DNA of 51,463 nucleotides from Synechococcus sp. GreenBA-s (GTDB taxonomy: Bacteria > Cyanobacteriota > Cyanobacteriia > PCC-6307 > Cyanobiaceae), in contig NZ_JAGQBX010000017.1 in the NCBI RefSeq assembly GCF_024345855.1, forward strand, positions 1 through 51,463, written 5' to 3'. The notes beneath the pieces are model-generated. The model did no database searches. It worked only from the letters and a program-made list of their open reading frames with translations, and was not told the origin of the DNA. The translations under genes were made by a program, and so were the position numbers. Shown piece by piece: positions 1 to 51,463 of this stretch; the first letter of the stretch is position 1; every line of letters begins with the position of its first letter.

Positions 1-1
1 C

Positions 2-1459
2 CAGCGCCTGGTGGCCCGCGACTTCTCCCTGGTGCACGGGATGATCCCGCTGGGCAGCTGCACCATGAAGCTCAACGCCAGTGCCGAGCTCACGCCGGTG
101 AGCTGGCCGGCCTTCGCCGCCCTGCACCCCTTCGCCCCCGAGGCCCAGTGCGGCGGCTACCGCCGCCTGATCGCCGAGCTGGAGGGCTGGCTGGCGGCGA
201 TCACGGGCTTTGCGGGCGTGTCGCTGCAGCCCAACGCCGGCTCCCAGGGCGAGTACGCCGGCCTGCTGGTGATCCGGGCCTGGCAGCGCAGCCGCGGCCA
301 GGGCCACCGCCACGTCTGCCTGATCCCCACCAGTGCCCACGGCACCAACCCCGCCAGCGCCGTGATGGCCGGGCTGCGGGTGGTGCCCGTGGCCTGCGAC
401 AACGAGGGCAACATCGACCGCGCCGACCTGGCCGCCAAGGTGGAGGCCCACGCCGACCAGCTGGCGGCGCTGATGGTCACCTACCCCTCCACCCATGGGG
501 TGTTCGAGGCGGGCATCGCCGACATCTGCGCCCTGGTGCATGCCCACGGCGGCCAGGTGTACCTGGATGGGGCGAACCTCAACGCCCAGGTGGGCCTGGC
601 CAAGCCGGGGCTCTACGGCGCCGACGTGTGCCACCTCAACCTGCACAAGACCTTCTGCATCCCCCACGGCGGCGGCGGCCCGGGGGTGGGGCCGATCGCC
701 GTGGCGGAGCACCTGGTGCCCTTCCTGCCGGGCCATCCGCTGGCCCCCGGCTGTGGCGGCGAGCAGGCCATCGGCCCGGTGAGCGCCGCCCCCTGGGGCA
801 GCGCCTCGATCCTGCCGATCAGCTGGATGTACATCCGCCTGATGGGCGGTGCGGGTCTGCGGCAGGCCAGTGCGGTGGCCCTGCTGGCGGCCAACTGGAT
901 CGCCGAGCGCCTGGAGCCCCACTTCCCGGTGCTCTACCGCGGCGCCGGCGGCCGGGTGGCCCACGAGTGCATCCTCGATCTGCGGCCGCTCAAGCGCAGC
1001 GCCGGCCTGGAGGTGGACGACCTGGCCAAGCGCCTGATGGACTATGGCTTCCACGCCCCCACCGTGAGCTGGCCCGTGGCCGGCACGGTGATGGTGGAGC
1101 CCACCGAGAGCGAGGCCCTGGTGGAACTGGAGCGCTTCTGCGCCGCGATGGTGGCGATCCGGGCCGAGGCCGCGGCGATCGAGGCGGGCCAGGCCGATCC
1201 GGCCGACAACCCGCTCAAGCGGGCCCCCCACACCCTCGCGGCCGTGACGGCCGACGACTGGCCGCGGGGCTACAGCCGCCAGCAGGCCGCCTTCCCCGCC
1301 GGTGAGGCGCAGCAGGCCAGCAAGCTCTGGCCGGCCGCGGCCCGCATCGACAACGCCTACGGCGATCGCCACCTGATCTGCACCTGTCCGACCCTGGAGG
1401 AGCTGGCCGAAGCGGCGCCGCGGCTGGAGGTGCAGCAGCGGATGGGGGCCACTGTGTAG
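2..1459 (+). CDS. gcvP: Glycine dehydrogenase (decarboxylating), P-protein, C-terminal part
   Basis: This is the C-terminal half of the P-protein of the glycine cleavage system. It uses pyridoxal phosphate to decarboxylate glycine and passes the aminomethyl group to lipoyl-H-protein; in cyanobacteria this serves photorespiratory glycine. The reading frame is already open at the window edge, so the 5' half of a roughly 960-residue protein is missing. The visible part opens with the conserved stretch ending in GSCTMKLN and contains [15 protein letters not shown], the PLP-lysine motif, at about residues 213-227. The frame is intact to the TAG at 1457-1459, and a terminator-like hairpin follows. 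Identification is firm; only the start is unseen. Confidence 0.97.
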
Positions 1460-1509
1460 CGAGGGTTGCTGGTCGCTCTGGGTTTGGGGCGCTACATTCA
1501 CCCCAGTTC

Positions 1510-1550
1510 GGGAAACGACAGGATTTCTTCCTGATCTTTCCCTTGTTTTT
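1510..1550 (+). terminator. Intrinsic terminator-like hairpin after gcvP
   Basis: GGGAAA and CAGGA at 1510-1522 pair with TCCTG and TTTCCC at 1528-1542, giving an interrupted stem with a short loop, followed by TTGTTTTT at 1543-1550. It lies 50 bases past the gcvP stop and fits a rho-independent terminator. No folding energy was computed. Confidence 0.6.
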
Positions 1551-1598
1551 CCATCACCATCTGCTGCAACTGCAGGCAGTGCAGCGGTTCCTGGGGTC

Positions 1599-1928
1599 AT
1601 GACGATCGGCGACAACAACGGCCACACCAACGGCGGCGGCGACAACGGCGTCAATCAAGGCGGAGTAGCCGCTGACGGACGCTCCGCGGCGCGCTTTCAG
1701 GCGCGAGATCAGGCGCCGGAGATCTCCCTGCCGCCGCTGCCAGGTTCCCTGTCCCACTCCACCAGCCAGGGCCACACCCTGCGGATGGAGGGCACGAATG
1801 TGGTGCGCGTGCCCTTCGGCGTGCGCCAGCCCCGCCGCCAGCGGCCTACCCGCCCCGAGCGCTGGGCCACCCTGGTGCTCCCCTTCCAGCTGGGCGGCCC
1901 CACCCCCACGCCACCCCAGGCGGCCTGA
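1599..1928 (+). CDS. Hypothetical protein, Gly/Asn-rich N-terminus
   Basis: This is a 109-residue protein I do not recognise. The first 25 residues are rich in Gly, Asn and Asp, which suggests disorder. The rest holds a basic segment (RVPFGVRQPRRQRPTRPERW at about 69-88) and a Pro/Thr tail. It has no signal peptide or membrane span. It follows the gcvP terminator and ends 7 bases before the convergent small gene on the other strand. The ATG at 1599 is the first in frame. Similar small basic proteins occur in picocyanobacteria, but I cannot assign a role. The intact frame supports a real gene. Confidence 0.55.
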   Translation: MTIGDNNGHTNGGGDNGVNQGGVAADGRSAARFQARDQAPEISLPPLPGSLSHSTSQGHTLRMEGTNVVRVPFGVRQPRRQRPTRPERWATLVLPFQLGGPTPTPPQAA

Positions 1929-1935
1929 GCCGGGC

Positions 1936-2127
1936 TCAGGCTGCGGCGGCGAGGCGCCAGTCGATCAGGGCCTTGACGTCGTCGACGGAGCTGGCCGGCG
2001 CCCGGAAGGGCAGGTGGCGCATCGGGCTGCGCTCCGGGCGCACCACCCAGGTGAGATCGCTCTGCGGAATCAGCACAAATCCCCGATAGCGGACGACCCA
2101 GCGCTGGGTTCCAGGATCGGCGCTCAT
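1936..2127 (-). CDS. Hypothetical small protein (63 aa)
   Basis: This 63-residue protein has no signal peptide or membrane span. It looks like one compact domain: beta-strand-like stretches (RWVVRYRGFVLIP, LTWVVRPERSPMRHLPF) followed by a helix (SVDDVKALIDWRLA). That layout resembles small conserved cyanobacterial proteins of unknown function, but I recognise no family. The ATG at 2125-2127 is the only sensible start. It converges with the gene ending at 1928 and lies in the same direction as flv1, about 150 bases downstream of it, so read-through from the flv operon is possible. Confidence 0.6.
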   Translation of the reverse strand: MSADPGTQRWVVRYRGFVLIPQSDLTWVVRPERSPMRHLPFRAPASSVDDVKALIDWRLAAAA

Positions 2128-2243
2128 GGTCCTACGCGGCGAAGAGCTCCATTGCAGCGAGGGCGGTGCGAGATGTCGGTATCGGCGGATTCCCTTGGGC
2201 AGTGCTGTAACGGCTCTTCAACTGTCCTCACGATCGGGCCCGG

Positions 2244-2264
2244 GGCAACCCCCAGAGGGGTGCC
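2244..2264 (-). terminator. GC-rich hairpin downstream of flv1
   Basis: GGCA plus a C-run pairs with GGGGTGCC around a three- to four-base loop, just beyond the flv1 stop in the direction of transcription. There is no U-tract after it on the minus strand, so it may be only an RNA 3'-end stabiliser or chance in GC-rich DNA. Confidence 0.3.
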
Positions 2265-2280
2265 GCCCGCATGCCGCCCG

Positions 2281-4149
2281 CTAGTAGTTCGCCCCGCTGC
2301 GGCGCTGGTGCACGGCCGTGCTGCCCTCGCCGTCGAGCAGGCCCCCCTGGGTCACCTCGGCCAGCAGCAGCCAGTGGTCGCCGCACTCCATGCGCTGGCT
2401 GACGCGCCCCTCCAGCCAGGCCAGGGCCTCGGGCAGCAGCGGTTGGCCGCCGGGGCTGGTCTCCAGCTCCAGGCCGGCGAAGCGGTCGGCGCCGGGGGGG
2501 AAGGGCTGCAGGAACTGGCGCATCGGGCCGCTCTCGCGCCCATCGGCCAGCACGTTGAGGGCGAAGGCGTCCCCCACGTGCAGCAGGGCCTCGATGGCCC
2601 GGTCCTTGGCCACGGCGATGGTGAGGCCCGGGGGCGAGAAGCTGGCCTGGCTCACCCAGCTGGCCACCATGGCGCCGCTCAGCCGCGCCGGCCCCTCGCC
2701 CTTCACGGCGGTGACCACGCTCAGGGGCCCCACAACCCGGCCGAGGGCCTGGAGCGCCGGGTTGCTGCGGCTGTCGCTGAGGCCGCCGGCGGCGCTGCGC
2801 CGCTGGGCCTTGCGCTGCTCCGTCTGCAGGCGGCGACCCAGGGCGGTGCCGGTCTCCTCGCAGGCCTTGAGGGTGGCGGCATCGGGGCTGAACTTCACCT
2901 TGATCGGCTCGAAGGCGAAGCGGAACCCGCCGTCGCGCAGCTTGCTCTCCAGCAGATCGAGGGCCTCGCCGCTCCAGCCGAAGCTGCCGAACACGCCCAC
3001 GGGCTTGCTGCGGTCGCCCTCGGCCAGCAGGGTGCCGAGGGCCGCCACGATCGGCGTGGGGGCGTGGCCCCCCAGGGTGGGGGAGCCCACCAGGAAGGCG
3101 TCGCAGCCGCGGATGGCCTCCAGCAGCTGCTCGGGGGAGGCGAATTCGCAGTTGATGCTCTCCACCCGCACGCCGGAGCGGGCCACCCCCTGGGCGATGG
3201 CATCGGCAATGGCGGCGGTGTTGCCGTAGGCGCTGGCGAACAGCAGGGCCACCGAGAGCCTGGCGCGGCCCTGGCTCTCGCCCCAGCGGCGGTAGTCCAC
3301 CAGCAGGCTGCGCCAGCTCTCGGCGATCGCCGGGCCGTGGCCGGGGGCGATCGTGCGGATCGGCAGTGCGTCGAGCCGGTTCAGCACCGACTCCACCTGG
3401 CGCGTCATCGGCGCCATCAGGCAGTCGTAGAAGTAGCGGCGGTCTTCCTCGCTGCTGCTGCGGTTGGCCTCGGCGAAGGCCTCGCTGCAGAGGTGGGCGG
3501 CGAAGAACTTGCCGCTCATCAGCAGGCCGGTGCGCTCCTCGAAGGCGATCAGGGCGCCGGGCCAGCGGGGCGTGGGGGCTGGGATCAGGGTGAGGCGGTG
3601 GCCATCGGCCAGGGGCCGGCTCACCTCCTGCTTGACGATGTCGATCGGCGGCAGGGGCGGCAGGGCCGCCGGGGTGCTGGCCTCCGCCCCCGGCGCCGCC
3701 GGCCGCTGCTGCGACCAGAGCTCCTCCAGCAGGCGGGCGCCGGCGTTGGAGGCCACCAGCATCAGGGCAGGCCAGCGCTCGGCGAGCTGGTGCAGCAGCG
3801 CCACCCGGTTGGGGTTCACGTGGCCCACCACCACCTTCAGGGCCGCCTCGGGCTCCACCAGGGCCGCCAGCTGCTCCAGGAAGGGCGCCGCGAAGGAGGC
3901 GCCGGGCGGGTGCACCAGCACCGGCGGAATGCTGTGGCCACCGGTCCCTGGGCCGGCGCTGAACAGGAAGCTGTTGGCGCTGGTGCCCCGCTCCAGGCCG
4001 TACTCCACCTCGAAGCGCAGGCGCCGGGGGCTCAGGCCCCGCAGGCACACCAGGCCCGCCTCGATCGGCAGCACCACCACGCTGCGGCCGGCCTCGGGCG
4101 CGCCGGCGGCGGCGCTGGCGGTCTGGGCGGTGGCGTTCGGACTCATCAT
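2281..4149 (-). CDS. flv1: Diflavin flavoprotein, Flv1-type (degenerate diiron site)
   Basis: This is an A-type flavodiiron protein of about 622 residues. The order is a beta-lactamase-like domain (to about residue 290), a flavodoxin-like domain starting near LLFASAYGNTAAIADA, and a C-terminal flavin-reductase domain. In cyanobacteria the Flv1/Flv3 pair reduces O2 to water with photosynthetic electrons and protects photosystem I under fluctuating light. The canonical HxExDH iron-ligand motif reads GHVNPNR here, the HW ligand site reads TPRW, and the expected Asp in TCDAFG is Lys (SGKFFA). This matches the known substitution pattern of Flv1-class subunits, against the intact set in its neighbour. 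The first ATG at 4147-4149 overlaps the flv3 stop by one base (TGATG), implying translational coupling. Confidence 0.92.
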   Translation of the reverse strand: MMSPNATAQTASAAAGAPEAGRSVVVLPIEAGLVCLRGLSPRRLRFEVEYGLERGTSANSFLFSAGPGTGGHSIPPVLVHPPGASFAAPFLEQLAALVEPEAALKVVVGHVNPNRVALLHQLAERWPALMLVASNAGARLLEELWSQQRPAAPGAEASTPAALPPLPPIDIVKQEVSRPLADGHRLTLIPAPTPRWPGALIAFEERTGLLMSGKFFAAHLCSEAFAEANRSSSEEDRRYFYDCLMAPMTRQVESVLNRLDALPIRTIAPGHGPAIAESWRSLLVDYRRWGESQGRARLSVALLFASAYGNTAAIADAIAQGVARSGVRVESINCEFASPEQLLEAIRGCDAFLVGSPTLGGHAPTPIVAALGTLLAEGDRSKPVGVFGSFGWSGEALDLLESKLRDGGFRFAFEPIKVKFSPDAATLKACEETGTALGRRLQTEQRKAQRRSAAGGLSDSRSNPALQALGRVVGPLSVVTAVKGEGPARLSGAMVASWVSQASFSPPGLTIAVAKDRAIEALLHVGDAFALNVLADGRESGPMRQFLQPFPPGADRFAGLELETSPGGQPLLPEALAWLEGRVSQRMECGDHWLLLAEVTQGGLLDGEGSTAVHQRRSGANY

Positions 4150-5978
4150 CAGTAGTGGTTGCCCACCTTGCGGTGGTGCACGGCGGTGCTGGCCTCGGTG
4201 TCGGCCACATTGCCCTGCTCCACCTCGGCGTAGATGATCCAGTGGTCGGGCCCCTCCAGGCGCTGCACCACCCGGCAGCCCAGGTAGGCCAGGGCATCGC
4301 CGAGCACGGGGCCGCCGGCGGCCACGCCCTCGAGGGTGTTGACGCCGGCGAAGCGGTCGGCGCCGGGGGGGAAGCGCTTGAGGAAGTGGCGCAGCAGCTG
4401 CTGGTGGTTGTCCTCCCGCAGCACGTTGAGCACGAAGCGATCGCCCACCTGCATCAGGGCCTCGATGGCCCGGTCCTTGGCCACCGCCACCGTGAGGCCG
4501 GGGGGATCGAAGCTCGCCTGGGCCACCCAGCTGGCCACCATGGCGCTGCTGCGGGCCGTGGCGCTGGCGGGGCCGCTGGCGCCACCGTCGGTGCCGGTGT
4601 CCTCCTGGCGGGCGGTCACCACGTAGAGGCCGCCGGACACCCGGCCCAGGGCCTTGTCGAGGTCGCCGTCGAGGGCCTTCATGGCCGCGATCGTCTTCTC
4701 GCGGGTGAGCAGCTGGCCGAGGTCGGTGCCGGCCTCCTCGCAGCGCTGGTAATCGGCCACCTGGGGCACCTGGCGGATGCGCAGCGGCTCGAAGGCGCTC
4801 TTCTGGCCGAGGGAGCGCAGCTGGCTGGCCACGGTGTCGATCGGCTCGTCGTTGCCGCCGAAGGCGTCGTAGCAGGCCACCCACTGCTTGGGGTTGAGGG
4901 CGGCCAACAGGGTGCCGATGGAGGTCTGCAGCTCGGCGTCGGCGCCGGCGGGCCAGGTGGGCACCACCACGGCGCTGGCCTCCCCCACCAGGGCGCTGAG
5001 CTCCTGGGCGTCGGTGGCGCGCAGGTCCACCAGCTGCACCTGGGCGCCGGCCTTGCCGATGCCGCGGGCGATGGCCTGGCTGAGCCGGTCGCAGAAGCCG
5101 TACTGGCTCACGTAGCAGACGGCCGCATAGGCCTCGCCCTTGCTGCGGCCGGCGCTCCACTCGCGGTAGTCGCCGAGCCAGAGGCCCAGGTGGTGGCGCA
5201 GCAGCGGGCCGTGGCCCACGGCCACCGTGGTGATCTCCGGCAGCGCGTCCATGCGCTTCATCGCCTGCAGCACGCTGCGGGCGTTGGGGCCCATCAGGCA
5301 GTCGTAGTAGAAGCGGAAGTCCGGGGCGATGGCGCCGGGATCCACGTCAAAGAGGTCGCCCGAGCAGTAGTGCAGGCCGAAGGCATCGCAGGTGTAGAGG
5401 ATGCCGGTGCCGTGGTCGAAGGAGAAGATCGTGTCCGGCCAGTGCAGGTTGGGCGCGCTGAGGAATTCGAAGCGGTGCTGCACGCCGCTCTCCGGGTTGG
5501 TGCCCAGATCCAGCTCCTCGCCGCTCTTGACGGCCTGGCTTTTGAAGGGCCGGTGCACCTGGTTTTCGAGGAACTGGATCGCCACCTTGGAGGCCACGAT
5601 CGTGATCTCGGGGTTGCGCTCGATCAGGTGGCCGATCAGGCCGGAGTGATCGGGCTCGGTGTGGCTCACGATCAGATAGTCGATCGCCTGGGGGTCAATC
5701 TGCTGCTCCAGCAGCGGCAGCCAGGTGCTCTCGAACTTGAGGTGGCTGGTGTCGATCAGGGCGGTGCGCTCGCCCCGCACCAGAAAGGAGTTGTAGGTGG
5801 TGCCGTTGCGCAGGCCGAACTCGATGTCGAAGCGGCTGCGGTCCCAGTCGAGGGAGCGGATCGCAGTGGTGTCGGGGCCGATGGCGTCGCACTGCAGCGA
5901 CAGCCGCGGCTCGGGGGCTGCGCCGGGGTTGGTGGCCGTGCCCGTCGCGCTGGGGCTGGCCGTTGCGGTGTCTGCCAT
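4149..5978 (-). CDS. flv3: Diflavin flavoprotein, Flv3-type
   Basis: This is an A-type flavodiiron protein of about 609 residues, the partner of flv1 and first gene of the operon. The beta-lactamase-like domain keeps a full diiron ligand set: SHTEPDHSG, NLHWPD, TCDAFGLHY and VGHGPLLRH. The flavodoxin-like domain starts around YVSQYGFCDRLSQAIA, and the C-terminal NAD(P)H:flavin oxidoreductase domain ends with the VHHRKVGNHY tail typical of Flv3. I chose the ATG at 5976-5978 because the 27 extra residues reachable from 6059 are Pro/Gly-rich and unlike the family. Residues 2-35 are a low-complexity Ala/Thr/Pro leader; family homology starts near TTAIRSLDWDR. Expected role: O2 photoreduction downstream of photosystem I. 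Confidence 0.93.
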   Translation of the reverse strand: MADTATASPSATGTATNPGAAPEPRLSLQCDAIGPDTTAIRSLDWDRSRFDIEFGLRNGTTYNSFLVRGERTALIDTSHLKFESTWLPLLEQQIDPQAIDYLIVSHTEPDHSGLIGHLIERNPEITIVASKVAIQFLENQVHRPFKSQAVKSGEELDLGTNPESGVQHRFEFLSAPNLHWPDTIFSFDHGTGILYTCDAFGLHYCSGDLFDVDPGAIAPDFRFYYDCLMGPNARSVLQAMKRMDALPEITTVAVGHGPLLRHHLGLWLGDYREWSAGRSKGEAYAAVCYVSQYGFCDRLSQAIARGIGKAGAQVQLVDLRATDAQELSALVGEASAVVVPTWPAGADAELQTSIGTLLAALNPKQWVACYDAFGGNDEPIDTVASQLRSLGQKSAFEPLRIRQVPQVADYQRCEEAGTDLGQLLTREKTIAAMKALDGDLDKALGRVSGGLYVVTARQEDTGTDGGASGPASATARSSAMVASWVAQASFDPPGLTVAVAKDRAIEALMQVGDRFVLNVLREDNHQQLLRHFLKRFPPGADRFAGVNTLEGVAAGGPVLGDALAYLGCRVVQRLEGPDHWIIYAEVEQGNVADTEASTAVHHRKVGNHY

Positions 5979-6091
5979 GGCTGCCGGTGCCGGTGGGGGC
6001 GACTCTAGGCAGCCCCTTCCGGGGCCTGGCCAGCCATCGGCAACGCTGATCGGGGCCATCAGCGCGCAGCGGCCGGCCCGGCGCCCGGCCT

Positions 6092-6640
6092 TCAGGCCAG
6101 CCAGTGCCAGTCGCTGAAGGCGGCGGCCTGGCCGCAGGGCTCGCCGGCGGCGTTCCAGAGGGTCCAGAGGCGGGCGCCGCGGATCTGGAAGCGGCGGCCG
6201 TGGCTGTCGATGCGGATGCCGGTGTAGCCGCCGAGGGCGTGCTGGCGCTGGGCCTGGCTGAGCATCTGGGCCCGGCCGGCCCGCTCGGCCGGCTCGGCCG
6301 TGAGCCGCGAAGGCAGGCCCACCATGGCGGCCCAGGGCCGGCGCCAGAGGCGCAGGGCGGCGCGGTTGGCGTAGATCAGCCGCGGGTCTGGCCCGCCGTC
6401 GTGGGCGAGCACCACGGTGCTGGCAGCGAACAGCTCCTGGGCGGCCAGGACCAGGTTTTCGGGCCCCCTGGGGCCTTGGGGCTCAAGGAACCCACCGGGC
6501 CCCGCGGCGGCCTGGATCGCCGGCGTGAGCAGCGGCCGGCCGAAGCCACGCGCGTGCGAGCGCAGGATCACGGCGGCCAGGGCCAGGGCGGGCGCCTCAA
6601 GCCAGGGGGCCGCGGGCGGCGTGCTGGCGGCCTCAGCCAC
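6092..6640 (-). CDS. MEKHLA-domain (PAS-like) protein
   Basis: This 182-residue protein matches the MEKHLA family, a PAS-related fold found alone in cyanobacteria and at the C-terminus of plant HD-ZIP III factors. Supporting stretches are LVLAAQELFAASTVVLAHDG, LIYANRAALRLWRRPWAAMV, GLPSRLTAEPAERA, and GGYTGIRIDSHGRRFQIRGARLWTLWNAAGEPCGQAAAFSDW. The start is the GTG at 6638-6640, overlapping the stop of the SWIM gene (6633-6635). Longer starts upstream give Pro/Arg-rich shadow sequence. It is the last gene of the minus-strand series that begins with the HEPN toxin. The ligand or partner is unknown; a sensory or small-molecule role is inferred from the fold. Confidence 0.8.
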   Translation of the reverse strand: MAEAASTPPAAPWLEAPALALAAVILRSHARGFGRPLLTPAIQAAAGPGGFLEPQGPRGPENLVLAAQELFAASTVVLAHDGGPDPRLIYANRAALRLWRRPWAAMVGLPSRLTAEPAERAGRAQMLSQAQRQHALGGYTGIRIDSHGRRFQIRGARLWTLWNAAGEPCGQAAAFSDWHWLA

Positions 6641-7589
6641 CCGTGGCCTCGGCGGCACCGGAGCGCTCGGCGCCGGCGGCCATGGCGGTGGCCAGGGCCG
6701 CCTGGCCCAGCAGGGTGCCCTGGGCCTTGAGGTGCTCCACGAAGTGGCGGCCGGCCTCGGGGAAGCGGGCGTCTTCGGCGAGGGGCAGGGGGCCGGCCTC
6801 ATCGAGGCCGGTTTCGCCCTCCATGGCGGGGGTGATCACCACGAGCCCCGGATCGAGGGCCGCGTCGTAGCGCCACCAGCGGCTCGGATCCTTGATGGCG
6901 GCGGGGGCGGGCTGCAGGGAGCCCTCGGCGGCCGTTGCCGAGGGGCCGGCGGCTGGAGTGCCGTCCTTCTCCTTCTGGCGGGCGGCGGCCCGGGCGGCCC
7001 GCGCCTGCTTGGCCAGCAGCTCGCGGCGCTGGATCGCCAGGTCGGCCAGCAGCTGGGCGCGGGTGCGGCCGCGCATCTGGAACAGCACGAAGGGGTCTTC
7101 GCTGAAGCGCTCCCCCATCAGGTAGTAGACGGCGCTGGCGTGCTTGCAGGGGTTGATCTTGTCGGGGCAGCTGCACTCGCTGCGCACCTCCTGCAGCTTG
7201 AAGGGGAAGAGGCGCCTGCCGCTGGCGGCAAAGGCGCGCTCGATGTCCTGGGGCATCACGCCGGCCAGCAGCTGGGCCGACCAGCGGGCCTTCTGGCCGA
7301 GGGCCTCGAGCACATAGCCCCAGTCCTCGTCGCTGAGGGTGTCGAGCCAGAGCTTCACCTTGTAGGGCTCCTCGCCGCTGCCCTGCACGCGGGCGTGCAC
7401 GCGGCGGCCCTCGAAGCGGATCGAGAGCACGTTGCCCTCGCGGGCGTAGGCCCAGGCCCGCTCCAGGCGCTTCTTGAAGCGGTAGCCGTTGATCAGCTCC
7501 ATCCACTGCTCGACCCACCAGGGCTGCTGGCCCAGGCCCTGGTCGCCGAGCTGGGTGGTGATGCCGTTGTTGGAGGGGGAGAGGGTCAT
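6633..7589 (-). CDS. SWIM zinc-finger domain protein
   Basis: This is a 318-residue protein. A SWIM zinc finger (CxCx(n)CxH) reads CSCPDKINPCKHASAVYYL at about residues 140-158. SWIM domains are found in Rad51-paralogue partners and in bacterial proteins next to SNF2 helicases, and usually bind DNA or protein. Before it lies the common cyanobacterial N-terminus (WWVEQWMELINGYRFKKRLE, EGNVLSIRFEGRRVHARVQG). A charged Ala/Arg/Lys coiled segment follows, then a less conserved tail. The start ATG at 7587-7589 overlaps the MNT gene stop by four bases (ATGA), and its 3' end overlaps the MEKHLA start. An SNF2 helicase lies 14 kb away on the same strand; a functional link is only suggestive. Confidence 0.88.
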   Translation of the reverse strand: MTLSPSNNGITTQLGDQGLGQQPWWVEQWMELINGYRFKKRLERAWAYAREGNVLSIRFEGRRVHARVQGSGEEPYKVKLWLDTLSDEDWGYVLEALGQKARWSAQLLAGVMPQDIERAFAASGRRLFPFKLQEVRSECSCPDKINPCKHASAVYYLMGERFSEDPFVLFQMRGRTRAQLLADLAIQRRELLAKQARAARAAARQKEKDGTPAAGPSATAAEGSLQPAPAAIKDPSRWWRYDAALDPGLVVITPAMEGETGLDEAGPLPLAEDARFPEAGRHFVEHLKAQGTLLGQAALATAMAAGAERSGAAEATGG

Positions 7590-7924
7590 GGGAACAGTCT
7601 GCCGGCGCGCTGGATGTGGTCCCGCAGGCCCTCGTGGCGGAGGGTCTCCCAGTGGGTCACATCGAACAGGTAAGGGGTGGGGAGCTGGTCAAGGGCTTCC
7701 CGCAGCTCGGCGCTGCAGTCGGCGGGGGCGCTGAAGGCCAGGTCGATGTCGGAGCCGCGCCAGTGGCTGCCGAGGGCGCGGGAGCCGTAGAGCTTCACCC
7801 ACCGGATCTGGGGGAAGCGCTGGAGGCACTGACCGATCTCGGCCACGGTGCGCGCGGGGAGGCCGTGGCTGGCGGCCTGCTGGGGCGCTGGGGCCTCGGG
7901 CTGGGAGGGGTTGCGGCCGGTCAT
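7586..7924 (-). CDS. mntA: MNT-domain nucleotidyltransferase (HEPN/MNT antitoxin)
   Basis: This is a 112-residue minimal nucleotidyltransferase. The signature GSRALGSHWRGSDIDLAF at about residues 47-64 holds the GS motif and the DxD metal-binding acids. In characterised HEPN/MNT modules the MNT protein is the antitoxin and AMPylates a Tyr near the HEPN active site. Here the HEPN gene is immediately upstream and overlaps by four bases (7921-7924, ATGA), the usual pairing. Its last codons (RAGRLFP) lie within a repeated 23-base element that also contains the next gene's start codon. The N-terminal 25 residues are Pro/Gln/Ala-rich and probably flexible. Confidence 0.88.
   Translation of the reverse strand: MTGRNPSQPEAPAPQQAASHGLPARTVAEIGQCLQRFPQIRWVKLYGSRALGSHWRGSDIDLAFSAPADCSAELREALDQLPTPYLFDVTHWETLRHEGLRDHIQRAGRLFP
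7587..7609. repeat. Third copy of the start-codon repeat
   Basis: These 23 bases match 8341-8363 at 22 positions, again ending in a start codon on the minus strand (the SWIM gene). Here the repeat also encodes the C-terminal residues of the MNT protein. Confidence 0.8.
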
Positions 7925-8343
7925 GGCTCGGCCGCCTGCTCCAGGCGTCCCTGCAGGCTGCGCTGCAACCCCTGCAGCTCCGGCCAGTAGCGCTCGCAGA
8001 TCAGCGCGGTGGCCTGCTGGGCGCGGGCCTGGTCATAGGTGTGGGCCATCAGGTTGCGCTGCTCCAGCATGTCGATCCAAAGCTGACCGTTCTCCAGCAG
8101 CCCAGTGGCGAAGGCCTGTTTGAGCACCTCGCGCGGCAGCTTCACATCGAGGCCGTTCCAGGCCAGCAGGTCTTTCAGGGTTTTCCAGCTGAGCTCGAAG
8201 CTGAACTCATAGGCCTTGATCAGGGCGATCACGATCAGCTCGTCGTTGGGCCTGGCGCCATGGGCGGCGATGGCCGCCTGCAGCTGTTTCAAGGCCCGCT
8301 GCAGGTTCTCGAAGCGCTGGTGCCAGCGGAGGTCTGCCGTCAT
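7921..8343 (-). CDS. hepT: HEPN-domain protein (HI0074 family), HEPN/MNT toxin
   Basis: This 140-residue helical protein belongs to the HI0074/HepT 'nucleotidyltransferase substrate-binding' family. The family core FSFELSWKTLKDLLAWNG at about residues 49-66 is clear, and RNLMAHTY at about 96-103 gives the HEPN ribonuclease signature R-x4-H. Family members act as RNases that cleave tRNA or mRNA and are neutralised by the MNT partner, whose gene follows with a four-base overlap. The ATG at 8341-8343 forms one arm of an inverted repeat whose other arm holds the start of the divergent SDR gene, so both genes may share a control element. Active-site residues look intact, so the module is probably functional. 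Confidence 0.88.
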   Translation of the reverse strand: MTADLRWHQRFENLQRALKQLQAAIAAHGARPNDELIVIALIKAYEFSFELSWKTLKDLLAWNGLDVKLPREVLKQAFATGLLENGQLWIDMLEQRNLMAHTYDQARAQQATALICERYWPELQGLQRSLQGRLEQAAEP

Positions 8344-8399
8344 GGGACCAGTCTGCCGGCGCGAGCGAACGGGGCCACCGCCGGCAGACTGGCCCCATG
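8341..8399. repeat. Inverted repeat spanning two divergent start codons
   Basis: CATGGGACCAGTCTGCCGG (8341-8359) and CCGGCAGACTGGCCCCATG (8381-8399) are reverse complements at 18 of 19 positions, separated by 21 bases. The left arm ends in the hepT start codon and the right arm in the SDR start codon. The whole divergent control region of these two genes is this palindrome. Confidence 0.85.
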
Positions 8400-9203
8400 A
8401 CTTGTACCGATTTCCTGCCCGAGGGCGTCGTGGTGGTGACCGGCGCCAGCCGCGGGCTGGGGCGCGGCCTGGTGGAGCACCTGCTGGGCCTGGGCCGGCC
8501 GGTGATCGCGGTGGCGCGCCGCTTCCCGCCGGAGGATGGCGCCGCCGCGCCGGATCCGGCCCGCCTGATCCAGGTGGAGGCCGACCTCAGCACCACCTGC
8601 GGCATCGAGGCGGCCCTGCAGGCGATCCGCGCTGGCCTGGGTACCCGTCCGCTGGCGGCGCTGGTGAACGGCGCGGGCCGGATCACGCCGATCGGCCCGC
8701 TGGCGGGCCACAGCAGCGACGACCTGCTCGCCGCCCTCACCCTCACGGCGGTGGCACCGGCCCGGCTGAGCACGGCGCTGGCCGAGCGGCTGGTGCCCGG
8801 CGGGCGGGTGCTCAACCTCTCCACCCGCTCGGCCCACGCCACGTTTCCGGGGCTGTCGCTCTACTGCCTGAGCAAGCACGCCCTGCGCTCGGTGACCCGC
8901 TCGCTGCAGCTGGAGCTGCCCGCCACGCTGGGGGTGGCGGACCTGATCCCGGGGGAGGTGGACACCGCCATGCAGGCGGACTTGCGGGCGCCGGATCCGG
9001 CGGACTTCCCCCTGGCCAGCTTCTTCCGCGCCAACGCGGTGAACCTGATCCCCACGCAGGTGGCCGTGGCCTTCCTGGCATGGGTGCTGCTGGCCACGCC
9101 GCTCGACAGCTTCCGGCGCGAGCAGCCCTGGTATGTCTACGACCCCGAAGATCAGCCCCAGTGGCTGCCGGAAGGGGTGGCCTTCACCTATTCCGAACCC
9201 TGA
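8397..9203 (+). CDS. SDR-family NAD(P)-dependent oxidoreductase
   Basis: This is a short-chain dehydrogenase/reductase of 268 residues with a Rossmann fold. TGASRGLG at residues 15-22 is the glycine-rich cofactor loop, VNGAGRI is the NAG-type strand-4 motif, a Ser lies in VLNLSTRSAH, and the catalytic pair is Tyr156 and Lys160 (YCLSK). The Arg pair after strand 2 (VARRF) suggests NADP preference, by inference. The substrate cannot be read from sequence. The ATG at 8397 lies in an inverted repeat shared with the divergent HEPN gene. Its last 16 bases overlap the convergent psiE-like gene. Confidence 0.9.
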   Translation: MTCTDFLPEGVVVVTGASRGLGRGLVEHLLGLGRPVIAVARRFPPEDGAAAPDPARLIQVEADLSTTCGIEAALQAIRAGLGTRPLAALVNGAGRITPIGPLAGHSSDDLLAALTLTAVAPARLSTALAERLVPGGRVLNLSTRSAHATFPGLSLYCLSKHALRSVTRSLQLELPATLGVADLIPGEVDTAMQADLRAPDPADFPLASFFRANAVNLIPTQVAVAFLAWVLLATPLDSFRREQPWYVYDPEDQPQWLPEGVAFTYSEP

Positions 9204-9739
9204 GGAATGCGGGCGCGGGCCGACACCTTGGCCTCCGGATCCACGCCGGCGAAGGTGGGCGGCAACCACACGCGCACCACCATCAGCAGGGCGGCGGTGG
9301 CGAGGAAGAGGCACACCGCCAGGATCTGCTGCCAGTCGGTTTCGAGCACGCCGTTCACGATCACCTCACGCAGCACCGACACGATCGCGATCTCCACCGA
9401 CACGCCGATCGACACGCGCTGTTCCTGCAGGTAGATGATCAGCAGGCGGAAGAGTTCCACCAGGATCAGGATGAAGAGGATGTCGGCCGTGATGGCGTGA
9501 AACTGGGGCGTGGTGAGCAGCGAGGCGAAGATCGTCTTGAGCTGCAGCGCCATCACGCAGAACAGCCCCACGCAGAGCGACACGGCGATCAGATCCTGCA
9601 CGGCCTCGAGCGACTGGACGATCTGCGGGCGGCGGAACTGCTGATGCCAGGGCACGGCGCGCTCGGCGGTGCGGGCGGCGCCGGGTGGGGCGTCGTCGCT
9701 GGCGGTGGGACCGGGGGTGCGGAAGCGGGCGACGGTCAT
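9188..9739 (-). CDS. PsiE-like integral membrane protein
   Basis: This 183-residue protein has about four predicted membrane spans: LIAVSLCVGLFCVMALQL, ITADILFILILVELFRLLII, VEIAIVSVLREVIVNGV, and ILAVCLFLATAALLMVVRVW. The pattern, with the charged loop YLQEQRVSIGVSVEIAI, matches the phosphate-starvation-inducible PsiE family, whose biochemical role is unknown. The first 40 residues are Pro/Ala/Arg-rich and cytoplasmic. It converges with and overlaps the SDR gene by 16 bases, and diverges from the ferredoxin-MBL gene. I see no obvious PHO box in the 140-base divergent gap. Confidence 0.82.
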   Translation of the reverse strand: MTVARFRTPGPTASDDAPPGAARTAERAVPWHQQFRRPQIVQSLEAVQDLIAVSLCVGLFCVMALQLKTIFASLLTTPQFHAITADILFILILVELFRLLIIYLQEQRVSIGVSVEIAIVSVLREVIVNGVLETDWQQILAVCLFLATAALLMVVRVWLPPTFAGVDPEAKVSARARIPQGSE

Positions 9740-9880
9740 GGCGGATGGGACGGGAGCGCAACCATAGGCCGCGTTAGCTGATCAATGGGCGCCCGTTCGA
9801 TAAGGCTGGCTGATGTTGATGATTGGTGCGCGGTTGGCTGGCCCGGTGCCGCCAGGCTGGGGTGATCCGCCGGGAGCGCC

Positions 9881-10768
9881 ATGGCCCGCGTGCAGCAGCG
9901 ACTGGCCGCCAATGCGGCCGGCCCCTTCTATGTGGACCGCAGCTGCATCGACTGCGGCACCTGCTGGCAGTTCGATCCGGCCCACTTCGCCCCGGCCGGG
10001 GAGGCCTCCCACGTGCAGCACCAGCCCCAGGGGGATGCGGAGGTGCGCCAGGCGCTGCTGGCGCTGCAGGCCTGTCCGGTGGCGGCGATCGGTACCAGCC
10101 GCGAGCTGCTGGCGCAGACCCCCGCCGCTGGCTTCCCCGCCCTGGTGGACGCGCGGCCCGAGGGCGACACGTTTTACTGCGGCTGGGCGTCGCGCAAGAG
10201 CTTCGGGGCGAGCAGCTGGCTGCTGGTGCGCCGCCAGGCCGATGGCAGCGCCAACAACGTGCTGATCGATTCGCCGCGTTGGAGCGGAGCCTTAGCCCGC
10301 CAGATCGCGGAGTTGGGCGGCATCCAGCGGATCCTGCTCAGCCACCGCGACGACGTGGCCGACCACGCCGCCTGGGCCCGCCACTTCGGCTGCGAGCGCT
10401 GGATCCACGCCGCCGATGCCAGTGCGGCGCCGGAGGCGGAGCACCGGCTGGAGGGAACGGAGCCCGTGGCGCTGGATGCCGATCTGCAGCTGATCCCCAC
10501 CCCCGGCCACACGCCGGGCTCGCTGGTGGTGCTGTTCGCCGGCCAGGTGCTGTTCAGCGGCGACCACCTCTGGTGGGGCGTGGATCCGCCGGGCGTGGTG
10601 GCCTCCCGCCGCTACTGCTGGTGGAACTGGGAGGAGCAGCTGCGCTCGGTGGAGAGGCTGCTGGATCTGGATGTGCGTTGGCTGCTGCCTGGGCATGGTC
10701 GTCGCCATGCCTTTGGGGCGGGGGAGTGGCGGCGGGAGCTGGAGAGGACGTTGGCGGGGGCGCGTTGA
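9881..10768 (+). CDS. 4Fe-4S ferredoxin domain fused to a metallo-beta-lactamase-fold protein
   Basis: This is a 295-residue two-domain protein. Residues 15-75 form a ferredoxin-like cluster site, CIDCGTC with Cys22, Cys25 and Cys28 plus Cys65 in ACPVAAIG, the four-ligand pattern of a single [4Fe-4S] cluster. From about residue 100 an MBL fold follows: LLSHRDDVADH (variant of THxHxDH), TPGHTPGS, SGDHLWW and LLPGHGRRH supply the expected His/Asp metal ligands. The combination suggests a cytoplasmic redox-linked hydrolase or oxidoreductase, but the substrate is unknown. Similar fusions occur in cyanobacteria and plastids. The ATG at 9881 was chosen because the Fd domain begins right after it. 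It marks the left edge of the defence island. Confidence 0.88.
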   Translation: MARVQQRLAANAAGPFYVDRSCIDCGTCWQFDPAHFAPAGEASHVQHQPQGDAEVRQALLALQACPVAAIGTSRELLAQTPAAGFPALVDARPEGDTFYCGWASRKSFGASSWLLVRRQADGSANNVLIDSPRWSGALARQIAELGGIQRILLSHRDDVADHAAWARHFGCERWIHAADASAAPEAEHRLEGTEPVALDADLQLIPTPGHTPGSLVVLFAGQVLFSGDHLWWGVDPPGVVASRRYCWWNWEEQLRSVERLLDLDVRWLLPGHGRRHAFGAGEWRRELERTLAGAR

Positions 10769-10867
10769 TGTAGCTGGGGATGCTTGGTGTTTGCGGGTCC
10801 GCTGAACAGCCTGAGGGGCCTGAGTGTCCTCCTTCAAAGCGTTTGCCCGCTCTGGGTTCTGGGGGTG

Positions 10868-10896
10868 TTGGCTGGTGTCTTTCTGCTGCTTATACT
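10868..10896 (+). promoter_or_regulatory. Sigma-70-type promoter in front of the gene cassette
   Basis: TTGGCT at 10868-10873 and TATACT at 10891-10896 are separated by 17 bases, close to the optimal sigma-70/SigA promoter. Transcription would start near 10903, 43 bases before the proposed cassette boundary, so the promoter lies outside the cassette and would drive its genes, as Pc does in integrons. Start site not measured. Confidence 0.55.
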
Positions 10897-10968
10897 GCGC
10901 GAGAGGGCCTGCGGAAGGGCTTATGCGGTTCTGCCCAATAACAAGTTAGATGACTTCCGGAGGTCGCG

Positions 10969-11181
10969 ATGGACGAGAATCAGGTAGCCCCGCCGTGGTA
11001 CGAGGTGCCGATGACGCGAGCAGGCTCCAAGCATCCCGGCGTGAATTCAGCAGCCAAGGCTCGGTTGATTGCCGCGCTTGCTGAGGTTCCCGACTCGAAG
11101 CCACTGAGCAAGAGCGACCTAGCGGCTTTGGCGACCGATCTACTTAGTGCTAATGAGGTCACGCCCCCTTCAGCCGAATAG
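10969..11181 (+). CDS. Small unknown protein, first gene of the cassette
   Basis: This 70-residue protein has no recognised family. It begins MDENQVAPPWYEVPMTR, continues through a Ser/Ala/Lys region into a probable helix (SAAKARLIAALAEVP), then SKSDLAALATDLLSANE and a Pro/Ser tail. The ATG at 10969 is preceded by a clear Shine-Dalgarno (GGAGG at 10958-10962), stronger than for most genes here. It starts 23 bases inside the cassette edge, typical of cassette genes, and stops three bases before the ATPase start, so the two are likely co-translated. Being small, acidic to neutral and paired with an SMC-like ATPase, it could be an accessory or regulatory subunit; that is inference. Confidence 0.7.
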   Translation: MDENQVAPPWYEVPMTRAGSKHPGVNSAAKARLIAALAEVPDSKPLSKSDLAALATDLLSANEVTPPSAE

Positions 11182-11184
11182 CCC

Positions 11185-13539
11185 TTGAAGCTCTCATCTA
11201 TAACCCTCAGTTGGTTCCGGGGCGCCGCGGCTGCCATCACCCTGCCCGCGAACGGCAAGTCACTCGCAGTGTACGGGTCGAACGGCGCCGGCAAATCGTC
11301 TTTTGTGGATGCACTCGAGTATGCGATTCGGGGCAAGGTGGATCACCTCAGCCACGAGTACAGCGGGAAGCGCCAGGAGCATGGGCTTCTCAACACCCAT
11401 CGAGGGAAAGCGGACACCACTCGGATAGAGATCGGGCTCGCTGACAAAGCCTCACGCACAATCACGTTCGGCAAGGATGGTGCTGCGACGAGTGTCGGCA
11501 CGGATAAGCCACCTATCTCTGACTGGGACTATCGCCGTACCATTCTTCGGCAGGATGAAGTCTCGCGCTTTATCGGTGCGACGAAGGGTGACAAGTACTC
11601 GGCGCTGCTTCCATTGCTCGGCTTGGCGACGATGGAACAGGCCGCCGAAAGCTTGCGATTGCTCGCAAAAGCCATCGATGAGTCAGCGAAGACCAAGGAG
11701 CTTGCGGGCGCCCTGTCGCTTATGCAGAGCCAGCGTGCAAAGCATTTTGGCGCCTCGTCTTCCGAGCAGATCGCTGACGCCGGCTGGGAGATACTGGCGC
11801 GCTATGAAGTCACTCTCGTAGAGGGAGAAGACCTCGGTCAAGGACTCGCCCGCGCCCTATCGGCGATCGAGGATCAAGTTACGCACGCTAGTGCCGCGCA
11901 GCGCCGTTGGGTGACACTTTCGGAGCTCGGCAGCGTTGCGCTAACCGAGGGACTAGACAAGCTTAAGGCCGCGCTGGTCGCCTTTGCTGCCGAGGCTCAA
12001 CCGCTCTTGGATGAGCAGCTGGCAGTGCTTTCTGCAGCGGGGCAGCTCGCTCCGCTGATTCACGAGAATGACGCATCCTTTGTGTGCCCGGCATGCGGAA
12101 GAGACATCGCGCCCGCCACATTCAGTGAGCACATTGCCGCCGAAACGGTTCGCCTTGAACGTGTAATCGCGTTGCGAGACGTTCGGGATGCTGCGCTGTA
12201 CGAAGTGACACAAGATGTCGCCGCAATCACGCGATGCTTAAATAAGCCGGAGCTTGCTACCTGGCGCGACGAGGAAGCGTCTCGCAAGGACTCTTTCGAG
12301 GCCCTCCAGCGCATCCTCACTGCCGCAGGTCGGGAATCTATCGATTCCAAGGACATCCCGGTTCTTGAGGTGGCGGCTGTACAGCTCGTGGAAGCCGCCG
12401 CCACCGCGTCGCGGGCGGCACCTCCTGACGCCGCGCGATTGAGTGCCGACAAGGACATAGCGTCGACGGTGCGGCTCATTCTTCAAGCAGGCGCGCTCTC
12501 CGCGAATCTGGCTCACGCGCGCAAAGTTCGTGAGTACATCGAGACCGCCGAGCTCGAGGTACGGGCCGAGATTCGCACTCGGGCCTCTGCGGTGATCGAT
12601 GCCATCTCCGCGGATGTGCGCACCCTTTGGTCAGTACTACAGCCCGAACGGCCTATCACTGACATTCGGCTGTACATGCCGGACGGCACCGACAAGGCCC
12701 TCGACGTGCGTCTGACGTTTCATGGAGTCACACAAGACTCCCCGCGGCTGACGTTGTCGGAAGGGCTTCGCAACAGCCTAGGGCTCTGCATCTTCCTCGC
12801 AATGGCCCGGCAGGTGCCACATCATGACCGCCCACTAGTCCTAGATGACGTAATCGTAAGCCTAGACCGTCAACACCGGGGCATGCTTGCGGATGTGCTG
12901 GTGAACCACTTTTCAGATCGGCAGGTCCTGCTCCTTACGCACGATCGCGACTGGTTCGCCGAGCTCCGTCAGATGCTGCCAGCTTCCGACTGGACCTTTC
13001 AGACCCTGCTCCCTTACGACTCACCTGCGCTTGGCATCCGCTGGTCGAGCACGGGGTCTAGCTTCGACGATGCGCGAGCATTGCTTGCTGCACGCCCAGA
13101 CTCCGCTGGCAATGACGCACGAAAGATTATGGATTCGCAGATGATGTTGCTCGCAGAGCGCCTACAGCTTCATTTGCCATTTGTCCGAGGCGAGAAGAAC
13201 GAGATGCGGATGGCACATACTCTGCTTGAGTACCTCGTACCCGCAACGAAGAAGTGCCTAAAACTTAAGGCAGGGCAGCAGCACGTGGCCCACAAGGATG
13301 CCGTCACTTTTCTAGAGGACGCGGCAAAGCGACTTGCTGCTTGGGGCAATCGCGCATCACACACGCACGATGTTGTTCGCCCAGAGGCCGAGAGCCTTAT
13401 CACGTCATGTGAGACCGCCCTCGCCGCCTTTTTGTGTACCGAGTGTAAGAAGCAGGTTTGGCGCGCAGAGGTTAAGGCATCCAACTTCCTGCAGTGCGAA
13501 TGCGGAACCCTACGGTGGCGCTATGGGAAGGACGGCTAA
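11185..13539 (+). CDS. SMC/RecF-like AAA ATPase with zinc hook and C-terminal zinc ribbon
   Basis: This 784-residue protein is a split ABC-type ATPase of the SMC/RecN/RecF group. Walker A is GSNGAGKS (31-38); a Q-loop-like RQDEVSRFI follows. A long helical region is interrupted by a CPACG zinc hook (Cys301, Cys304). The ABC signature is near LTLSEGLRNS (about 523-532), Walker B is LVLDDVIVSLD (about 550-560), and LLTHDRDW is the H-loop. The C-terminal 200 residues are unusual: a helical segment with NRASHTHD (Arg723, His728, R-x4-H) and a zinc ribbon, Cys751/754/771/773. Such ATPases usually act on DNA ends and are common in phage defence. The start is TTG at 11185, three bases after the small gene. 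I do not recognise a named defence system; the effector may be the C-terminal module or a host factor. Confidence 0.85.
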   Translation: MKLSSITLSWFRGAAAAITLPANGKSLAVYGSNGAGKSSFVDALEYAIRGKVDHLSHEYSGKRQEHGLLNTHRGKADTTRIEIGLADKASRTITFGKDGAATSVGTDKPPISDWDYRRTILRQDEVSRFIGATKGDKYSALLPLLGLATMEQAAESLRLLAKAIDESAKTKELAGALSLMQSQRAKHFGASSSEQIADAGWEILARYEVTLVEGEDLGQGLARALSAIEDQVTHASAAQRRWVTLSELGSVALTEGLDKLKAALVAFAAEAQPLLDEQLAVLSAAGQLAPLIHENDASFVCPACGRDIAPATFSEHIAAETVRLERVIALRDVRDAALYEVTQDVAAITRCLNKPELATWRDEEASRKDSFEALQRILTAAGRESIDSKDIPVLEVAAVQLVEAAATASRAAPPDAARLSADKDIASTVRLILQAGALSANLAHARKVREYIETAELEVRAEIRTRASAVIDAISADVRTLWSVLQPERPITDIRLYMPDGTDKALDVRLTFHGVTQDSPRLTLSEGLRNSLGLCIFLAMARQVPHHDRPLVLDDVIVSLDRQHRGMLADVLVNHFSDRQVLLLTHDRDWFAELRQMLPASDWTFQTLLPYDSPALGIRWSSTGSSFDDARALLAARPDSAGNDARKIMDSQMMLLAERLQLHLPFVRGEKNEMRMAHTLLEYLVPATKKCLKLKAGQQHVAHKDAVTFLEDAAKRLAAWGNRASHTHDVVRPEAESLITSCETALAAFLCTECKKQVWRAEVKASNFLQCECGTLRWRYGKDG

Positions 13540-13552
13540 GGCGCGCCTCGTC

Positions 13553-13641
13553 ATCTAACGAAGCTTGCTGCTGACGGTCACGTTATTGAAGCGGCCGCTA
13601 CGCGGCCGTATCTTATGGAGTGTCCGCAGCAGAAACAAACG
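13553..13641 (+). repeat. attC-like recombination site
   Basis: The inverse core ATCTAAC (13553-13559) is followed by TGCTGCTGAC (13566-13575), which pairs with GTCCGCAGCA (13622-13631) at nine of ten positions. Between these arms is a CGGCC/GGCCG hairpin. The site ends in G13641, the expected crossover base. With the TTAGAT from the cassette start, the rebuilt attC is about 95 bases, within the known size range. The unpaired spacers are unequal (6 and 9 bases). It lies 13 bases past the ATPase stop. Confidence 0.62.
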
Positions 13642-13743
13642 TTGATGAGTATTAGTTGGCTGCATTGCATCCGCTGAGCCCAGCCAGTATTGTTCATGAT
13701 ACCGCCGCCAAGCCATGCACCTGACGTATAGCTGGCGTCTCAC

Positions 13744-15588
13744 TTGCAATCACCCCTGCCCTACTGGCAGGCTTGGCCCCGCCTCCTACCGGACACCTTG
13801 ACCCTCGCCGCACAGAGCCCGCTGCGCGATGCCGGCCAGGAGGACGACCTGCAGGACGAATTCCTCGGAGCCCTGGCGGCCCTGGGCGGCTCCGCTGGCA
13901 ATGGCCGCCTCCGTGATGTTCTCGAGTGGGACGAGGCCACCTACGTCGCCGTCAAGGCGGAACTGCTCAGCCGTCGCCTGATCGTGCCCGGCCGGGGCCG
14001 GGGTGGCTCGGTGATGCTCGTCGACGGCGATGGCGCTGAGGCTTCAACGGCGGCCAACACCGACAGGCCCGCTCGACGCACCAGGGCTGCCAGGGGCAGC
14101 GGGGGTGGAACCTCTGCCAGCAGCTTCGATCAGGCCTTCCGCGCCATTGACGACTGCCTGCGCAAGGAGGCCGGCTGCGGCACCGAGCTCGACTACACCG
14201 AGCAGACCTCCTGGCTGCTGTTCCTCAAATACCTCGACGGCCTGGAGGACGACCGTGCCGCCTTGGCGCTTCTGGAGGGCCGCAGCCCCATGCCGATCCT
14301 GGAGGAGCCCTACCGCTGGAACAGCTGGGCCGCACCGAAGGATGCCAGCGGCCAGCTCGATCACAACGCCGCGCTTACGGGCGACGACCTGCGCGATTTT
14401 GTGAGCCAGAGGCTGTTCCCCTATCTGGAACAGTTCAAGCAGCGGGCCAGCGGTCCGAACACCATTGAATACAAGATCGGTGAGATCTTCAGCGAACTTC
14501 GCAACAAGATCTCCAGCGGCTACACCCTGCGCGAGATCATCGACGTGATCGACGGGCTGCGCTTCCGCTCCCAGGCCGAGAAGCACGAGCTCTCGATGCT
14601 CTATGAGGAGAAGATCAAGCGGATGGGCAACGCTGGTCGGAACGGCGGTGAATACTACACACCCAGGTCGCTGATCCGGGCGATTGTACAGGTAGTGAAC
14701 CCGCAGATCGGCGAAACGGTCTACGACCCAGCCGTGGGTTCAGCCGGCTTCCTATGCGAAGCATTCGAATACATGCGCAAGGGTGGCGCATCGGGCCGTG
14801 AGCTCAGCACGGAAGCTCTCGAGACGCTGCAGACTCGCACCTTCACTGGTAAGGAGAAGAAGAGCCTTGCTTATGTGATCGCGATCATGAACATGATCCT
14901 GCATGGCATCGAAGCCCCCAAGATCATCCATGCCAACACGCTCACCGAAAATCTCAGCGATGTGCAGGAGAAGGACCGCTTCGATGTGATCCTGGCCAAT
15001 CCACCGTTCGGCGGCAGCGAACGCAAGGAGGTGCAGCAGAACTTCCCGATCCGCTCCGGCGAAACGGCCTTTCTGTTTCTGCAGCACTTCATCCGCATGC
15101 TGCGGGCCGGCGGACGTGCCGGCGTGGTGATCAAGAACACCTTTCTGTCGAATACGGATAACGCCTCGGTGGCCTTGCGCCGGAAGCTGCTGGAGGAGTG
15201 CAACCTGCACACGGTGCTCGACTGCCCCAGCGGCACCTTCCAGGGGGCGGGGGTGAAAACGGTTGTGCTGTTCTTCGAGAAGGGTGCGCCCACTCGCAAG
15301 GTGTGGTTCTACCAGCTCGATCCCGGTCGCAACCTGGGCAAGACCAACCCGCTCAACGACCGCGACCTTGCGGAGTTCGTGGAACTCCAGAAAACCTTTG
15401 CGGATTCGCCCAAGAGCTGGAGCGTGGCGGTGGACTCCATTGATCCAGAGAGCTGGGATCTCTCGGTGAAGAACCCCCATGGGGGTGAGGCGGTAGCGCT
15501 GCGGAGCCCGCAGGAGATCATGGCAGAGATTGCCGCGCTGGATGCGGAGAGTGCGGAGGTGCTGGGGAGGATCAGGGCGTTGGTATGA
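13744..15588 (+). CDS. hsdM: Type I restriction-modification DNA methyltransferase subunit (M)
   Basis: This 614-residue N6-adenine methyltransferase is the M subunit of a type I RM system and pairs with HsdS to methylate the recognition site. SAM-binding motif I is DPAVGSAGFLC (about 328-338) and catalytic motif IV is NPPFGG (about 419-424). The usual HsdM helical N-terminus begins at about residue 122 (SSFDQAFRAIDDCLRKEA). The preceding 120 residues are extra: a winged-helix-like segment (GRLRDVLEWDEATYVAVKAE, LLSRRLIVPGRGRGGSVMLV) and a disordered Ala/Arg/Gly linker. The start is TTG at 13744; the next in-frame ATG would remove the whole extension. Its stop overlaps hsdS by four bases (ATGA). 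Confidence 0.93.
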   Translation: MQSPLPYWQAWPRLLPDTLTLAAQSPLRDAGQEDDLQDEFLGALAALGGSAGNGRLRDVLEWDEATYVAVKAELLSRRLIVPGRGRGGSVMLVDGDGAEASTAANTDRPARRTRAARGSGGGTSASSFDQAFRAIDDCLRKEAGCGTELDYTEQTSWLLFLKYLDGLEDDRAALALLEGRSPMPILEEPYRWNSWAAPKDASGQLDHNAALTGDDLRDFVSQRLFPYLEQFKQRASGPNTIEYKIGEIFSELRNKISSGYTLREIIDVIDGLRFRSQAEKHELSMLYEEKIKRMGNAGRNGGEYYTPRSLIRAIVQVVNPQIGETVYDPAVGSAGFLCEAFEYMRKGGASGRELSTEALETLQTRTFTGKEKKSLAYVIAIMNMILHGIEAPKIIHANTLTENLSDVQEKDRFDVILANPPFGGSERKEVQQNFPIRSGETAFLFLQHFIRMLRAGGRAGVVIKNTFLSNTDNASVALRRKLLEECNLHTVLDCPSGTFQGAGVKTVVLFFEKGAPTRKVWFYQLDPGRNLGKTNPLNDRDLAEFVELQKTFADSPKSWSVAVDSIDPESWDLSVKNPHGGEAVALRSPQEIMAEIAALDAESAEVLGRIRALV

Positions 15589-16748
15589 GAGAAGGGTGGA
15601 CGGCCAAGACACTTGATGATGTCTGCCATTTCAGTAATGGCTTATGGAAAGGTGACAAACCTCCATTCGTTACTGTCGGGGTAATCAGAAATACCAACTT
15701 CACCAAGGAAGGCACTCTGGATGATTCTGATATCGCCTTCATTGAGGTAGAGGCGAAGAAGTTTGAGAAGAGGCGGCTCCAGTTTGGGGACATTATCCTT
15801 GAAAAGTCTGGTGGCGGCCCGAAGCAGCCTGTCGGGCGTGTGGTTTTATTCGCCAAGCAAGACGGAGAGTTTTCATTCAGTAATTTCACGGCAGCGCTAC
15901 GTGTCCGTGACCCAGGGGAGGTTGACTTTCGCTATCTGCATAAGTTTTTGCATTGGGCCTATCTGTCTGGAGTCACTGAGGCAATTCAGAGTCACTCAAC
16001 TGGAATTCGCAATCTGAATGGGGACGCGTACAAGGCCATTCTATTCACTTATCCCCCACTCGCCGAACAGCGGCGAATCGTCGCCCTGCTCGACGAAGCA
16101 TTTGCGGGCCTCGCCACCGCCAAAGCCAACGCCGAGCGGAATCTCCAGAACGCCCGTGCGGTTTTTGAGAGTTATCTTGAATCCGTCTTTATTGAGCGTG
16201 GAGATGGCTGGGTCGATAAGATGCTTGGAGAGCTGTGTGACATTTTGGACAGCAGACGGAGTCCAATTACGAAGCGTGATCGTGCTCCTGGTGATGTTCC
16301 GTATTATGGGGCAACGGGAATCCAAGACTACGTCAGCGACTTCATATTTGACGAGCCGCTGGTCTTGGTTGGGGAGGATGGCGCAAAGTGGGGATCAGGC
16401 GATAAAACTGCATATGCTGTCTCTGGTAAAAGCTGGGTAAATAATCATGCCCATGTATTGCGTCCCCACCGTGAACTCTTGACCGATTACTGGCTTATTT
16501 CATATCTTGTTCATGCCGACCTCTCGCCATTCGTCTCAGGTCTCACAGTCCCCAAGCTGAATCAAGCGAACCTCCGCGAAATCCCTATTCCGTTGCCTCC
16601 CTTGCAAGTCCAAGCGCAACTAGCGACCAATGTCAAGGCATTGGAGGGAGAAACCCAACGCCTCGCCCATATCTACGAACGCAAACTCGCAGCCCTAGAG
16701 GAACTGAAGAAATCCCTCCTGCAGCAGGCCTTCATCGGCGAGCCCTGA
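15585..16748 (+). CDS. hsdS: Type I restriction-modification specificity subunit (S)
   Basis: This 387-residue specificity subunit sets the bipartite DNA target of the RM complex. Two target-recognition domains are visible. TRD1 runs from about residue 4 to 150 and ends in the conserved PPLAEQRRIVALLDEAFAGL helix; TRD2 runs from about 205 to 345 and ends in IPLPPLQVQAQLATNVKALE. Each is followed by a long helical spacer that holds the two halves apart. The second helix ends in ELKKSLLQQAFIGEP, the classic HsdS C-terminus. Both TRDs are clearly AT-richer than the rest of the operon, as often seen where TRDs are exchanged. The ATG overlaps the hsdM stop by four bases. Confidence 0.93.
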   Translation: MREGWTAKTLDDVCHFSNGLWKGDKPPFVTVGVIRNTNFTKEGTLDDSDIAFIEVEAKKFEKRRLQFGDIILEKSGGGPKQPVGRVVLFAKQDGEFSFSNFTAALRVRDPGEVDFRYLHKFLHWAYLSGVTEAIQSHSTGIRNLNGDAYKAILFTYPPLAEQRRIVALLDEAFAGLATAKANAERNLQNARAVFESYLESVFIERGDGWVDKMLGELCDILDSRRSPITKRDRAPGDVPYYGATGIQDYVSDFIFDEPLVLVGEDGAKWGSGDKTAYAVSGKSWVNNHAHVLRPHRELLTDYWLISYLVHADLSPFVSGLTVPKLNQANLREIPIPLPPLQVQAQLATNVKALEGETQRLAHIYERKLAALEELKKSLLQQAFIGEP

Positions 16749-16788
16749 AGTCGCGTCTTATGGCTCCATGCGGAGTAAGCCTATGGCC

Positions 16789-17058
16789 TTAGCGGTAGTG
16801 ATATCTGCACGCCAGGATCACAAGCAGCTCACCATCCAATCGGTAAAGGAGGCGATGTTCCTAATCGATGCGGCGCGACCAGCAGCCGGCCAGGTTTTCA
16901 CGCAGGGGCTCGGGTTTGCCGATGCCATCGAAGGGATCGCGCAGGCAAGCCTGGATTAGCTGGTTGATGCGCCGCAGCTGCCTTCGGTCCTGGCTCTGCC
17001 AGTGGAGGACGTCGTCCCAGGCCGCAGCCGTCCAGGCCAGCCGCTCAATCGCCGGCAT
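16789..17058 (-). pseudogene. yoeB: YoeB/Txe-family toxin, broken by an in-frame stop
   Basis: The frame reads [20 protein letters not shown] to CWSRRID, then an amber codon at 16861-16863, then continues in the same frame as EHRLLYRLDGELLVILACRYHYR and ends at TAA (16789-16791). Together these give an 89-residue YoeB with the family C-terminus (HRLxYR, ACRYHY), in which the last His and Tyr act in ribosome-dependent mRNA cleavage. Without suppression only 65 residues are made, lacking the catalytic tail. Its start overlaps the end of the antitoxin remnant by 14 bases, the normal yefM-yoeB layout. Confidence 0.85.
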
Positions 17059-17278
17059 TGGCCCGATCCGGATCCATCAGCCCATGGGAGAGAAGCTCCC
17101 CACGCCCGGCCTGCTCCAGCGACCGCTGCAGATGGGCCGTATTGGCCGGGGAACGCAGCAGGTGCACCGTTCCATCAGGCTGTTGCACGTGTCGAGCGAC
17201 ATCACCACCGCCCCCCTGGCGTGTTTCAGCAAATCTGATCTCCTCCACGGCGTTGCCCATCGTCCTGACCATCAGCAT
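17045..17278 (-). pseudogene. yefM: YefM-family antitoxin, frameshifted and internally deleted
   Basis: Fragments of a YefM/Phd antitoxin appear in two frames. The first frame gives VEEIRFAETR. The second gives ARGAVVMSLDTCNSLME, matching the conserved VVMSLDxYNSLMET core. The first frame then resumes with TVHLLRSPANTAHLQRSLEQ and continues to the stop at 17045-17047. Returning to the first frame needs one base restored in GAACGG, near 17175. Between FAETR and the VVMSLD core about 25 residues of the DNA-binding domain are missing. It lies upstream of and overlaps the yoeB remnant. Both partners are dead, as expected for a pair that lost toxicity and then decayed. Confidence 0.8.
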
Positions 17279-17284
17279 GGCGGG

Positions 17285-17953
17285 ATGCCGAGAGTGGCCG
17301 CCATACCTGTGTCCACCGTGATCGGCATCGACGTGGGTAGCTCCCGCAAGGGCTTCCACGCCGTGGCGCTCACCGGTGGTGCCTACGCCGGCCAGTTGGC
17401 GACCCCGGATGTCCAGGAGCTCGGCCGCTGGTGCCGCTCCGTGATCGGTGCCCAGCAGATCGCCATCGATGCGCCCTGCCGCTGGAGTGGCAATGGCCGG
17501 GCCCGGCCCTGCGAGCGTGAGTTGATGCAGCAGGGGATCTTCTGCTTCGCCTCCCCCAGCCGCGCGGTGGCCGTGAGCCATCCCCGCAACTACTACGGCT
17601 GGATGCTGCAGGGCGAGGCGCTCTACCGGGAGCTGGAGGCCAGCCATCCGCTGCTCTCCGGCCTGCCTGCGAGCGGTCCGGCCTGCTTCGAAACCTTTCC
17701 CCATGCCATCACCTGTCACCTGCGAGGCGGCAACGCCGAGGCTCGCCAGAAACGGCTGCAGCGCCGGGCCCTGCTGGAGCAGGCCGGCATCAACACCGCA
17801 ACACTCACCAGCATCGACTGGATCGATGCCGCCCTCTGCGCCCTCGCGGCTCACCACCTGGCCAGCGGTCGCCCCTGCTGGGCCTATGGCGAGCCGGGCA
17901 CGGGGCTGATCGTGGTGCCGCAGGGGCCCGATTGGAGCCACTGGACGGCGTGA
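17285..17953 (+). CDS. DUF429 domain protein (predicted RNase H-fold nuclease)
   Basis: This is a 222-residue DUF429 protein. TVIGIDVGSSRKGFHAVAL at about residues 11-29 is the first acidic strand of an RNase H-like fold, QQIAIDAPCRWS the second, and IDWIDAALCALAAHHLASG near the C-terminus the last acidic helix. CFETFPHAI is the family's conserved centre. Family members are predicted nucleases with no established substrate. The ATG at 17285 is seven bases from the divergent yefM remnant start; a Val start a few codons on is possible. It sits between hsdS and hsdR, so it may be RM cargo or a later insertion. Confidence 0.85.
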   Translation: MPRVAAIPVSTVIGIDVGSSRKGFHAVALTGGAYAGQLATPDVQELGRWCRSVIGAQQIAIDAPCRWSGNGRARPCERELMQQGIFCFASPSRAVAVSHPRNYYGWMLQGEALYRELEASHPLLSGLPASGPACFETFPHAITCHLRGGNAEARQKRLQRRALLEQAGINTATLTSIDWIDAALCALAAHHLASGRPCWAYGEPGTGLIVVPQGPDWSHWTA

Positions 17954-17971
17954 GCAGGCGTGGTCTCGAGT

Positions 17972-18013
17972 CCGACTTTTCCTGCATTGGCGGGCCGACT
18001 TTTCCTGCATTGG
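17972..18013. repeat. Tandem direct repeat, 19-base unit
   Basis: CCGACTTTTCCTGCATTGG occurs at 17972-17990 and again at 17995-18013, identical, with four bases (CGGG) between. No other copy was seen in the window. Closely spaced direct repeats of this size are a feature of IS21-type element ends and of regulator-binding arrays. No transposase gene is nearby. Confidence 0.75.
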
Positions 18014-18142
18014 AGGTGGGACATCCCTGGCCCCGACTGCCTTTGACCGGCTTGTCTGCCTACCGGTGGCTCCCTACATAGCCCACATCGAGCGTGTGGG
18101 GCAGGTTCTCTATTCCCGCCCGGATCAGCCAGACTGGACTCC

Positions 18143-18505
18143 ATGACCGCTTCGGCACGCCCTACCAGCTATTACTACGCGGTGGATGAGACGCTGCTGC
18201 GCACGATTGCGGCCGAGATCCAGGCGGCGATCCCTGGCGCTGAGGTGTGGCTGTTCGGTTCCCGCGCCCGCGGTACCGCACGGCCTGATTCCGACCTCGA
18301 CCTGCTGGTGACTGTGCCCGACGCCTGGCTGGCGAGCCATTCGCGATTTGAGGAAACGGATGCCCTGGGCTGGAAGCTCGCCCATCACCGGATCCCCATC
18401 GATCTGCTCCTGTATTCGCATCAGGAAGTGCAGGATCGTCTTCAATACAGGCAGCATGTCGTTGCGGAGCGCTATCGCTACGGCAGAGAACTGGATGTCT
18501 GCTGA
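18143..18505 (+). CDS. MNT-type nucleotidyltransferase, no HEPN partner
   Basis: This 120-residue protein has the minimal nucleotidyltransferase signature GSRARGTARPDSDLDLLV at about residues 38-55. The rest fits the DNA polymerase beta-like MNT family, including IPIDLLLYSHQEVQDRLQYR. Unlike the mntA-like gene at 7.6-7.9 kb, no HEPN gene is adjacent: the next gene is hsdR, 30 bases on. It could be an orphan antitoxin, the survivor of a lost module, or an RM-linked regulator. The ATG at 18143 follows CAGACTGGACTCC, which resembles the bases before three other start codons in this window. Confidence 0.85.
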   Translation: MTASARPTSYYYAVDETLLRTIAAEIQAAIPGAEVWLFGSRARGTARPDSDLDLLVTVPDAWLASHSRFEETDALGWKLAHHRIPIDLLLYSHQEVQDRLQYRQHVVAERYRYGRELDVC

Positions 18506-18535
18506 CCCCTACCTGCTCGTGGCCTCGCTACTCCC

Positions 18536-20887
18536 ATGAACGAGGCCGAAACCCGCGCTGAGCTGATCGATCCGCTGCTCGCCGCCGCCGGCTGGGGCGT
18601 GGTGGAGGGCAGCCGCATCCGGCGCGAGTTTGCGATCACCCCGGGCCGGATTGAGGGCGGCGGCCGCCGCGGCAAACCGCTCACGGCCGACTATGTGCTC
18701 ACCTACCGCAACACCCAGCTGGCGGTGGTGGAGGCCAAGCCCGACACCGCCCCCCTCAGCGAAGGCGTGGCCCAGGCCAAGCTCTACGCCGGCAAGCTGC
18801 AACTCCGCTTCACCTACGCCAGCAACGGCCTCGGCGTCTACGCCATCGACATGGCCAGCGGCGAGGAGGGGCCGGTGGCCGCCTTCCCCAGCCCTGAGGA
18901 GCTCTGGGCCCGCAGCTTCGCCGGCGAGAACGCCTGGCGCGATCGCTTCGCCGCCATCCCCTACGCCGACAAGGGCGGCAGCTGGCAGATCCGCTTCTAC
19001 CAGGACATCGCCGTGGCGCGGGTGCTGGAAGCCGTGGCCACCGGCCGCCACCGCATCCTGCTCACCCTGGCCACCGGCACCGGCAAGACGTCGATCGCCT
19101 TCCAGATCCTCTGGAAGCTGTTTCAGGCCCGCTGGAATCTCACCGGCCAGCCCACGCGCCGGCCGCGCATCCTCTTCCTGGCCGATCGCAACACCCTCGC
19201 CGATCAGGCCTTCAACGACTTCACCGGTTTCGCCGCCTTCGAAGACAACGCCCTGGCCCGCCTCGAGCCCGATGCCCTGCGCAGGAAGGGCCGCGTGCCC
19301 ACCAACGCCAGTGTGTTCATCACCATCTTCCAGACCTTCATGAGCGGGTCGGCGCCCGACGGCAGGCCCGCGCCCTGGTTTGGCCAGTACCCGCCCGATT
19401 TCTTCGACGTGATCGTGATCGATGAATGCCACCGCGGCGGCGCCAACAACGAATCCACCTGGCGCGGCATCCTCGAGTATTTCGCCCCCGCCGTGCAGCT
19501 CGGCCTCACCGCCACCCCCCGCCGCACCGACAACGCCGACACCTACGCCTACTTCGGCGAGCCGGTGTTCACCTATTCCCTCAAGGAAGGCATCAACGAC
19601 GGCTTCCTGACGCCCTTCCGCGTCAAGCAGATCACCACCACCCTCGACGACTACGTCTACACCCCTGACGACACCGTGGTGGAGGGCGAGGTGGAGGCCG
19701 GCCGCCGCTACACCGAGCCCGACTTCAACCGAATCATCGAGATCGAGCGGCGCGAGCGGCAGCGGGTGGAGATCCTGCTCAGCCAGATCGATCCGCGCCA
19801 GAAAACCCTGGTGTTCTGCGCCACCCAGGAGCACGCCCTCGCCATCCGCGATCTGATCAACCAGCTGAAGCCCGGCAGCGATCCCAACTACTGCCACCGC
19901 GTGACCGCCGACGACGGCGAGCTGGGCAACACCTGGCTGCGCGCCTTCCAGGACAACGAGAAGACGATCCCCACCATCCTCACCACCTCCCAGAAGCTCT
20001 CCACCGGCGTGGATGCCCGCAACGTGCGCCACATCGTGCTGCTGCGGCCTGTGAACTCGATGATCGAGTTCAAGCAGATCATCGGCCGCGGCACCCGCCT
20101 CTACGACGGCAAGGACTACTTCACGATCCTCGATTTCGTGAAGGCCTATCAGCTCTTCAGCGATCCGTCGTGGGATGGCGACCCCCCGGAACCGGAGGTG
20201 ATCAACCAGCACACCCCAAGGGCAAAGCCGGATCCAGCCGATCGCGATGACGACCCCAGCCGCGGCGACGACGCTGCGGAGCCGCCCCGCCGCACGAAAC
20301 TGCGCATCAAGCTCGGTGACGGCAAGGAGCGCTCCATCCAGCACATGCTCCTGACCAGCTTCTGGCATCCCGATGGCACGCCGATGAGCTCCCAGCAGTT
20401 CATCGAACTGCTCTACGGCCAGCTGCCCGAATTCGTGAAGGATGAAGCCGAACTGCGGGCCCTCTGGAGCGCGCCCGATACCCGCAGCAAGCTGCTGCAG
20501 GGCCTGGCCGAGAAGGGCTTCGGCGCCGATCAGCTGGCCGAGATGCAGGCGATCATCGCCGCCGAGAACAGCGACCTCTTCGATGTGCTCGCCCACGTGG
20601 CCTACGCCCTGCCGCCCATTCCCCGCGAAACCCGCGCCCAGCAGGCCCGCCTCTACATCCACTCCCGCTTCACCAGCAAGCAGCAGCTCTTCCTCGATTT
20701 CGTGCTGCAGCACTACGTGAACACCGGCGTGCAGGAGCTGGCCCAGGAGAAACTCGCCCCCCTGCTGCGCCTGCGCTACCAGAACTCCATCGCCGATGCC
20801 ATAGCCGACCTCGGCAGACCCGAGGACATCGGCCAGCTGTTCGCCGGCTTCCAGCGCTATCTCTACGAGCCGCCGAGGGCGGCCTGA
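18536..20887 (+). CDS. hsdR: Type I restriction endonuclease subunit (R)
   Basis: This is a 783-residue HsdR, the ATP-dependent DNA translocase and nuclease of the type I system. The N-terminal nuclease domain carries ADYVLTYRNTQLAVVEAKPD (about 50-70), the PD-(D/E)xK core. Helicase motifs follow: Walker A ATGTGKTS (about 180-187), DECHRGG (about 296-302) for motif II, and LTATPRRTDN for motif III. The second RecA lobe has LVFCATQEHA, LSTGVDARNVRHIV and QIIGRGTRLYDGKDYFTILDF. The C-terminal 150 residues are helical. All catalytic motifs appear intact, so restriction is probably active with hsdM/hsdS despite 1.8 kb of other genes between them. ATG at 18536; ends 18 bases from the convergent DUF1643 gene. 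Confidence 0.94.
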   Translation: MNEAETRAELIDPLLAAAGWGVVEGSRIRREFAITPGRIEGGGRRGKPLTADYVLTYRNTQLAVVEAKPDTAPLSEGVAQAKLYAGKLQLRFTYASNGLGVYAIDMASGEEGPVAAFPSPEELWARSFAGENAWRDRFAAIPYADKGGSWQIRFYQDIAVARVLEAVATGRHRILLTLATGTGKTSIAFQILWKLFQARWNLTGQPTRRPRILFLADRNTLADQAFNDFTGFAAFEDNALARLEPDALRRKGRVPTNASVFITIFQTFMSGSAPDGRPAPWFGQYPPDFFDVIVIDECHRGGANNESTWRGILEYFAPAVQLGLTATPRRTDNADTYAYFGEPVFTYSLKEGINDGFLTPFRVKQITTTLDDYVYTPDDTVVEGEVEAGRRYTEPDFNRIIEIERRERQRVEILLSQIDPRQKTLVFCATQEHALAIRDLINQLKPGSDPNYCHRVTADDGELGNTWLRAFQDNEKTIPTILTTSQKLSTGVDARNVRHIVLLRPVNSMIEFKQIIGRGTRLYDGKDYFTILDFVKAYQLFSDPSWDGDPPEPEVINQHTPRAKPDPADRDDDPSRGDDAAEPPRRTKLRIKLGDGKERSIQHMLLTSFWHPDGTPMSSQQFIELLYGQLPEFVKDEAELRALWSAPDTRSKLLQGLAEKGFGADQLAEMQAIIAAENSDLFDVLAHVAYALPPIPRETRAQQARLYIHSRFTSKQQLFLDFVLQHYVNTGVQELAQEKLAPLLRLRYQNSIADAIADLGRPEDIGQLFAGFQRYLYEPPRAA

Positions 20888-20905
20888 TCGGCGCTCAGCC
20901 GGCCT

Positions 20906-21367
20906 TCAACCCTGTTCCCACCGCTGTGGCATCAATCCCCCAGGCAGATAGAGCGGATGCCCCGGGTGGCCAGCCTTCGTGAGCCGTAGAACGTGCAGGT
21001 CTGGCAGCATCCGGCGCACCGCCTGGTCGCGGCCCCGGTGGCGGCCATGGACGCCCCAGGCGGCCACCACCACAGCGGCATCCCGAGCCAGGCTGAGCAG
21101 CGTGGCGTCGTTTTCCGGGCCCACCGGATCCGCCACCTGCAGCAACGTGGCCGGAGCCGTGGCGCGGTAGGCAAACAGGTTGGCCATGCAGAGCGCGTCG
21201 TAGCCCCAGGCCCGCGCGAAGCCGATGCAGCGGCGGATGGTGGGGTCGTTCTGGCTGGCGTCGGCCGTGCTCGGATTCAGACCGATCACCAGCGCGCAGG
21301 GGCCGGGCCCCCAGCGACGCTCCAGGGCATAGCGGTAGTGACCGCAGGGGCTCAGGATCGCGCTCAC
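20906..21367 (-). CDS. DUF1643 domain protein
   Basis: This 153-residue DUF1643 protein is recognised by LVIGLNPSTADASQNDPTIR, RCIGFARAWGYDALCMANLF, and AYRATAPATLLQVADPVGPE. The fold is thought to resemble uracil-DNA glycosylases, and a nucleic-acid role is suspected; no activity is established. The ATG at 21365-21367 is 25 bases downstream of the SNF2 helicase stop on the same strand, so the two likely form an operon. It converges with hsdR. Confidence 0.87.
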   Translation of the reverse strand: MSAILSPCGHYRYALERRWGPGPCALVIGLNPSTADASQNDPTIRRCIGFARAWGYDALCMANLFAYRATAPATLLQVADPVGPENDATLLSLARDAAVVVAAWGVHGRHRGRDQAVRRMLPDLHVLRLTKAGHPGHPLYLPGGLMPQRWEQG

Positions 21368-21391
21368 CCCTCCCGGCCCACGTCTCCTGTC

Positions 21392-24300
21392 TCAATCCTC
21401 CGTGAGCGCCACCAGATCCTTGAGCTGGCCCACATCCAGGCCGCCGAGCCACTCCTCGCCCGAGCCCACGATCTCGGAGGCCAGCTTCGACTTCTCCTGG
21501 ATCATCCGGTCGATCCGCTCCTCCACCGAGCCGCTGGTGATGAACTTGTGCACCATCACCCGGTTCTGCTGGCCGATGCGGTAGGCGCGGTCGGTGGCCT
21601 GGTTCTCCACGGCCGGGTTCCACCAGCGGTCGATGTGGAACACGTGGCTGGCGCGGGTGAGGTTGAGGCCCACGCCGCCCGCCTTCAGCGAGAGCAGGAA
21701 CAGCTGCGGACCGCGCGGGTCCTCCTGGAAGCGGTCGACCATCGCCTGGCGCTCCACCTTGCTGGTGTTGCCATACAGGAACGGCACCTCCTGGCGCCAC
21801 TTGCGCTCCAGGTGGGCCTTGAGCAGGTGGCCCCACTCGGCGAACTGGGTGAACAGCAGCGCCCGATCGCCCGCCTCGATCACCTCTTCGAGGATCTCTT
21901 CGAGCCGCTGCACCTTGGCGCTGCGGGCGGCGAACTCCTGGAAGAACCCGGCATCGGCGGGATCGGGATCCTGCTTCAGGGCCAGGGCCGGGTGGTTGCA
22001 GATCTGCTTGAGCTTGGTGAGCAGCGCCAGCACCTGGCCGTGCTTCTGGCCCAGGGGCGCCCGGGCGATGGCGTCGAGGCTCTCCTCCACCGTTTTGTTG
22101 TAGAGCTTCTTCTGCTCGGGGGCCAGGCCCACCCACTCGCGCAGCTCCACCTTCTCCGGCAGGTCGGAGATGATCGATTTGTCGGTCTTCAGGCGCCGCA
22201 GGATGAACGGCCCCACGCGGCCCTTGAGATCCCGCAGCGACGACATGTCGCCGTAGCGCTCGATCGGCAGCCGGTAGCGCTGGCGGAAGAAGGGCTCATC
22301 GCCCAGCACCTTGGGGTTGAGGAAGTCCATCAGCGCCCACAGCTCGCTGACGCGGTTCTCCACCGGCGTGCCGGTGAGGGCGATGCGGAAGCGGCTGCCG
22401 CGGCTGCCCTTGCCGGGCCGCCCCAGGTCGCGCGCCGCCATCGACTGCTTGGCGTTGTGGTTCTTGATCGCCTGGGCCTCGTCGATCACCACCCCCTGCC
22501 AGTCGATCGCCTCCAGCAGTTCGCTGTCGCGCTGCAGCAGGCCGTAGGTGGTGAGCACCAGATCCATGCCCTTGAGCGCCTTCTTCAGGGCCGCCTCCGT
22601 GCTCGGCCGGCGCGGGCCGTAGTGCTCGTGCACCACCAGCTCCGGCGTGAAGGCCGCCGCCTCCCGCTTCCAGTTGGTGAGCACCGAGGTGGGCGCCACC
22701 AGCAGCACCGGCCGCTTCAGCTCCTCCTCGGCCTTGAGGTGCTGCAGGAAGGCCAGCAGCTGGATCGTCTTGCCCAGACCCATGTCGTCGGCGAGGCAGG
22801 CGCCCTGGTCGAAGCGGTGCAGGAAGGCGAGCCAGCCCAGGCCCCGCTCCTGATACGGCCGCAGCTGGCCCGAGAACCCCGGCGGCGCCGGCAGCGGATC
22901 GGGGGCCTTCTGCTGGTGGTACTGCTCCAGCACCGCCTGCAGCCGCGGGCCCGGCGTGAAGGCATGCACCGGCAGGCGCATCAGCGTCTCGCCCTCGTTG
23001 CCGGTGAGCCGCAGGGCGTCGTCGAGGCTCAGGCCCGGATCGGCGGCGCAGAACTTCTCGGCGTTCTTGAGATCCAGGGGCCGCAGCTCGATCCACACGC
23101 CCTTGTGCTGCACCAGCGGGCTGCGCTTGGTCTGCAGCTTCTCCAGGTCACGCAGGTTGAGCGTGACGCCGCCGATCATGAACTCCCATTTCCACTCCAG
23201 GCTTTCGCCCAGGGTGAAGCCGCGGGATGTCTCGGGCAGTTCGGCGGTGATCGAGAGGCCCAGCCGCGAGGCCAGGCCGCCCGAGAGGCTGGCGGGCAGC
23301 ACCACGCCCACGCCCACATCCCGCAGCCTGGCGGCATCGCTGCGCACCAGCACGAAGGCCTCGTTCGGCGTGAGCTGCATCGCCTCCGGCGTGGCGGCAT
23401 CCAGGCCCCGCTCGATCGGTGCCGACACGGTGAGGGCCCGGCCCAGGCCCTCCAGCAGCAGCTCGCCGGGCTGCTCCACGCTGATCTCGCCCAGGGCCAC
23501 GCTGCCGTCGCCGGCGGACCACACCGCCGCCGCCGGCAACCGCAGGCTCGGGTCGGCCTCGGCCTGCAGCCCGAAGCGCAGCTCCCACAGCTCCTCCCCC
23601 TCCGGCGGGGTGAACAGCTCCAGGCAGGCCCGGGCCGGTGCCACCCTGCCGGCCACACCCTCGCGCCAGTGGTGGCTGGCGATCGCCAGGCGCTCCTGGT
23701 CCTCCTCGTCGAGCTTCAGCTGGCCGGGCTGGCTGGCCAGCCCCTGCTCCCAGGCCGCCAGCAGCGGATCGAGGCCCGTGCCGCCGGGCCGGAAGGCGTC
23801 GCGCAGCTGGCCGTCCACCAGCTTCTCCACCAGGCCCGCCACGAACAGGCGGTTGGAGCGGGGCCGGCCGCAGGCCAGGTGCGGGTCGGTGCTGGCGGCG
23901 GCCACCACCTGGGGCATGCGCGCCGCCAGCTCCTCCAGGCGGCGCCGGTCGTCCTCGCGGTTGAGCAGCGGCAGCCAGCGGGCCTGGCCCTCGCCCGCAT
24001 CCGGCAGCCAGCGGCCCCGGGCGATCAGGCTCAGGCACCAGCGCTGCAGGTGGGCCCACCAGCGCAGGTCCTCCGAGAGGCCGGCCTCGGCGAAGCCCGA
24101 GAGCGGCAGCAGGCTGAGCCACTCGGCGGCGGGGCCGGGCTTGAGCAGCCAGCCCTCCACCTGCCAGGGCCACCAGCTGATTTCCTTCGGCAGGGGCTCG
24201 CCCGCCTGCAGCGGCAGGCCGCTCCAGGGCCCCTGGGCGCTGGCCTTCTTGCCCTTCGCTGCCTGCTGGCGGCTCGGCAGGGTGAGGGTGGCCGAGGCCT

Positions 24301-24520
24301 GCCGCAGCGCCTCCGACCAGAACTGGTTGACATCCAGCCAGGTGGCCAGATCGTCGAGATCCAGGCTCAGCGGATGCAGCGGCGCCTCGCCCTGGGGCGC
24401 CACCGGTTCGGCCACGCGCCAGGTGTCCGCCCAGATCAGCAGGCCCGCCGCCGGGGCCTTGCCCGGGGCAAAGCTCCCCGCCGGCACGGCGGGCAGCCAG
24501 GTGGCATGCAGCAGGCTCAT
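21392..24520 (-). CDS. SNF2-family DEAD/DEAH-box helicase
   Basis: This is a 1042-residue SNF2-type ATPase of the bacterial RapA-like/HepA group. The N-terminal 550 residues are the SNF2-associated region seen in cyanobacterial members. The motor starts near LRPYQERGLGWLAFLHRFDQ, with Walker A DDMGLGKTIQLLAFLQ, motif II DEAQAIKN, motif III ALTGTPVENR, then lobe two with LLFTQFAEWGHLLKAHL, LFLLSLKAGGVGLNLT and DRAYRIGQ. Such proteins move on double-stranded DNA to remodel bound complexes, and in bacteria often partner SWIM proteins. A SWIM gene lies 14 kb away. The ATG at 24518-24520 begins a Trp/Pro-rich N-terminus usual for the family. Confidence 0.92.
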   Translation of the reverse strand: MSLLHATWLPAVPAGSFAPGKAPAAGLLIWADTWRVAEPVAPQGEAPLHPLSLDLDDLATWLDVNQFWSEALRQASATLTLPSRQQAAKGKKASAQGPWSGLPLQAGEPLPKEISWWPWQVEGWLLKPGPAAEWLSLLPLSGFAEAGLSEDLRWWAHLQRWCLSLIARGRWLPDAGEGQARWLPLLNREDDRRRLEELAARMPQVVAAASTDPHLACGRPRSNRLFVAGLVEKLVDGQLRDAFRPGGTGLDPLLAAWEQGLASQPGQLKLDEEDQERLAIASHHWREGVAGRVAPARACLELFTPPEGEELWELRFGLQAEADPSLRLPAAAVWSAGDGSVALGEISVEQPGELLLEGLGRALTVSAPIERGLDAATPEAMQLTPNEAFVLVRSDAARLRDVGVGVVLPASLSGGLASRLGLSITAELPETSRGFTLGESLEWKWEFMIGGVTLNLRDLEKLQTKRSPLVQHKGVWIELRPLDLKNAEKFCAADPGLSLDDALRLTGNEGETLMRLPVHAFTPGPRLQAVLEQYHQQKAPDPLPAPPGFSGQLRPYQERGLGWLAFLHRFDQGACLADDMGLGKTIQLLAFLQHLKAEEELKRPVLLVAPTSVLTNWKREAAAFTPELVVHEHYGPRRPSTEAALKKALKGMDLVLTTYGLLQRDSELLEAIDWQGVVIDEAQAIKNHNAKQSMAARDLGRPGKGSRGSRFRIALTGTPVENRVSELWALMDFLNPKVLGDEPFFRQRYRLPIERYGDMSSLRDLKGRVGPFILRRLKTDKSIISDLPEKVELREWVGLAPEQKKLYNKTVEESLDAIARAPLGQKHGQVLALLTKLKQICNHPALALKQDPDPADAGFFQEFAARSAKVQRLEEILEEVIEAGDRALLFTQFAEWGHLLKAHLERKWRQEVPFLYGNTSKVERQAMVDRFQEDPRGPQLFLLSLKAGGVGLNLTRASHVFHIDRWWNPAVENQATDRAYRIGQQNRVMVHKFITSGSVEERIDRMIQEKSKLASEIVGSGEEWLGGLDVGQLKDLVALTED

Positions 24521-24574
24521 CGGGTCGGGATACGGCCGTAGGGGGTGCCGCGGGAGCAGGTCATGGCCGCGTGG

Positions 24575-24991
24575 TCATGGCCGCAGGGCGGGCAGGGCGC
24601 GTTGCGTGCCGTGCAACAGGAGGGCGGCGCCGATCAGCGGCAGCCAGGCACGAAGCAGCCCCATCATCACAGCTGGCGCGACCGCCACCAGCGCCGCCGT
24701 CAGCGGCTGGCCCGCCGGCCAGCTCGCCACCGGCGGCAGCCCCAGGCTGTGGATGCCGCACACCGCCCCCACCAGGCCCGCCTGCAGGTGCGAGTCGTCG
24801 GGATCCACGCGCTGCAGGTGGAAGGCCAGCAGGCCGTAGAAGAAGCCGCAGCCGCCGGCCCGCAGGCCCGCCTCTAGCCCCAGGGGCAGGCCCAGGGCCA
24901 GGGCCGCCACGCCGGCCCCCAGGGCCCAGGCGATCGAGCGCAGGCGCAGCTGGGCGCGGCTGGGGTGGGCGGCGGCGGGGGTCTCGCTCAC
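24575..24991 (-). CDS. Hypothetical integral membrane protein
   Basis: This 138-residue protein has about four hydrophobic spans ([70 protein letters not shown]). I recognise no family. The start is GTG at 24989-24991; the first 17 residues are polar and probably cytoplasmic. It diverges from alaS across 85 bases. Its 3' end is 54 bases before the SNF2 gene on the same strand, so co-transcription is possible. Confidence 0.65.
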
Positions 24992-25076
24992 GGGCTGGGG
25001 GGGCCGGGCGGGGGCGCTGGCAGGACCTGTGCTGGGCGATCATGCCCTGTTCAGGGTTGTTCCGCCGCTTCGGGCC

Positions 25077-27785
25077 ATGGCTGCTGTCTCCACCGCCACC
25101 TCCGCCGCCCGCCGGGCCGGCCCTCCCCGCAGCGGTGCCGAGATCCGCGCCGCCTTCCTCGACTTCTACGAGCAGCGCGGCCATAGGCCCATCGCCAGCG
25201 CCTCGCTGATCCCCGACGACCCCACGGTGCTGCTCACCATCGCCGGGATGCTGCCCTTCAAGCCGGTGTTCCTGGGGCAGCAGCAGCGGCCGGCGCCGCG
25301 GGCCACCAGCAGCCAGAAGTGCATCCGCACCAACGACATCGAAAACGTGGGCCGCACGGCGCGGCATCACACGTTCTTCGAGATGCTCGGCAACTTCTCC
25401 TTCGGCGACTACTTCAAGGAGCAGGCGATCACCTGGGCCTGGGAGCTGAGCACCGAGGTGTTCGGGCTCTCGCCGAAGAACCTGGTAGTGAGCGTCTTCC
25501 GCGAAGACGACGAGGCCGAGGCCATCTGGCGCGATGGGGTGGGCGTGAACCCCAAGCGCATCATCCGCATGGATGAGGCCGACAACTTCTGGGCCTCCGG
25601 CCCCACCGGCCCCTGCGGCCCCTGCTCCGAGATCTACTACGACTTCAAGCCTGAGCTCGGCGACGACGGCATCGATCTGGAGGATGACAGCCGCTTCATC
25701 GAGTTCTACAACCTGGTGTTCATGCAGTACAACCGCGACGCCGAGGGCACCCTCACGCCGCTGGCCAACCGCAACATCGACACCGGCCTGGGCCTCGAGC
25801 GCATGGCCCAGATCCTGCAGGGCGTTCCCAACAACTACGAAACGGATCTGATCTACCCGCTGATCGAGACGGCGGCGGGCCTGGCCGGGGTCGACTACCG
25901 CGCCCTCGACGCCAAGCGCCAGACCAGCCTCAAGGTGATCGGCGACCACAGCCGCGCCATCACCCAGCTGATCGGCGATGGCGTGACCGCCAGCAACCTG
26001 GGCCGCGGCTACATCCTGCGCCGGCTGCTGCGCCGCGTGGTGCGCCACGGACGGCTCCTTGGCATCGACAAGCCCTTCCTCACGGCGATGGGCGAGGCGT
26101 CAATTGTCCTGATGCAATCCGCCTATCCCCAGCTGCTGGAACGGCGCGAGGTGATCCTGGCCGAGCTGGCCCGCGAGGAGGCCCGCTTCCTGGAAACCCT
26201 CGAGCGCGGCGAGAAGCTGCTGGCCGAGGTGCTGGCCGCCAGGCCGAAGCAGATCTCCGGCGAGCAGGCCTTCGAGCTCTACGACACCTACGGCTTCCCC
26301 CTGGAGCTCACCGAGGAGATCGCCGAGGAGCACGGCCTCACGGTGGATCTGGCGGGCTTCGAGGCGGCGATGGAGGCCCAGCGCCAGCGGGCCAAGGCCG
26401 CGGCGGTGAGCCTCGATCTCACCCTGCAGGGCGCCATCGAGCAGATGGCGGCCGAGCTCGACGCCACCGCCTTCAAGGGCTACGAGGCCCTGGAGCACCC
26501 CAGCTGCGTGCTGGCCCTGGTGGTGAACGGCGAGCCGGCCGAGCGGGCCGTGGCGGGCGACAGCGTGCAGCTGGTGCTCGATTCCACCCCCTTCTATGGC
26601 GAGGGCGGCGGCCAGGTGGGCGATCGCGGCGTGCTCTCCGGCGACGGTGCCGACGGCGCCGGGCTGATCGTGGCGATCGAGGCCGTGGGCCGCAACCGCA
26701 GCGTGTTCGTGCACAGCGGCCGGGTGGAGCGGGGCCAGCTGGCCATCGGTGATCTGGTGACGGCCCAGGTGGACCGGGCCTGCCGCCGCCGCGCCCAGGC
26801 GAACCACACGGCCACCCACCTGCTGCAGGCGGCCCTCAAGCAGGTGGTGGATCCCGGCATCGGCCAGGCAGGCTCCCTGGTGGATTTCGATCGCCTCCGC
26901 TTCGACTTCCACTGCCCCCGGGCGGTCACGCCGGCCGAGCTGGAGCAGATCGAGACGCTGATCAACGGCTGGATCGCCGATGCCCACTCCCTCGAGGTGC
27001 GGTCGATGGCGATCGAGCAGGCCAAGGCCGCTGGCGCCGTGGCGATGTTCGGCGAGAAGTACGCCGACGTGGTGCGGGTGGTGGACGTGCCCGGCGTGTC
27101 GATGGAGCTGTGCGGCGGCACCCACGTGGCCAACACCGCCGAGATCGGCCTGTTCAAGATCGTGGCCGAATCGGGCGTGGCCGCCGGCATCCGCCGCATC
27201 GAGGCGGTGGCAGGCCCCGCGGTGCTGGCCTATCTCAATGAGCGGGATGCCGTGGTGAAGCAGCTGGGCGAGCGCTTCAAGGCTCAGCCCGCTGAAATCG
27301 TGGAGCGGGTGGCGGCCCTGCAGGACGAGCTCAAGGCCACCGGCAAGGCCCTGGCGGCGGCCCGCGGCGAGCTGGCGGTGGCCAAGGCCGCGGCGCTGGT
27401 GGCCCAGGCGGAGCCCCTGGGGGCCACGCCCGCGGGTGAGCCCTTCCAGCGGTTGGTGGCCCGCCTCGACGGCGTGGAGGGGGCGGGTCTGCAGAGCGCC
27501 GCCCAGGGCCTGGCGGATCAGCTCGGCGACGGCGCTGCCGTGGTGCTCGGTGGCCTGCCCGACCCCGCCGATCTGGGCAAGGTGATCCTGGTGGCCGCCT
27601 TCGGCAAGGCGGTGATCGGCGTGGGCCTGCAGGCGGGCAAGTTCATCGGCGCCGTGGCCAAGGTCTGCGGCGGCGGCGGCGGTGGCCGCCCCAACCTGGC
27701 CCAGGCCGGCGGCCGCGACGGCGCCGCCCTCGATGGGGCGCTGGAGCAGGCCCGCATCGACCTGCAGGCGGCGCTGGCCGGCTGA
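25077..27785 (+). CDS. alaS: Alanyl-tRNA synthetase
   Basis: This is a 902-residue class II synthetase that charges tRNA-Ala. The catalytic core opens with [15 protein letters not shown] and contains [16 protein letters not shown] and GPCSEIYYD. The editing domain has both zinc/editing motifs, HTATHLLQ and CGGTHV, which clear Ser- and Gly-tRNA-Ala. The C-terminal C-Ala region contains the Gly-rich [15 protein letters not shown]. The ATG at 25077 was chosen over a GTG at 25029 because the extra 16 residues show no family match. The protein is complete with no unusual residues, and anchors the housekeeping backbone on this side of the accessory island. Confidence 0.97.
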
Positions 27786-27867
27786 GCGCTGGGGTTCGGC
27801 GCTGGGCCGGATCCTGCTGTTCGTGGGCGCCAGCGCCACACTCGGGTCGGAGGCCGGCCCACCACCC

Positions 27868-29043
27868 ATGTCCCTGCACCCGTGTCTGGCGCGCCGCTGG
27901 CCCCTTGGGGCCGCGGCTGTGGTGGCTCTGCTGATGCCGCTGGCATCCCTGCTCCTGCAGCGGCCGAGTGCCGCCGCCACGGCCGGGCCCTCCACCCGTG
28001 CGGCCACGGCCGCGACCCGGGCCACGGTGGAGGAGATCCTTGATGGCCCGGATCTGTGGATCGAACGGCGCCGCGCCCGGGTCCATGACCGGGCCACCGC
28101 CCCGGAGCTGTTGCGCAGCGGTGAGAGCCGGGCCCAGCTGGCCTTCCAGAGCGGCGCGGCGGGCCGGATGAATCAACTCACCCAGCTGCGCCTGGGCAGC
28201 CGCTGCTCCCTGCTCGACCAGGGCCAGATCCTGCTCTCAGGGGCCCAGAGCCTCTGCCTGCGCTCGGCCCGCCTGAGCGTGCGCGGCACCCACGTGCTGG
28301 TGGAGCTCGACAGCCGCGGCGCGGCCGCCATCGCGGTGCTTGAGGGCCAGGTGGATGTCGAACCGCTGCCGGTGCCCGCGGCTGCGGGGACTGCGCCTCC
28401 GGCGGCCCCGGGGCCAGTGACCACCGTGGGCCAGGGGCAGCGGCTGCGGCTGAGTGCCGAGGGCCGGGTGCTGGCCCTCGAGGCGCTGACCGCCGCCGAC
28501 TACCGCGCCTTCGTGGAGGGGCCCCTGGTGGATGGCTTCACCACGCCCCTGCCGGGCCAGCCCGCCCTGGAGCGCAGCCTCTCCGCCGCTGCTCCGGGGC
28601 TCAGCCTGGCCTGTGGGGCCCGTCCGGACACCGCCCTGATCGAGGCGGTCAATGGGGCGCGGCGGCAGGCGGGCCGGCCCGCCTTCAGCCCGCTGCCGGC
28701 GGAACTGGCGGATCGCAACTGCCGCTATCTGGCGCCGGTGCTGCGCCGCATCCTGGCCAGCGGCGACTGCGACCATGACAGCCAGCGCTGGCAGGCCCTG
28801 CAGCAGGAGCCTGGCCGCTCCGCCGGTCTCACGCCGGTGAGCGAACTGATCGCCTGCCCGGGGGCCCGGGCCATCGATCCGGCCGTGGTGCTGCAGCGCT
28901 GGCTCGGTTCGCCCCTGCACACCAACCTGCTCTTCAACCGCCCCCGGGCCAGCCACCTGGACTGCGTCCAGCTGACGGCCTCCGGCCGCACGGCGGCGAT
29001 GTGCACCACCTGGGGCGGCGGTGGTCCGCGGCCGGCCACCTGA
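27868..29043 (+). CDS. Exported FecR-domain protein with C-terminal CAP-like domain
   Basis: This is a 391-residue exported protein. Residues 1-37 look like a signal peptide (RRWPLGAAAVVALLMPLASL). A FecR-like domain at about 50-210 has ATVEEILDGPDLWIERRRA, SRAQLAFQSGAAGRMNQLTQ, LRLGSRCSLLDQGQILLSGA and RLSVRGTHVLVELDSRG. The same motif series appears in the proteins at 39732 and 40733. The C-terminal third (ALIEAVNGARRQAGRPAFSP to CVQLTASGRTAAMCTTWG) resembles a CAP/SCP-type fold; four Cys there could form disulphides. Unlike the other FecR proteins, no cyclase follows. Probable site: periplasm or surface. CAP assignment is tentative. Confidence 0.75.
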   Translation: MSLHPCLARRWPLGAAAVVALLMPLASLLLQRPSAAATAGPSTRAATAATRATVEEILDGPDLWIERRRARVHDRATAPELLRSGESRAQLAFQSGAAGRMNQLTQLRLGSRCSLLDQGQILLSGAQSLCLRSARLSVRGTHVLVELDSRGAAAIAVLEGQVDVEPLPVPAAAGTAPPAAPGPVTTVGQGQRLRLSAEGRVLALEALTAADYRAFVEGPLVDGFTTPLPGQPALERSLSAAAPGLSLACGARPDTALIEAVNGARRQAGRPAFSPLPAELADRNCRYLAPVLRRILASGDCDHDSQRWQALQQEPGRSAGLTPVSELIACPGARAIDPAVVLQRWLGSPLHTNLLFNRPRASHLDCVQLTASGRTAAMCTTWGGGGPRPAT

Positions 29044-29077
29044 ATAGGGTGCGGGCTGGATCCGCCCTTGCTCTGCC

Positions 29078-29485
29078 ATGGTCCCGTTCCGCCGCTGGGC
29101 CGCCACCGCCCTGCTGCTTCTGGCCAGCGCCGCTCCGGCCCTGGCCACCCCGGCCCCCACGTTGCTCAAGTGGCTGAAGCTGCCGGGCTCCCTCTCCAGC
29201 CTCTACGCCGCCAACGCCCTCGGCCAGGCCAGCCTCAACGGCCAGGTGGGGGGGACTCCCGAGGCCCTGCTGGCCCAGGTCCGCACCAGCCTCGCCGTCC
29301 AGGGCTACAAGGAGCGCACCGCCAACACGGTGGTGGGGCCCTGGGGCTTCAACCTGGTGCTCGATCCACCGGAGAGCGTCACGGTGGACGGCACTCCCGA
29401 CGGCAAGAAGGCGGCCCTGGTGCTCCAGTCCACCTCCCTCGGGCCCGGCAAGCTCAACCTCAACGTGCGCTACGAGGGGCTGTAG
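29078..29485 (+). CDS. Hypothetical exported protein
   Basis: This 135-residue protein has a clear signal peptide (RRWAATALLLLASAAPALA, cleavage after about residue 23). The mature part is about 112 residues, with a helical region (LLKWLKLPGSLSSLYAANAL) and beta-like repeats (LAVQGYKERTANTVVGPWGF, VTVDGTPDGKKAALVLQSTS). I recognise no family. It starts 35 bases after the FecR/CAP gene and 89 before the SIMPL gene, all same strand: a run of three exported proteins possibly co-expressed. Confidence 0.7.
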   Translation: MVPFRRWAATALLLLASAAPALATPAPTLLKWLKLPGSLSSLYAANALGQASLNGQVGGTPEALLAQVRTSLAVQGYKERTANTVVGPWGFNLVLDPPESVTVDGTPDGKKAALVLQSTSLGPGKLNLNVRYEGL

Positions 29486-29573
29486 GGCCTCCGGCGCTGG
29501 GCTGATGGGGCCCGGGCTGGCCGGCCTGGCGATTCCATGGCCAAGCTGGGGCTCGGTCGCTGCCCTTGGGCCC

Positions 29574-30365
29574 ATGCGCTGGAGATCTGGTTGGCCTGAA
29601 GGCACGGCTGTTCCTGAAGGCACCCCTGTTCCTGAGGTCACGGCGTGGCCTGCCGCCACAGCCTGGCCTGCCGCCGTTGCCCTGGCTGCCGCGGCGGCGG
29701 CCCTGGCCCTGGGGGCTCCCCCGCCCGCCCGTGCCCAGGCTCAGATCCAGCTGGCCTGCGACGGCACCCTGGTGGAGGCCCGCGGCAACGCCGAGCTGAA
29801 GCGCAGTACCGACCGCCTGCGGGTCTCCCTGAGCCTGGAGGCCGAGGCCCCCACGGCCGATGGCGCCCTGGCGGAGCTGCAGCAGCGGCTGGCGGCGGTG
29901 CGCAGCGGCCTGCAGCGCCTCCAGGTGCAGGAGCTGGAGGTGACCTCCCCCAGCACCTGGCAGCGGCCCGCCGAGCCCCGCCGCCCCGCCGCCGTGCAGG
30001 CCAGCCTGTCGGTGAGCGGCCAGCTGGCGCCGGCCCGCCTCCAGGCGCTGATCCGCGAGGTGGGCGCCCTGCCCGGGGTGCGGCTGGCCCCCGTGGCTAC
30101 CCAGGCCGACAAGGCCGGCGACCGGGCCGCCCAGCGCCAGCTGCTGCGCGCCGCCTACCAGGACGCCCTGGGCCAGGCCCGCGAGATCGCGGCGGCCATT
30201 GGTCTGAGCCAGCTGCGGCCCCTGGAGGTTCAGCTCGACGGCGGCTTCCGGCCCATGCCGATGCTGGCCCGGGCGGCCGATGCGGCACCGCCCCCCTTCG
30301 ATCCGGCCGAGCTGCCCACGCCCACCGATCGGCTGGGCCTCATGGCCCGGTTCTGCGCCCGCTGA
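29574..30365 (+). CDS. SIMPL (DUF541) domain exported protein
   Basis: This 263-residue SIMPL-domain protein (periplasmic immunogenic protein/BP26 type) is recognised by LVEARGNAELKRSTDRLRVS, LSLEAEAPTADGALAELQQR, a QELEVTSPSTWQ strand, and RQLLRAAYQDALGQAREIAA near the C-terminus. Family members form periplasmic ring-like multimers of unclear role. The Met at 29574 (MRWRSGWPEG) is the best start, but the hydrophobic signal ([20 protein letters not shown]) comes only at about residues 35-55, after an odd repetitive stretch (EGTAVPEGTPVPEVTAWPAA). The true start may be inside this region. Confidence 0.75.
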   Translation: MRWRSGWPEGTAVPEGTPVPEVTAWPAATAWPAAVALAAAAAALALGAPPPARAQAQIQLACDGTLVEARGNAELKRSTDRLRVSLSLEAEAPTADGALAELQQRLAAVRSGLQRLQVQELEVTSPSTWQRPAEPRRPAAVQASLSVSGQLAPARLQALIREVGALPGVRLAPVATQADKAGDRAAQRQLLRAAYQDALGQAREIAAAIGLSQLRPLEVQLDGGFRPMPMLARAADAAPPPFDPAELPTPTDRLGLMARFCAR

Positions 30366-30491
30366 GCCGGGTGCAGAACCGGGTCCGGCCCCACTCCGGT
30401 GGGCTCGTGACAGCTCGGGGCCAGCGGTAGCGGATGTGACAACCCGGCGGCCTTATTGGCGCTGAGATCACTCCTCTCTGGCCAGGTCTGG

Positions 30492-32357
30492 ATGGGGGCT
30501 ACCGGCATCGACGCCAACGTGATCCAGGGCTTGATCGAAGAGCTGCATGGCCGTTTTGCCTCGCTTGATGACGGGGAGCCTGCCGATTACATCCCGGAGC
30601 TGGCCAAGGCCCTGCCCAGCGATTTCGGCATCGCCATCGCCACCGTCGATGGTCGCCTGTACGACGTGGGGGATACGCGCAAGCCCTTCACGATTCAGTC
30701 GATCTCCAAGCCCTTCGTCTATGGCCTGGCGCTGAAGTTGGTCTCCGATGAGCATATGGTCAAGAAGGTGGGGGTGGAGCCCTCCGGCGAGGCCTTCAAC
30801 GCCATCAGCCTGGATCCGGCCTCGGGCCGTCCCCGTAACCCGATGATCAACGCCGGGGCGATTGCCACCACGGCCCAGATCTGCGCCCACGATCCCGAGA
30901 ACGCCGAGGCGATCCTGCTCGACTTCTTCGCCGATTTGGCCGGCCGCCGCCTCAGCATCGATGAGAACGTGTTCTTATCGGAGCAGTCCACCGGCCACCG
31001 CAACCGCGCCATCGGCCACCTGCTGCGCAACTTCGACATCATCGAGAGCGACCCCGAGCCCGCCCTTGATCTCTATTTCCGGCAGTGCTCGATCACCGTC
31101 ACCTGCCGGGACCTGGCGGTGATGGCGGCCACCCTGGCCTGCCAGGGCCGCAACCCCTTCACGGGGGCCCAGCCGCTCACCCCGGAGATCACAGTGCGGA
31201 TCCTGGCGTTGATGGCCACCTGCGGCACCTACGATTTCGCCGGCCAGTGGCTCTACGACGTGGGCATGCCGGCCAAGAGCGGCGTGGGCGGTGGTGTGCT
31301 GGCGGTGGTGCCTGGCCGGCTGGGGATCGCCACCTACTCGCCGCCCTTGGATCACTTCGGCAACAGCGTGCGGGGGGTGGCCGTCTGCAACGAGCTCTCA
31401 GACAGCCTCGGCCTGAGCCTGTTCAACCAGTACCCCCAGACCACCGCCACGATCCGGCGCTCCTACCGGGGCTCCCAGCGCCATTCCCGGCGCTGGCGCA
31501 GCGCCGAGGAGCTCAAGCAGCTGCAGGAGCTGCGCGATGGCATCCGCATCGTGCACGTGCAGGGCGTGCTCGACTTCGCCGCCGTGGAACGGCTGGTGGC
31601 CGAACTGCTGGAGATCGCGGCGGAGGCGCGCATCCTGGTGCTCAACTTGGAGCATGTCACCGAGTTGCCGGAGGCGCCACGGCAGCTGCTGCGCCTTCAG
31701 TTCGCGATGCAGCGGGCCGCCGGCCTCGAGATCCTGCTCGCCCAAGGCGACCATCTGCAGTTGGCCGCTCCGGCCCCCGCCGCCGAGGGCAAGCCCGCCG
31801 CCGAGCCGATCCCTGCGTTCGACAACCTCGATCGGGCGATCGAGTGGGCCGAGAACCACCTGCTGGAGGGTCTGCTCGACCAAGAGGATCACTCCCTGGC
31901 CGCCGAGATCGACGAGACCCTGGGGTTTCTCGATGCCCTGCAGCCGGCCCACCGCCAGAGCGTGGCGGCGGTGATGGAGCTGCGCCCGTTCCAGCAGGGC
32001 GACTTCGTGATCCGCAAGGGCGACACCGGCGATGAGCTGTTCCTGGTCAAGGACGGCCGCTTCACCACCACCATCGAACTCGTGGGCCAGGACGGCCAGC
32101 GGCACCAGTCGCGCCTGGCCACCTTCGGGCCCGGCATGTGCTTCGGGGAGATCGCCTTCCTCTCCGGAAAGCCCCGCATGGCCAACGTGACGGCCGATCT
32201 GCCGGGCAGCTGCTGGGTGCTCACCCGCAGCGAATTCGACCGGCTTCAGGCTGAGAATCCTGCCTCGACAAGCGAACTGCTGCTGGTGCTCACCACGGGC
32301 CTGGCCCAGAAGCTGGCCCTGGCCAACTACCAGCTAACGATCATGGAGAACATCTGA
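30492..32357 (+). CDS. glsA: Glutaminase fused to STAS and cyclic-nucleotide-binding domains
   Basis: This is a three-domain protein of 621 residues. Residues 1-310 are a serine-dependent glutaminase (glutamine to glutamate plus ammonia) with the SxxK dyad Ser70/Lys73 in QSISKPF, plus NPMINAGAIA, GHRNRAIGHLL and MPAKSGVGGG. A STAS domain follows (IRIVHVQGVLDFAAVERLVA to LEILLA, about 345-415). The C-terminal cNMP-binding domain (about 490-600) has the phosphate-binding cassette FGEIAFLSGKPRMANVTA with the Glu and Arg that contact the cyclic phosphate. Ammonia release may therefore respond to cAMP or cGMP. I chose ATG 30492; TTG 30456 would add 12 residues. Confidence 0.92.
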   Translation: MGATGIDANVIQGLIEELHGRFASLDDGEPADYIPELAKALPSDFGIAIATVDGRLYDVGDTRKPFTIQSISKPFVYGLALKLVSDEHMVKKVGVEPSGEAFNAISLDPASGRPRNPMINAGAIATTAQICAHDPENAEAILLDFFADLAGRRLSIDENVFLSEQSTGHRNRAIGHLLRNFDIIESDPEPALDLYFRQCSITVTCRDLAVMAATLACQGRNPFTGAQPLTPEITVRILALMATCGTYDFAGQWLYDVGMPAKSGVGGGVLAVVPGRLGIATYSPPLDHFGNSVRGVAVCNELSDSLGLSLFNQYPQTTATIRRSYRGSQRHSRRWRSAEELKQLQELRDGIRIVHVQGVLDFAAVERLVAELLEIAAEARILVLNLEHVTELPEAPRQLLRLQFAMQRAAGLEILLAQGDHLQLAAPAPAAEGKPAAEPIPAFDNLDRAIEWAENHLLEGLLDQEDHSLAAEIDETLGFLDALQPAHRQSVAAVMELRPFQQGDFVIRKGDTGDELFLVKDGRFTTTIELVGQDGQRHQSRLATFGPGMCFGEIAFLSGKPRMANVTADLPGSCWVLTRSEFDRLQAENPASTSELLLVLTTGLAQKLALANYQLTIMENI

Positions 32358-32390
32358 AGCTGGCCGCGATCGGGTCTGGCCCGCCTGGCC

Positions 32391-33866
32391 TCATCCCACC
32401 GTGAGGGAGAGGAACAGCTGCTGCATGCGCTTGAGCAGCATGTTCTCCTGGTCGCGCACCACTTCGCCGGTCAGGCCCTCCAGTTCGCCCCGACGCTTGG
32501 CCACCAGGTGGGCCAGCTTGCCCATCAGCACGGGGTTGCGCTCCAGCAGTGGCTTGAGGTGGGGCCGATCCACCTCCAGCAGCACACATTCGCCCCGGCT
32601 GCGCACGGTGGCGCTGCGGGCGCTGTCGGTGAACATCGACATCTCGCCGAACAGATCGCCTGCCTTGAGCTCGGCCACGTGGATGGAAATCTGCCCCACC
32701 TTGATCACTTCAACCTTTCCCTGCACCACCTGGTACAACGGTCCACCAGGTTCCCCCTCCCGCATGATAGTTTCACCCGGGGCAAAGCGCAGACAACGCG
32801 TATTCACGGCCAGTTGGCTCAGTTCGTCCTCATCCAGGCTGGTGAATAGTGGATTGTGCTGCAGTAAGGCCCTGCGGGACTGTTCGTCGTGGTTGCTCGG
32901 ATGGCCGCGATCACGGCCTTTATGACGGGGCATGTGTTCGCGGATTGGGAAGGGTACCCGCATCCCCACACGCTCCAACGCATACCAGATCTGCTCCAGT
33001 AGCTCGCTGCGCAGGTCTAGCAATGCCGCCAGATTTCCCGGCTTCTGGAACACCAGCAGGTCATAGGTGATGGCGTACTCGGCATACTCCTTGACCCGTA
33101 CCGCTGGGGGTGGATCCGCCAGCACCGCCGGGTTCTGGCGGACGGTTTCCAGCAGCAGCTGGCGGGCCTGGCTGGTTGGGATGTCGTAGTCGAGTCCCAC
33201 TGTGAAGCGGTTGCCCATCACCCCGAAGCGGCCGAAGTTGCGCAGCACGACGGTCGTGATCAGCGAGTTGGGCACGATCACCATGGCGCCGGTGATGTCC
33301 CGCAGATAGGTGTCTCGCCAGTTGACGGACACCACCACCCCCTCGACGCCCTCCTGCACGAAGACGAAATCACCCACCCGGAAACTGTCGTCGAACTGGA
33401 GTTCAAGGCCGGCGAACAGGTCCTTGAGAGGTTCCTGGGCCGCGAGGCCGAGCACGGCGGTCAGCACCGCGGATGTGGTGACCAGGCCCACGAGATCGAA
33501 GCGGGCCACCTGCTTGAACACCACCACCGTGGCGATGGAGCCCCCGATCAGCATCAGCAACTGGATCAGGATCCGTGGCGGGGCCTGCCACAAGCGCAGG
33601 TTGGCCGGTGCTTCCACCCCGAGCCAGATGGCCAAACGGATCGCCGCGTAACTCAGCAGCAGTTCATCAAGCAGGGCAACCCAGCGGGAATAGTCGCTCG
33701 GCAGGGCCTCGACCGTCAGGCTCTGGCCCAGGGCCCAGGCCAGCACGGCGAGCAGCGGAAACCGCAGCGGAAAGCTCGGGAGCCGTAGCCGTCTGCAGAG
33801 GCCCCGAAAGAGCAGTAGCAGGGCCAGCAGTGCGATGGCGAGGAGCCACACCCCGAGGACACGCAT
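32391..33866 (-). CDS. MscS-type mechanosensitive channel with cyclic-nucleotide-binding domain
   Basis: This 491-residue protein has about four N-terminal spans (LGVWLLAIALLALLLLFRGL, LLAVLAWALGQSL, ILIQLLMLIGGSIATVVVF) leading to an MscS pore helix and beta domain (TAVLGLAAQEPLKDLFAGLE, FRVGDFVFVQEGVEGVVVSV, VIVPNSLI). From about residue 350 a cNMP-binding domain begins, with the cassette FGEMSMFTDSARSATV. This matches cyclic-nucleotide-gated MscS-like channels known in cyanobacteria (bCNG family). It converges with the glutaminase, which also ends in a cNMP domain; the two stops are 33 bases apart. Start: ATG at 33864-33866. Confidence 0.92.
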   Translation of the reverse strand: MRVLGVWLLAIALLALLLLFRGLCRRLRLPSFPLRFPLLAVLAWALGQSLTVEALPSDYSRWVALLDELLLSYAAIRLAIWLGVEAPANLRLWQAPPRILIQLLMLIGGSIATVVVFKQVARFDLVGLVTTSAVLTAVLGLAAQEPLKDLFAGLELQFDDSFRVGDFVFVQEGVEGVVVSVNWRDTYLRDITGAMVIVPNSLITTVVLRNFGRFGVMGNRFTVGLDYDIPTSQARQLLLETVRQNPAVLADPPPAVRVKEYAEYAITYDLLVFQKPGNLAALLDLRSELLEQIWYALERVGMRVPFPIREHMPRHKGRDRGHPSNHDEQSRRALLQHNPLFTSLDEDELSQLAVNTRCLRFAPGETIMREGEPGGPLYQVVQGKVEVIKVGQISIHVAELKAGDLFGEMSMFTDSARSATVRSRGECVLLEVDRPHLKPLLERNPVLMGKLAHLVAKRRGELEGLTGEVVRDQENMLLKRMQQLFLSLTVG

Positions 33867-33970
33867 GGAGGGGGGAGAGCACGGCACCCAATGGCCCAAG
33901 GATAAGGGGCGCCTTCTGCCGTTGCTGTGCCGTGTGGGGTAGGCGAGAGCATTCCCGTTGCGGTCGCGTC

Positions 33971-34360
33971 ATGCTGGGGTGCACCTTCGGACCCGACATG
34001 TTGTTTGCCGGAGCTCTGGATCCATCCGGGTTCGAACTCTTTCTCGCCCTGGCCATGGGGCATTTCCTCGGCGACTTCGGTCTACAGAGTGATCGGATGG
34101 CCGTGCAGAAGTGCCCCGGCAAGGACCAGACGCTCCCCTGGCAGTGGTGGCTCACCGCCCATGCCGGCATCCACGCGTTCCTCGTGACCCTGATCACGGG
34201 CTCCGCCTGGCTGGGGCTGGCTGAATGGGGCGTCCACGCCCTGATCGACATCGGCAAGTGCCGGCACGCCTACGGCCTCGGCATGGACCAGCTGCTGCAC
34301 CTGAGCTGCAAGGCGCTCTGGGTGATCCTGTTGTTCAACGGGCTGTTGGCCGCGCGCTGA
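33971..34360 (+). CDS. DUF3307 domain membrane protein
   Basis: This 129-residue protein has several hydrophobic segments and the DUF3307 pattern: LALAMGHFLGDFGLQSDRMA, WWLTAHAGIHAFLVTLITGS, HALIDIGKCRHAYG and LSCKALWVILLFN. His and Asp residues in HFLGDF, AHAGIH and HALID are family hallmarks, possibly metal ligands. Function unknown; inner membrane likely. The ATG at 33971 or the later one at 33998 could be used. It diverges from the MscS gene and converges with speA. Confidence 0.8.
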   Translation: MLGCTFGPDMLFAGALDPSGFELFLALAMGHFLGDFGLQSDRMAVQKCPGKDQTLPWQWWLTAHAGIHAFLVTLITGSAWLGLAEWGVHALIDIGKCRHAYGLGMDQLLHLSCKALWVILLFNGLLAAR

Positions 34361-34383
34361 TCCAGCCCTCCGTTGCCCTGTCC

Positions 34384-36375
34384 TCAGCCCTGCAGGTAGG
34401 TGGTCTGCCGCAGGCTCGTCTCCAGGTGATCCATCAGCCGGCGGGCATCGCTGATCTTCAGCTCGCCCCGCTGGATCGCCGCTTCGCTCGCCACCCGCAG
34501 CCGCTCCAGCAGCAGGTCGGGGTCGTGCTCCATCGCCTCCAGCACCGCGGCGTTGGTGCTGCCGCGCACCACGTGGTCCACCTGGTAGCCGCCACCGGCC
34601 CCTAGGCGGATGTGAACCGCATTGGTGCTGCCGAACAGGTTGTGCAGGTTGCCCATCACCTCCTGGTAGGCGCCGGCCAGGAACATGCCGATCCAGTAGG
34701 GCTCTCCTTCCCGCAGGGCGTGCAGCTCCAGCAGCGGCTTGGCCTGGCCGTCGCCGATGAAGCGGGCCAGTTTGCCGTCGGAGTCGCAGGTGAGATCGGC
34801 GAAGTGGCCCAGGCGCGTGGGTTCCTCATCGAGCCGGTGGATCGGCAGCAGCGGGAACAGCTGGTCGATCGCCCAGGTGTCGGGGGCGGAGCGGAACACC
34901 GAGAGGTTGGCGTAGTAGGTGCTGGCCAGGGCCGCCCGCAGGGCCCGCAGCTCATCCGGGATCGGACCGGAGGGCAGCTGCTCGGCGATGGCGGCGGCGC
35001 AGGCCCAGGTGAGCTGCTCGGCCATGGCCCGCTCCGGCAGGCCCAGGTAGCCGAGGCGAAAGGCGGAGAGGGCGTCGTCCTTGAACTTGAGGGCGTCGTT
35101 CCAGGCCTCCTGCAGCCGGTCCACCAGCCGCTCGCCCGGTTGGTGCGCCGGCGGGTCACCGGGCTGGTTGCCGCGCGGCTCGCCATCGCCGCCGGCGAGC
35201 GCCGTGATGCCGGCCAACGTCTCGCGCAGGTTGCGGACGATCAGCGGCTCGCTCTGCGCCAGCGGCGGAATCCCCTCCGGCACCGACCCCGTGCCCAGCA
35301 CGTCGAACACCAGCACCGAGAAGTGGCTGGCGATGGCGCGGCCGCTCTCGCTCACCAGCGTCGGCACCGGCACCCCGTGGGGCTCGCAGCACTCGCGCAC
35401 GGTGGCCACCACGTCGTTGGCGTAGTTCTGCAGGGAGTAGTTGGTGGAGGCGGCGCTGGCGGTACGGCTGCCGTCGTAGTCGATGCCCAGGCCGCCGCCC
35501 ACATCCAGGTAGCCCATCGGGGCGCCCAGCTTGGTGAGCTCCACGTAGATCTGCCCCGCTTCCTGCAGGGCGTCCTTGAGCACGGCGATGTCGTTGATCT
35601 GGCTGCCCACGTGGAAGTGCAGCAGGCGCAGCTCATCCAGCAGATCGGCCCGGCGGAGGGCCTCCACCGTGGCGAGCACATCGGGGATCGCCAGGCCGAA
35701 CTTGGCCCGATCGCCCACCGAGCTGCCCCAGCGGCCGGTGCTGCGGGCCGAGAGCTTGGCGCGGATGCCGATCAACGGGGCGGCCCCCAGCTCGTGGCTG
35801 GCGCGGATGATCCGCTCGATCTCATCGGCCTGCTCGATCACCACCACTGGCTGCCGGCCGAGCCGCCGGGCCAGGATCGCCGTCTCGATGTAGCGCTGGT
35901 CCTTGTAGCCGTTGCAGATCAGCAGCGCCTCGGGGTCGTCGATCAGCGACAGGGCGATCAACAGCTCGGCCTTGCTGCCCGCCTCCAGGCCAAAGTGCCA
36001 GCGCCGGCCGCTCTCCACCAGCTGCTCCACCACGTGGCGCTGCTGGTTGCACTTCACCGGGAACACGCCCTGGTAGCGGCCGGCATAGCCGTACTGGGCG
36101 ATGGCGCGGGCGAAGGCGGCGTTGAGGCGCTCGAGCCGGTCTTCGAGGATGTCGTCGAAGCGGATCAGCAGCGGCAGCGAGAGGTTGCGGCCCTGCAGGC
36201 CCTGCACCAGTTCCACCAGATCGAGGGAGCCGCCGCGGTCGCCGCGGGGCTGCACGATCACGTGGCCGCGGCTGTTCACCGAGAAGTAGGGATCCCCCCA
36301 GCGCTCCAGCCCATAGAGGGCGGCGCTGTCGGCCGGGGTCCAGGCGGCGCCGGTGGCAGGTTGGGCGAGCACCAT
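34384..36375 (-). CDS. speA: Biosynthetic arginine decarboxylase
   Basis: This 663-residue, PLP-dependent enzyme converts arginine to agmatine for polyamine synthesis. The PLP lysine is in [10 protein letters not shown]. Other family markers are [46 protein letters not shown], and the substrate-binding VSESGRAI. The C-terminal 200 residues are the helical domain usual for SpeA. The ATG at 36373-36375 gives the family length; longer frames upstream overlap ndk's leader and are Pro/Arg shadows. It diverges from ndk with about 130 bases between. Confidence 0.95.
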
Positions 36376-36508
36376 CGGGCCGGCACGGGCGGATGCGGCG
36401 AAATCTAGGCAGCGGCGCTGGGCTGAGCCGGCCGGGCCAGGTGTGCAGCCTGCTTGCCAAGCGGCAGGGCGCCCGCAGACGATGGGCCGGATCCGACGTT
36501 TTGACCCC

Positions 36509-36967
36509 ATGGCCGCCGAACGCACCTTTATTGCCATCAAGCCCGATGGCGTGCAGCGCGGTCTGGTGGGGGAGATCCTGGGCCGCTTCGAGCGCAAGGG
36601 CTTCAAGCTGGTGGGCCTCAAGCAGCTCACCCCCAGCCGTGAGCTGGCCGAGAGCCACTACGGCGTGCACCGCGAGCGCCCCTTCTTCGCCGGCCTGGTG
36701 GACTTCATCACCTCCGGCCCGGTGGTGGCGATGGTGTGGGAAGGCGACGGCGTGATCGCCAGCGCCCGCAAGCTGATCGGCGCCACCAAGCCCCTGGAGG
36801 CCGAGCCCGGCACCATCCGCGGCGACCTGGCCGTGAACATCGGCCGCAACGTGATCCACGGTTCCGACGCCCCCGAAACCGCCGCCTTCGAGATCGGCCT
36901 CTGGTTCCAGCCCTCCGAGCTGAGCGACTGGACCCCCGCCGACCAGACCTGGCGCGTCGAGGCCTGA
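36509..36967 (+). CDS. ndk: Nucleoside diphosphate kinase
   Basis: This 152-residue NDK equalises NTP pools by gamma-phosphate transfer via a phospho-His. The catalytic His lies in NVIHGSDA; the N-terminus [20 protein letters not shown] and C-terminus [14 protein letters not shown] are standard. The ATG at 36509 was chosen over in-frame upstream starts because the family begins right there. It is first in a same-strand run leading into the FecR/cyclase cluster, but a GC hairpin separates it from the next gene. Confidence 0.97.
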
Positions 36968-36977
36968 GTCGTCAGGC

Positions 36978-37002
36978 TGGGGGCCCGCTTCGCTGGCCCC
37001 CA
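36978..37002 (+). terminator. Perfect GC hairpin between ndk and the first FecR gene
   Basis: TGGGGGCC (36978-36985) and GGCCCCCA (36995-37002) are an exact 8-base inverted repeat with a nine-base loop. The right arm includes the A of the FecR ATG. No U-tract follows, so it may limit read-through or mask the FecR start rather than terminate outright. Confidence 0.4.
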
Positions 37003-37763
37003 TGCCTTTGGCTGAACGCCACCACGCCGCCTGGCCGGGACGCCGGATCTCCAACGGGGCTGTGGCGGCTGGAACGGTCCCGTTCCTGGCCGGCGCGCTC
37101 CTGGTCGCTGGCCTTCCACCGGCCTCTGGGCAGTCCGCCGCCATCCAGCCGAAGGTGGTGGATGTGCCATCCCGGCCGGCCTTCGTGCGTCCACCGGGCA
37201 CCCGGGAGCAACCGGCCCGGGCCGGCCAGCCGTTGCCCGGCAGCTCCCTGCTGCGCACCCAGCGACCAGGGCGCATGCAGGTGCAACTGGCCGATGGCCG
37301 CGGCTTCCGTCTGGGGGGCGACGCCATGCTTCGCCTCAGCGACGACGCGCTGCAGCTGGAGCGTGGTGAAATCATTGCCTGGCTGAAGCCAGGGACCCGC
37401 TCGAGTGCTCCCTTGCGGGTGCGAACCCGCGTGGGCACAGCTTCGATCGTGGGAACCACGCTGTTTATCGAGGCCGGCCCCGATCAGGTGCGCTTCCTGA
37501 GCTGGGAAGGCAAGGTGCGGGTGGACCCCGAGGACGGCCAGCCCCCGGTGATTCTCAATGGAGCTGAGACGGTTGTGTGGAAGGGCGGTGCCTGGGGCCC
37601 CCGCACGCGCCTGAGCCCTGAGGAAGCTCGCACCCGTCGGCGCACCAGCCGGCTACTCAACGGCTTCGCGCAGCCGATGGAGACCCTGCCCCTGGTCGAA
37701 CGCACCTTGCAGGAGGTCTCGGCGTCGGGCCCGGCGGAGGCGTCCTCCGGGCCCATCCGATGA
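37002..37763 (+). CDS. Exported FecR-domain protein (first of the cyclase cluster)
   Basis: This 253-residue protein has a signal peptide-like N-terminus (AVAAGTVPFLAGALLVAGLP, about 20-40). A FecR-type beta domain spans about 55-190: GSSLLRTQRPGRMQVQLADG, GFRLGGDAMLRLSDDALQLE, RVRTRVGTASIVGTTLFIEA, VRFLSWEGKVRVDPEDGQ. FecR-domain proteins sense or relay signals in the periplasm, often by contacting a membrane partner. It ends 11 bases before the CHASE2 cyclase start, so the two are almost certainly co-expressed, and a physical contact with the CHASE2 domain is a reasonable inference. It is less similar to the FecR proteins at 27868, 39732 and 40733 than those are to each other. Confidence 0.82.
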   Translation: MPLAERHHAAWPGRRISNGAVAAGTVPFLAGALLVAGLPPASGQSAAIQPKVVDVPSRPAFVRPPGTREQPARAGQPLPGSSLLRTQRPGRMQVQLADGRGFRLGGDAMLRLSDDALQLERGEIIAWLKPGTRSSAPLRVRTRVGTASIVGTTLFIEAGPDQVRFLSWEGKVRVDPEDGQPPVILNGAETVVWKGGAWGPRTRLSPEEARTRRRTSRLLNGFAQPMETLPLVERTLQEVSASGPAEASSGPIR

Positions 37764-37773
37764 GGTGCCGGCG

Positions 37774-39687
37774 ATGAGCGGGCCCAGGCGCCATCTCCGG
37801 GGCGTCGCCTGGGCCGGCCTGCTGACCCCCCTGCTGTGGCGTCTGGGTGTGCTGATGCCGCTGCTCGCCGCCCTGCCGGTGTTCCAGCCCGCGTCCCCCG
37901 GCCAGGCGATGGCGGCCTTGGAGGCCCAGGCCCAGGCCCTTGCGTTCCGCCTGCGGGGGCTGAGACCGGTGCCGGAGGAGCTGGTGATCCTGGCCATCGA
38001 CGCCGACTCCCTGGCCCTCGATGGCCTCTTGGCCCCCGGTGAGCGCGACAGCCTGCCGCTCTGGCGTGCCATGGGGGCCTGGCCATGGCCGCGGGCCCTG
38101 CAGGCCGAGCTGGCGGCCACGGCCCTGGAGGGCGGCGCCGCCCGGGTGGTCTTCAACGTGGTGCAGGCCCAGGCGAGTCGATTCGGGCCCACCGACGACG
38201 CGGCCTTTGTGCAGCGCCTGGCTCCCTGGCGGGATCGGGTGGTGTTGGCGGCGGCCGTCACGCGCCAGGGGCTGCCGGGAGCGGGCGAGGGCAGCGTGCA
38301 GGTTCAGCTCAGCCGTCCCCAGGCGCCCCTCGCGGCGGCGGCCGTGCCCGTGCCGGCCCTCACCACCGTGCTCCAGAGCCCCCAGGGGATGGCGGAGGCG
38401 ATCCCTGGCCAGGACTGGATCGATGACCAGCTCGGCGCCTTCTCCCCACCCCTGCCGCGGCCCTTGGCCTACGCCGCCAGCTCCGTTCCCGTGCCCCGCC
38501 AGCCGGTGGGCATTGATTTCCCCGGCCCCAGCGGCACCATCCCCCAGGTGCCGGCCTGGCAGGTCCTTGCGCAGCCCGCGGGGTTCTGGCGCGGTCGCAC
38601 CGTCCTGATCGGCGCCACGGCACCCGACCTGGGTGACCAGCAGGAGACCCCCTTCGGCCCCCAGAGCGGCACGGAGGTTCAGGCCGCAGCCCTGGCCAGT
38701 GTCCTCGCCGGGACCGGCTTCCGCCATCTGGATCCGGTCCCGGCCACTGGGCTGCTGGTTGCCTGGGCAGCCGTCGTGCTGCTGGCCCTGGGACGCCCGC
38801 GTCAGGCCAGTGACACCGCCACTCTGGCGTTGGCCCTGGCGCTGGGCGCCCTGGTGGCGGGGGGCGGGCTGTGGCTCATGGCCCACCGCGTGCTGCCCGT
38901 TCCCGCCCTGCTGCTGGCACCCCTGCTCGGGGGCGGGCTGCGGGGTGGTGGCCAGTGGCGCCTGGAAAGCCGGGAGCGGGCCTACCTGCATCAGGTGCTG
39001 GCCCGTCGCCTTTCACCCGCCCTGCTGCGCGAGCTCCTGAGGAATCCCGGGCCCCTGGGCACCCAGCTGGGGGGCAGTCGCGCCCGCTGTGTGGTGTTGT
39101 TCACCGATCTGGTCGACTTCACGCCCCTCAGCGCCCAGCTGGAGCCTGCGGCGCTGTTCGCCCTGTTGAATCGCTACTTCGCGGCGATCGGCGGGGCCGT
39201 GATCGAGGAGCAGGGGCTGCTCGACAAGTTCATCGGCGATGCCCTGATGGCGGAGTTCGGTGTGCCCCGCAGCCGTGGCGATGCGGTGGAGGCCCTGGCG
39301 GCGGTGCGGGCGGCCCTGGCGATGCGGGAGCGGCTGGTGGCGCTCAACCGGGAGCTGGCAGCCCAGGGCCTCCCCTCCCTGCGCCAGGGGATCGGTCTGC
39401 ATGTGGGGGATGTCATCGCCGGCAATCTGGGATCCCCCCAGCGGCTCGAGTTCACGGTGATCGGCGCGGCCGTGAATGTGGCCAGCCGGCTGGAGGGCCT
39501 CACCCGCCGCTTCCCCGACCATTCGATCCTGATCAGTGGTGAGCTGCTGGCCCTGCTGCCGCCGGGCGTGGAGGTGGAATCCCTGGGGCGCCATCCCCTC
39601 AAGGGCTGGCCCCAGCCCCTGGAGGTGTTTGGCCTGCGGGGGCTGGGGCCAGCGGCGGCTGGCGACCGGGGCCTGGCTTCGTTCTGA
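37774..39687 (+). CDS. CHASE2-domain adenylate cyclase (first)
   Basis: This is a 637-residue transmembrane cyclase. A first span (about 12-35) is followed by an extracytoplasmic CHASE2 sensor (LVILAIDADSLALDG, ARVVFNVVQAQAS, TVLIGATAPDLGDQQETPFG), then two or three spans (LLVAWAAVVLLALG, LALALALGALVAGGGLWLMA, VPALLLAPLLGGGL). The class III cyclase domain covers about 430-615: metal Asp in FTDLVDFT and DKFIGDALMAEFG, and Asn/Arg in NVASRLEG. The base-selecting residues are Lys (DKFIGD) and Thr (EFTVIG), the adenine-type pair of Anabaena CyaB1, so cAMP is the likely product. ATG 37774 preferred over GTG 37765. Confidence 0.9.
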   Translation: MSGPRRHLRGVAWAGLLTPLLWRLGVLMPLLAALPVFQPASPGQAMAALEAQAQALAFRLRGLRPVPEELVILAIDADSLALDGLLAPGERDSLPLWRAMGAWPWPRALQAELAATALEGGAARVVFNVVQAQASRFGPTDDAAFVQRLAPWRDRVVLAAAVTRQGLPGAGEGSVQVQLSRPQAPLAAAAVPVPALTTVLQSPQGMAEAIPGQDWIDDQLGAFSPPLPRPLAYAASSVPVPRQPVGIDFPGPSGTIPQVPAWQVLAQPAGFWRGRTVLIGATAPDLGDQQETPFGPQSGTEVQAAALASVLAGTGFRHLDPVPATGLLVAWAAVVLLALGRPRQASDTATLALALALGALVAGGGLWLMAHRVLPVPALLLAPLLGGGLRGGGQWRLESRERAYLHQVLARRLSPALLRELLRNPGPLGTQLGGSRARCVVLFTDLVDFTPLSAQLEPAALFALLNRYFAAIGGAVIEEQGLLDKFIGDALMAEFGVPRSRGDAVEALAAVRAALAMRERLVALNRELAAQGLPSLRQGIGLHVGDVIAGNLGSPQRLEFTVIGAAVNVASRLEGLTRRFPDHSILISGELLALLPPGVEVESLGRHPLKGWPQPLEVFGLRGLGPAAAGDRGLASF

Positions 39688-39731
39688 GAATGGGTTGAGA
39701 ATGGCGGGCGGTTCCCTGCAGGCGATCCGCC

Positions 39732-40505
39732 ATGCCGCCATCTGCCCTGTCGCGATCCGCCCTGTCGCGATCTGCCAGGCCGTGCGTCGAGCGGACCACC
39801 GCCGTGCGGGCCGCCGGTCTGACCGCCACATTGACCCTGATGGCTGGGCTGCTGTCCCCCTGGGCTGCCCAGGCGGCCGAAACGGCCACCGTGCGCGAGA
39901 TTCTCGATGGCAATGAGCTCTTCATCAATGAGCGCCAGGCCAAGGTGAACGACCGGGCAGTGGCGCCGCAGGGGATCAACACCCTCAACAGTCGCGCCCA
40001 GCTCAGTTTCGCCTCGGGGGCGGCCGGCCGCCTCAATCGCTTTTCGGAGTTGCGGCTCGGCACCGGCTGCTTCCTACTGGCCAAGGGCGAGGTGTTGGTG
40101 TCCGGCAAGCAGAGCGGCTGCACCCGCTCCTCCCGGCTCAGCGTGCGGGGGACCAATTACGTCCTCACGGTCGACGAGCAGGGCGTTTCGGAGCTTTCGG
40201 TGCTGGAGGGTTCGGTCGAGGTGGAGCCCCTCAAGGACGGCCAGTCCACGGGCCAGCCCACGACCACCGTGAATGCCGGCGAGCGGTTGCGCCTGTCTGC
40301 TGCCGGGGTGGTGCTCACCCTGCTTCGGCTCAGCAGCGGCGATTACTCCAGCATCCTCGGAGGTCCCCTGTTTGAGGGCTTTCGGGCGCCCCTGCCGGCC
40401 TTTGGGTCGCTGGAGAGCTATATCCGCTCCTCTGTCCCCGGTGTATCGCTTCCCTCGCTGCCGGCGGCACCGGTGCCCTCCTTCGGGTTCCCTCGCTTCT
40501 TCTGA
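39732..40505 (+). CDS. Exported FecR-domain protein (second)
   Basis: This 257-residue exported protein has a signal region (AGLTATLTLMAGLLSPWAAQ A) ending near residue 48. The FecR-like domain (about 50-170) shares its motif order with the proteins at 27868 and 40733: TVREILDGNELFINERQAKV, SRAQLSFASGAAGRLNRFSE, LRLGTGCFLLAKGEVLVSGK, RLSVRGTNYVLTVDEQG, LSVLEGSVEVEPL. Two Cys (GTGCF, QSGCT) are conserved in this subgroup and could form a disulphide. The tail is Pro/Phe-rich. It starts 44 bases after the first cyclase. Confidence 0.82.
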   Translation: MPPSALSRSALSRSARPCVERTTAVRAAGLTATLTLMAGLLSPWAAQAAETATVREILDGNELFINERQAKVNDRAVAPQGINTLNSRAQLSFASGAAGRLNRFSELRLGTGCFLLAKGEVLVSGKQSGCTRSSRLSVRGTNYVLTVDEQGVSELSVLEGSVEVEPLKDGQSTGQPTTTVNAGERLRLSAAGVVLTLLRLSSGDYSSILGGPLFEGFRAPLPAFGSLESYIRSSVPGVSLPSLPAAPVPSFGFPRFF

Positions 40506-40732
40506 GGCTCGTCTGATCCGGGCCCCTGCGGGCCCCATGACCTCGGGCCGTGCCGCCAGGTTGACAACGAGGCCGTTGCGGGGGGGGGGATTGAGATGCT
40601 GATCTCCGTCATCGGCCGTGATTACACCAATTGCGGTGGTTGCCATGTCTCGGTATGCCCCGATACTGAGGGTCGGGTCAAGCTGACTGAGGCTTTGCCC
40701 CATACCGGTCTTCCTGCGCGCGCTTCTTCCCC

Positions 40733-41443
40733 ATGGCACAGGTCTCTCGGCCCCGCCTTCGTCGTTGCTCCCCCGGCTTTGCGCTGACGGCTGTGGTCCT
40801 GTCGCTTCTGGGCTCGGCGGCGGCACCGCCTGCCGAGGCCGCCAAGGCCCGGGCCACCGTGACCGAGATCCTGGACGGCACGGAATTCTTCATTGAAGCC
40901 AAGCCGGCCAAGGTGCTCCAGCAGGCCACCACGCCTGAGGTGGTGAGCACCAAGAGCAGCCGCGGCACCCTGGCCTTCAGCAACGGGGCGATGGCGCGGA
41001 TCAATCGCAACTCCCAGTTCAAGCTGCAGTCCAGCTGCTTCCTGCTCACCAAGGGCCAGGTGCTGATCTCAGGCCCCCAGAACGCCTGCATTCCCAGCAT
41101 GAAGATGGCGGCCCGGGGTACCAATTACATCGTGGAAGTGCTGGACGATGGCACCACCCAGCTCTCCGTGCTGGAGGGGGTGGTGCAGCTGGAGAACACT
41201 GACCCTCGCAAGCGGGCCTGGATCAATCCGATCGATCGGGAGACGGTGCGCATCTCCCCGACCGGCGAAATCCTGGATCGGCGCTGCATGGTCTCCACCG
41301 ACTACAAGGCCGTGCTCAAGGGTCCCCTCTTCCAGGGGTATGAGAAGCCCCTGCCGGCGTTCAACAGCCTGAGCAACCTGCTGAGCGTCAACGTGCCCCT
41401 GCCGCGGGCGGCCCTGTCGGTGCTGAGCTTCGGCCTGTTCTGA
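40733..41443 (+). CDS. Exported FecR-domain protein (third)
   Basis: This 236-residue exported protein has a signal peptide (GFALTAVVLSLLGSAAAPPA) followed by the same FecR series: TVTEILDGTEFFIEAKPAKV, SRGTLAFSNGAMARINRNSQ, LQSSCFLLTKGQVLISGPQN, ARGTNYIVEVLDDG, LSVLEGVVQLEN. It looks like a tandem duplicate of the gene at 39732; both keep the paired Cys and an LLSVN/LESYI-like tail. It lies 22 bases before the second cyclase. The 226 bases upstream hold no gene I can support and could carry a promoter for this pair. Confidence 0.83.
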   Translation: MAQVSRPRLRRCSPGFALTAVVLSLLGSAAAPPAEAAKARATVTEILDGTEFFIEAKPAKVLQQATTPEVVSTKSSRGTLAFSNGAMARINRNSQFKLQSSCFLLTKGQVLISGPQNACIPSMKMAARGTNYIVEVLDDGTTQLSVLEGVVQLENTDPRKRAWINPIDRETVRISPTGEILDRRCMVSTDYKAVLKGPLFQGYEKPLPAFNSLSNLLSVNVPLPRAALSVLSFGLF

Positions 41444-41465
41444 GCGGCGGCCCGGCCGATCCGCC

Positions 41466-43382
41466 ATGGCCCGCTTCCTGCCCCGCCAGCTCGCCCTCCC
41501 GTTCCTCTCAGCGGCGGTGCTGCTTGCCGTGGCGGGCCTGACGGCCCATCCGCCGGCTGAGTTGCGTGGCTGGGAGCGCAGCCTGGAGAACCTGATGGTG
41601 CGGCTGCGGGGCGAGCGGCGCCCGCCGGATCGGCTGGTGGTGGTCGCCATCGACGACTCCACCCTGCAGCAGGGGGCCTGGTTCCTCGACCAGCCCAAAG
41701 GCCAGGCGGCCATTCCCCGCTGGGCCCAGGGCATCAGCACCCTGCCCTGGCCGCGGGCTCGCTATGGGGATCTGCTGGATCGGCTCTTCCAAGCCGGGGC
41801 CAGCGCCGTGGCGCTCAACGTGGTGTTTGAAGGCCCCAGCGGCCGTGGCGCCGACGACGATGCGGCCTTGGCTGATGCTCTGCGCCGCCACAAGGGCCGG
41901 GTGGCCCTGGCGGCCGAAATGCTCGAGACCCGGGATCAGACGGTGGCCGGCCTGACGCTGGTGCAGCCCCCGACGCCCCTGTTGCAGGCGGCCGGTCCGT
42001 TCAATCTGGGGCTTACCAATACCCTCCCCCCCACCCAGGGCGAGCCGGCGTTTCATCCAGAGGTCTATAGCCGCGGGGTGCTGCCCGCCAGCGGAGCAGA
42101 CGCCTACCCGTCCCTGTCCTCCACGCTGCTGCGGCGGGCCGGCATCCACAGTCGCCAGCAAGACGAGCAGCGACAGCTCAACTTCTACGGGCCCGAGGGG
42201 CGCTTTGAGCGGGTGTCCGCCTGGGAAGTGCTCGATCCTGATCGCTGGAGTCGCCATCCCAAGCGCAACCGGCTCCAGAACGCCCTCGTCGTGGTCGGTC
42301 CGGTGGTCTCCCAGGGCGGGGCTGCCGGTACCCCCTCGCCCTACGGAGCCATCAGCGGCCTGGAGCTGCTCGCCACCGCCAGTGCCAACTCCCTGCTGGG
42401 CGATGGTCTGGTGCCTTGGCCCGCCTCGCCGCTGGGTCGGGGCCTGCTGGCGATGGTCCCGGTGCTGCTGGTGGTCCTGTCCGTGCGCGCCGGCACGGGG
42501 CTGGGGTTGCGGCTGGGCCTGGTGGGCGCCACGCTCGCTCTGGTGGTGGCGGTGGCCTTCCTGGCCCTGGTCCAGGCCCAGGTGTGGCTCCCCCTGCTCA
42601 CCCCTGCCGCAGGCCTTGTGCTGCTCGGCCTGCTCTACGGCGGCGATGCCTACCTGCGCGAGGAGGGCGAGCGGCGGCGACTGCGGCGCACCTTCGAGCG
42701 CTATGTGGCCCCCACGGTGGTGGCGGAGATCCTCTCGGATCCGGCGGCCGCCGAGGGGATCCTGCGGGGGCGACTGCTGCCGGTCACGGTGCTGTTCACC
42801 GACCTCAAGGGCTTCACCCAGCTCACCCAGCAGCGCAGCGGCAGCGGCGAGATCGAGCTGCACGTGCGCCAGCTCAACCGCTACCTGGGCGAGATGGTGG
42901 AGGTGGTGACGGCCCACGGCGGCACGATCGACAAGTTCATCGGCGATGCGGTGATGGCGGTATTCGGCTCCCCCATCAGCCGCGGCAGCGGCGAAGAGGC
43001 GGTGGCCGCGCTGCGCTGCGCCCAGGCGATGCGGGAGGCCCTGGCCGGTCTCAACCGGGAATGGGCGGAGGAGGGTCTGGTCCCGTTCGAGAACGGCATC
43101 GGCCTGGCGTCAGGCGAGGTGATCGTGGGCCAGATCGGCAGCCCCCGCCGGATGGAGTTCACCGTGATCGGCGACAAGGTGAACCTCGCCAGCCGGCTGG
43201 AGGGCCTCACCCGCACGGCGGGGGTGTCGATCCTCTGCGATGCCACCACAGCAGAGCTGGCGCAGGGCAGCCTGGAGATCCGTCCCATGGGAGAACAGCA
43301 GGTGAAGGGCATGGGGGCGATTCCGGTGTTCACCCCGGCCGAAGCTCAGGCCGATGCGCCGCTCCCGGGCGCGGGCAGCTGA
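41466..43382 (+). CDS. CHASE2-domain adenylate cyclase (second)
   Basis: This 638-residue paralogue of the first cyclase has the same layout: span, CHASE2 (DRLVVVAIDDSTLQQGAW, ASAVALNVVFEGPSGRG), spans (LLAMVPVLLVVLSVRAG, LGLVGATLALVVAVAFLALV, LPLLTPAAGLVLLGLLYGG), then a class III cyclase domain (about 435-615). Catalytic residues are intact: FTDLKGFT, DKFIGDAVMAVFG, Lys and Thr (EFTVIGDK) for adenine, and NLASRLEG. It ends in an Ala/Asp-rich tail overlapping the convergent thiO by 37 bases. Two paralogous cyclases, each preceded by a FecR gene, suggest duplication of a FecR-cyclase unit. Confidence 0.9.
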   Translation: MARFLPRQLALPFLSAAVLLAVAGLTAHPPAELRGWERSLENLMVRLRGERRPPDRLVVVAIDDSTLQQGAWFLDQPKGQAAIPRWAQGISTLPWPRARYGDLLDRLFQAGASAVALNVVFEGPSGRGADDDAALADALRRHKGRVALAAEMLETRDQTVAGLTLVQPPTPLLQAAGPFNLGLTNTLPPTQGEPAFHPEVYSRGVLPASGADAYPSLSSTLLRRAGIHSRQQDEQRQLNFYGPEGRFERVSAWEVLDPDRWSRHPKRNRLQNALVVVGPVVSQGGAAGTPSPYGAISGLELLATASANSLLGDGLVPWPASPLGRGLLAMVPVLLVVLSVRAGTGLGLRLGLVGATLALVVAVAFLALVQAQVWLPLLTPAAGLVLLGLLYGGDAYLREEGERRRLRRTFERYVAPTVVAEILSDPAAAEGILRGRLLPVTVLFTDLKGFTQLTQQRSGSGEIELHVRQLNRYLGEMVEVVTAHGGTIDKFIGDAVMAVFGSPISRGSGEEAVAALRCAQAMREALAGLNREWAEEGLVPFENGIGLASGEVIVGQIGSPRRMEFTVIGDKVNLASRLEGLTRTAGVSILCDATTAELAQGSLEIRPMGEQQVKGMGAIPVFTPAEAQADAPLPGAGS

Positions 43383-44605
43383 GCCGATCGCTGGGGCCGT
43401 TCGCCGGAATCCTGGGTTCCTGTAGGGCCTTGCTGGAAGCGGTCCCAGCGGAACGCCTCCAGGAACCGCCTGCGCTCTTCGGGGCTCAAGCCCTCCCCGC
43501 CGCTGGCGGTGGCGCTTGCCTGGCCCGCGGACGCCATGGGGGCTCCTCCCTGCTCTGCCAGGCAGCTCCCCAGCAGCTCCGCCGTGATCGCCGCCAGCAG
43601 CACGCCGTTGCGGTGATGGCCCGTGGCCAGCCACAGCCCCGTCACGGAGCTGGCGCCGAGCAGGGGGCCCTCGTCGGGGGTGCAGGGCCGGAAGCCCCAC
43701 CAGCGCTCCATCGGCGGCCAGCTGTTGGCCGCCGGCACCAGGGCGGCGATGCCGCTCTGCAGGGTCCGCTGGCCATCGGGGGTGAGCCCCTCACGGAAGC
43801 CCGCCTGCGGCTCGCTGGTGGCCCCAACCACCAGCAGGCCATCCTCCCGGGGCACCAGGTAGGTGCCCGGGCCGAACACCACCCGTTTCAGGGCCTGGCG
43901 GGGCCCCTGCAGCGACAGCATCTGCCCCTTGACCGGAAACAGGGGCAGTTCCGGCAGCAGCTGGGCACTCCAGGCGCCGCAGGCCAGAACCGCCTCCCGG
44001 CAGGCCAGCCGCTGCCGCTCGCCCTCGGCCGTGCGCAGCTCCACGCCGCTGAGCTCCCCGGCGCCATCGCGACGCAGGGCCAGCACCTCGGCCCCCTCCT
44101 GGAAGGCCACCCCCAGGCCCACGCAGGCCCGCTCCAGGGCCCGCATCAGACGGCGCCGGTTGTCGATCTGGCCGTCCTGGGCAAACAGCAGACCCGTCTG
44201 CCATTCCGCGCCGATGCCCGGGATCTCCCGCTCCAGGCCACGGCGATCCAGGGGCTGGCCAAAGGGTGCGGTGGGGTAGGCGTCGCGCTCGGCGCTGCTG
44301 CGGAAGGGCACCACGATGCCGCTCGGCCGCAGGCCGCAGCCCAGGCCGCTGTCGGCCTCGATGCGCGCCACCCAGGCCGGGATGCGCTCCAGGCTGCGCC
44401 GGCCCAGCTCCAGCAGCGGGCCGTCCAGGCCCTCAGCGTGGGGCGCCAGCATGCCGGCCGCCACGAAGCCCGCTGCCTCGCTGCGGCGCCGGCTCAGCAC
44501 GGTCACGGCCCGGCCCCGGCCGGCCAGCTCGTGGGCGATGGCCAGGCCCATCAGGCCGCCGCCCAGGATCAGCAGGGGGGTGGTGGTGTCAGCCGGTTGA
44601 GCCAC
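43346..44605 (-). CDS. thiO: Glycine oxidase ThiO
   Basis: This 419-residue FAD-dependent amine oxidase converts glycine to iminoglyoxylate for thiazole (thiamin) synthesis. The FAD-binding GxGxxG stretch is LILGGGLMGLAIAHELAGRG. SEAAGFVAAGMLAPHAE is a DAO/ThiO family marker, and MERWWGFRPCTPDEGPLLG with GLWLATGHHRNGVLLA forms the C-terminal FAD-contacting region. Residues after about 360 are Gly/Ser/Ala-rich and overlap the cyclase gene's end. ATG at 44603-44605. In several picocyanobacteria thiO and gatB are neighbours, as here. Confidence 0.92.
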   Translation of the reverse strand: MAQPADTTTPLLILGGGLMGLAIAHELAGRGRAVTVLSRRRSEAAGFVAAGMLAPHAEGLDGPLLELGRRSLERIPAWVARIEADSGLGCGLRPSGIVVPFRSSAERDAYPTAPFGQPLDRRGLEREIPGIGAEWQTGLLFAQDGQIDNRRRLMRALERACVGLGVAFQEGAEVLALRRDGAGELSGVELRTAEGERQRLACREAVLACGAWSAQLLPELPLFPVKGQMLSLQGPRQALKRVVFGPGTYLVPREDGLLVVGATSEPQAGFREGLTPDGQRTLQSGIAALVPAANSWPPMERWWGFRPCTPDEGPLLGASSVTGLWLATGHHRNGVLLAAITAELLGSCLAEQGGAPMASAGQASATASGGEGLSPEERRRFLEAFRWDRFQQGPTGTQDSGERPQRSAQLPAPGSGASA

Positions 44606-44776
44606 AGACGCGCGCGGACAACGCTGCCTTCAGTGTTTCAGGGCGCAGCGATGGGGTGCGAGCGGAGCCGGATCGGCCCTGGCCCGGGCGCCGCCGATGG
44701 GTGGCGCCGACGGAAACCACCCTTCCCCGGAGCCCCTGCATAGGATCAGGCCACGCACAGGACTAGGAGAGCACCG

Positions 44777-46300
44777 ATGGCAGGGGCCGCCGCAACCGCC
44801 AGCGCCAAGACAGCCACCGCGCCGGGCTCCACCGCACCGGCCGCCTGGGAGGCGGTGATCGGCCTGGAAACCCACGTACAGCTGGGCACGGCCAGCAAGA
44901 TCTTCACAAGCGCCTCCACCGCCTTCGGCGACGACCCCAACACCCACATCGACCCAGTGGTGTGCGGCCTGCCCGGCACCCTGCCGGTGCTGAATCAGAA
45001 GGTGCTCGAGTATGCCGTGAAGGCGGCGATGGCGCTGAACCTACACGTCGCTGAGCACAGCAAGTTCGATCGCAAGCAGTATTTCTATCCCGACCTGCCC
45101 AAGAACTACCAGATCTCCCAGTACGACGAGCCGATCGCTGAAGACGGTTGGATCGAGGTGGAGGTGGCAGAGAAGGGCAAGGAGACCTACACCAAGCGCA
45201 TCGGCATCGAGCGCCTGCACATGGAGGAGGATGCCGGCAAGTTGGTACACGCCGGCAGCGATCGCCTGGCAGGCTCCACCCACTCCCTGGTGGATTACAA
45301 CCGCGCCGGTGTGGCCCTGGCCGAGATCGTGAGCAAGCCCGATCTGCGCACCGGCCGCGAGGCGGCGGAATACGCCTCGGAGATTCGCCGGATTGTGCGT
45401 TATCTGGGCGTGAGCGACGGCAACATGCAGGAGGGCTCCCTGCGCTGCGACGTAAACATCTCCGTGCGGCGCGGGCCCGAGGCCCCCTTCGGCACAAAGG
45501 TGGAGATCAAGAACATGAATTCCTTCTCCGCCATCCAGAAGGCGATCGATTTCGAGATCCAGCGCCAGATCAAGGCCTACGAGGCCGGTGAGCCCGTGGT
45601 GCAGGAAACCCGCCTCTGGGATGAGGCCAAGCAGCTCACCAAGAGCATGCGCGGTAAGGAAGGCGCCAGCGACTACCGCTACTTCCCCGACCCCGACCTC
45701 GGCCCGATCGAAGTGAGTGCCGAACGGCGCGAAGGCTGGCGCGCCGAACTGCCGGAACTGCCGGCCGCCAAGCGCCACCGCTACGCCGAGCAGCTGGGCC
45801 TGTCGATCTACGACGCCCGCGTGCTCACCGATGAGCGCGCCATGGCCGACTACTTCGAGGCCGCCGTAGCTGCCGGGGCGGATGCAAAGGGGCTCGCCAA
45901 CTGGATCACCGGCGACATCGCCGCCCACGTGAATGCCAACCGGCTCTCCTATGCCGATCTGCCCTTCCGGCCTGAGCAGCTGGCCGAGATGGTGCAGCTG
46001 ATCGACGGTGGGGTGATCAGCGGCAAGATCGCCAAGGAGATCCTGCCTGAGCTGTTGGAGAAAGGCGGCTCCCCCAAGGCGATCGTGGAAGAGCGCGGTC
46101 TGGGCATGATCAGTGATCCTGCGGCGATCGGTGTCGTTGTCGATGAGCTCCTTGCGGCCCACCCCGAGGAGGTGGAAGCGTTCCGCGGTGGCAAGACGAA
46201 GCTTCTGGGGTTCTTCGTGGGTCAGTTGATGAAGAAGACTGGCGGCAAGGCTGACCCCACGCTCGCCAACAAGATCCTCAACCAGAAGCTGAAGGGGTAA
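44777..46300 (+). CDS. gatB: Aspartyl/glutamyl-tRNA(Asn/Gln) amidotransferase subunit B
   Basis: This is the 507-residue GatB, kinase/transamidation subunit of GatCAB, which amidates Glu-tRNA-Gln and Asp-tRNA-Asn. Family stretches are VIGLETHVQLGTASKIFTSA, PVVCGLPGTLPVLN, DRKQYFYPDLPKNYQISQYD, GSLRCDVNISVRRG and KMRGKEG-type SMRGKEGASDYRYFPDPDL. The C-terminal YqeY-like helical domain is complete. A Shine-Dalgarno (AGGAG at 44765-44769) precedes the ATG at 44777. It is the last housekeeping gene before the AT-richer right end. Confidence 0.96.
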   Translation: MAGAAATASAKTATAPGSTAPAAWEAVIGLETHVQLGTASKIFTSASTAFGDDPNTHIDPVVCGLPGTLPVLNQKVLEYAVKAAMALNLHVAEHSKFDRKQYFYPDLPKNYQISQYDEPIAEDGWIEVEVAEKGKETYTKRIGIERLHMEEDAGKLVHAGSDRLAGSTHSLVDYNRAGVALAEIVSKPDLRTGREAAEYASEIRRIVRYLGVSDGNMQEGSLRCDVNISVRRGPEAPFGTKVEIKNMNSFSAIQKAIDFEIQRQIKAYEAGEPVVQETRLWDEAKQLTKSMRGKEGASDYRYFPDPDLGPIEVSAERREGWRAELPELPAAKRHRYAEQLGLSIYDARVLTDERAMADYFEAAVAAGADAKGLANWITGDIAAHVNANRLSYADLPFRPEQLAEMVQLIDGGVISGKIAKEILPELLEKGGSPKAIVEERGLGMISDPAAIGVVVDELLAAHPEEVEAFRGGKTKLLGFFVGQLMKKTGGKADPTLANKILNQKLKG

Positions 46301-46403
46301 CTAAGATTTTCAATCATCTCGGCCCATTCCTGCCAGGGGCTTCAATTTATGAGTATCTCGCTGAACTCCCTATCGTAGGCTTCTGCAAACTGATTGATCT
46401 GGC

Positions 46404-47102
46404 ATGAATACCCAGGCCATGGATTATCTTCCTGCTTTAGCGGCAAGTCTCTCTGAGAGAAGGGCTGGCCTGGAGCCAGTCTTTGCACTTCAGATCGGAG
46501 CTATGGATGGCGTTCAGTTTGACCCGCTTCACCAGCTGATTCGCAGCTATGGATGGCATGCACTTTTGGTAGAGCCGCTGCCAGACTCATTCGCGGCGCT
46601 TAAACGACATTATGCGGACGTCCCAGGGATATCATTTGCCAACTGCGCGATCGGTGACGCGCCGGGGATGCTTCCCCTCTATCACGTTTCACCAGAAGTC
46701 GTGCAGGCAGAGGGTTTTCCTGCTTGGGTTCTTGGGATTTCGTCACTATCACGGGAGCATGTTGAGGCCCAGGAGGTCTTTTTCCAGAGATCCGGGTTTC
46801 GGGATCTGATGCGCTATGTGAGCACCATTGCCGTTGAGGTTGTCACACTAAGAATGCTCCTCGACCGTCATGGATCGCCTCGGGTGGATGTCTTGCAGAT
46901 TGATGCCGAGGGCTACGACTACAAGGTCTTGAGACAGTGGGACTTTTCGCTTGGCAGGCCATCGATTATTAATTTTGAGCGCGCACGCCTATCGGCTCAC
47001 GAAAAGACACTCTCAGTCGAGTTGCTGCTAGCTCAAGGATATGCCTTGTATCAGCATGGCTTGGATGTTGCTGCCTTCTGTGTTGAGACTCTTGGCGTCT
47101 AA
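46404..47102 (+). CDS. FkbM-family methyltransferase
   Basis: This 232-residue SAM-dependent methyltransferase of the FkbM type is recognised by VFALQIGAMDGVQFDPLHQL (motif I variant), HALLVEPLPDSFAALKRHYA, CAIGDAPGMLPLYHV, LRMLLDRHGSPRVDVLQIDA and EGYDYKVLRQWDF. FkbM enzymes O-methylate sugars or small molecules and are common in glycan loci. Its codon use and lower GC differ from gatB just upstream. It is 255 bases before the GT/oxygenase gene on the same strand, so the methyltransferase may act on the glycan that protein makes; that is inference. Confidence 0.88.
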   Translation: MNTQAMDYLPALAASLSERRAGLEPVFALQIGAMDGVQFDPLHQLIRSYGWHALLVEPLPDSFAALKRHYADVPGISFANCAIGDAPGMLPLYHVSPEVVQAEGFPAWVLGISSLSREHVEAQEVFFQRSGFRDLMRYVSTIAVEVVTLRMLLDRHGSPRVDVLQIDAEGYDYKVLRQWDFSLGRPSIINFERARLSAHEKTLSVELLLAQGYALYQHGLDVAAFCVETLGV

Positions 47103-47357
47103 AGGCCGTTGTTGCGCAAAGGAGTATCTGGCAAGGCTGGTGAATACGCTTAGGGCTCACACCATATGATGGTCGTACAGATTCATGTTTGGAACATTGA
47201 CATACCATGAGATCGTGCACCCTCGATCCAGATTGATAGGGATGATCAAGGAGGCCCACGGCTCGACCGGCGAGGCCACTCGCTTGAAGCAAGGCCCTAG
47301 ATTGGCAATGAAGGGTGATATGGCTAGCATTCAGTAGTGGATGTCATTGCCGTGACT

Positions 47358-49235
47358 ATGTCGGAGTCGTTGTCGCCGGAATGGCGCAGCTGGGTAGAGA
47401 TCAATCTGGGTCGCAATCCTCAGTGCGGCTCGAATCTATTGCTAACGCTATTGGACCGTGGCTTTCATCCGCTAGCGGGGATGGAAGCCATTGGAGACTT
47501 TCCAATTCAGCTTGCATCGGGCTCTAGCTCTATTCAGGAGGCTCAGATCTGCGTACTCATAGCTTCTTATCGTGATCCTGAATGTGTGCCGACTCTTGAG
47601 AACCTGTTTGCACAGGCTCTCTGGCCTGATCGAATCAGAGTAGCTCTTCTGAGTCAGGAGGAGAAGGGGGAGGAGGTGCGCTTGCCGGAGTCAATTGGCA
47701 ATCGTCGCAGTCAGATTACAATTCGGCGGCGGAAGGCCAGCTCCAGCAAAGGAGCCTGCTGGGCGCGCCATCACTGTCAGACATTGCTTAAGGATGAGCC
47801 TTTTGCCTTGCAGATTGATAGTCATATGCGATTTGAGAAGGGTTGGGATGCTTTACTGCTAGCCGCTTGGTTACATTGCCGTGATCCGAAGGCAGTCCTT
47901 ACGGCTTACCCAGCTGGATATCAGCCTGACGGGGATCTGCAGCAGGGCGTGTTCCATGGAATGGCGGCTAAAGAGTTTGATGCAGATGGCATTCTCCTAT
48001 TCACTGGCAGGCCGCGTTACGTCGATGGGAGTGCCGCCCCCAAAGCACCGCAGCCAGGTGCTTTCATCAGTGCTAACTTCCTGTTTGGCCCTTCAGACTA
48101 TGCAAGAGACGTTCCATACGACCCGAATGTCTACTTCTTTGGCGAAGAGATAAGTCTTTCTGTGCGGCTATGGACACATGGCTACAATATATATCATCCC
48201 AATCGCGCCTTGCTATATCACTATTGGGATCGATCATCTCGTGCCACCCATTTTAGTGATCATTCCGGATGGCGTGAGGTGGATAGGGCTTCAAAAGCTC
48301 GTATTCGCGCGCTACTGGGTGTGCCGGCTCATGAGGGAGATCCCCCAGCTATTGATCTAGGCTGTTATGGCTTAGGCGAGATTCGGTCACTACCTGAGTA
48401 TGAGCAATGGAGTGGGATCCAATTCGCAGCCGGAGTCATTGCCGCTTCGGCTGCGAATGGTCAGTTTCCTGCTCCCATAGCGCGTAGTTTTAACCCACAT
48501 GCTGTTGTGGTTGCCGCAGACGAGGATATTGTTGTTGTTGACGACTTTCTTCCCGAGGAAGACTATCGCAAGCTAAGGGAGTTTCTTGTTTGCTCTGATT
48601 ACAAGCATATCAATACCACTGGGACCGTTTCGCGCGCGTGGCACCTGCAAGACCGCTTTCCCTTGCGAAGTGACAAGAGTTGGATTATGCCTGCGACTCA
48701 GCCTGCTGGTGATAAGCCTGACTGGGTCATTCCGACGGGCACCCCGATTGATGGCTTCATGCAGGCTGTAGATGTGTTCCAGTCTTTACGAGTTCCGTTT
48801 GTCGGTAGACGAGGGGAAAGCTGGGACGAATTCTCCTCCACTGCCTGGATCTATCCTCCCGGTACAGGCCTTGCGATGCATACTGATGGGTCCAATGTCT
48901 ATGCTGGAGCCTATGTGTATTTCCTGAACGACACTTGGCGATCTCACTGGGGCGGCTTCCTGATCGTAATGGACCAGACTGTGAATCAATTCGTCGCCAA
49001 GAAGGAAAAGGCTCAAGAGGGTATGCGGTGGTATCGGCGGCGTTGGCTAAATGAGAATGAGCTTGAAGAGTTCATGCTAGAAGCCGGCGGCATGGGCCGA
49101 TGTATCTTCCCAAAAGCCAATCGTATTGCCTTCCTTGGCAATACTACCTATCATATGGTCACTAGGGTCAACGAAGAGGCGGGTGATTGCGTGCGACTTT
49201 CGCTGGCTGGCTTCTTTTCATTGCGTAAGTCCTGA
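47358..49235 (+). CDS. GlcNAc transferase (GT60-like) fused to 2-oxoglutarate/Fe(II) oxygenase
   Basis: This 625-residue protein has two enzyme domains. Residues 64-330 match the GlcNAc glycosyltransferase family: ICVLIASYRDPECVPTLENL, a DSHMRFEKGWD metal site (Asp154, His156), FGEEISLSVRLWTHGYNIYH and LYHYWDRSS. Residues 395-625 are a prolyl-4-hydroxylase-like oxygenase: iron ligands His508 and Asp510 (MHTDG) and His599 (YHMV), and Arg613 for 2-oxoglutarate, all present. In Dictyostelium the GT60 enzyme Gnt1 adds GlcNAc to a hydroxyproline made by a separate prolyl hydroxylase; here both activities would be in one chain. ATG 47358 preferred; GTG 47337 adds seven residues. The substrate is not proven. 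Confidence 0.85.
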   Translation: MSESLSPEWRSWVEINLGRNPQCGSNLLLTLLDRGFHPLAGMEAIGDFPIQLASGSSSIQEAQICVLIASYRDPECVPTLENLFAQALWPDRIRVALLSQEEKGEEVRLPESIGNRRSQITIRRRKASSSKGACWARHHCQTLLKDEPFALQIDSHMRFEKGWDALLLAAWLHCRDPKAVLTAYPAGYQPDGDLQQGVFHGMAAKEFDADGILLFTGRPRYVDGSAAPKAPQPGAFISANFLFGPSDYARDVPYDPNVYFFGEEISLSVRLWTHGYNIYHPNRALLYHYWDRSSRATHFSDHSGWREVDRASKARIRALLGVPAHEGDPPAIDLGCYGLGEIRSLPEYEQWSGIQFAAGVIAASAANGQFPAPIARSFNPHAVVVAADEDIVVVDDFLPEEDYRKLREFLVCSDYKHINTTGTVSRAWHLQDRFPLRSDKSWIMPATQPAGDKPDWVIPTGTPIDGFMQAVDVFQSLRVPFVGRRGESWDEFSSTAWIYPPGTGLAMHTDGSNVYAGAYVYFLNDTWRSHWGGFLIVMDQTVNQFVAKKEKAQEGMRWYRRRWLNENELEEFMLEAGGMGRCIFPKANRIAFLGNTTYHMVTRVNEEAGDCVRLSLAGFFSLRKS

Positions 49236-50566
49236 TGTGTACGGTACTCGGGCTGCAATGCGCGCGCTTCTGGCGGCCGCCGTTGCTGATCTTCCACGTA
49301 GCTCAATTCATGGATTCTTGACTTCCCTGATCGTCGTGACTGATGGTGTGAGTCCACGAACTACTTGATCTTGCGATCTTGAGCTGAGTGGCGGATCTGG
49401 GTGTCTCTGGCTGCTTTAAGTCTGCTCTCGTTCCGCTCCTGTGTCGTGGGGAAATGCTGGGATCCTGCTGCTTTTCGTTTCTGTTGTCTCAGAGGACTTC
49501 CTGGTAAGCTCCTGACAACCCAGCGTGCTTGTCCATGGAGATAGTCAGGTGATCGTTGCCGATGCAGGCTTGTGGATGAGTTGCCGCCTGTGTCCTCAGC
49601 CTGCAGCTATCTCCTGGATCACCAGCTGGAAAGCTCGGGGAAGATGTTGATTCTGCTTCAGATATGGGATTGTAAACAGTGAGTGCCATGATCATGGTCA
49701 ATCGCACTTACGTTTATGCTGACTCCAAGGTTTGGCATTGCTGTGTGTACCGCACTTGCCGATGTGATCAATCGCGCCCCGCAGACTGGGTCCACAGAAG
49801 GCAGCACCCCGTGCTCCTCTCGCACACTCGCTACTGCAAAGGGATCACCAAGACCGCGGGTCATCACTGGCGATAGTCCTTCTCAAGGAAGCTGCATAGG
49901 CAGTGCCACTCTGCGCCCTCCGCTGAACCTTGTTGTTCGGTACACTCTACAGGGAAGTCAATTGGTCTGAATTGGCATTTGCACCGCATGAGCGCAGAAG
50001 AAGGATATGGCCAGGGTGAGAGAGTTTATGGTCACGCGCACTGTTATGAGAAGCTGGTCGTGCTCTCGGATTCCTCGATGGTTATCGAACTATTGGTCAT
50101 GAACCTGAGAAGATCCATGGCCATTGTTGCCTCGGCCTCGGTATTCAGTGTCCTTGCGATGGCCTGTACTGTCTCTGAATGATTGCCCAAGAGCAGCAAG
50201 CATTGGCAATGAATATGACCATACCCTCATCTAATCGAGGCGCCGATAGTACCCGATCAGCAGCTGGCTGAAGGGATGGCTTCCTGAGGGGAGAGGATTT
50301 CATGCAACTTTGCGTAAGGCACGCCCCAATCGCTGCTCCCTTGGCATTCTGTCGGATTCTCAGTGGCTTTTAAGGGGCTGGTCAGCCATCCCAGTTGGCT
50401 GTCTAGCGCTGCCTTTTGCCTCAACGTGAAGCGCGTTGGTTTCACAGGAACTTCTCAGCCGATCCCGGTGGCCTTGGTCCTTCTAAAGGCTTAAAGTTGC
50501 GGAAAGACCCTGTAATCGAATGCTGAGCCTCTGTGGAGTCTCGGCTAATCGTCTTCGTTTGGTGCC
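49236..50566. other. 1.3 kb without a recognisable gene
   Basis: No intact gene is supported. The sequence is AT-richer than the core genome and full of stops. Short open stretches on the minus strand (49489-49707, 49658-49867 and 50257-50445) show no family I recognise. It may hold decayed genes, and it may contain the promoter of the repeat protein that starts at 50567. Confidence 0.5.
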
Positions 50567-51463
50567 ATGCCTGAGATTCCGCCGATCCTGGGGCCAACCC
50601 CGAATGAGAGTCAGGACGCCGGCAATGCTGCCGAGTCTCAGGCGTCCGACGATGAGCTTCGCAAGCTTGGCCAGCAGCCAGGTTCCCAGTCGACCTACCG
50701 CCAGGGTGGGGAGAAAGCACCCCCGCCCGGCAGCACTGATGTTGGCTCTGCCGACCCTCTGACGCCTCCTGACGAACGGGGTGTTGGCCCCATTGGAGCG
50801 ATTGGGTCCACCCCACGCACGGACCTCTTCGTCTCTTCTCCACCACCGGGCCCGGTGAGTGGTGGCCTGGGTGCAACCACTACGCCTGCCAATTTGGCAC
50901 CCACTGGTTTCTCCGCTAGGGAGCTTAACCTTCAGCAAGTCCCAGGAGTTTTCAACGAGCAGCTGATCACCGATCCTCTCAGCAGCGCCCCCCTGGGTTT
51001 CGCTGAGATCGCCGCTGACCCGGCTCCAGCTCCTGATCCCGCCCCAGCTCCTGAGCCCGCTCCGGCTCCAGCTCCTGAACCTGCGCCCGCTCCAGCTCCT
51101 GAGCCCGCTCCGGCTCCAGCTCCTGAGCCCGCTCCGGCTCCAGCTCCTGAACCTGCGCCCGCTCCAGCTCCTGAGCCCGCTCCGGCTCCAGCTCCTGAGC
51201 CTGCGCCCGCTCCAGCTCCTGAGCCCGCGCCCGCCCCAGCTCCTGAGCCCGCTCCGGCTCCGGCTCCTGAACCCGCGCCTTCTCCGGAACCAGAGCCAGA
51301 TCCGGATGACGACGACGATGATGACTCGTCCGATGACGACGATGATGACTCGTCCGATGACGACGATGATGACTCGTCCGATGACGACGATGATGACTCG
51401 TCCGATGACGACGATGATGACTCGTCCGATGACGACGATGATGACTCGTCCGATGACGACGAT
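50567..51463 (+). CDS. Pro/Ala/Glu- and Asp/Ser-repeat protein, C-terminus beyond the window
   Basis: This frame is open from ATG 50567 to the window end (299 codons) with no stop. Residues 1-150 are polar and Pro/Gly/Ser-rich (ILGPTPNESQDAGNAAESQA, PGPVSGGLGATTTPANLAPT), with no signal peptide. Residues 151-246 are a PAPAPEP-type repeat; from 247 an Asp6-Ser2 repeat begins. Lack of an N-terminal signal plus acidic repeats fits a type I-secreted or cell-surface protein that binds calcium, but no domain is visible yet. It is same-strand and 1.3 kb downstream of the GT/oxygenase, a possible modifier of its prolines. Confidence 0.75.
   Translation, partial: MPEIPPILGPTPNESQDAGNAAESQASDDELRKLGQQPGSQSTYRQGGEKAPPPGSTDVGSADPLTPPDERGVGPIGAIGSTPRTDLFVSSPPPGPVSGGLGATTTPANLAPTGFSARELNLQQVPGVFNEQLITDPLSSAPLGFAEIAADPAPAPDPAPAPEPAPAPAPEPAPAPAPEPAPAPAPEPAPAPAPEPAPAPAPEPAPAPAPEPAPAPAPEPAPAPAPEPAPAPAPEPAPSPEPEPDPDDDDDDDSSDDDDDDSSDDDDDDSSDDDDDDSSDDDDDDSSDDDDDDSSDDDD
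51017..51304 (+). repeat. PAPAPEPA-type coding repeat, 24-base period
   Basis: About a dozen imperfect copies of an eight-residue unit (PAPAPAPE or PAPAPEPA registers) run in frame. Third-position changes (CCTGAGCCC/CCTGAACCT, GCTCCG/GCGCCC) show the array is older than the Asp array that follows. Every proline alternates with Ala or Glu. Confidence 0.9.
51305..51463 (+). repeat. Asp6-Ser2 coding repeat, 24-base unit, identical copies
   Basis: After a 27-base first unit (Asp7-Ser2), five identical 24-base units encoding DDDDDDSS run from 51332 to 51451, and a partial sixth reaches the window edge. Identical copies point to recent expansion; length variation and assembly collapse are both possible. 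Confidence 0.92.

Follow-up and report, generated by a model that had tools for sequence, protein, structure and literature searches.

A GT60 glycosyltransferase–2OG-Fe(II) oxygenase fusion in Synechococcus sp. GreenBA-s, a candidate enzyme for modifying Pro-rich secreted proteins

In this study, we describe a protein of Synechococcus sp. GreenBA-s in which a GT60 glycosyltransferase domain and a 2OG-Fe(II) oxygenase domain are joined in one chain. The window, i.e. the whole stretch of DNA that was analysed, is one complete contig (C9) with a length of 51463 bases, from a genome of 2.85 Mb. The domain families, the catalytic residues, the predicted folds, the recurrent linkage of GT60 to oxygenases and the recurrent adjacency of GT60 genes and repeat ORFs were computed directly. 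On balance, it seems somewhat probable that the fusion is a bifunctional enzyme, both prolyl hydroxylase and polypeptide O-HexNAc-transferase, that acts on Pro-rich linkers in secreted proteins, with hydroxyproline as the acceptor in the window. For this enzyme we infer a compartment, a prolyl specificity, a donor sugar, an order of steps, a hydroxyproline acceptor and a neighbouring ORF as substrate. It would probably be cytoplasmic, and its C-terminal PHD-type oxygenase may hydroxylate prolines in the disordered Pro-rich linker of a surface protein before export. The N-terminal GT60 domain would place alpha-HexNAc on hydroxyls of the same linker, using the newly made hydroxyproline in the case of the window.

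Domains, catalytic residues and predicted folds

The fusion gene (47358..49235, + strand) was confirmed as an intact frame of 625 aa with its ATG at 47358 and its stop at 49235; an alternative GTG start at 47337 would give a protein of 632 aa. An HMM search, which the preliminary description had suggested, placed both domains above their Pfam cut-offs, as expected of the single-chain architecture proposed there. The GT60 domain (PF11397; 47544..48467, +; residues about 63-370) was matched strongly (E=1.7e-67, 228.8 bits against a cut-off of 21), and the oxygenase domain (48489..49232, +; residues 378-625) barely passed with PF13640 (residues 498-620, E=1e-6, 30 bits against 27). PF13640 is a mixed family. 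The iron ligands H508 and D510 (HxD; 48879-48887, +) and H599 (49152-49154, +) and the 2OG-binding R613 (49194-49196, +) lie exactly where they had been predicted, and are invariant in 7/8 aligned rows, with the window counted among the seven and the eighth row (L104) ending ahead of these positions. By alignment, the GT60 domain carries a DxH motif (D154-S-H156; 47817-47825, +); a GT-A survey gives DxH instead of DxD as a trait of GT27 and GT60 (PMC7185993). No ricin-like domain was detected in the fusion protein by the Pfam scan at E<=1, and GT60 is described as a GT-A fold near GT27 without the C-terminal ricin-like domain (PMC8724618). The short, predicted-helical segment of residues 6-48 (47373..47501, +) is similar to the N-terminal stretch (WxxWLxxNxxRxCD) found in 2OG oxygenases that adjoin GT60 genes elsewhere, marginally so in leave-one-out HMM searches (E=0.11 and 0.08) and in a part of low model confidence; this likeness is suggestive only.

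A full-length AlphaFold2 model was built from 22 rows (mean pLDDT 79.9) and compared with VIA-align. Its GT part is nearest to ppGalNAc-T2 (Z 23.6, 280 residues, 3.7 A, 14% identity), followed by other GalNAc-transferases down to Z 20.2 and, below these, by the sugar-acceptor enzymes LARGE1 (Z 17.5), GlfT2 (17.2) and chondroitin polymerase (17.0). The oxygenase part is nearest to the P. putida P4H 4j25 (Z 17.6, 172 residues, 3.0 A, 22%), followed by PHD2 and OGFOD1 (both Z 16.4). Modelled alone, the oxygenase was poor (pLDDT 63.7); its top Z scores were tied between P4H (7.8), PHD2 (7.6), OGFOD1 (7.5) and AlkB (7.5), and Foldseek with this isolated model returned nothing at E<=0.001 (best P. 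putida P4H, 0.023, and PHD2, 0.055). At the level of sequence, the best PDB match of the oxygenase was 4iw3 at a non-significant E=0.45, and a profile search against solved prolyl hydroxylases gave no match. A sugar or lipid hydroxylase as the closest oxygenase fold was absent among the best matches listed, although AlkB ranked level with P4H, PHD2 and OGFOD1 when the oxygenase was modelled, weakly, on its own. The preliminary description had named two outcomes that would speak against it, namely an oxygenase best matching sugar or lipid hydroxylases and a GT domain matching another acceptor class; neither appeared, the nearest structures being prolyl hydroxylases with OGFOD1 and polypeptide GalNAc-transferases. 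The predicted structures support the view that both domains are closest to protein-modifying enzymes. To this extent the interpretation in the preliminary description is supported in part, a hydroxyproline acceptor being plausible but unproven.

Several known enzymes share one of the two folds. Animal ppGalNAc-transferases (GT27) have in common with the window protein the predicted GT fold and the DxH motif (PMC7185993), but they are only about 14% identical and the window protein has no ricin-like domain. The oxygenase has a predicted fold like that of the P. putida prolyl-4-hydroxylase PPHD (EF-Tu; PMC7864055), human PHD2 and OGFOD1; unlike the window protein, these are not fused to GT60, and the sequence match to them is insignificant. 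A further comparison is with LH3/PLOD3 and the mimiviral collagen-modifying enzymes; in LH3, hydroxylase and glycosyltransferase activities are carried on one chain. A Foldseek alignment of LH3 spans both fusion domains with a low TM-score of 0.26. These enzymes target lysine and have a different GT family.

We regard it as quite improbable that the oxygenase targets a different residue (Thr, Asp or Lys) or a different molecule (the transferred sugar) and that the fusion serves the making of cell-surface glycans. The mixed nature of PF13640 and the level standing of AlkB in the isolated model would fit such a role, as would the gene for an FkbM-family methyltransferase (46404..47102, +; PF05050 E=5.2e-18) just upstream of the fusion. 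Its product might possibly methylate the glycan. One of three stand-alone distant relatives of the window oxygenase that were examined also adjoins an FkbM methyltransferase, together with an aldo/keto reductase. However, prolyl hydroxylases lead the oxygenase matches in the full-length model, and the other two relatives (L227 and L229, 26-28%) are found near a peptidase-domain ABC transporter on a Serratia plasmid and near a DUF692 protein with an ABC transporter on a Streptomyces plasmid. Such settings are typical of peptide modification, and these surroundings are possible peptide-modification clusters.

Relatives of the fusion and linkage of GT60 to oxygenases

Within the order sample, 22/299 genomes match the fusion, and beyond residue 384 only its own genome does. 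Broad cyanobacterial occurrence of the oxygenase domain was ruled out, with 1/386 cyanobacterial genomes searched, again its own, containing it. A GT60-profile scan with one genome per species yielded 209 relatives, of which the best 80, ranked by likeness to the window protein, were analysed; since these loci are the most window-like of the 209, fusions are favoured in this set. All 83/83 GT60 ORFs of the 80 loci carry a loose D-x-H-x-R type pattern at least once, and in 8/80 the GT60 is fused to a window-type oxygenase. The search for the same fusion elsewhere, also proposed in the preliminary description, was rewarded with a two-domain twin and with giant alphaproteobacterial proteins that end in the same oxygenase. 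The twin (L080, a proteobacterial MAG) has the same layout and 35% identity across residues 55-623, its oxygenase scoring 24.6 bits, below the Pfam cut-off. As L080 has the same two-domain protein, the fusion is more than chance, and together with the giants it rules out an assembly artefact.

The giants (L081-L085, L089 and L104; alphaproteobacterial/rickettsial) measure 1313-2456 aa as stop-to-stop frames in the available DNA, L085 and L104 being cut by the contig end within the oxygenase and L089 on its 5' side. Their usual layout is GT60, AhpC/TSA-like part, oxygenase a and oxygenase b, with 2-4 GT60 copies by a custom HMM. The AhpC/TSA-like part is present in 5/7 at E<=0.01 (above the cut-off in 3) and oxygenase a in 6/7, and oxygenase b is of the window type (44-48% identical). 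L104 is without the middle parts and ends as a contiguous GT60-oxygenase b, 44% identical to window residues 44-472. Beside each of six giant genes (L081-L085, L104) stands a divergent sulfotransferase-like gene (e.g. L081:5197-6033, - strand), called by PF13469 in L081 (E=1.7e-10) and by a GMHRSGTS-like start in the other five, a hint that the glycans may be sulfated.

In a tree of GT60 sequences, a picocyanobacterial clade forms the sister group of the window GT60 (support of the joint set 99/98); six members of this clade have an adjacent oxygenase gene. The window GT60 sits on a long end branch (0.93), and the L080 GT60 is not near it, without a resolved placement. The fusion and FkbM genes share a stretch of low GC (46300..50400), and because this has 52-58% GC against 65-75% upstream, both look acquired; from composition, the stretch was probably acquired. 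It is nevertheless very improbable, in our view, that the fusion is merely a recent arrival with little or no function in its host. The low-GC setting, the single occurrence among 386 cyanobacterial genomes and the long end branch would be consistent with such an arrival, but the 625-codon frame is intact and every catalytic residue is present.

Linkage of GT60 to oxygenases was also counted in 49 genomes, which represent 49 of the 80 loci; the omitted 31 comprise the 8 window-type fusions and 23 loci chosen by eye, the latter thinning near relatives and short contigs and including four with an adjacent oxygenase. PF13640 was fused to GT60 or within 2 kb of it in 6/49 genomes, where 0.15 would be expected (Poisson P=1e-8; observed pairs tallied by hand from domain listings). 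Two of these share an ORF with GT60 (L100, 2OG-GT60-TTL, in Kordiimonas sediminis, and L134, GT60-2OG), and the four unfused pairs (L090, L126, L143 and L158) alone give P=2e-5. A phmmer scan for 2OG neighbours, trimmed by hand, linked 18/80 loci (10 fused and 8 adjacent; best 80 of 209), and 62/80 were without an oxygenase fused or within 2 kb. The raw scan had given 36/80; 18 loci, whose sole matches were minus-strand frames over the GT60 gene, were dropped because one seed ORF contained antisense GT60 sequence. The linkage is spread over several branches of the GT60 tree. In one cyanobacterium (G498) GT60, AhpC/TSA and 2OG parts are fused, and in another (G601) a 2OG gene adjoins a GT60-nucleotidyltransferase gene.

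Some of these loci have further features. The K. sediminis protein (L100:7293-9917), from a cultured organism, is an 875-aa fusion of 2OG, GT60 and tubulin-tyrosine-ligase-like parts. Two cyanobacterial loci (L158:5459-9800 and L075:6521-10483) contain in a row a kinase-like gene, a PqqD-domain protein whose tail is Thr/Pro or poly-Thr, a 2OG oxygenase and a GT60-NTP_transf_5 fusion, which looks like leader-guided modification of the Thr-rich tail. In L140, GT60 is fused to PqqD and to a part that weakly matches HPr kinase; by eye, L107, L146 and L156 appear similar.

GT60 genes were also found on mobile elements. Viral contigs contained 11 loci with GT60, among them L028-L032, L034 and L035, and four viral GT60 copies have an extra C-terminal part in common. 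The oxygenase profile found nothing in the viral contigs, and the single oxygenase sequence gave six matches, confined to 32-63 residues and lying in short ORFs (171-183 aa); a viral origin of the fusion was rejected since viral GT60 is present but the oxygenase profile is without a viral match. Three phage records carry GT60 alone; GT60 genes occur in the Xanthomonas phage XacN1 and the Stenotrophomonas phages CM1 and RAS14, whose genomes measure 320-385 kb, and 6 Synechococcus phages gave weak oxygenase matches (E=6e-3). Among plasmids 19 records matched, and the 15 listed each match one part of the fusion, GT60 or oxygenase. Two plasmid GT60 genes (L230 and L231; Azospirillum thermophilum and Burkholderia ambifaria MC40-6) stand beside annotated phage-tail genes and within an annotated type VI secretion locus.

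Repeat neighbours and the putative acceptor

Downstream of the fusion, after about 1.3 kb with small ORFs only, lies a candidate substrate ORF (50567..51463, +) that is cut by the contig end and has an adhesin-like N-terminus (LapA/RTX). Its (X-Pro) repeat (51017-51304, +) comprises 96 aa, namely 48 P, 32 A, 12 E, 3 D, 1 S and 0 T, and is followed by DDDDDDSS repeats up to the contig end. The ORF had no Pfam match. Of 250 other genomes, two encode proteins that match its N-terminus, G142 with a LapA/VWA/RTX protein of 2271 aa (35%, E=5.9e-7) and G063 (38%, E=5.3e-8). The G142 adhesin stands, by eye, behind type I secretion-like ORFs; in this genome, of the same genus as the window genome, adhesin and GT60 are on separate contigs. 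The repeat ORF has 58-66% GC, above the low-GC stretch and partly from its repeat codons. As the low-GC stretch seems to stop before the Pro-rich ORF, the fusion gene and its presumed substrate may form separate units.

The window genome has a second GT60 gene, on contig C23, with a 2OG gene as its neighbour; this contig starts with ...TPTPTPTPTPL-stop. In V. limneticus (L115; oxygenase PF13640 E=3.6e-12) a repeat protein at the corresponding place ends likewise. Elsewhere in the window, translations suggest a probable type I restriction-modification locus (11185-20887; HsdM-, HsdS- and HsdR-like ORFs preceded by an ATPase-like one) and repeated FecR-like and CHASE2-adenylate-cyclase-like ORFs (27682-29043, 37002-41443 and 41466-43382). 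A similar pair adjoins a second GT60 locus of V. limneticus (L225).

Repeat ORFs are common neighbours of GT60 genes. Within 1.5 kb of GT60, a Pro/Thr-repeat ORF was present in 22/80 loci (best 80 of 209) compared with 1/60 control loci (Fisher p=1.6e-5), a statistic in which loci of the same family are non-independent and some of the 22 rows are doubtful (L087 is Pro-rich, not Thr-rich, L118 overlaps the GT60 frame, and L123 was counted via an antisense frame, though a real PPVTTE repeat ORF adjoins). As controls we took, of 94 PF13640 places away from GT60, the 60 with the highest scores; they represent 35 of the 49 genomes, and a single control locus is shorter on one side. Across whole loci the contrast was weaker (27/82 GT60 loci against 8/60 controls), with repeat ORFs at 2/11 fused, 3/5 adjacent and 22/66 other GT60 loci, the last class still including L088, L096, L099 and L115, which were later reclassed. 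At L080 the neighbour has RTX repeats with (PTPTPEP)n, and about 2 kb from the L134 GT60 lies a TPS-domain protein with (PTPEP)n, both from domain searches; a second L080 ORF is collagen-like, (GPTGETG)n, and other neighbours look secreted by eye only.

The chief rival to a hydroxyproline acceptor keeps both activities and lets them run in parallel, the GT60 sugar going to Thr/Ser of Pro/Thr-rich linkers as in mucins and the oxygenase modifying nearby Pro, so that hydroxyproline is no acceptor. We consider it unlikely, but it draws on several observations. The repeats adjoining GT60 genes in the best 80 of 209 loci are mostly Thr-rich, the 62/80 loci mentioned above are without a linked oxygenase, and Thr occurs within the repeat in 6/7 repeat-bearing oxygenase-linked loci. 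Moreover, the predicted GT fold is closest to Ser/Thr GalNAc-transferases, and the GT60 family includes Ser/Thr enzymes (PMC8724618). By contrast, the neighbouring repeat in the window has 0 Thr and one Ser, and for this reason hydroxyproline is proposed as the acceptor there. In addition, strict alternating X-Pro runs track the oxygenase, occurring in 5/7 repeat-bearing linked loci (window, L080, L134, L143, L115, L158 and L075) against 1/21 unlinked ones after removal of the L123 antisense frames (p=0.001, post hoc); X-Pro runs are also present in 4/60 control loci, and 14 oxygenase-linked loci, giants included, have no repeat neighbour in the available DNA and stand outside this comparison.

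Relation to known glycosylation pathways and implications

The protist Skp1 pathway employs the prolyl hydroxylase PhyA/P4H1 and the GT60 enzyme Gnt1 (PMC8724618, PMC7864055, PMC9485057). Enzyme pairs of this pathway are fused in some protists, according to a passage that names no pairs (PMC8724618); because of the step order in the pathway, we infer that the hydroxylase-Gnt1 pair is among them. The window fusion is like the Skp1 system in combining the classes of a PHD-type hydroxylase and a polypeptide alpha-GlcNAc-transferase. Unlike it, the fusion is bacterial, its candidate targets are Pro/Thr-rich secreted-type proteins instead of Skp1, and its oxygenase is only distantly similar to PhyA (6t8m, Z 6.9 with the isolated model). 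To our knowledge, bacteria do not possess SCF ligases. GT60 also comprises the mucin-type pp-alphaGlcNAc-transferases of Trypanosoma cruzi and Dictyostelium (PMC8724618). Their Ser/Thr-rich targets resemble the repeats beside bacterial GT60 genes, whereas the enzymes are eukaryotic and the window fusion is bacterial. We know of no oxygenase fused to them.

The literature records listed included neither a report of a bacterial GT60-prolyl hydroxylase fusion nor one of a characterised bacterial GT60. A 2010 survey of peptide-modifying dioxygenases may refer to related fusions. The characterised GT60 enzymes met in the available literature are from protists (PMC8724618). As GT60-hydroxylase pairing exists in the protist Skp1 pathway, the kind is already known, and what is new here is a bacterial version presumably directed at surface proteins.

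More tentatively, and with rather less confidence than in a bifunctional enzyme for Pro-rich linkers, one may think of a bacterial hydroxyproline-linked O-glycosylation of surface adhesins, carried out by hydroxylase-GT60 fusions on X-Pro linkers. The giants, whose single chains combine as many as four GT60 domains with a peroxiredoxin-like domain and a pair of oxygenases, would then work as assembly lines for building and lengthening the glycan. If true, such glycosylation would be a case of convergence with that of plant arabinogalactan proteins and of protist Skp1.

Bacterial GT60 relatives often stand beside Pro/Thr-repeat genes, and therefore bacteria may have a hydroxyproline- or mucin-type glycosylation of their own. 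The linkage of GT60, a prolyl-hydroxylase-like oxygenase and a Pro/Thr-rich protein provides a direct substrate hypothesis. If it is true, protein glycosylation of the mucin type, and perhaps also of the hydroxyproline type, would exist in bacteria; the one-chain enzymes are possibly useful tools and bear on the origin of the protist pathway.
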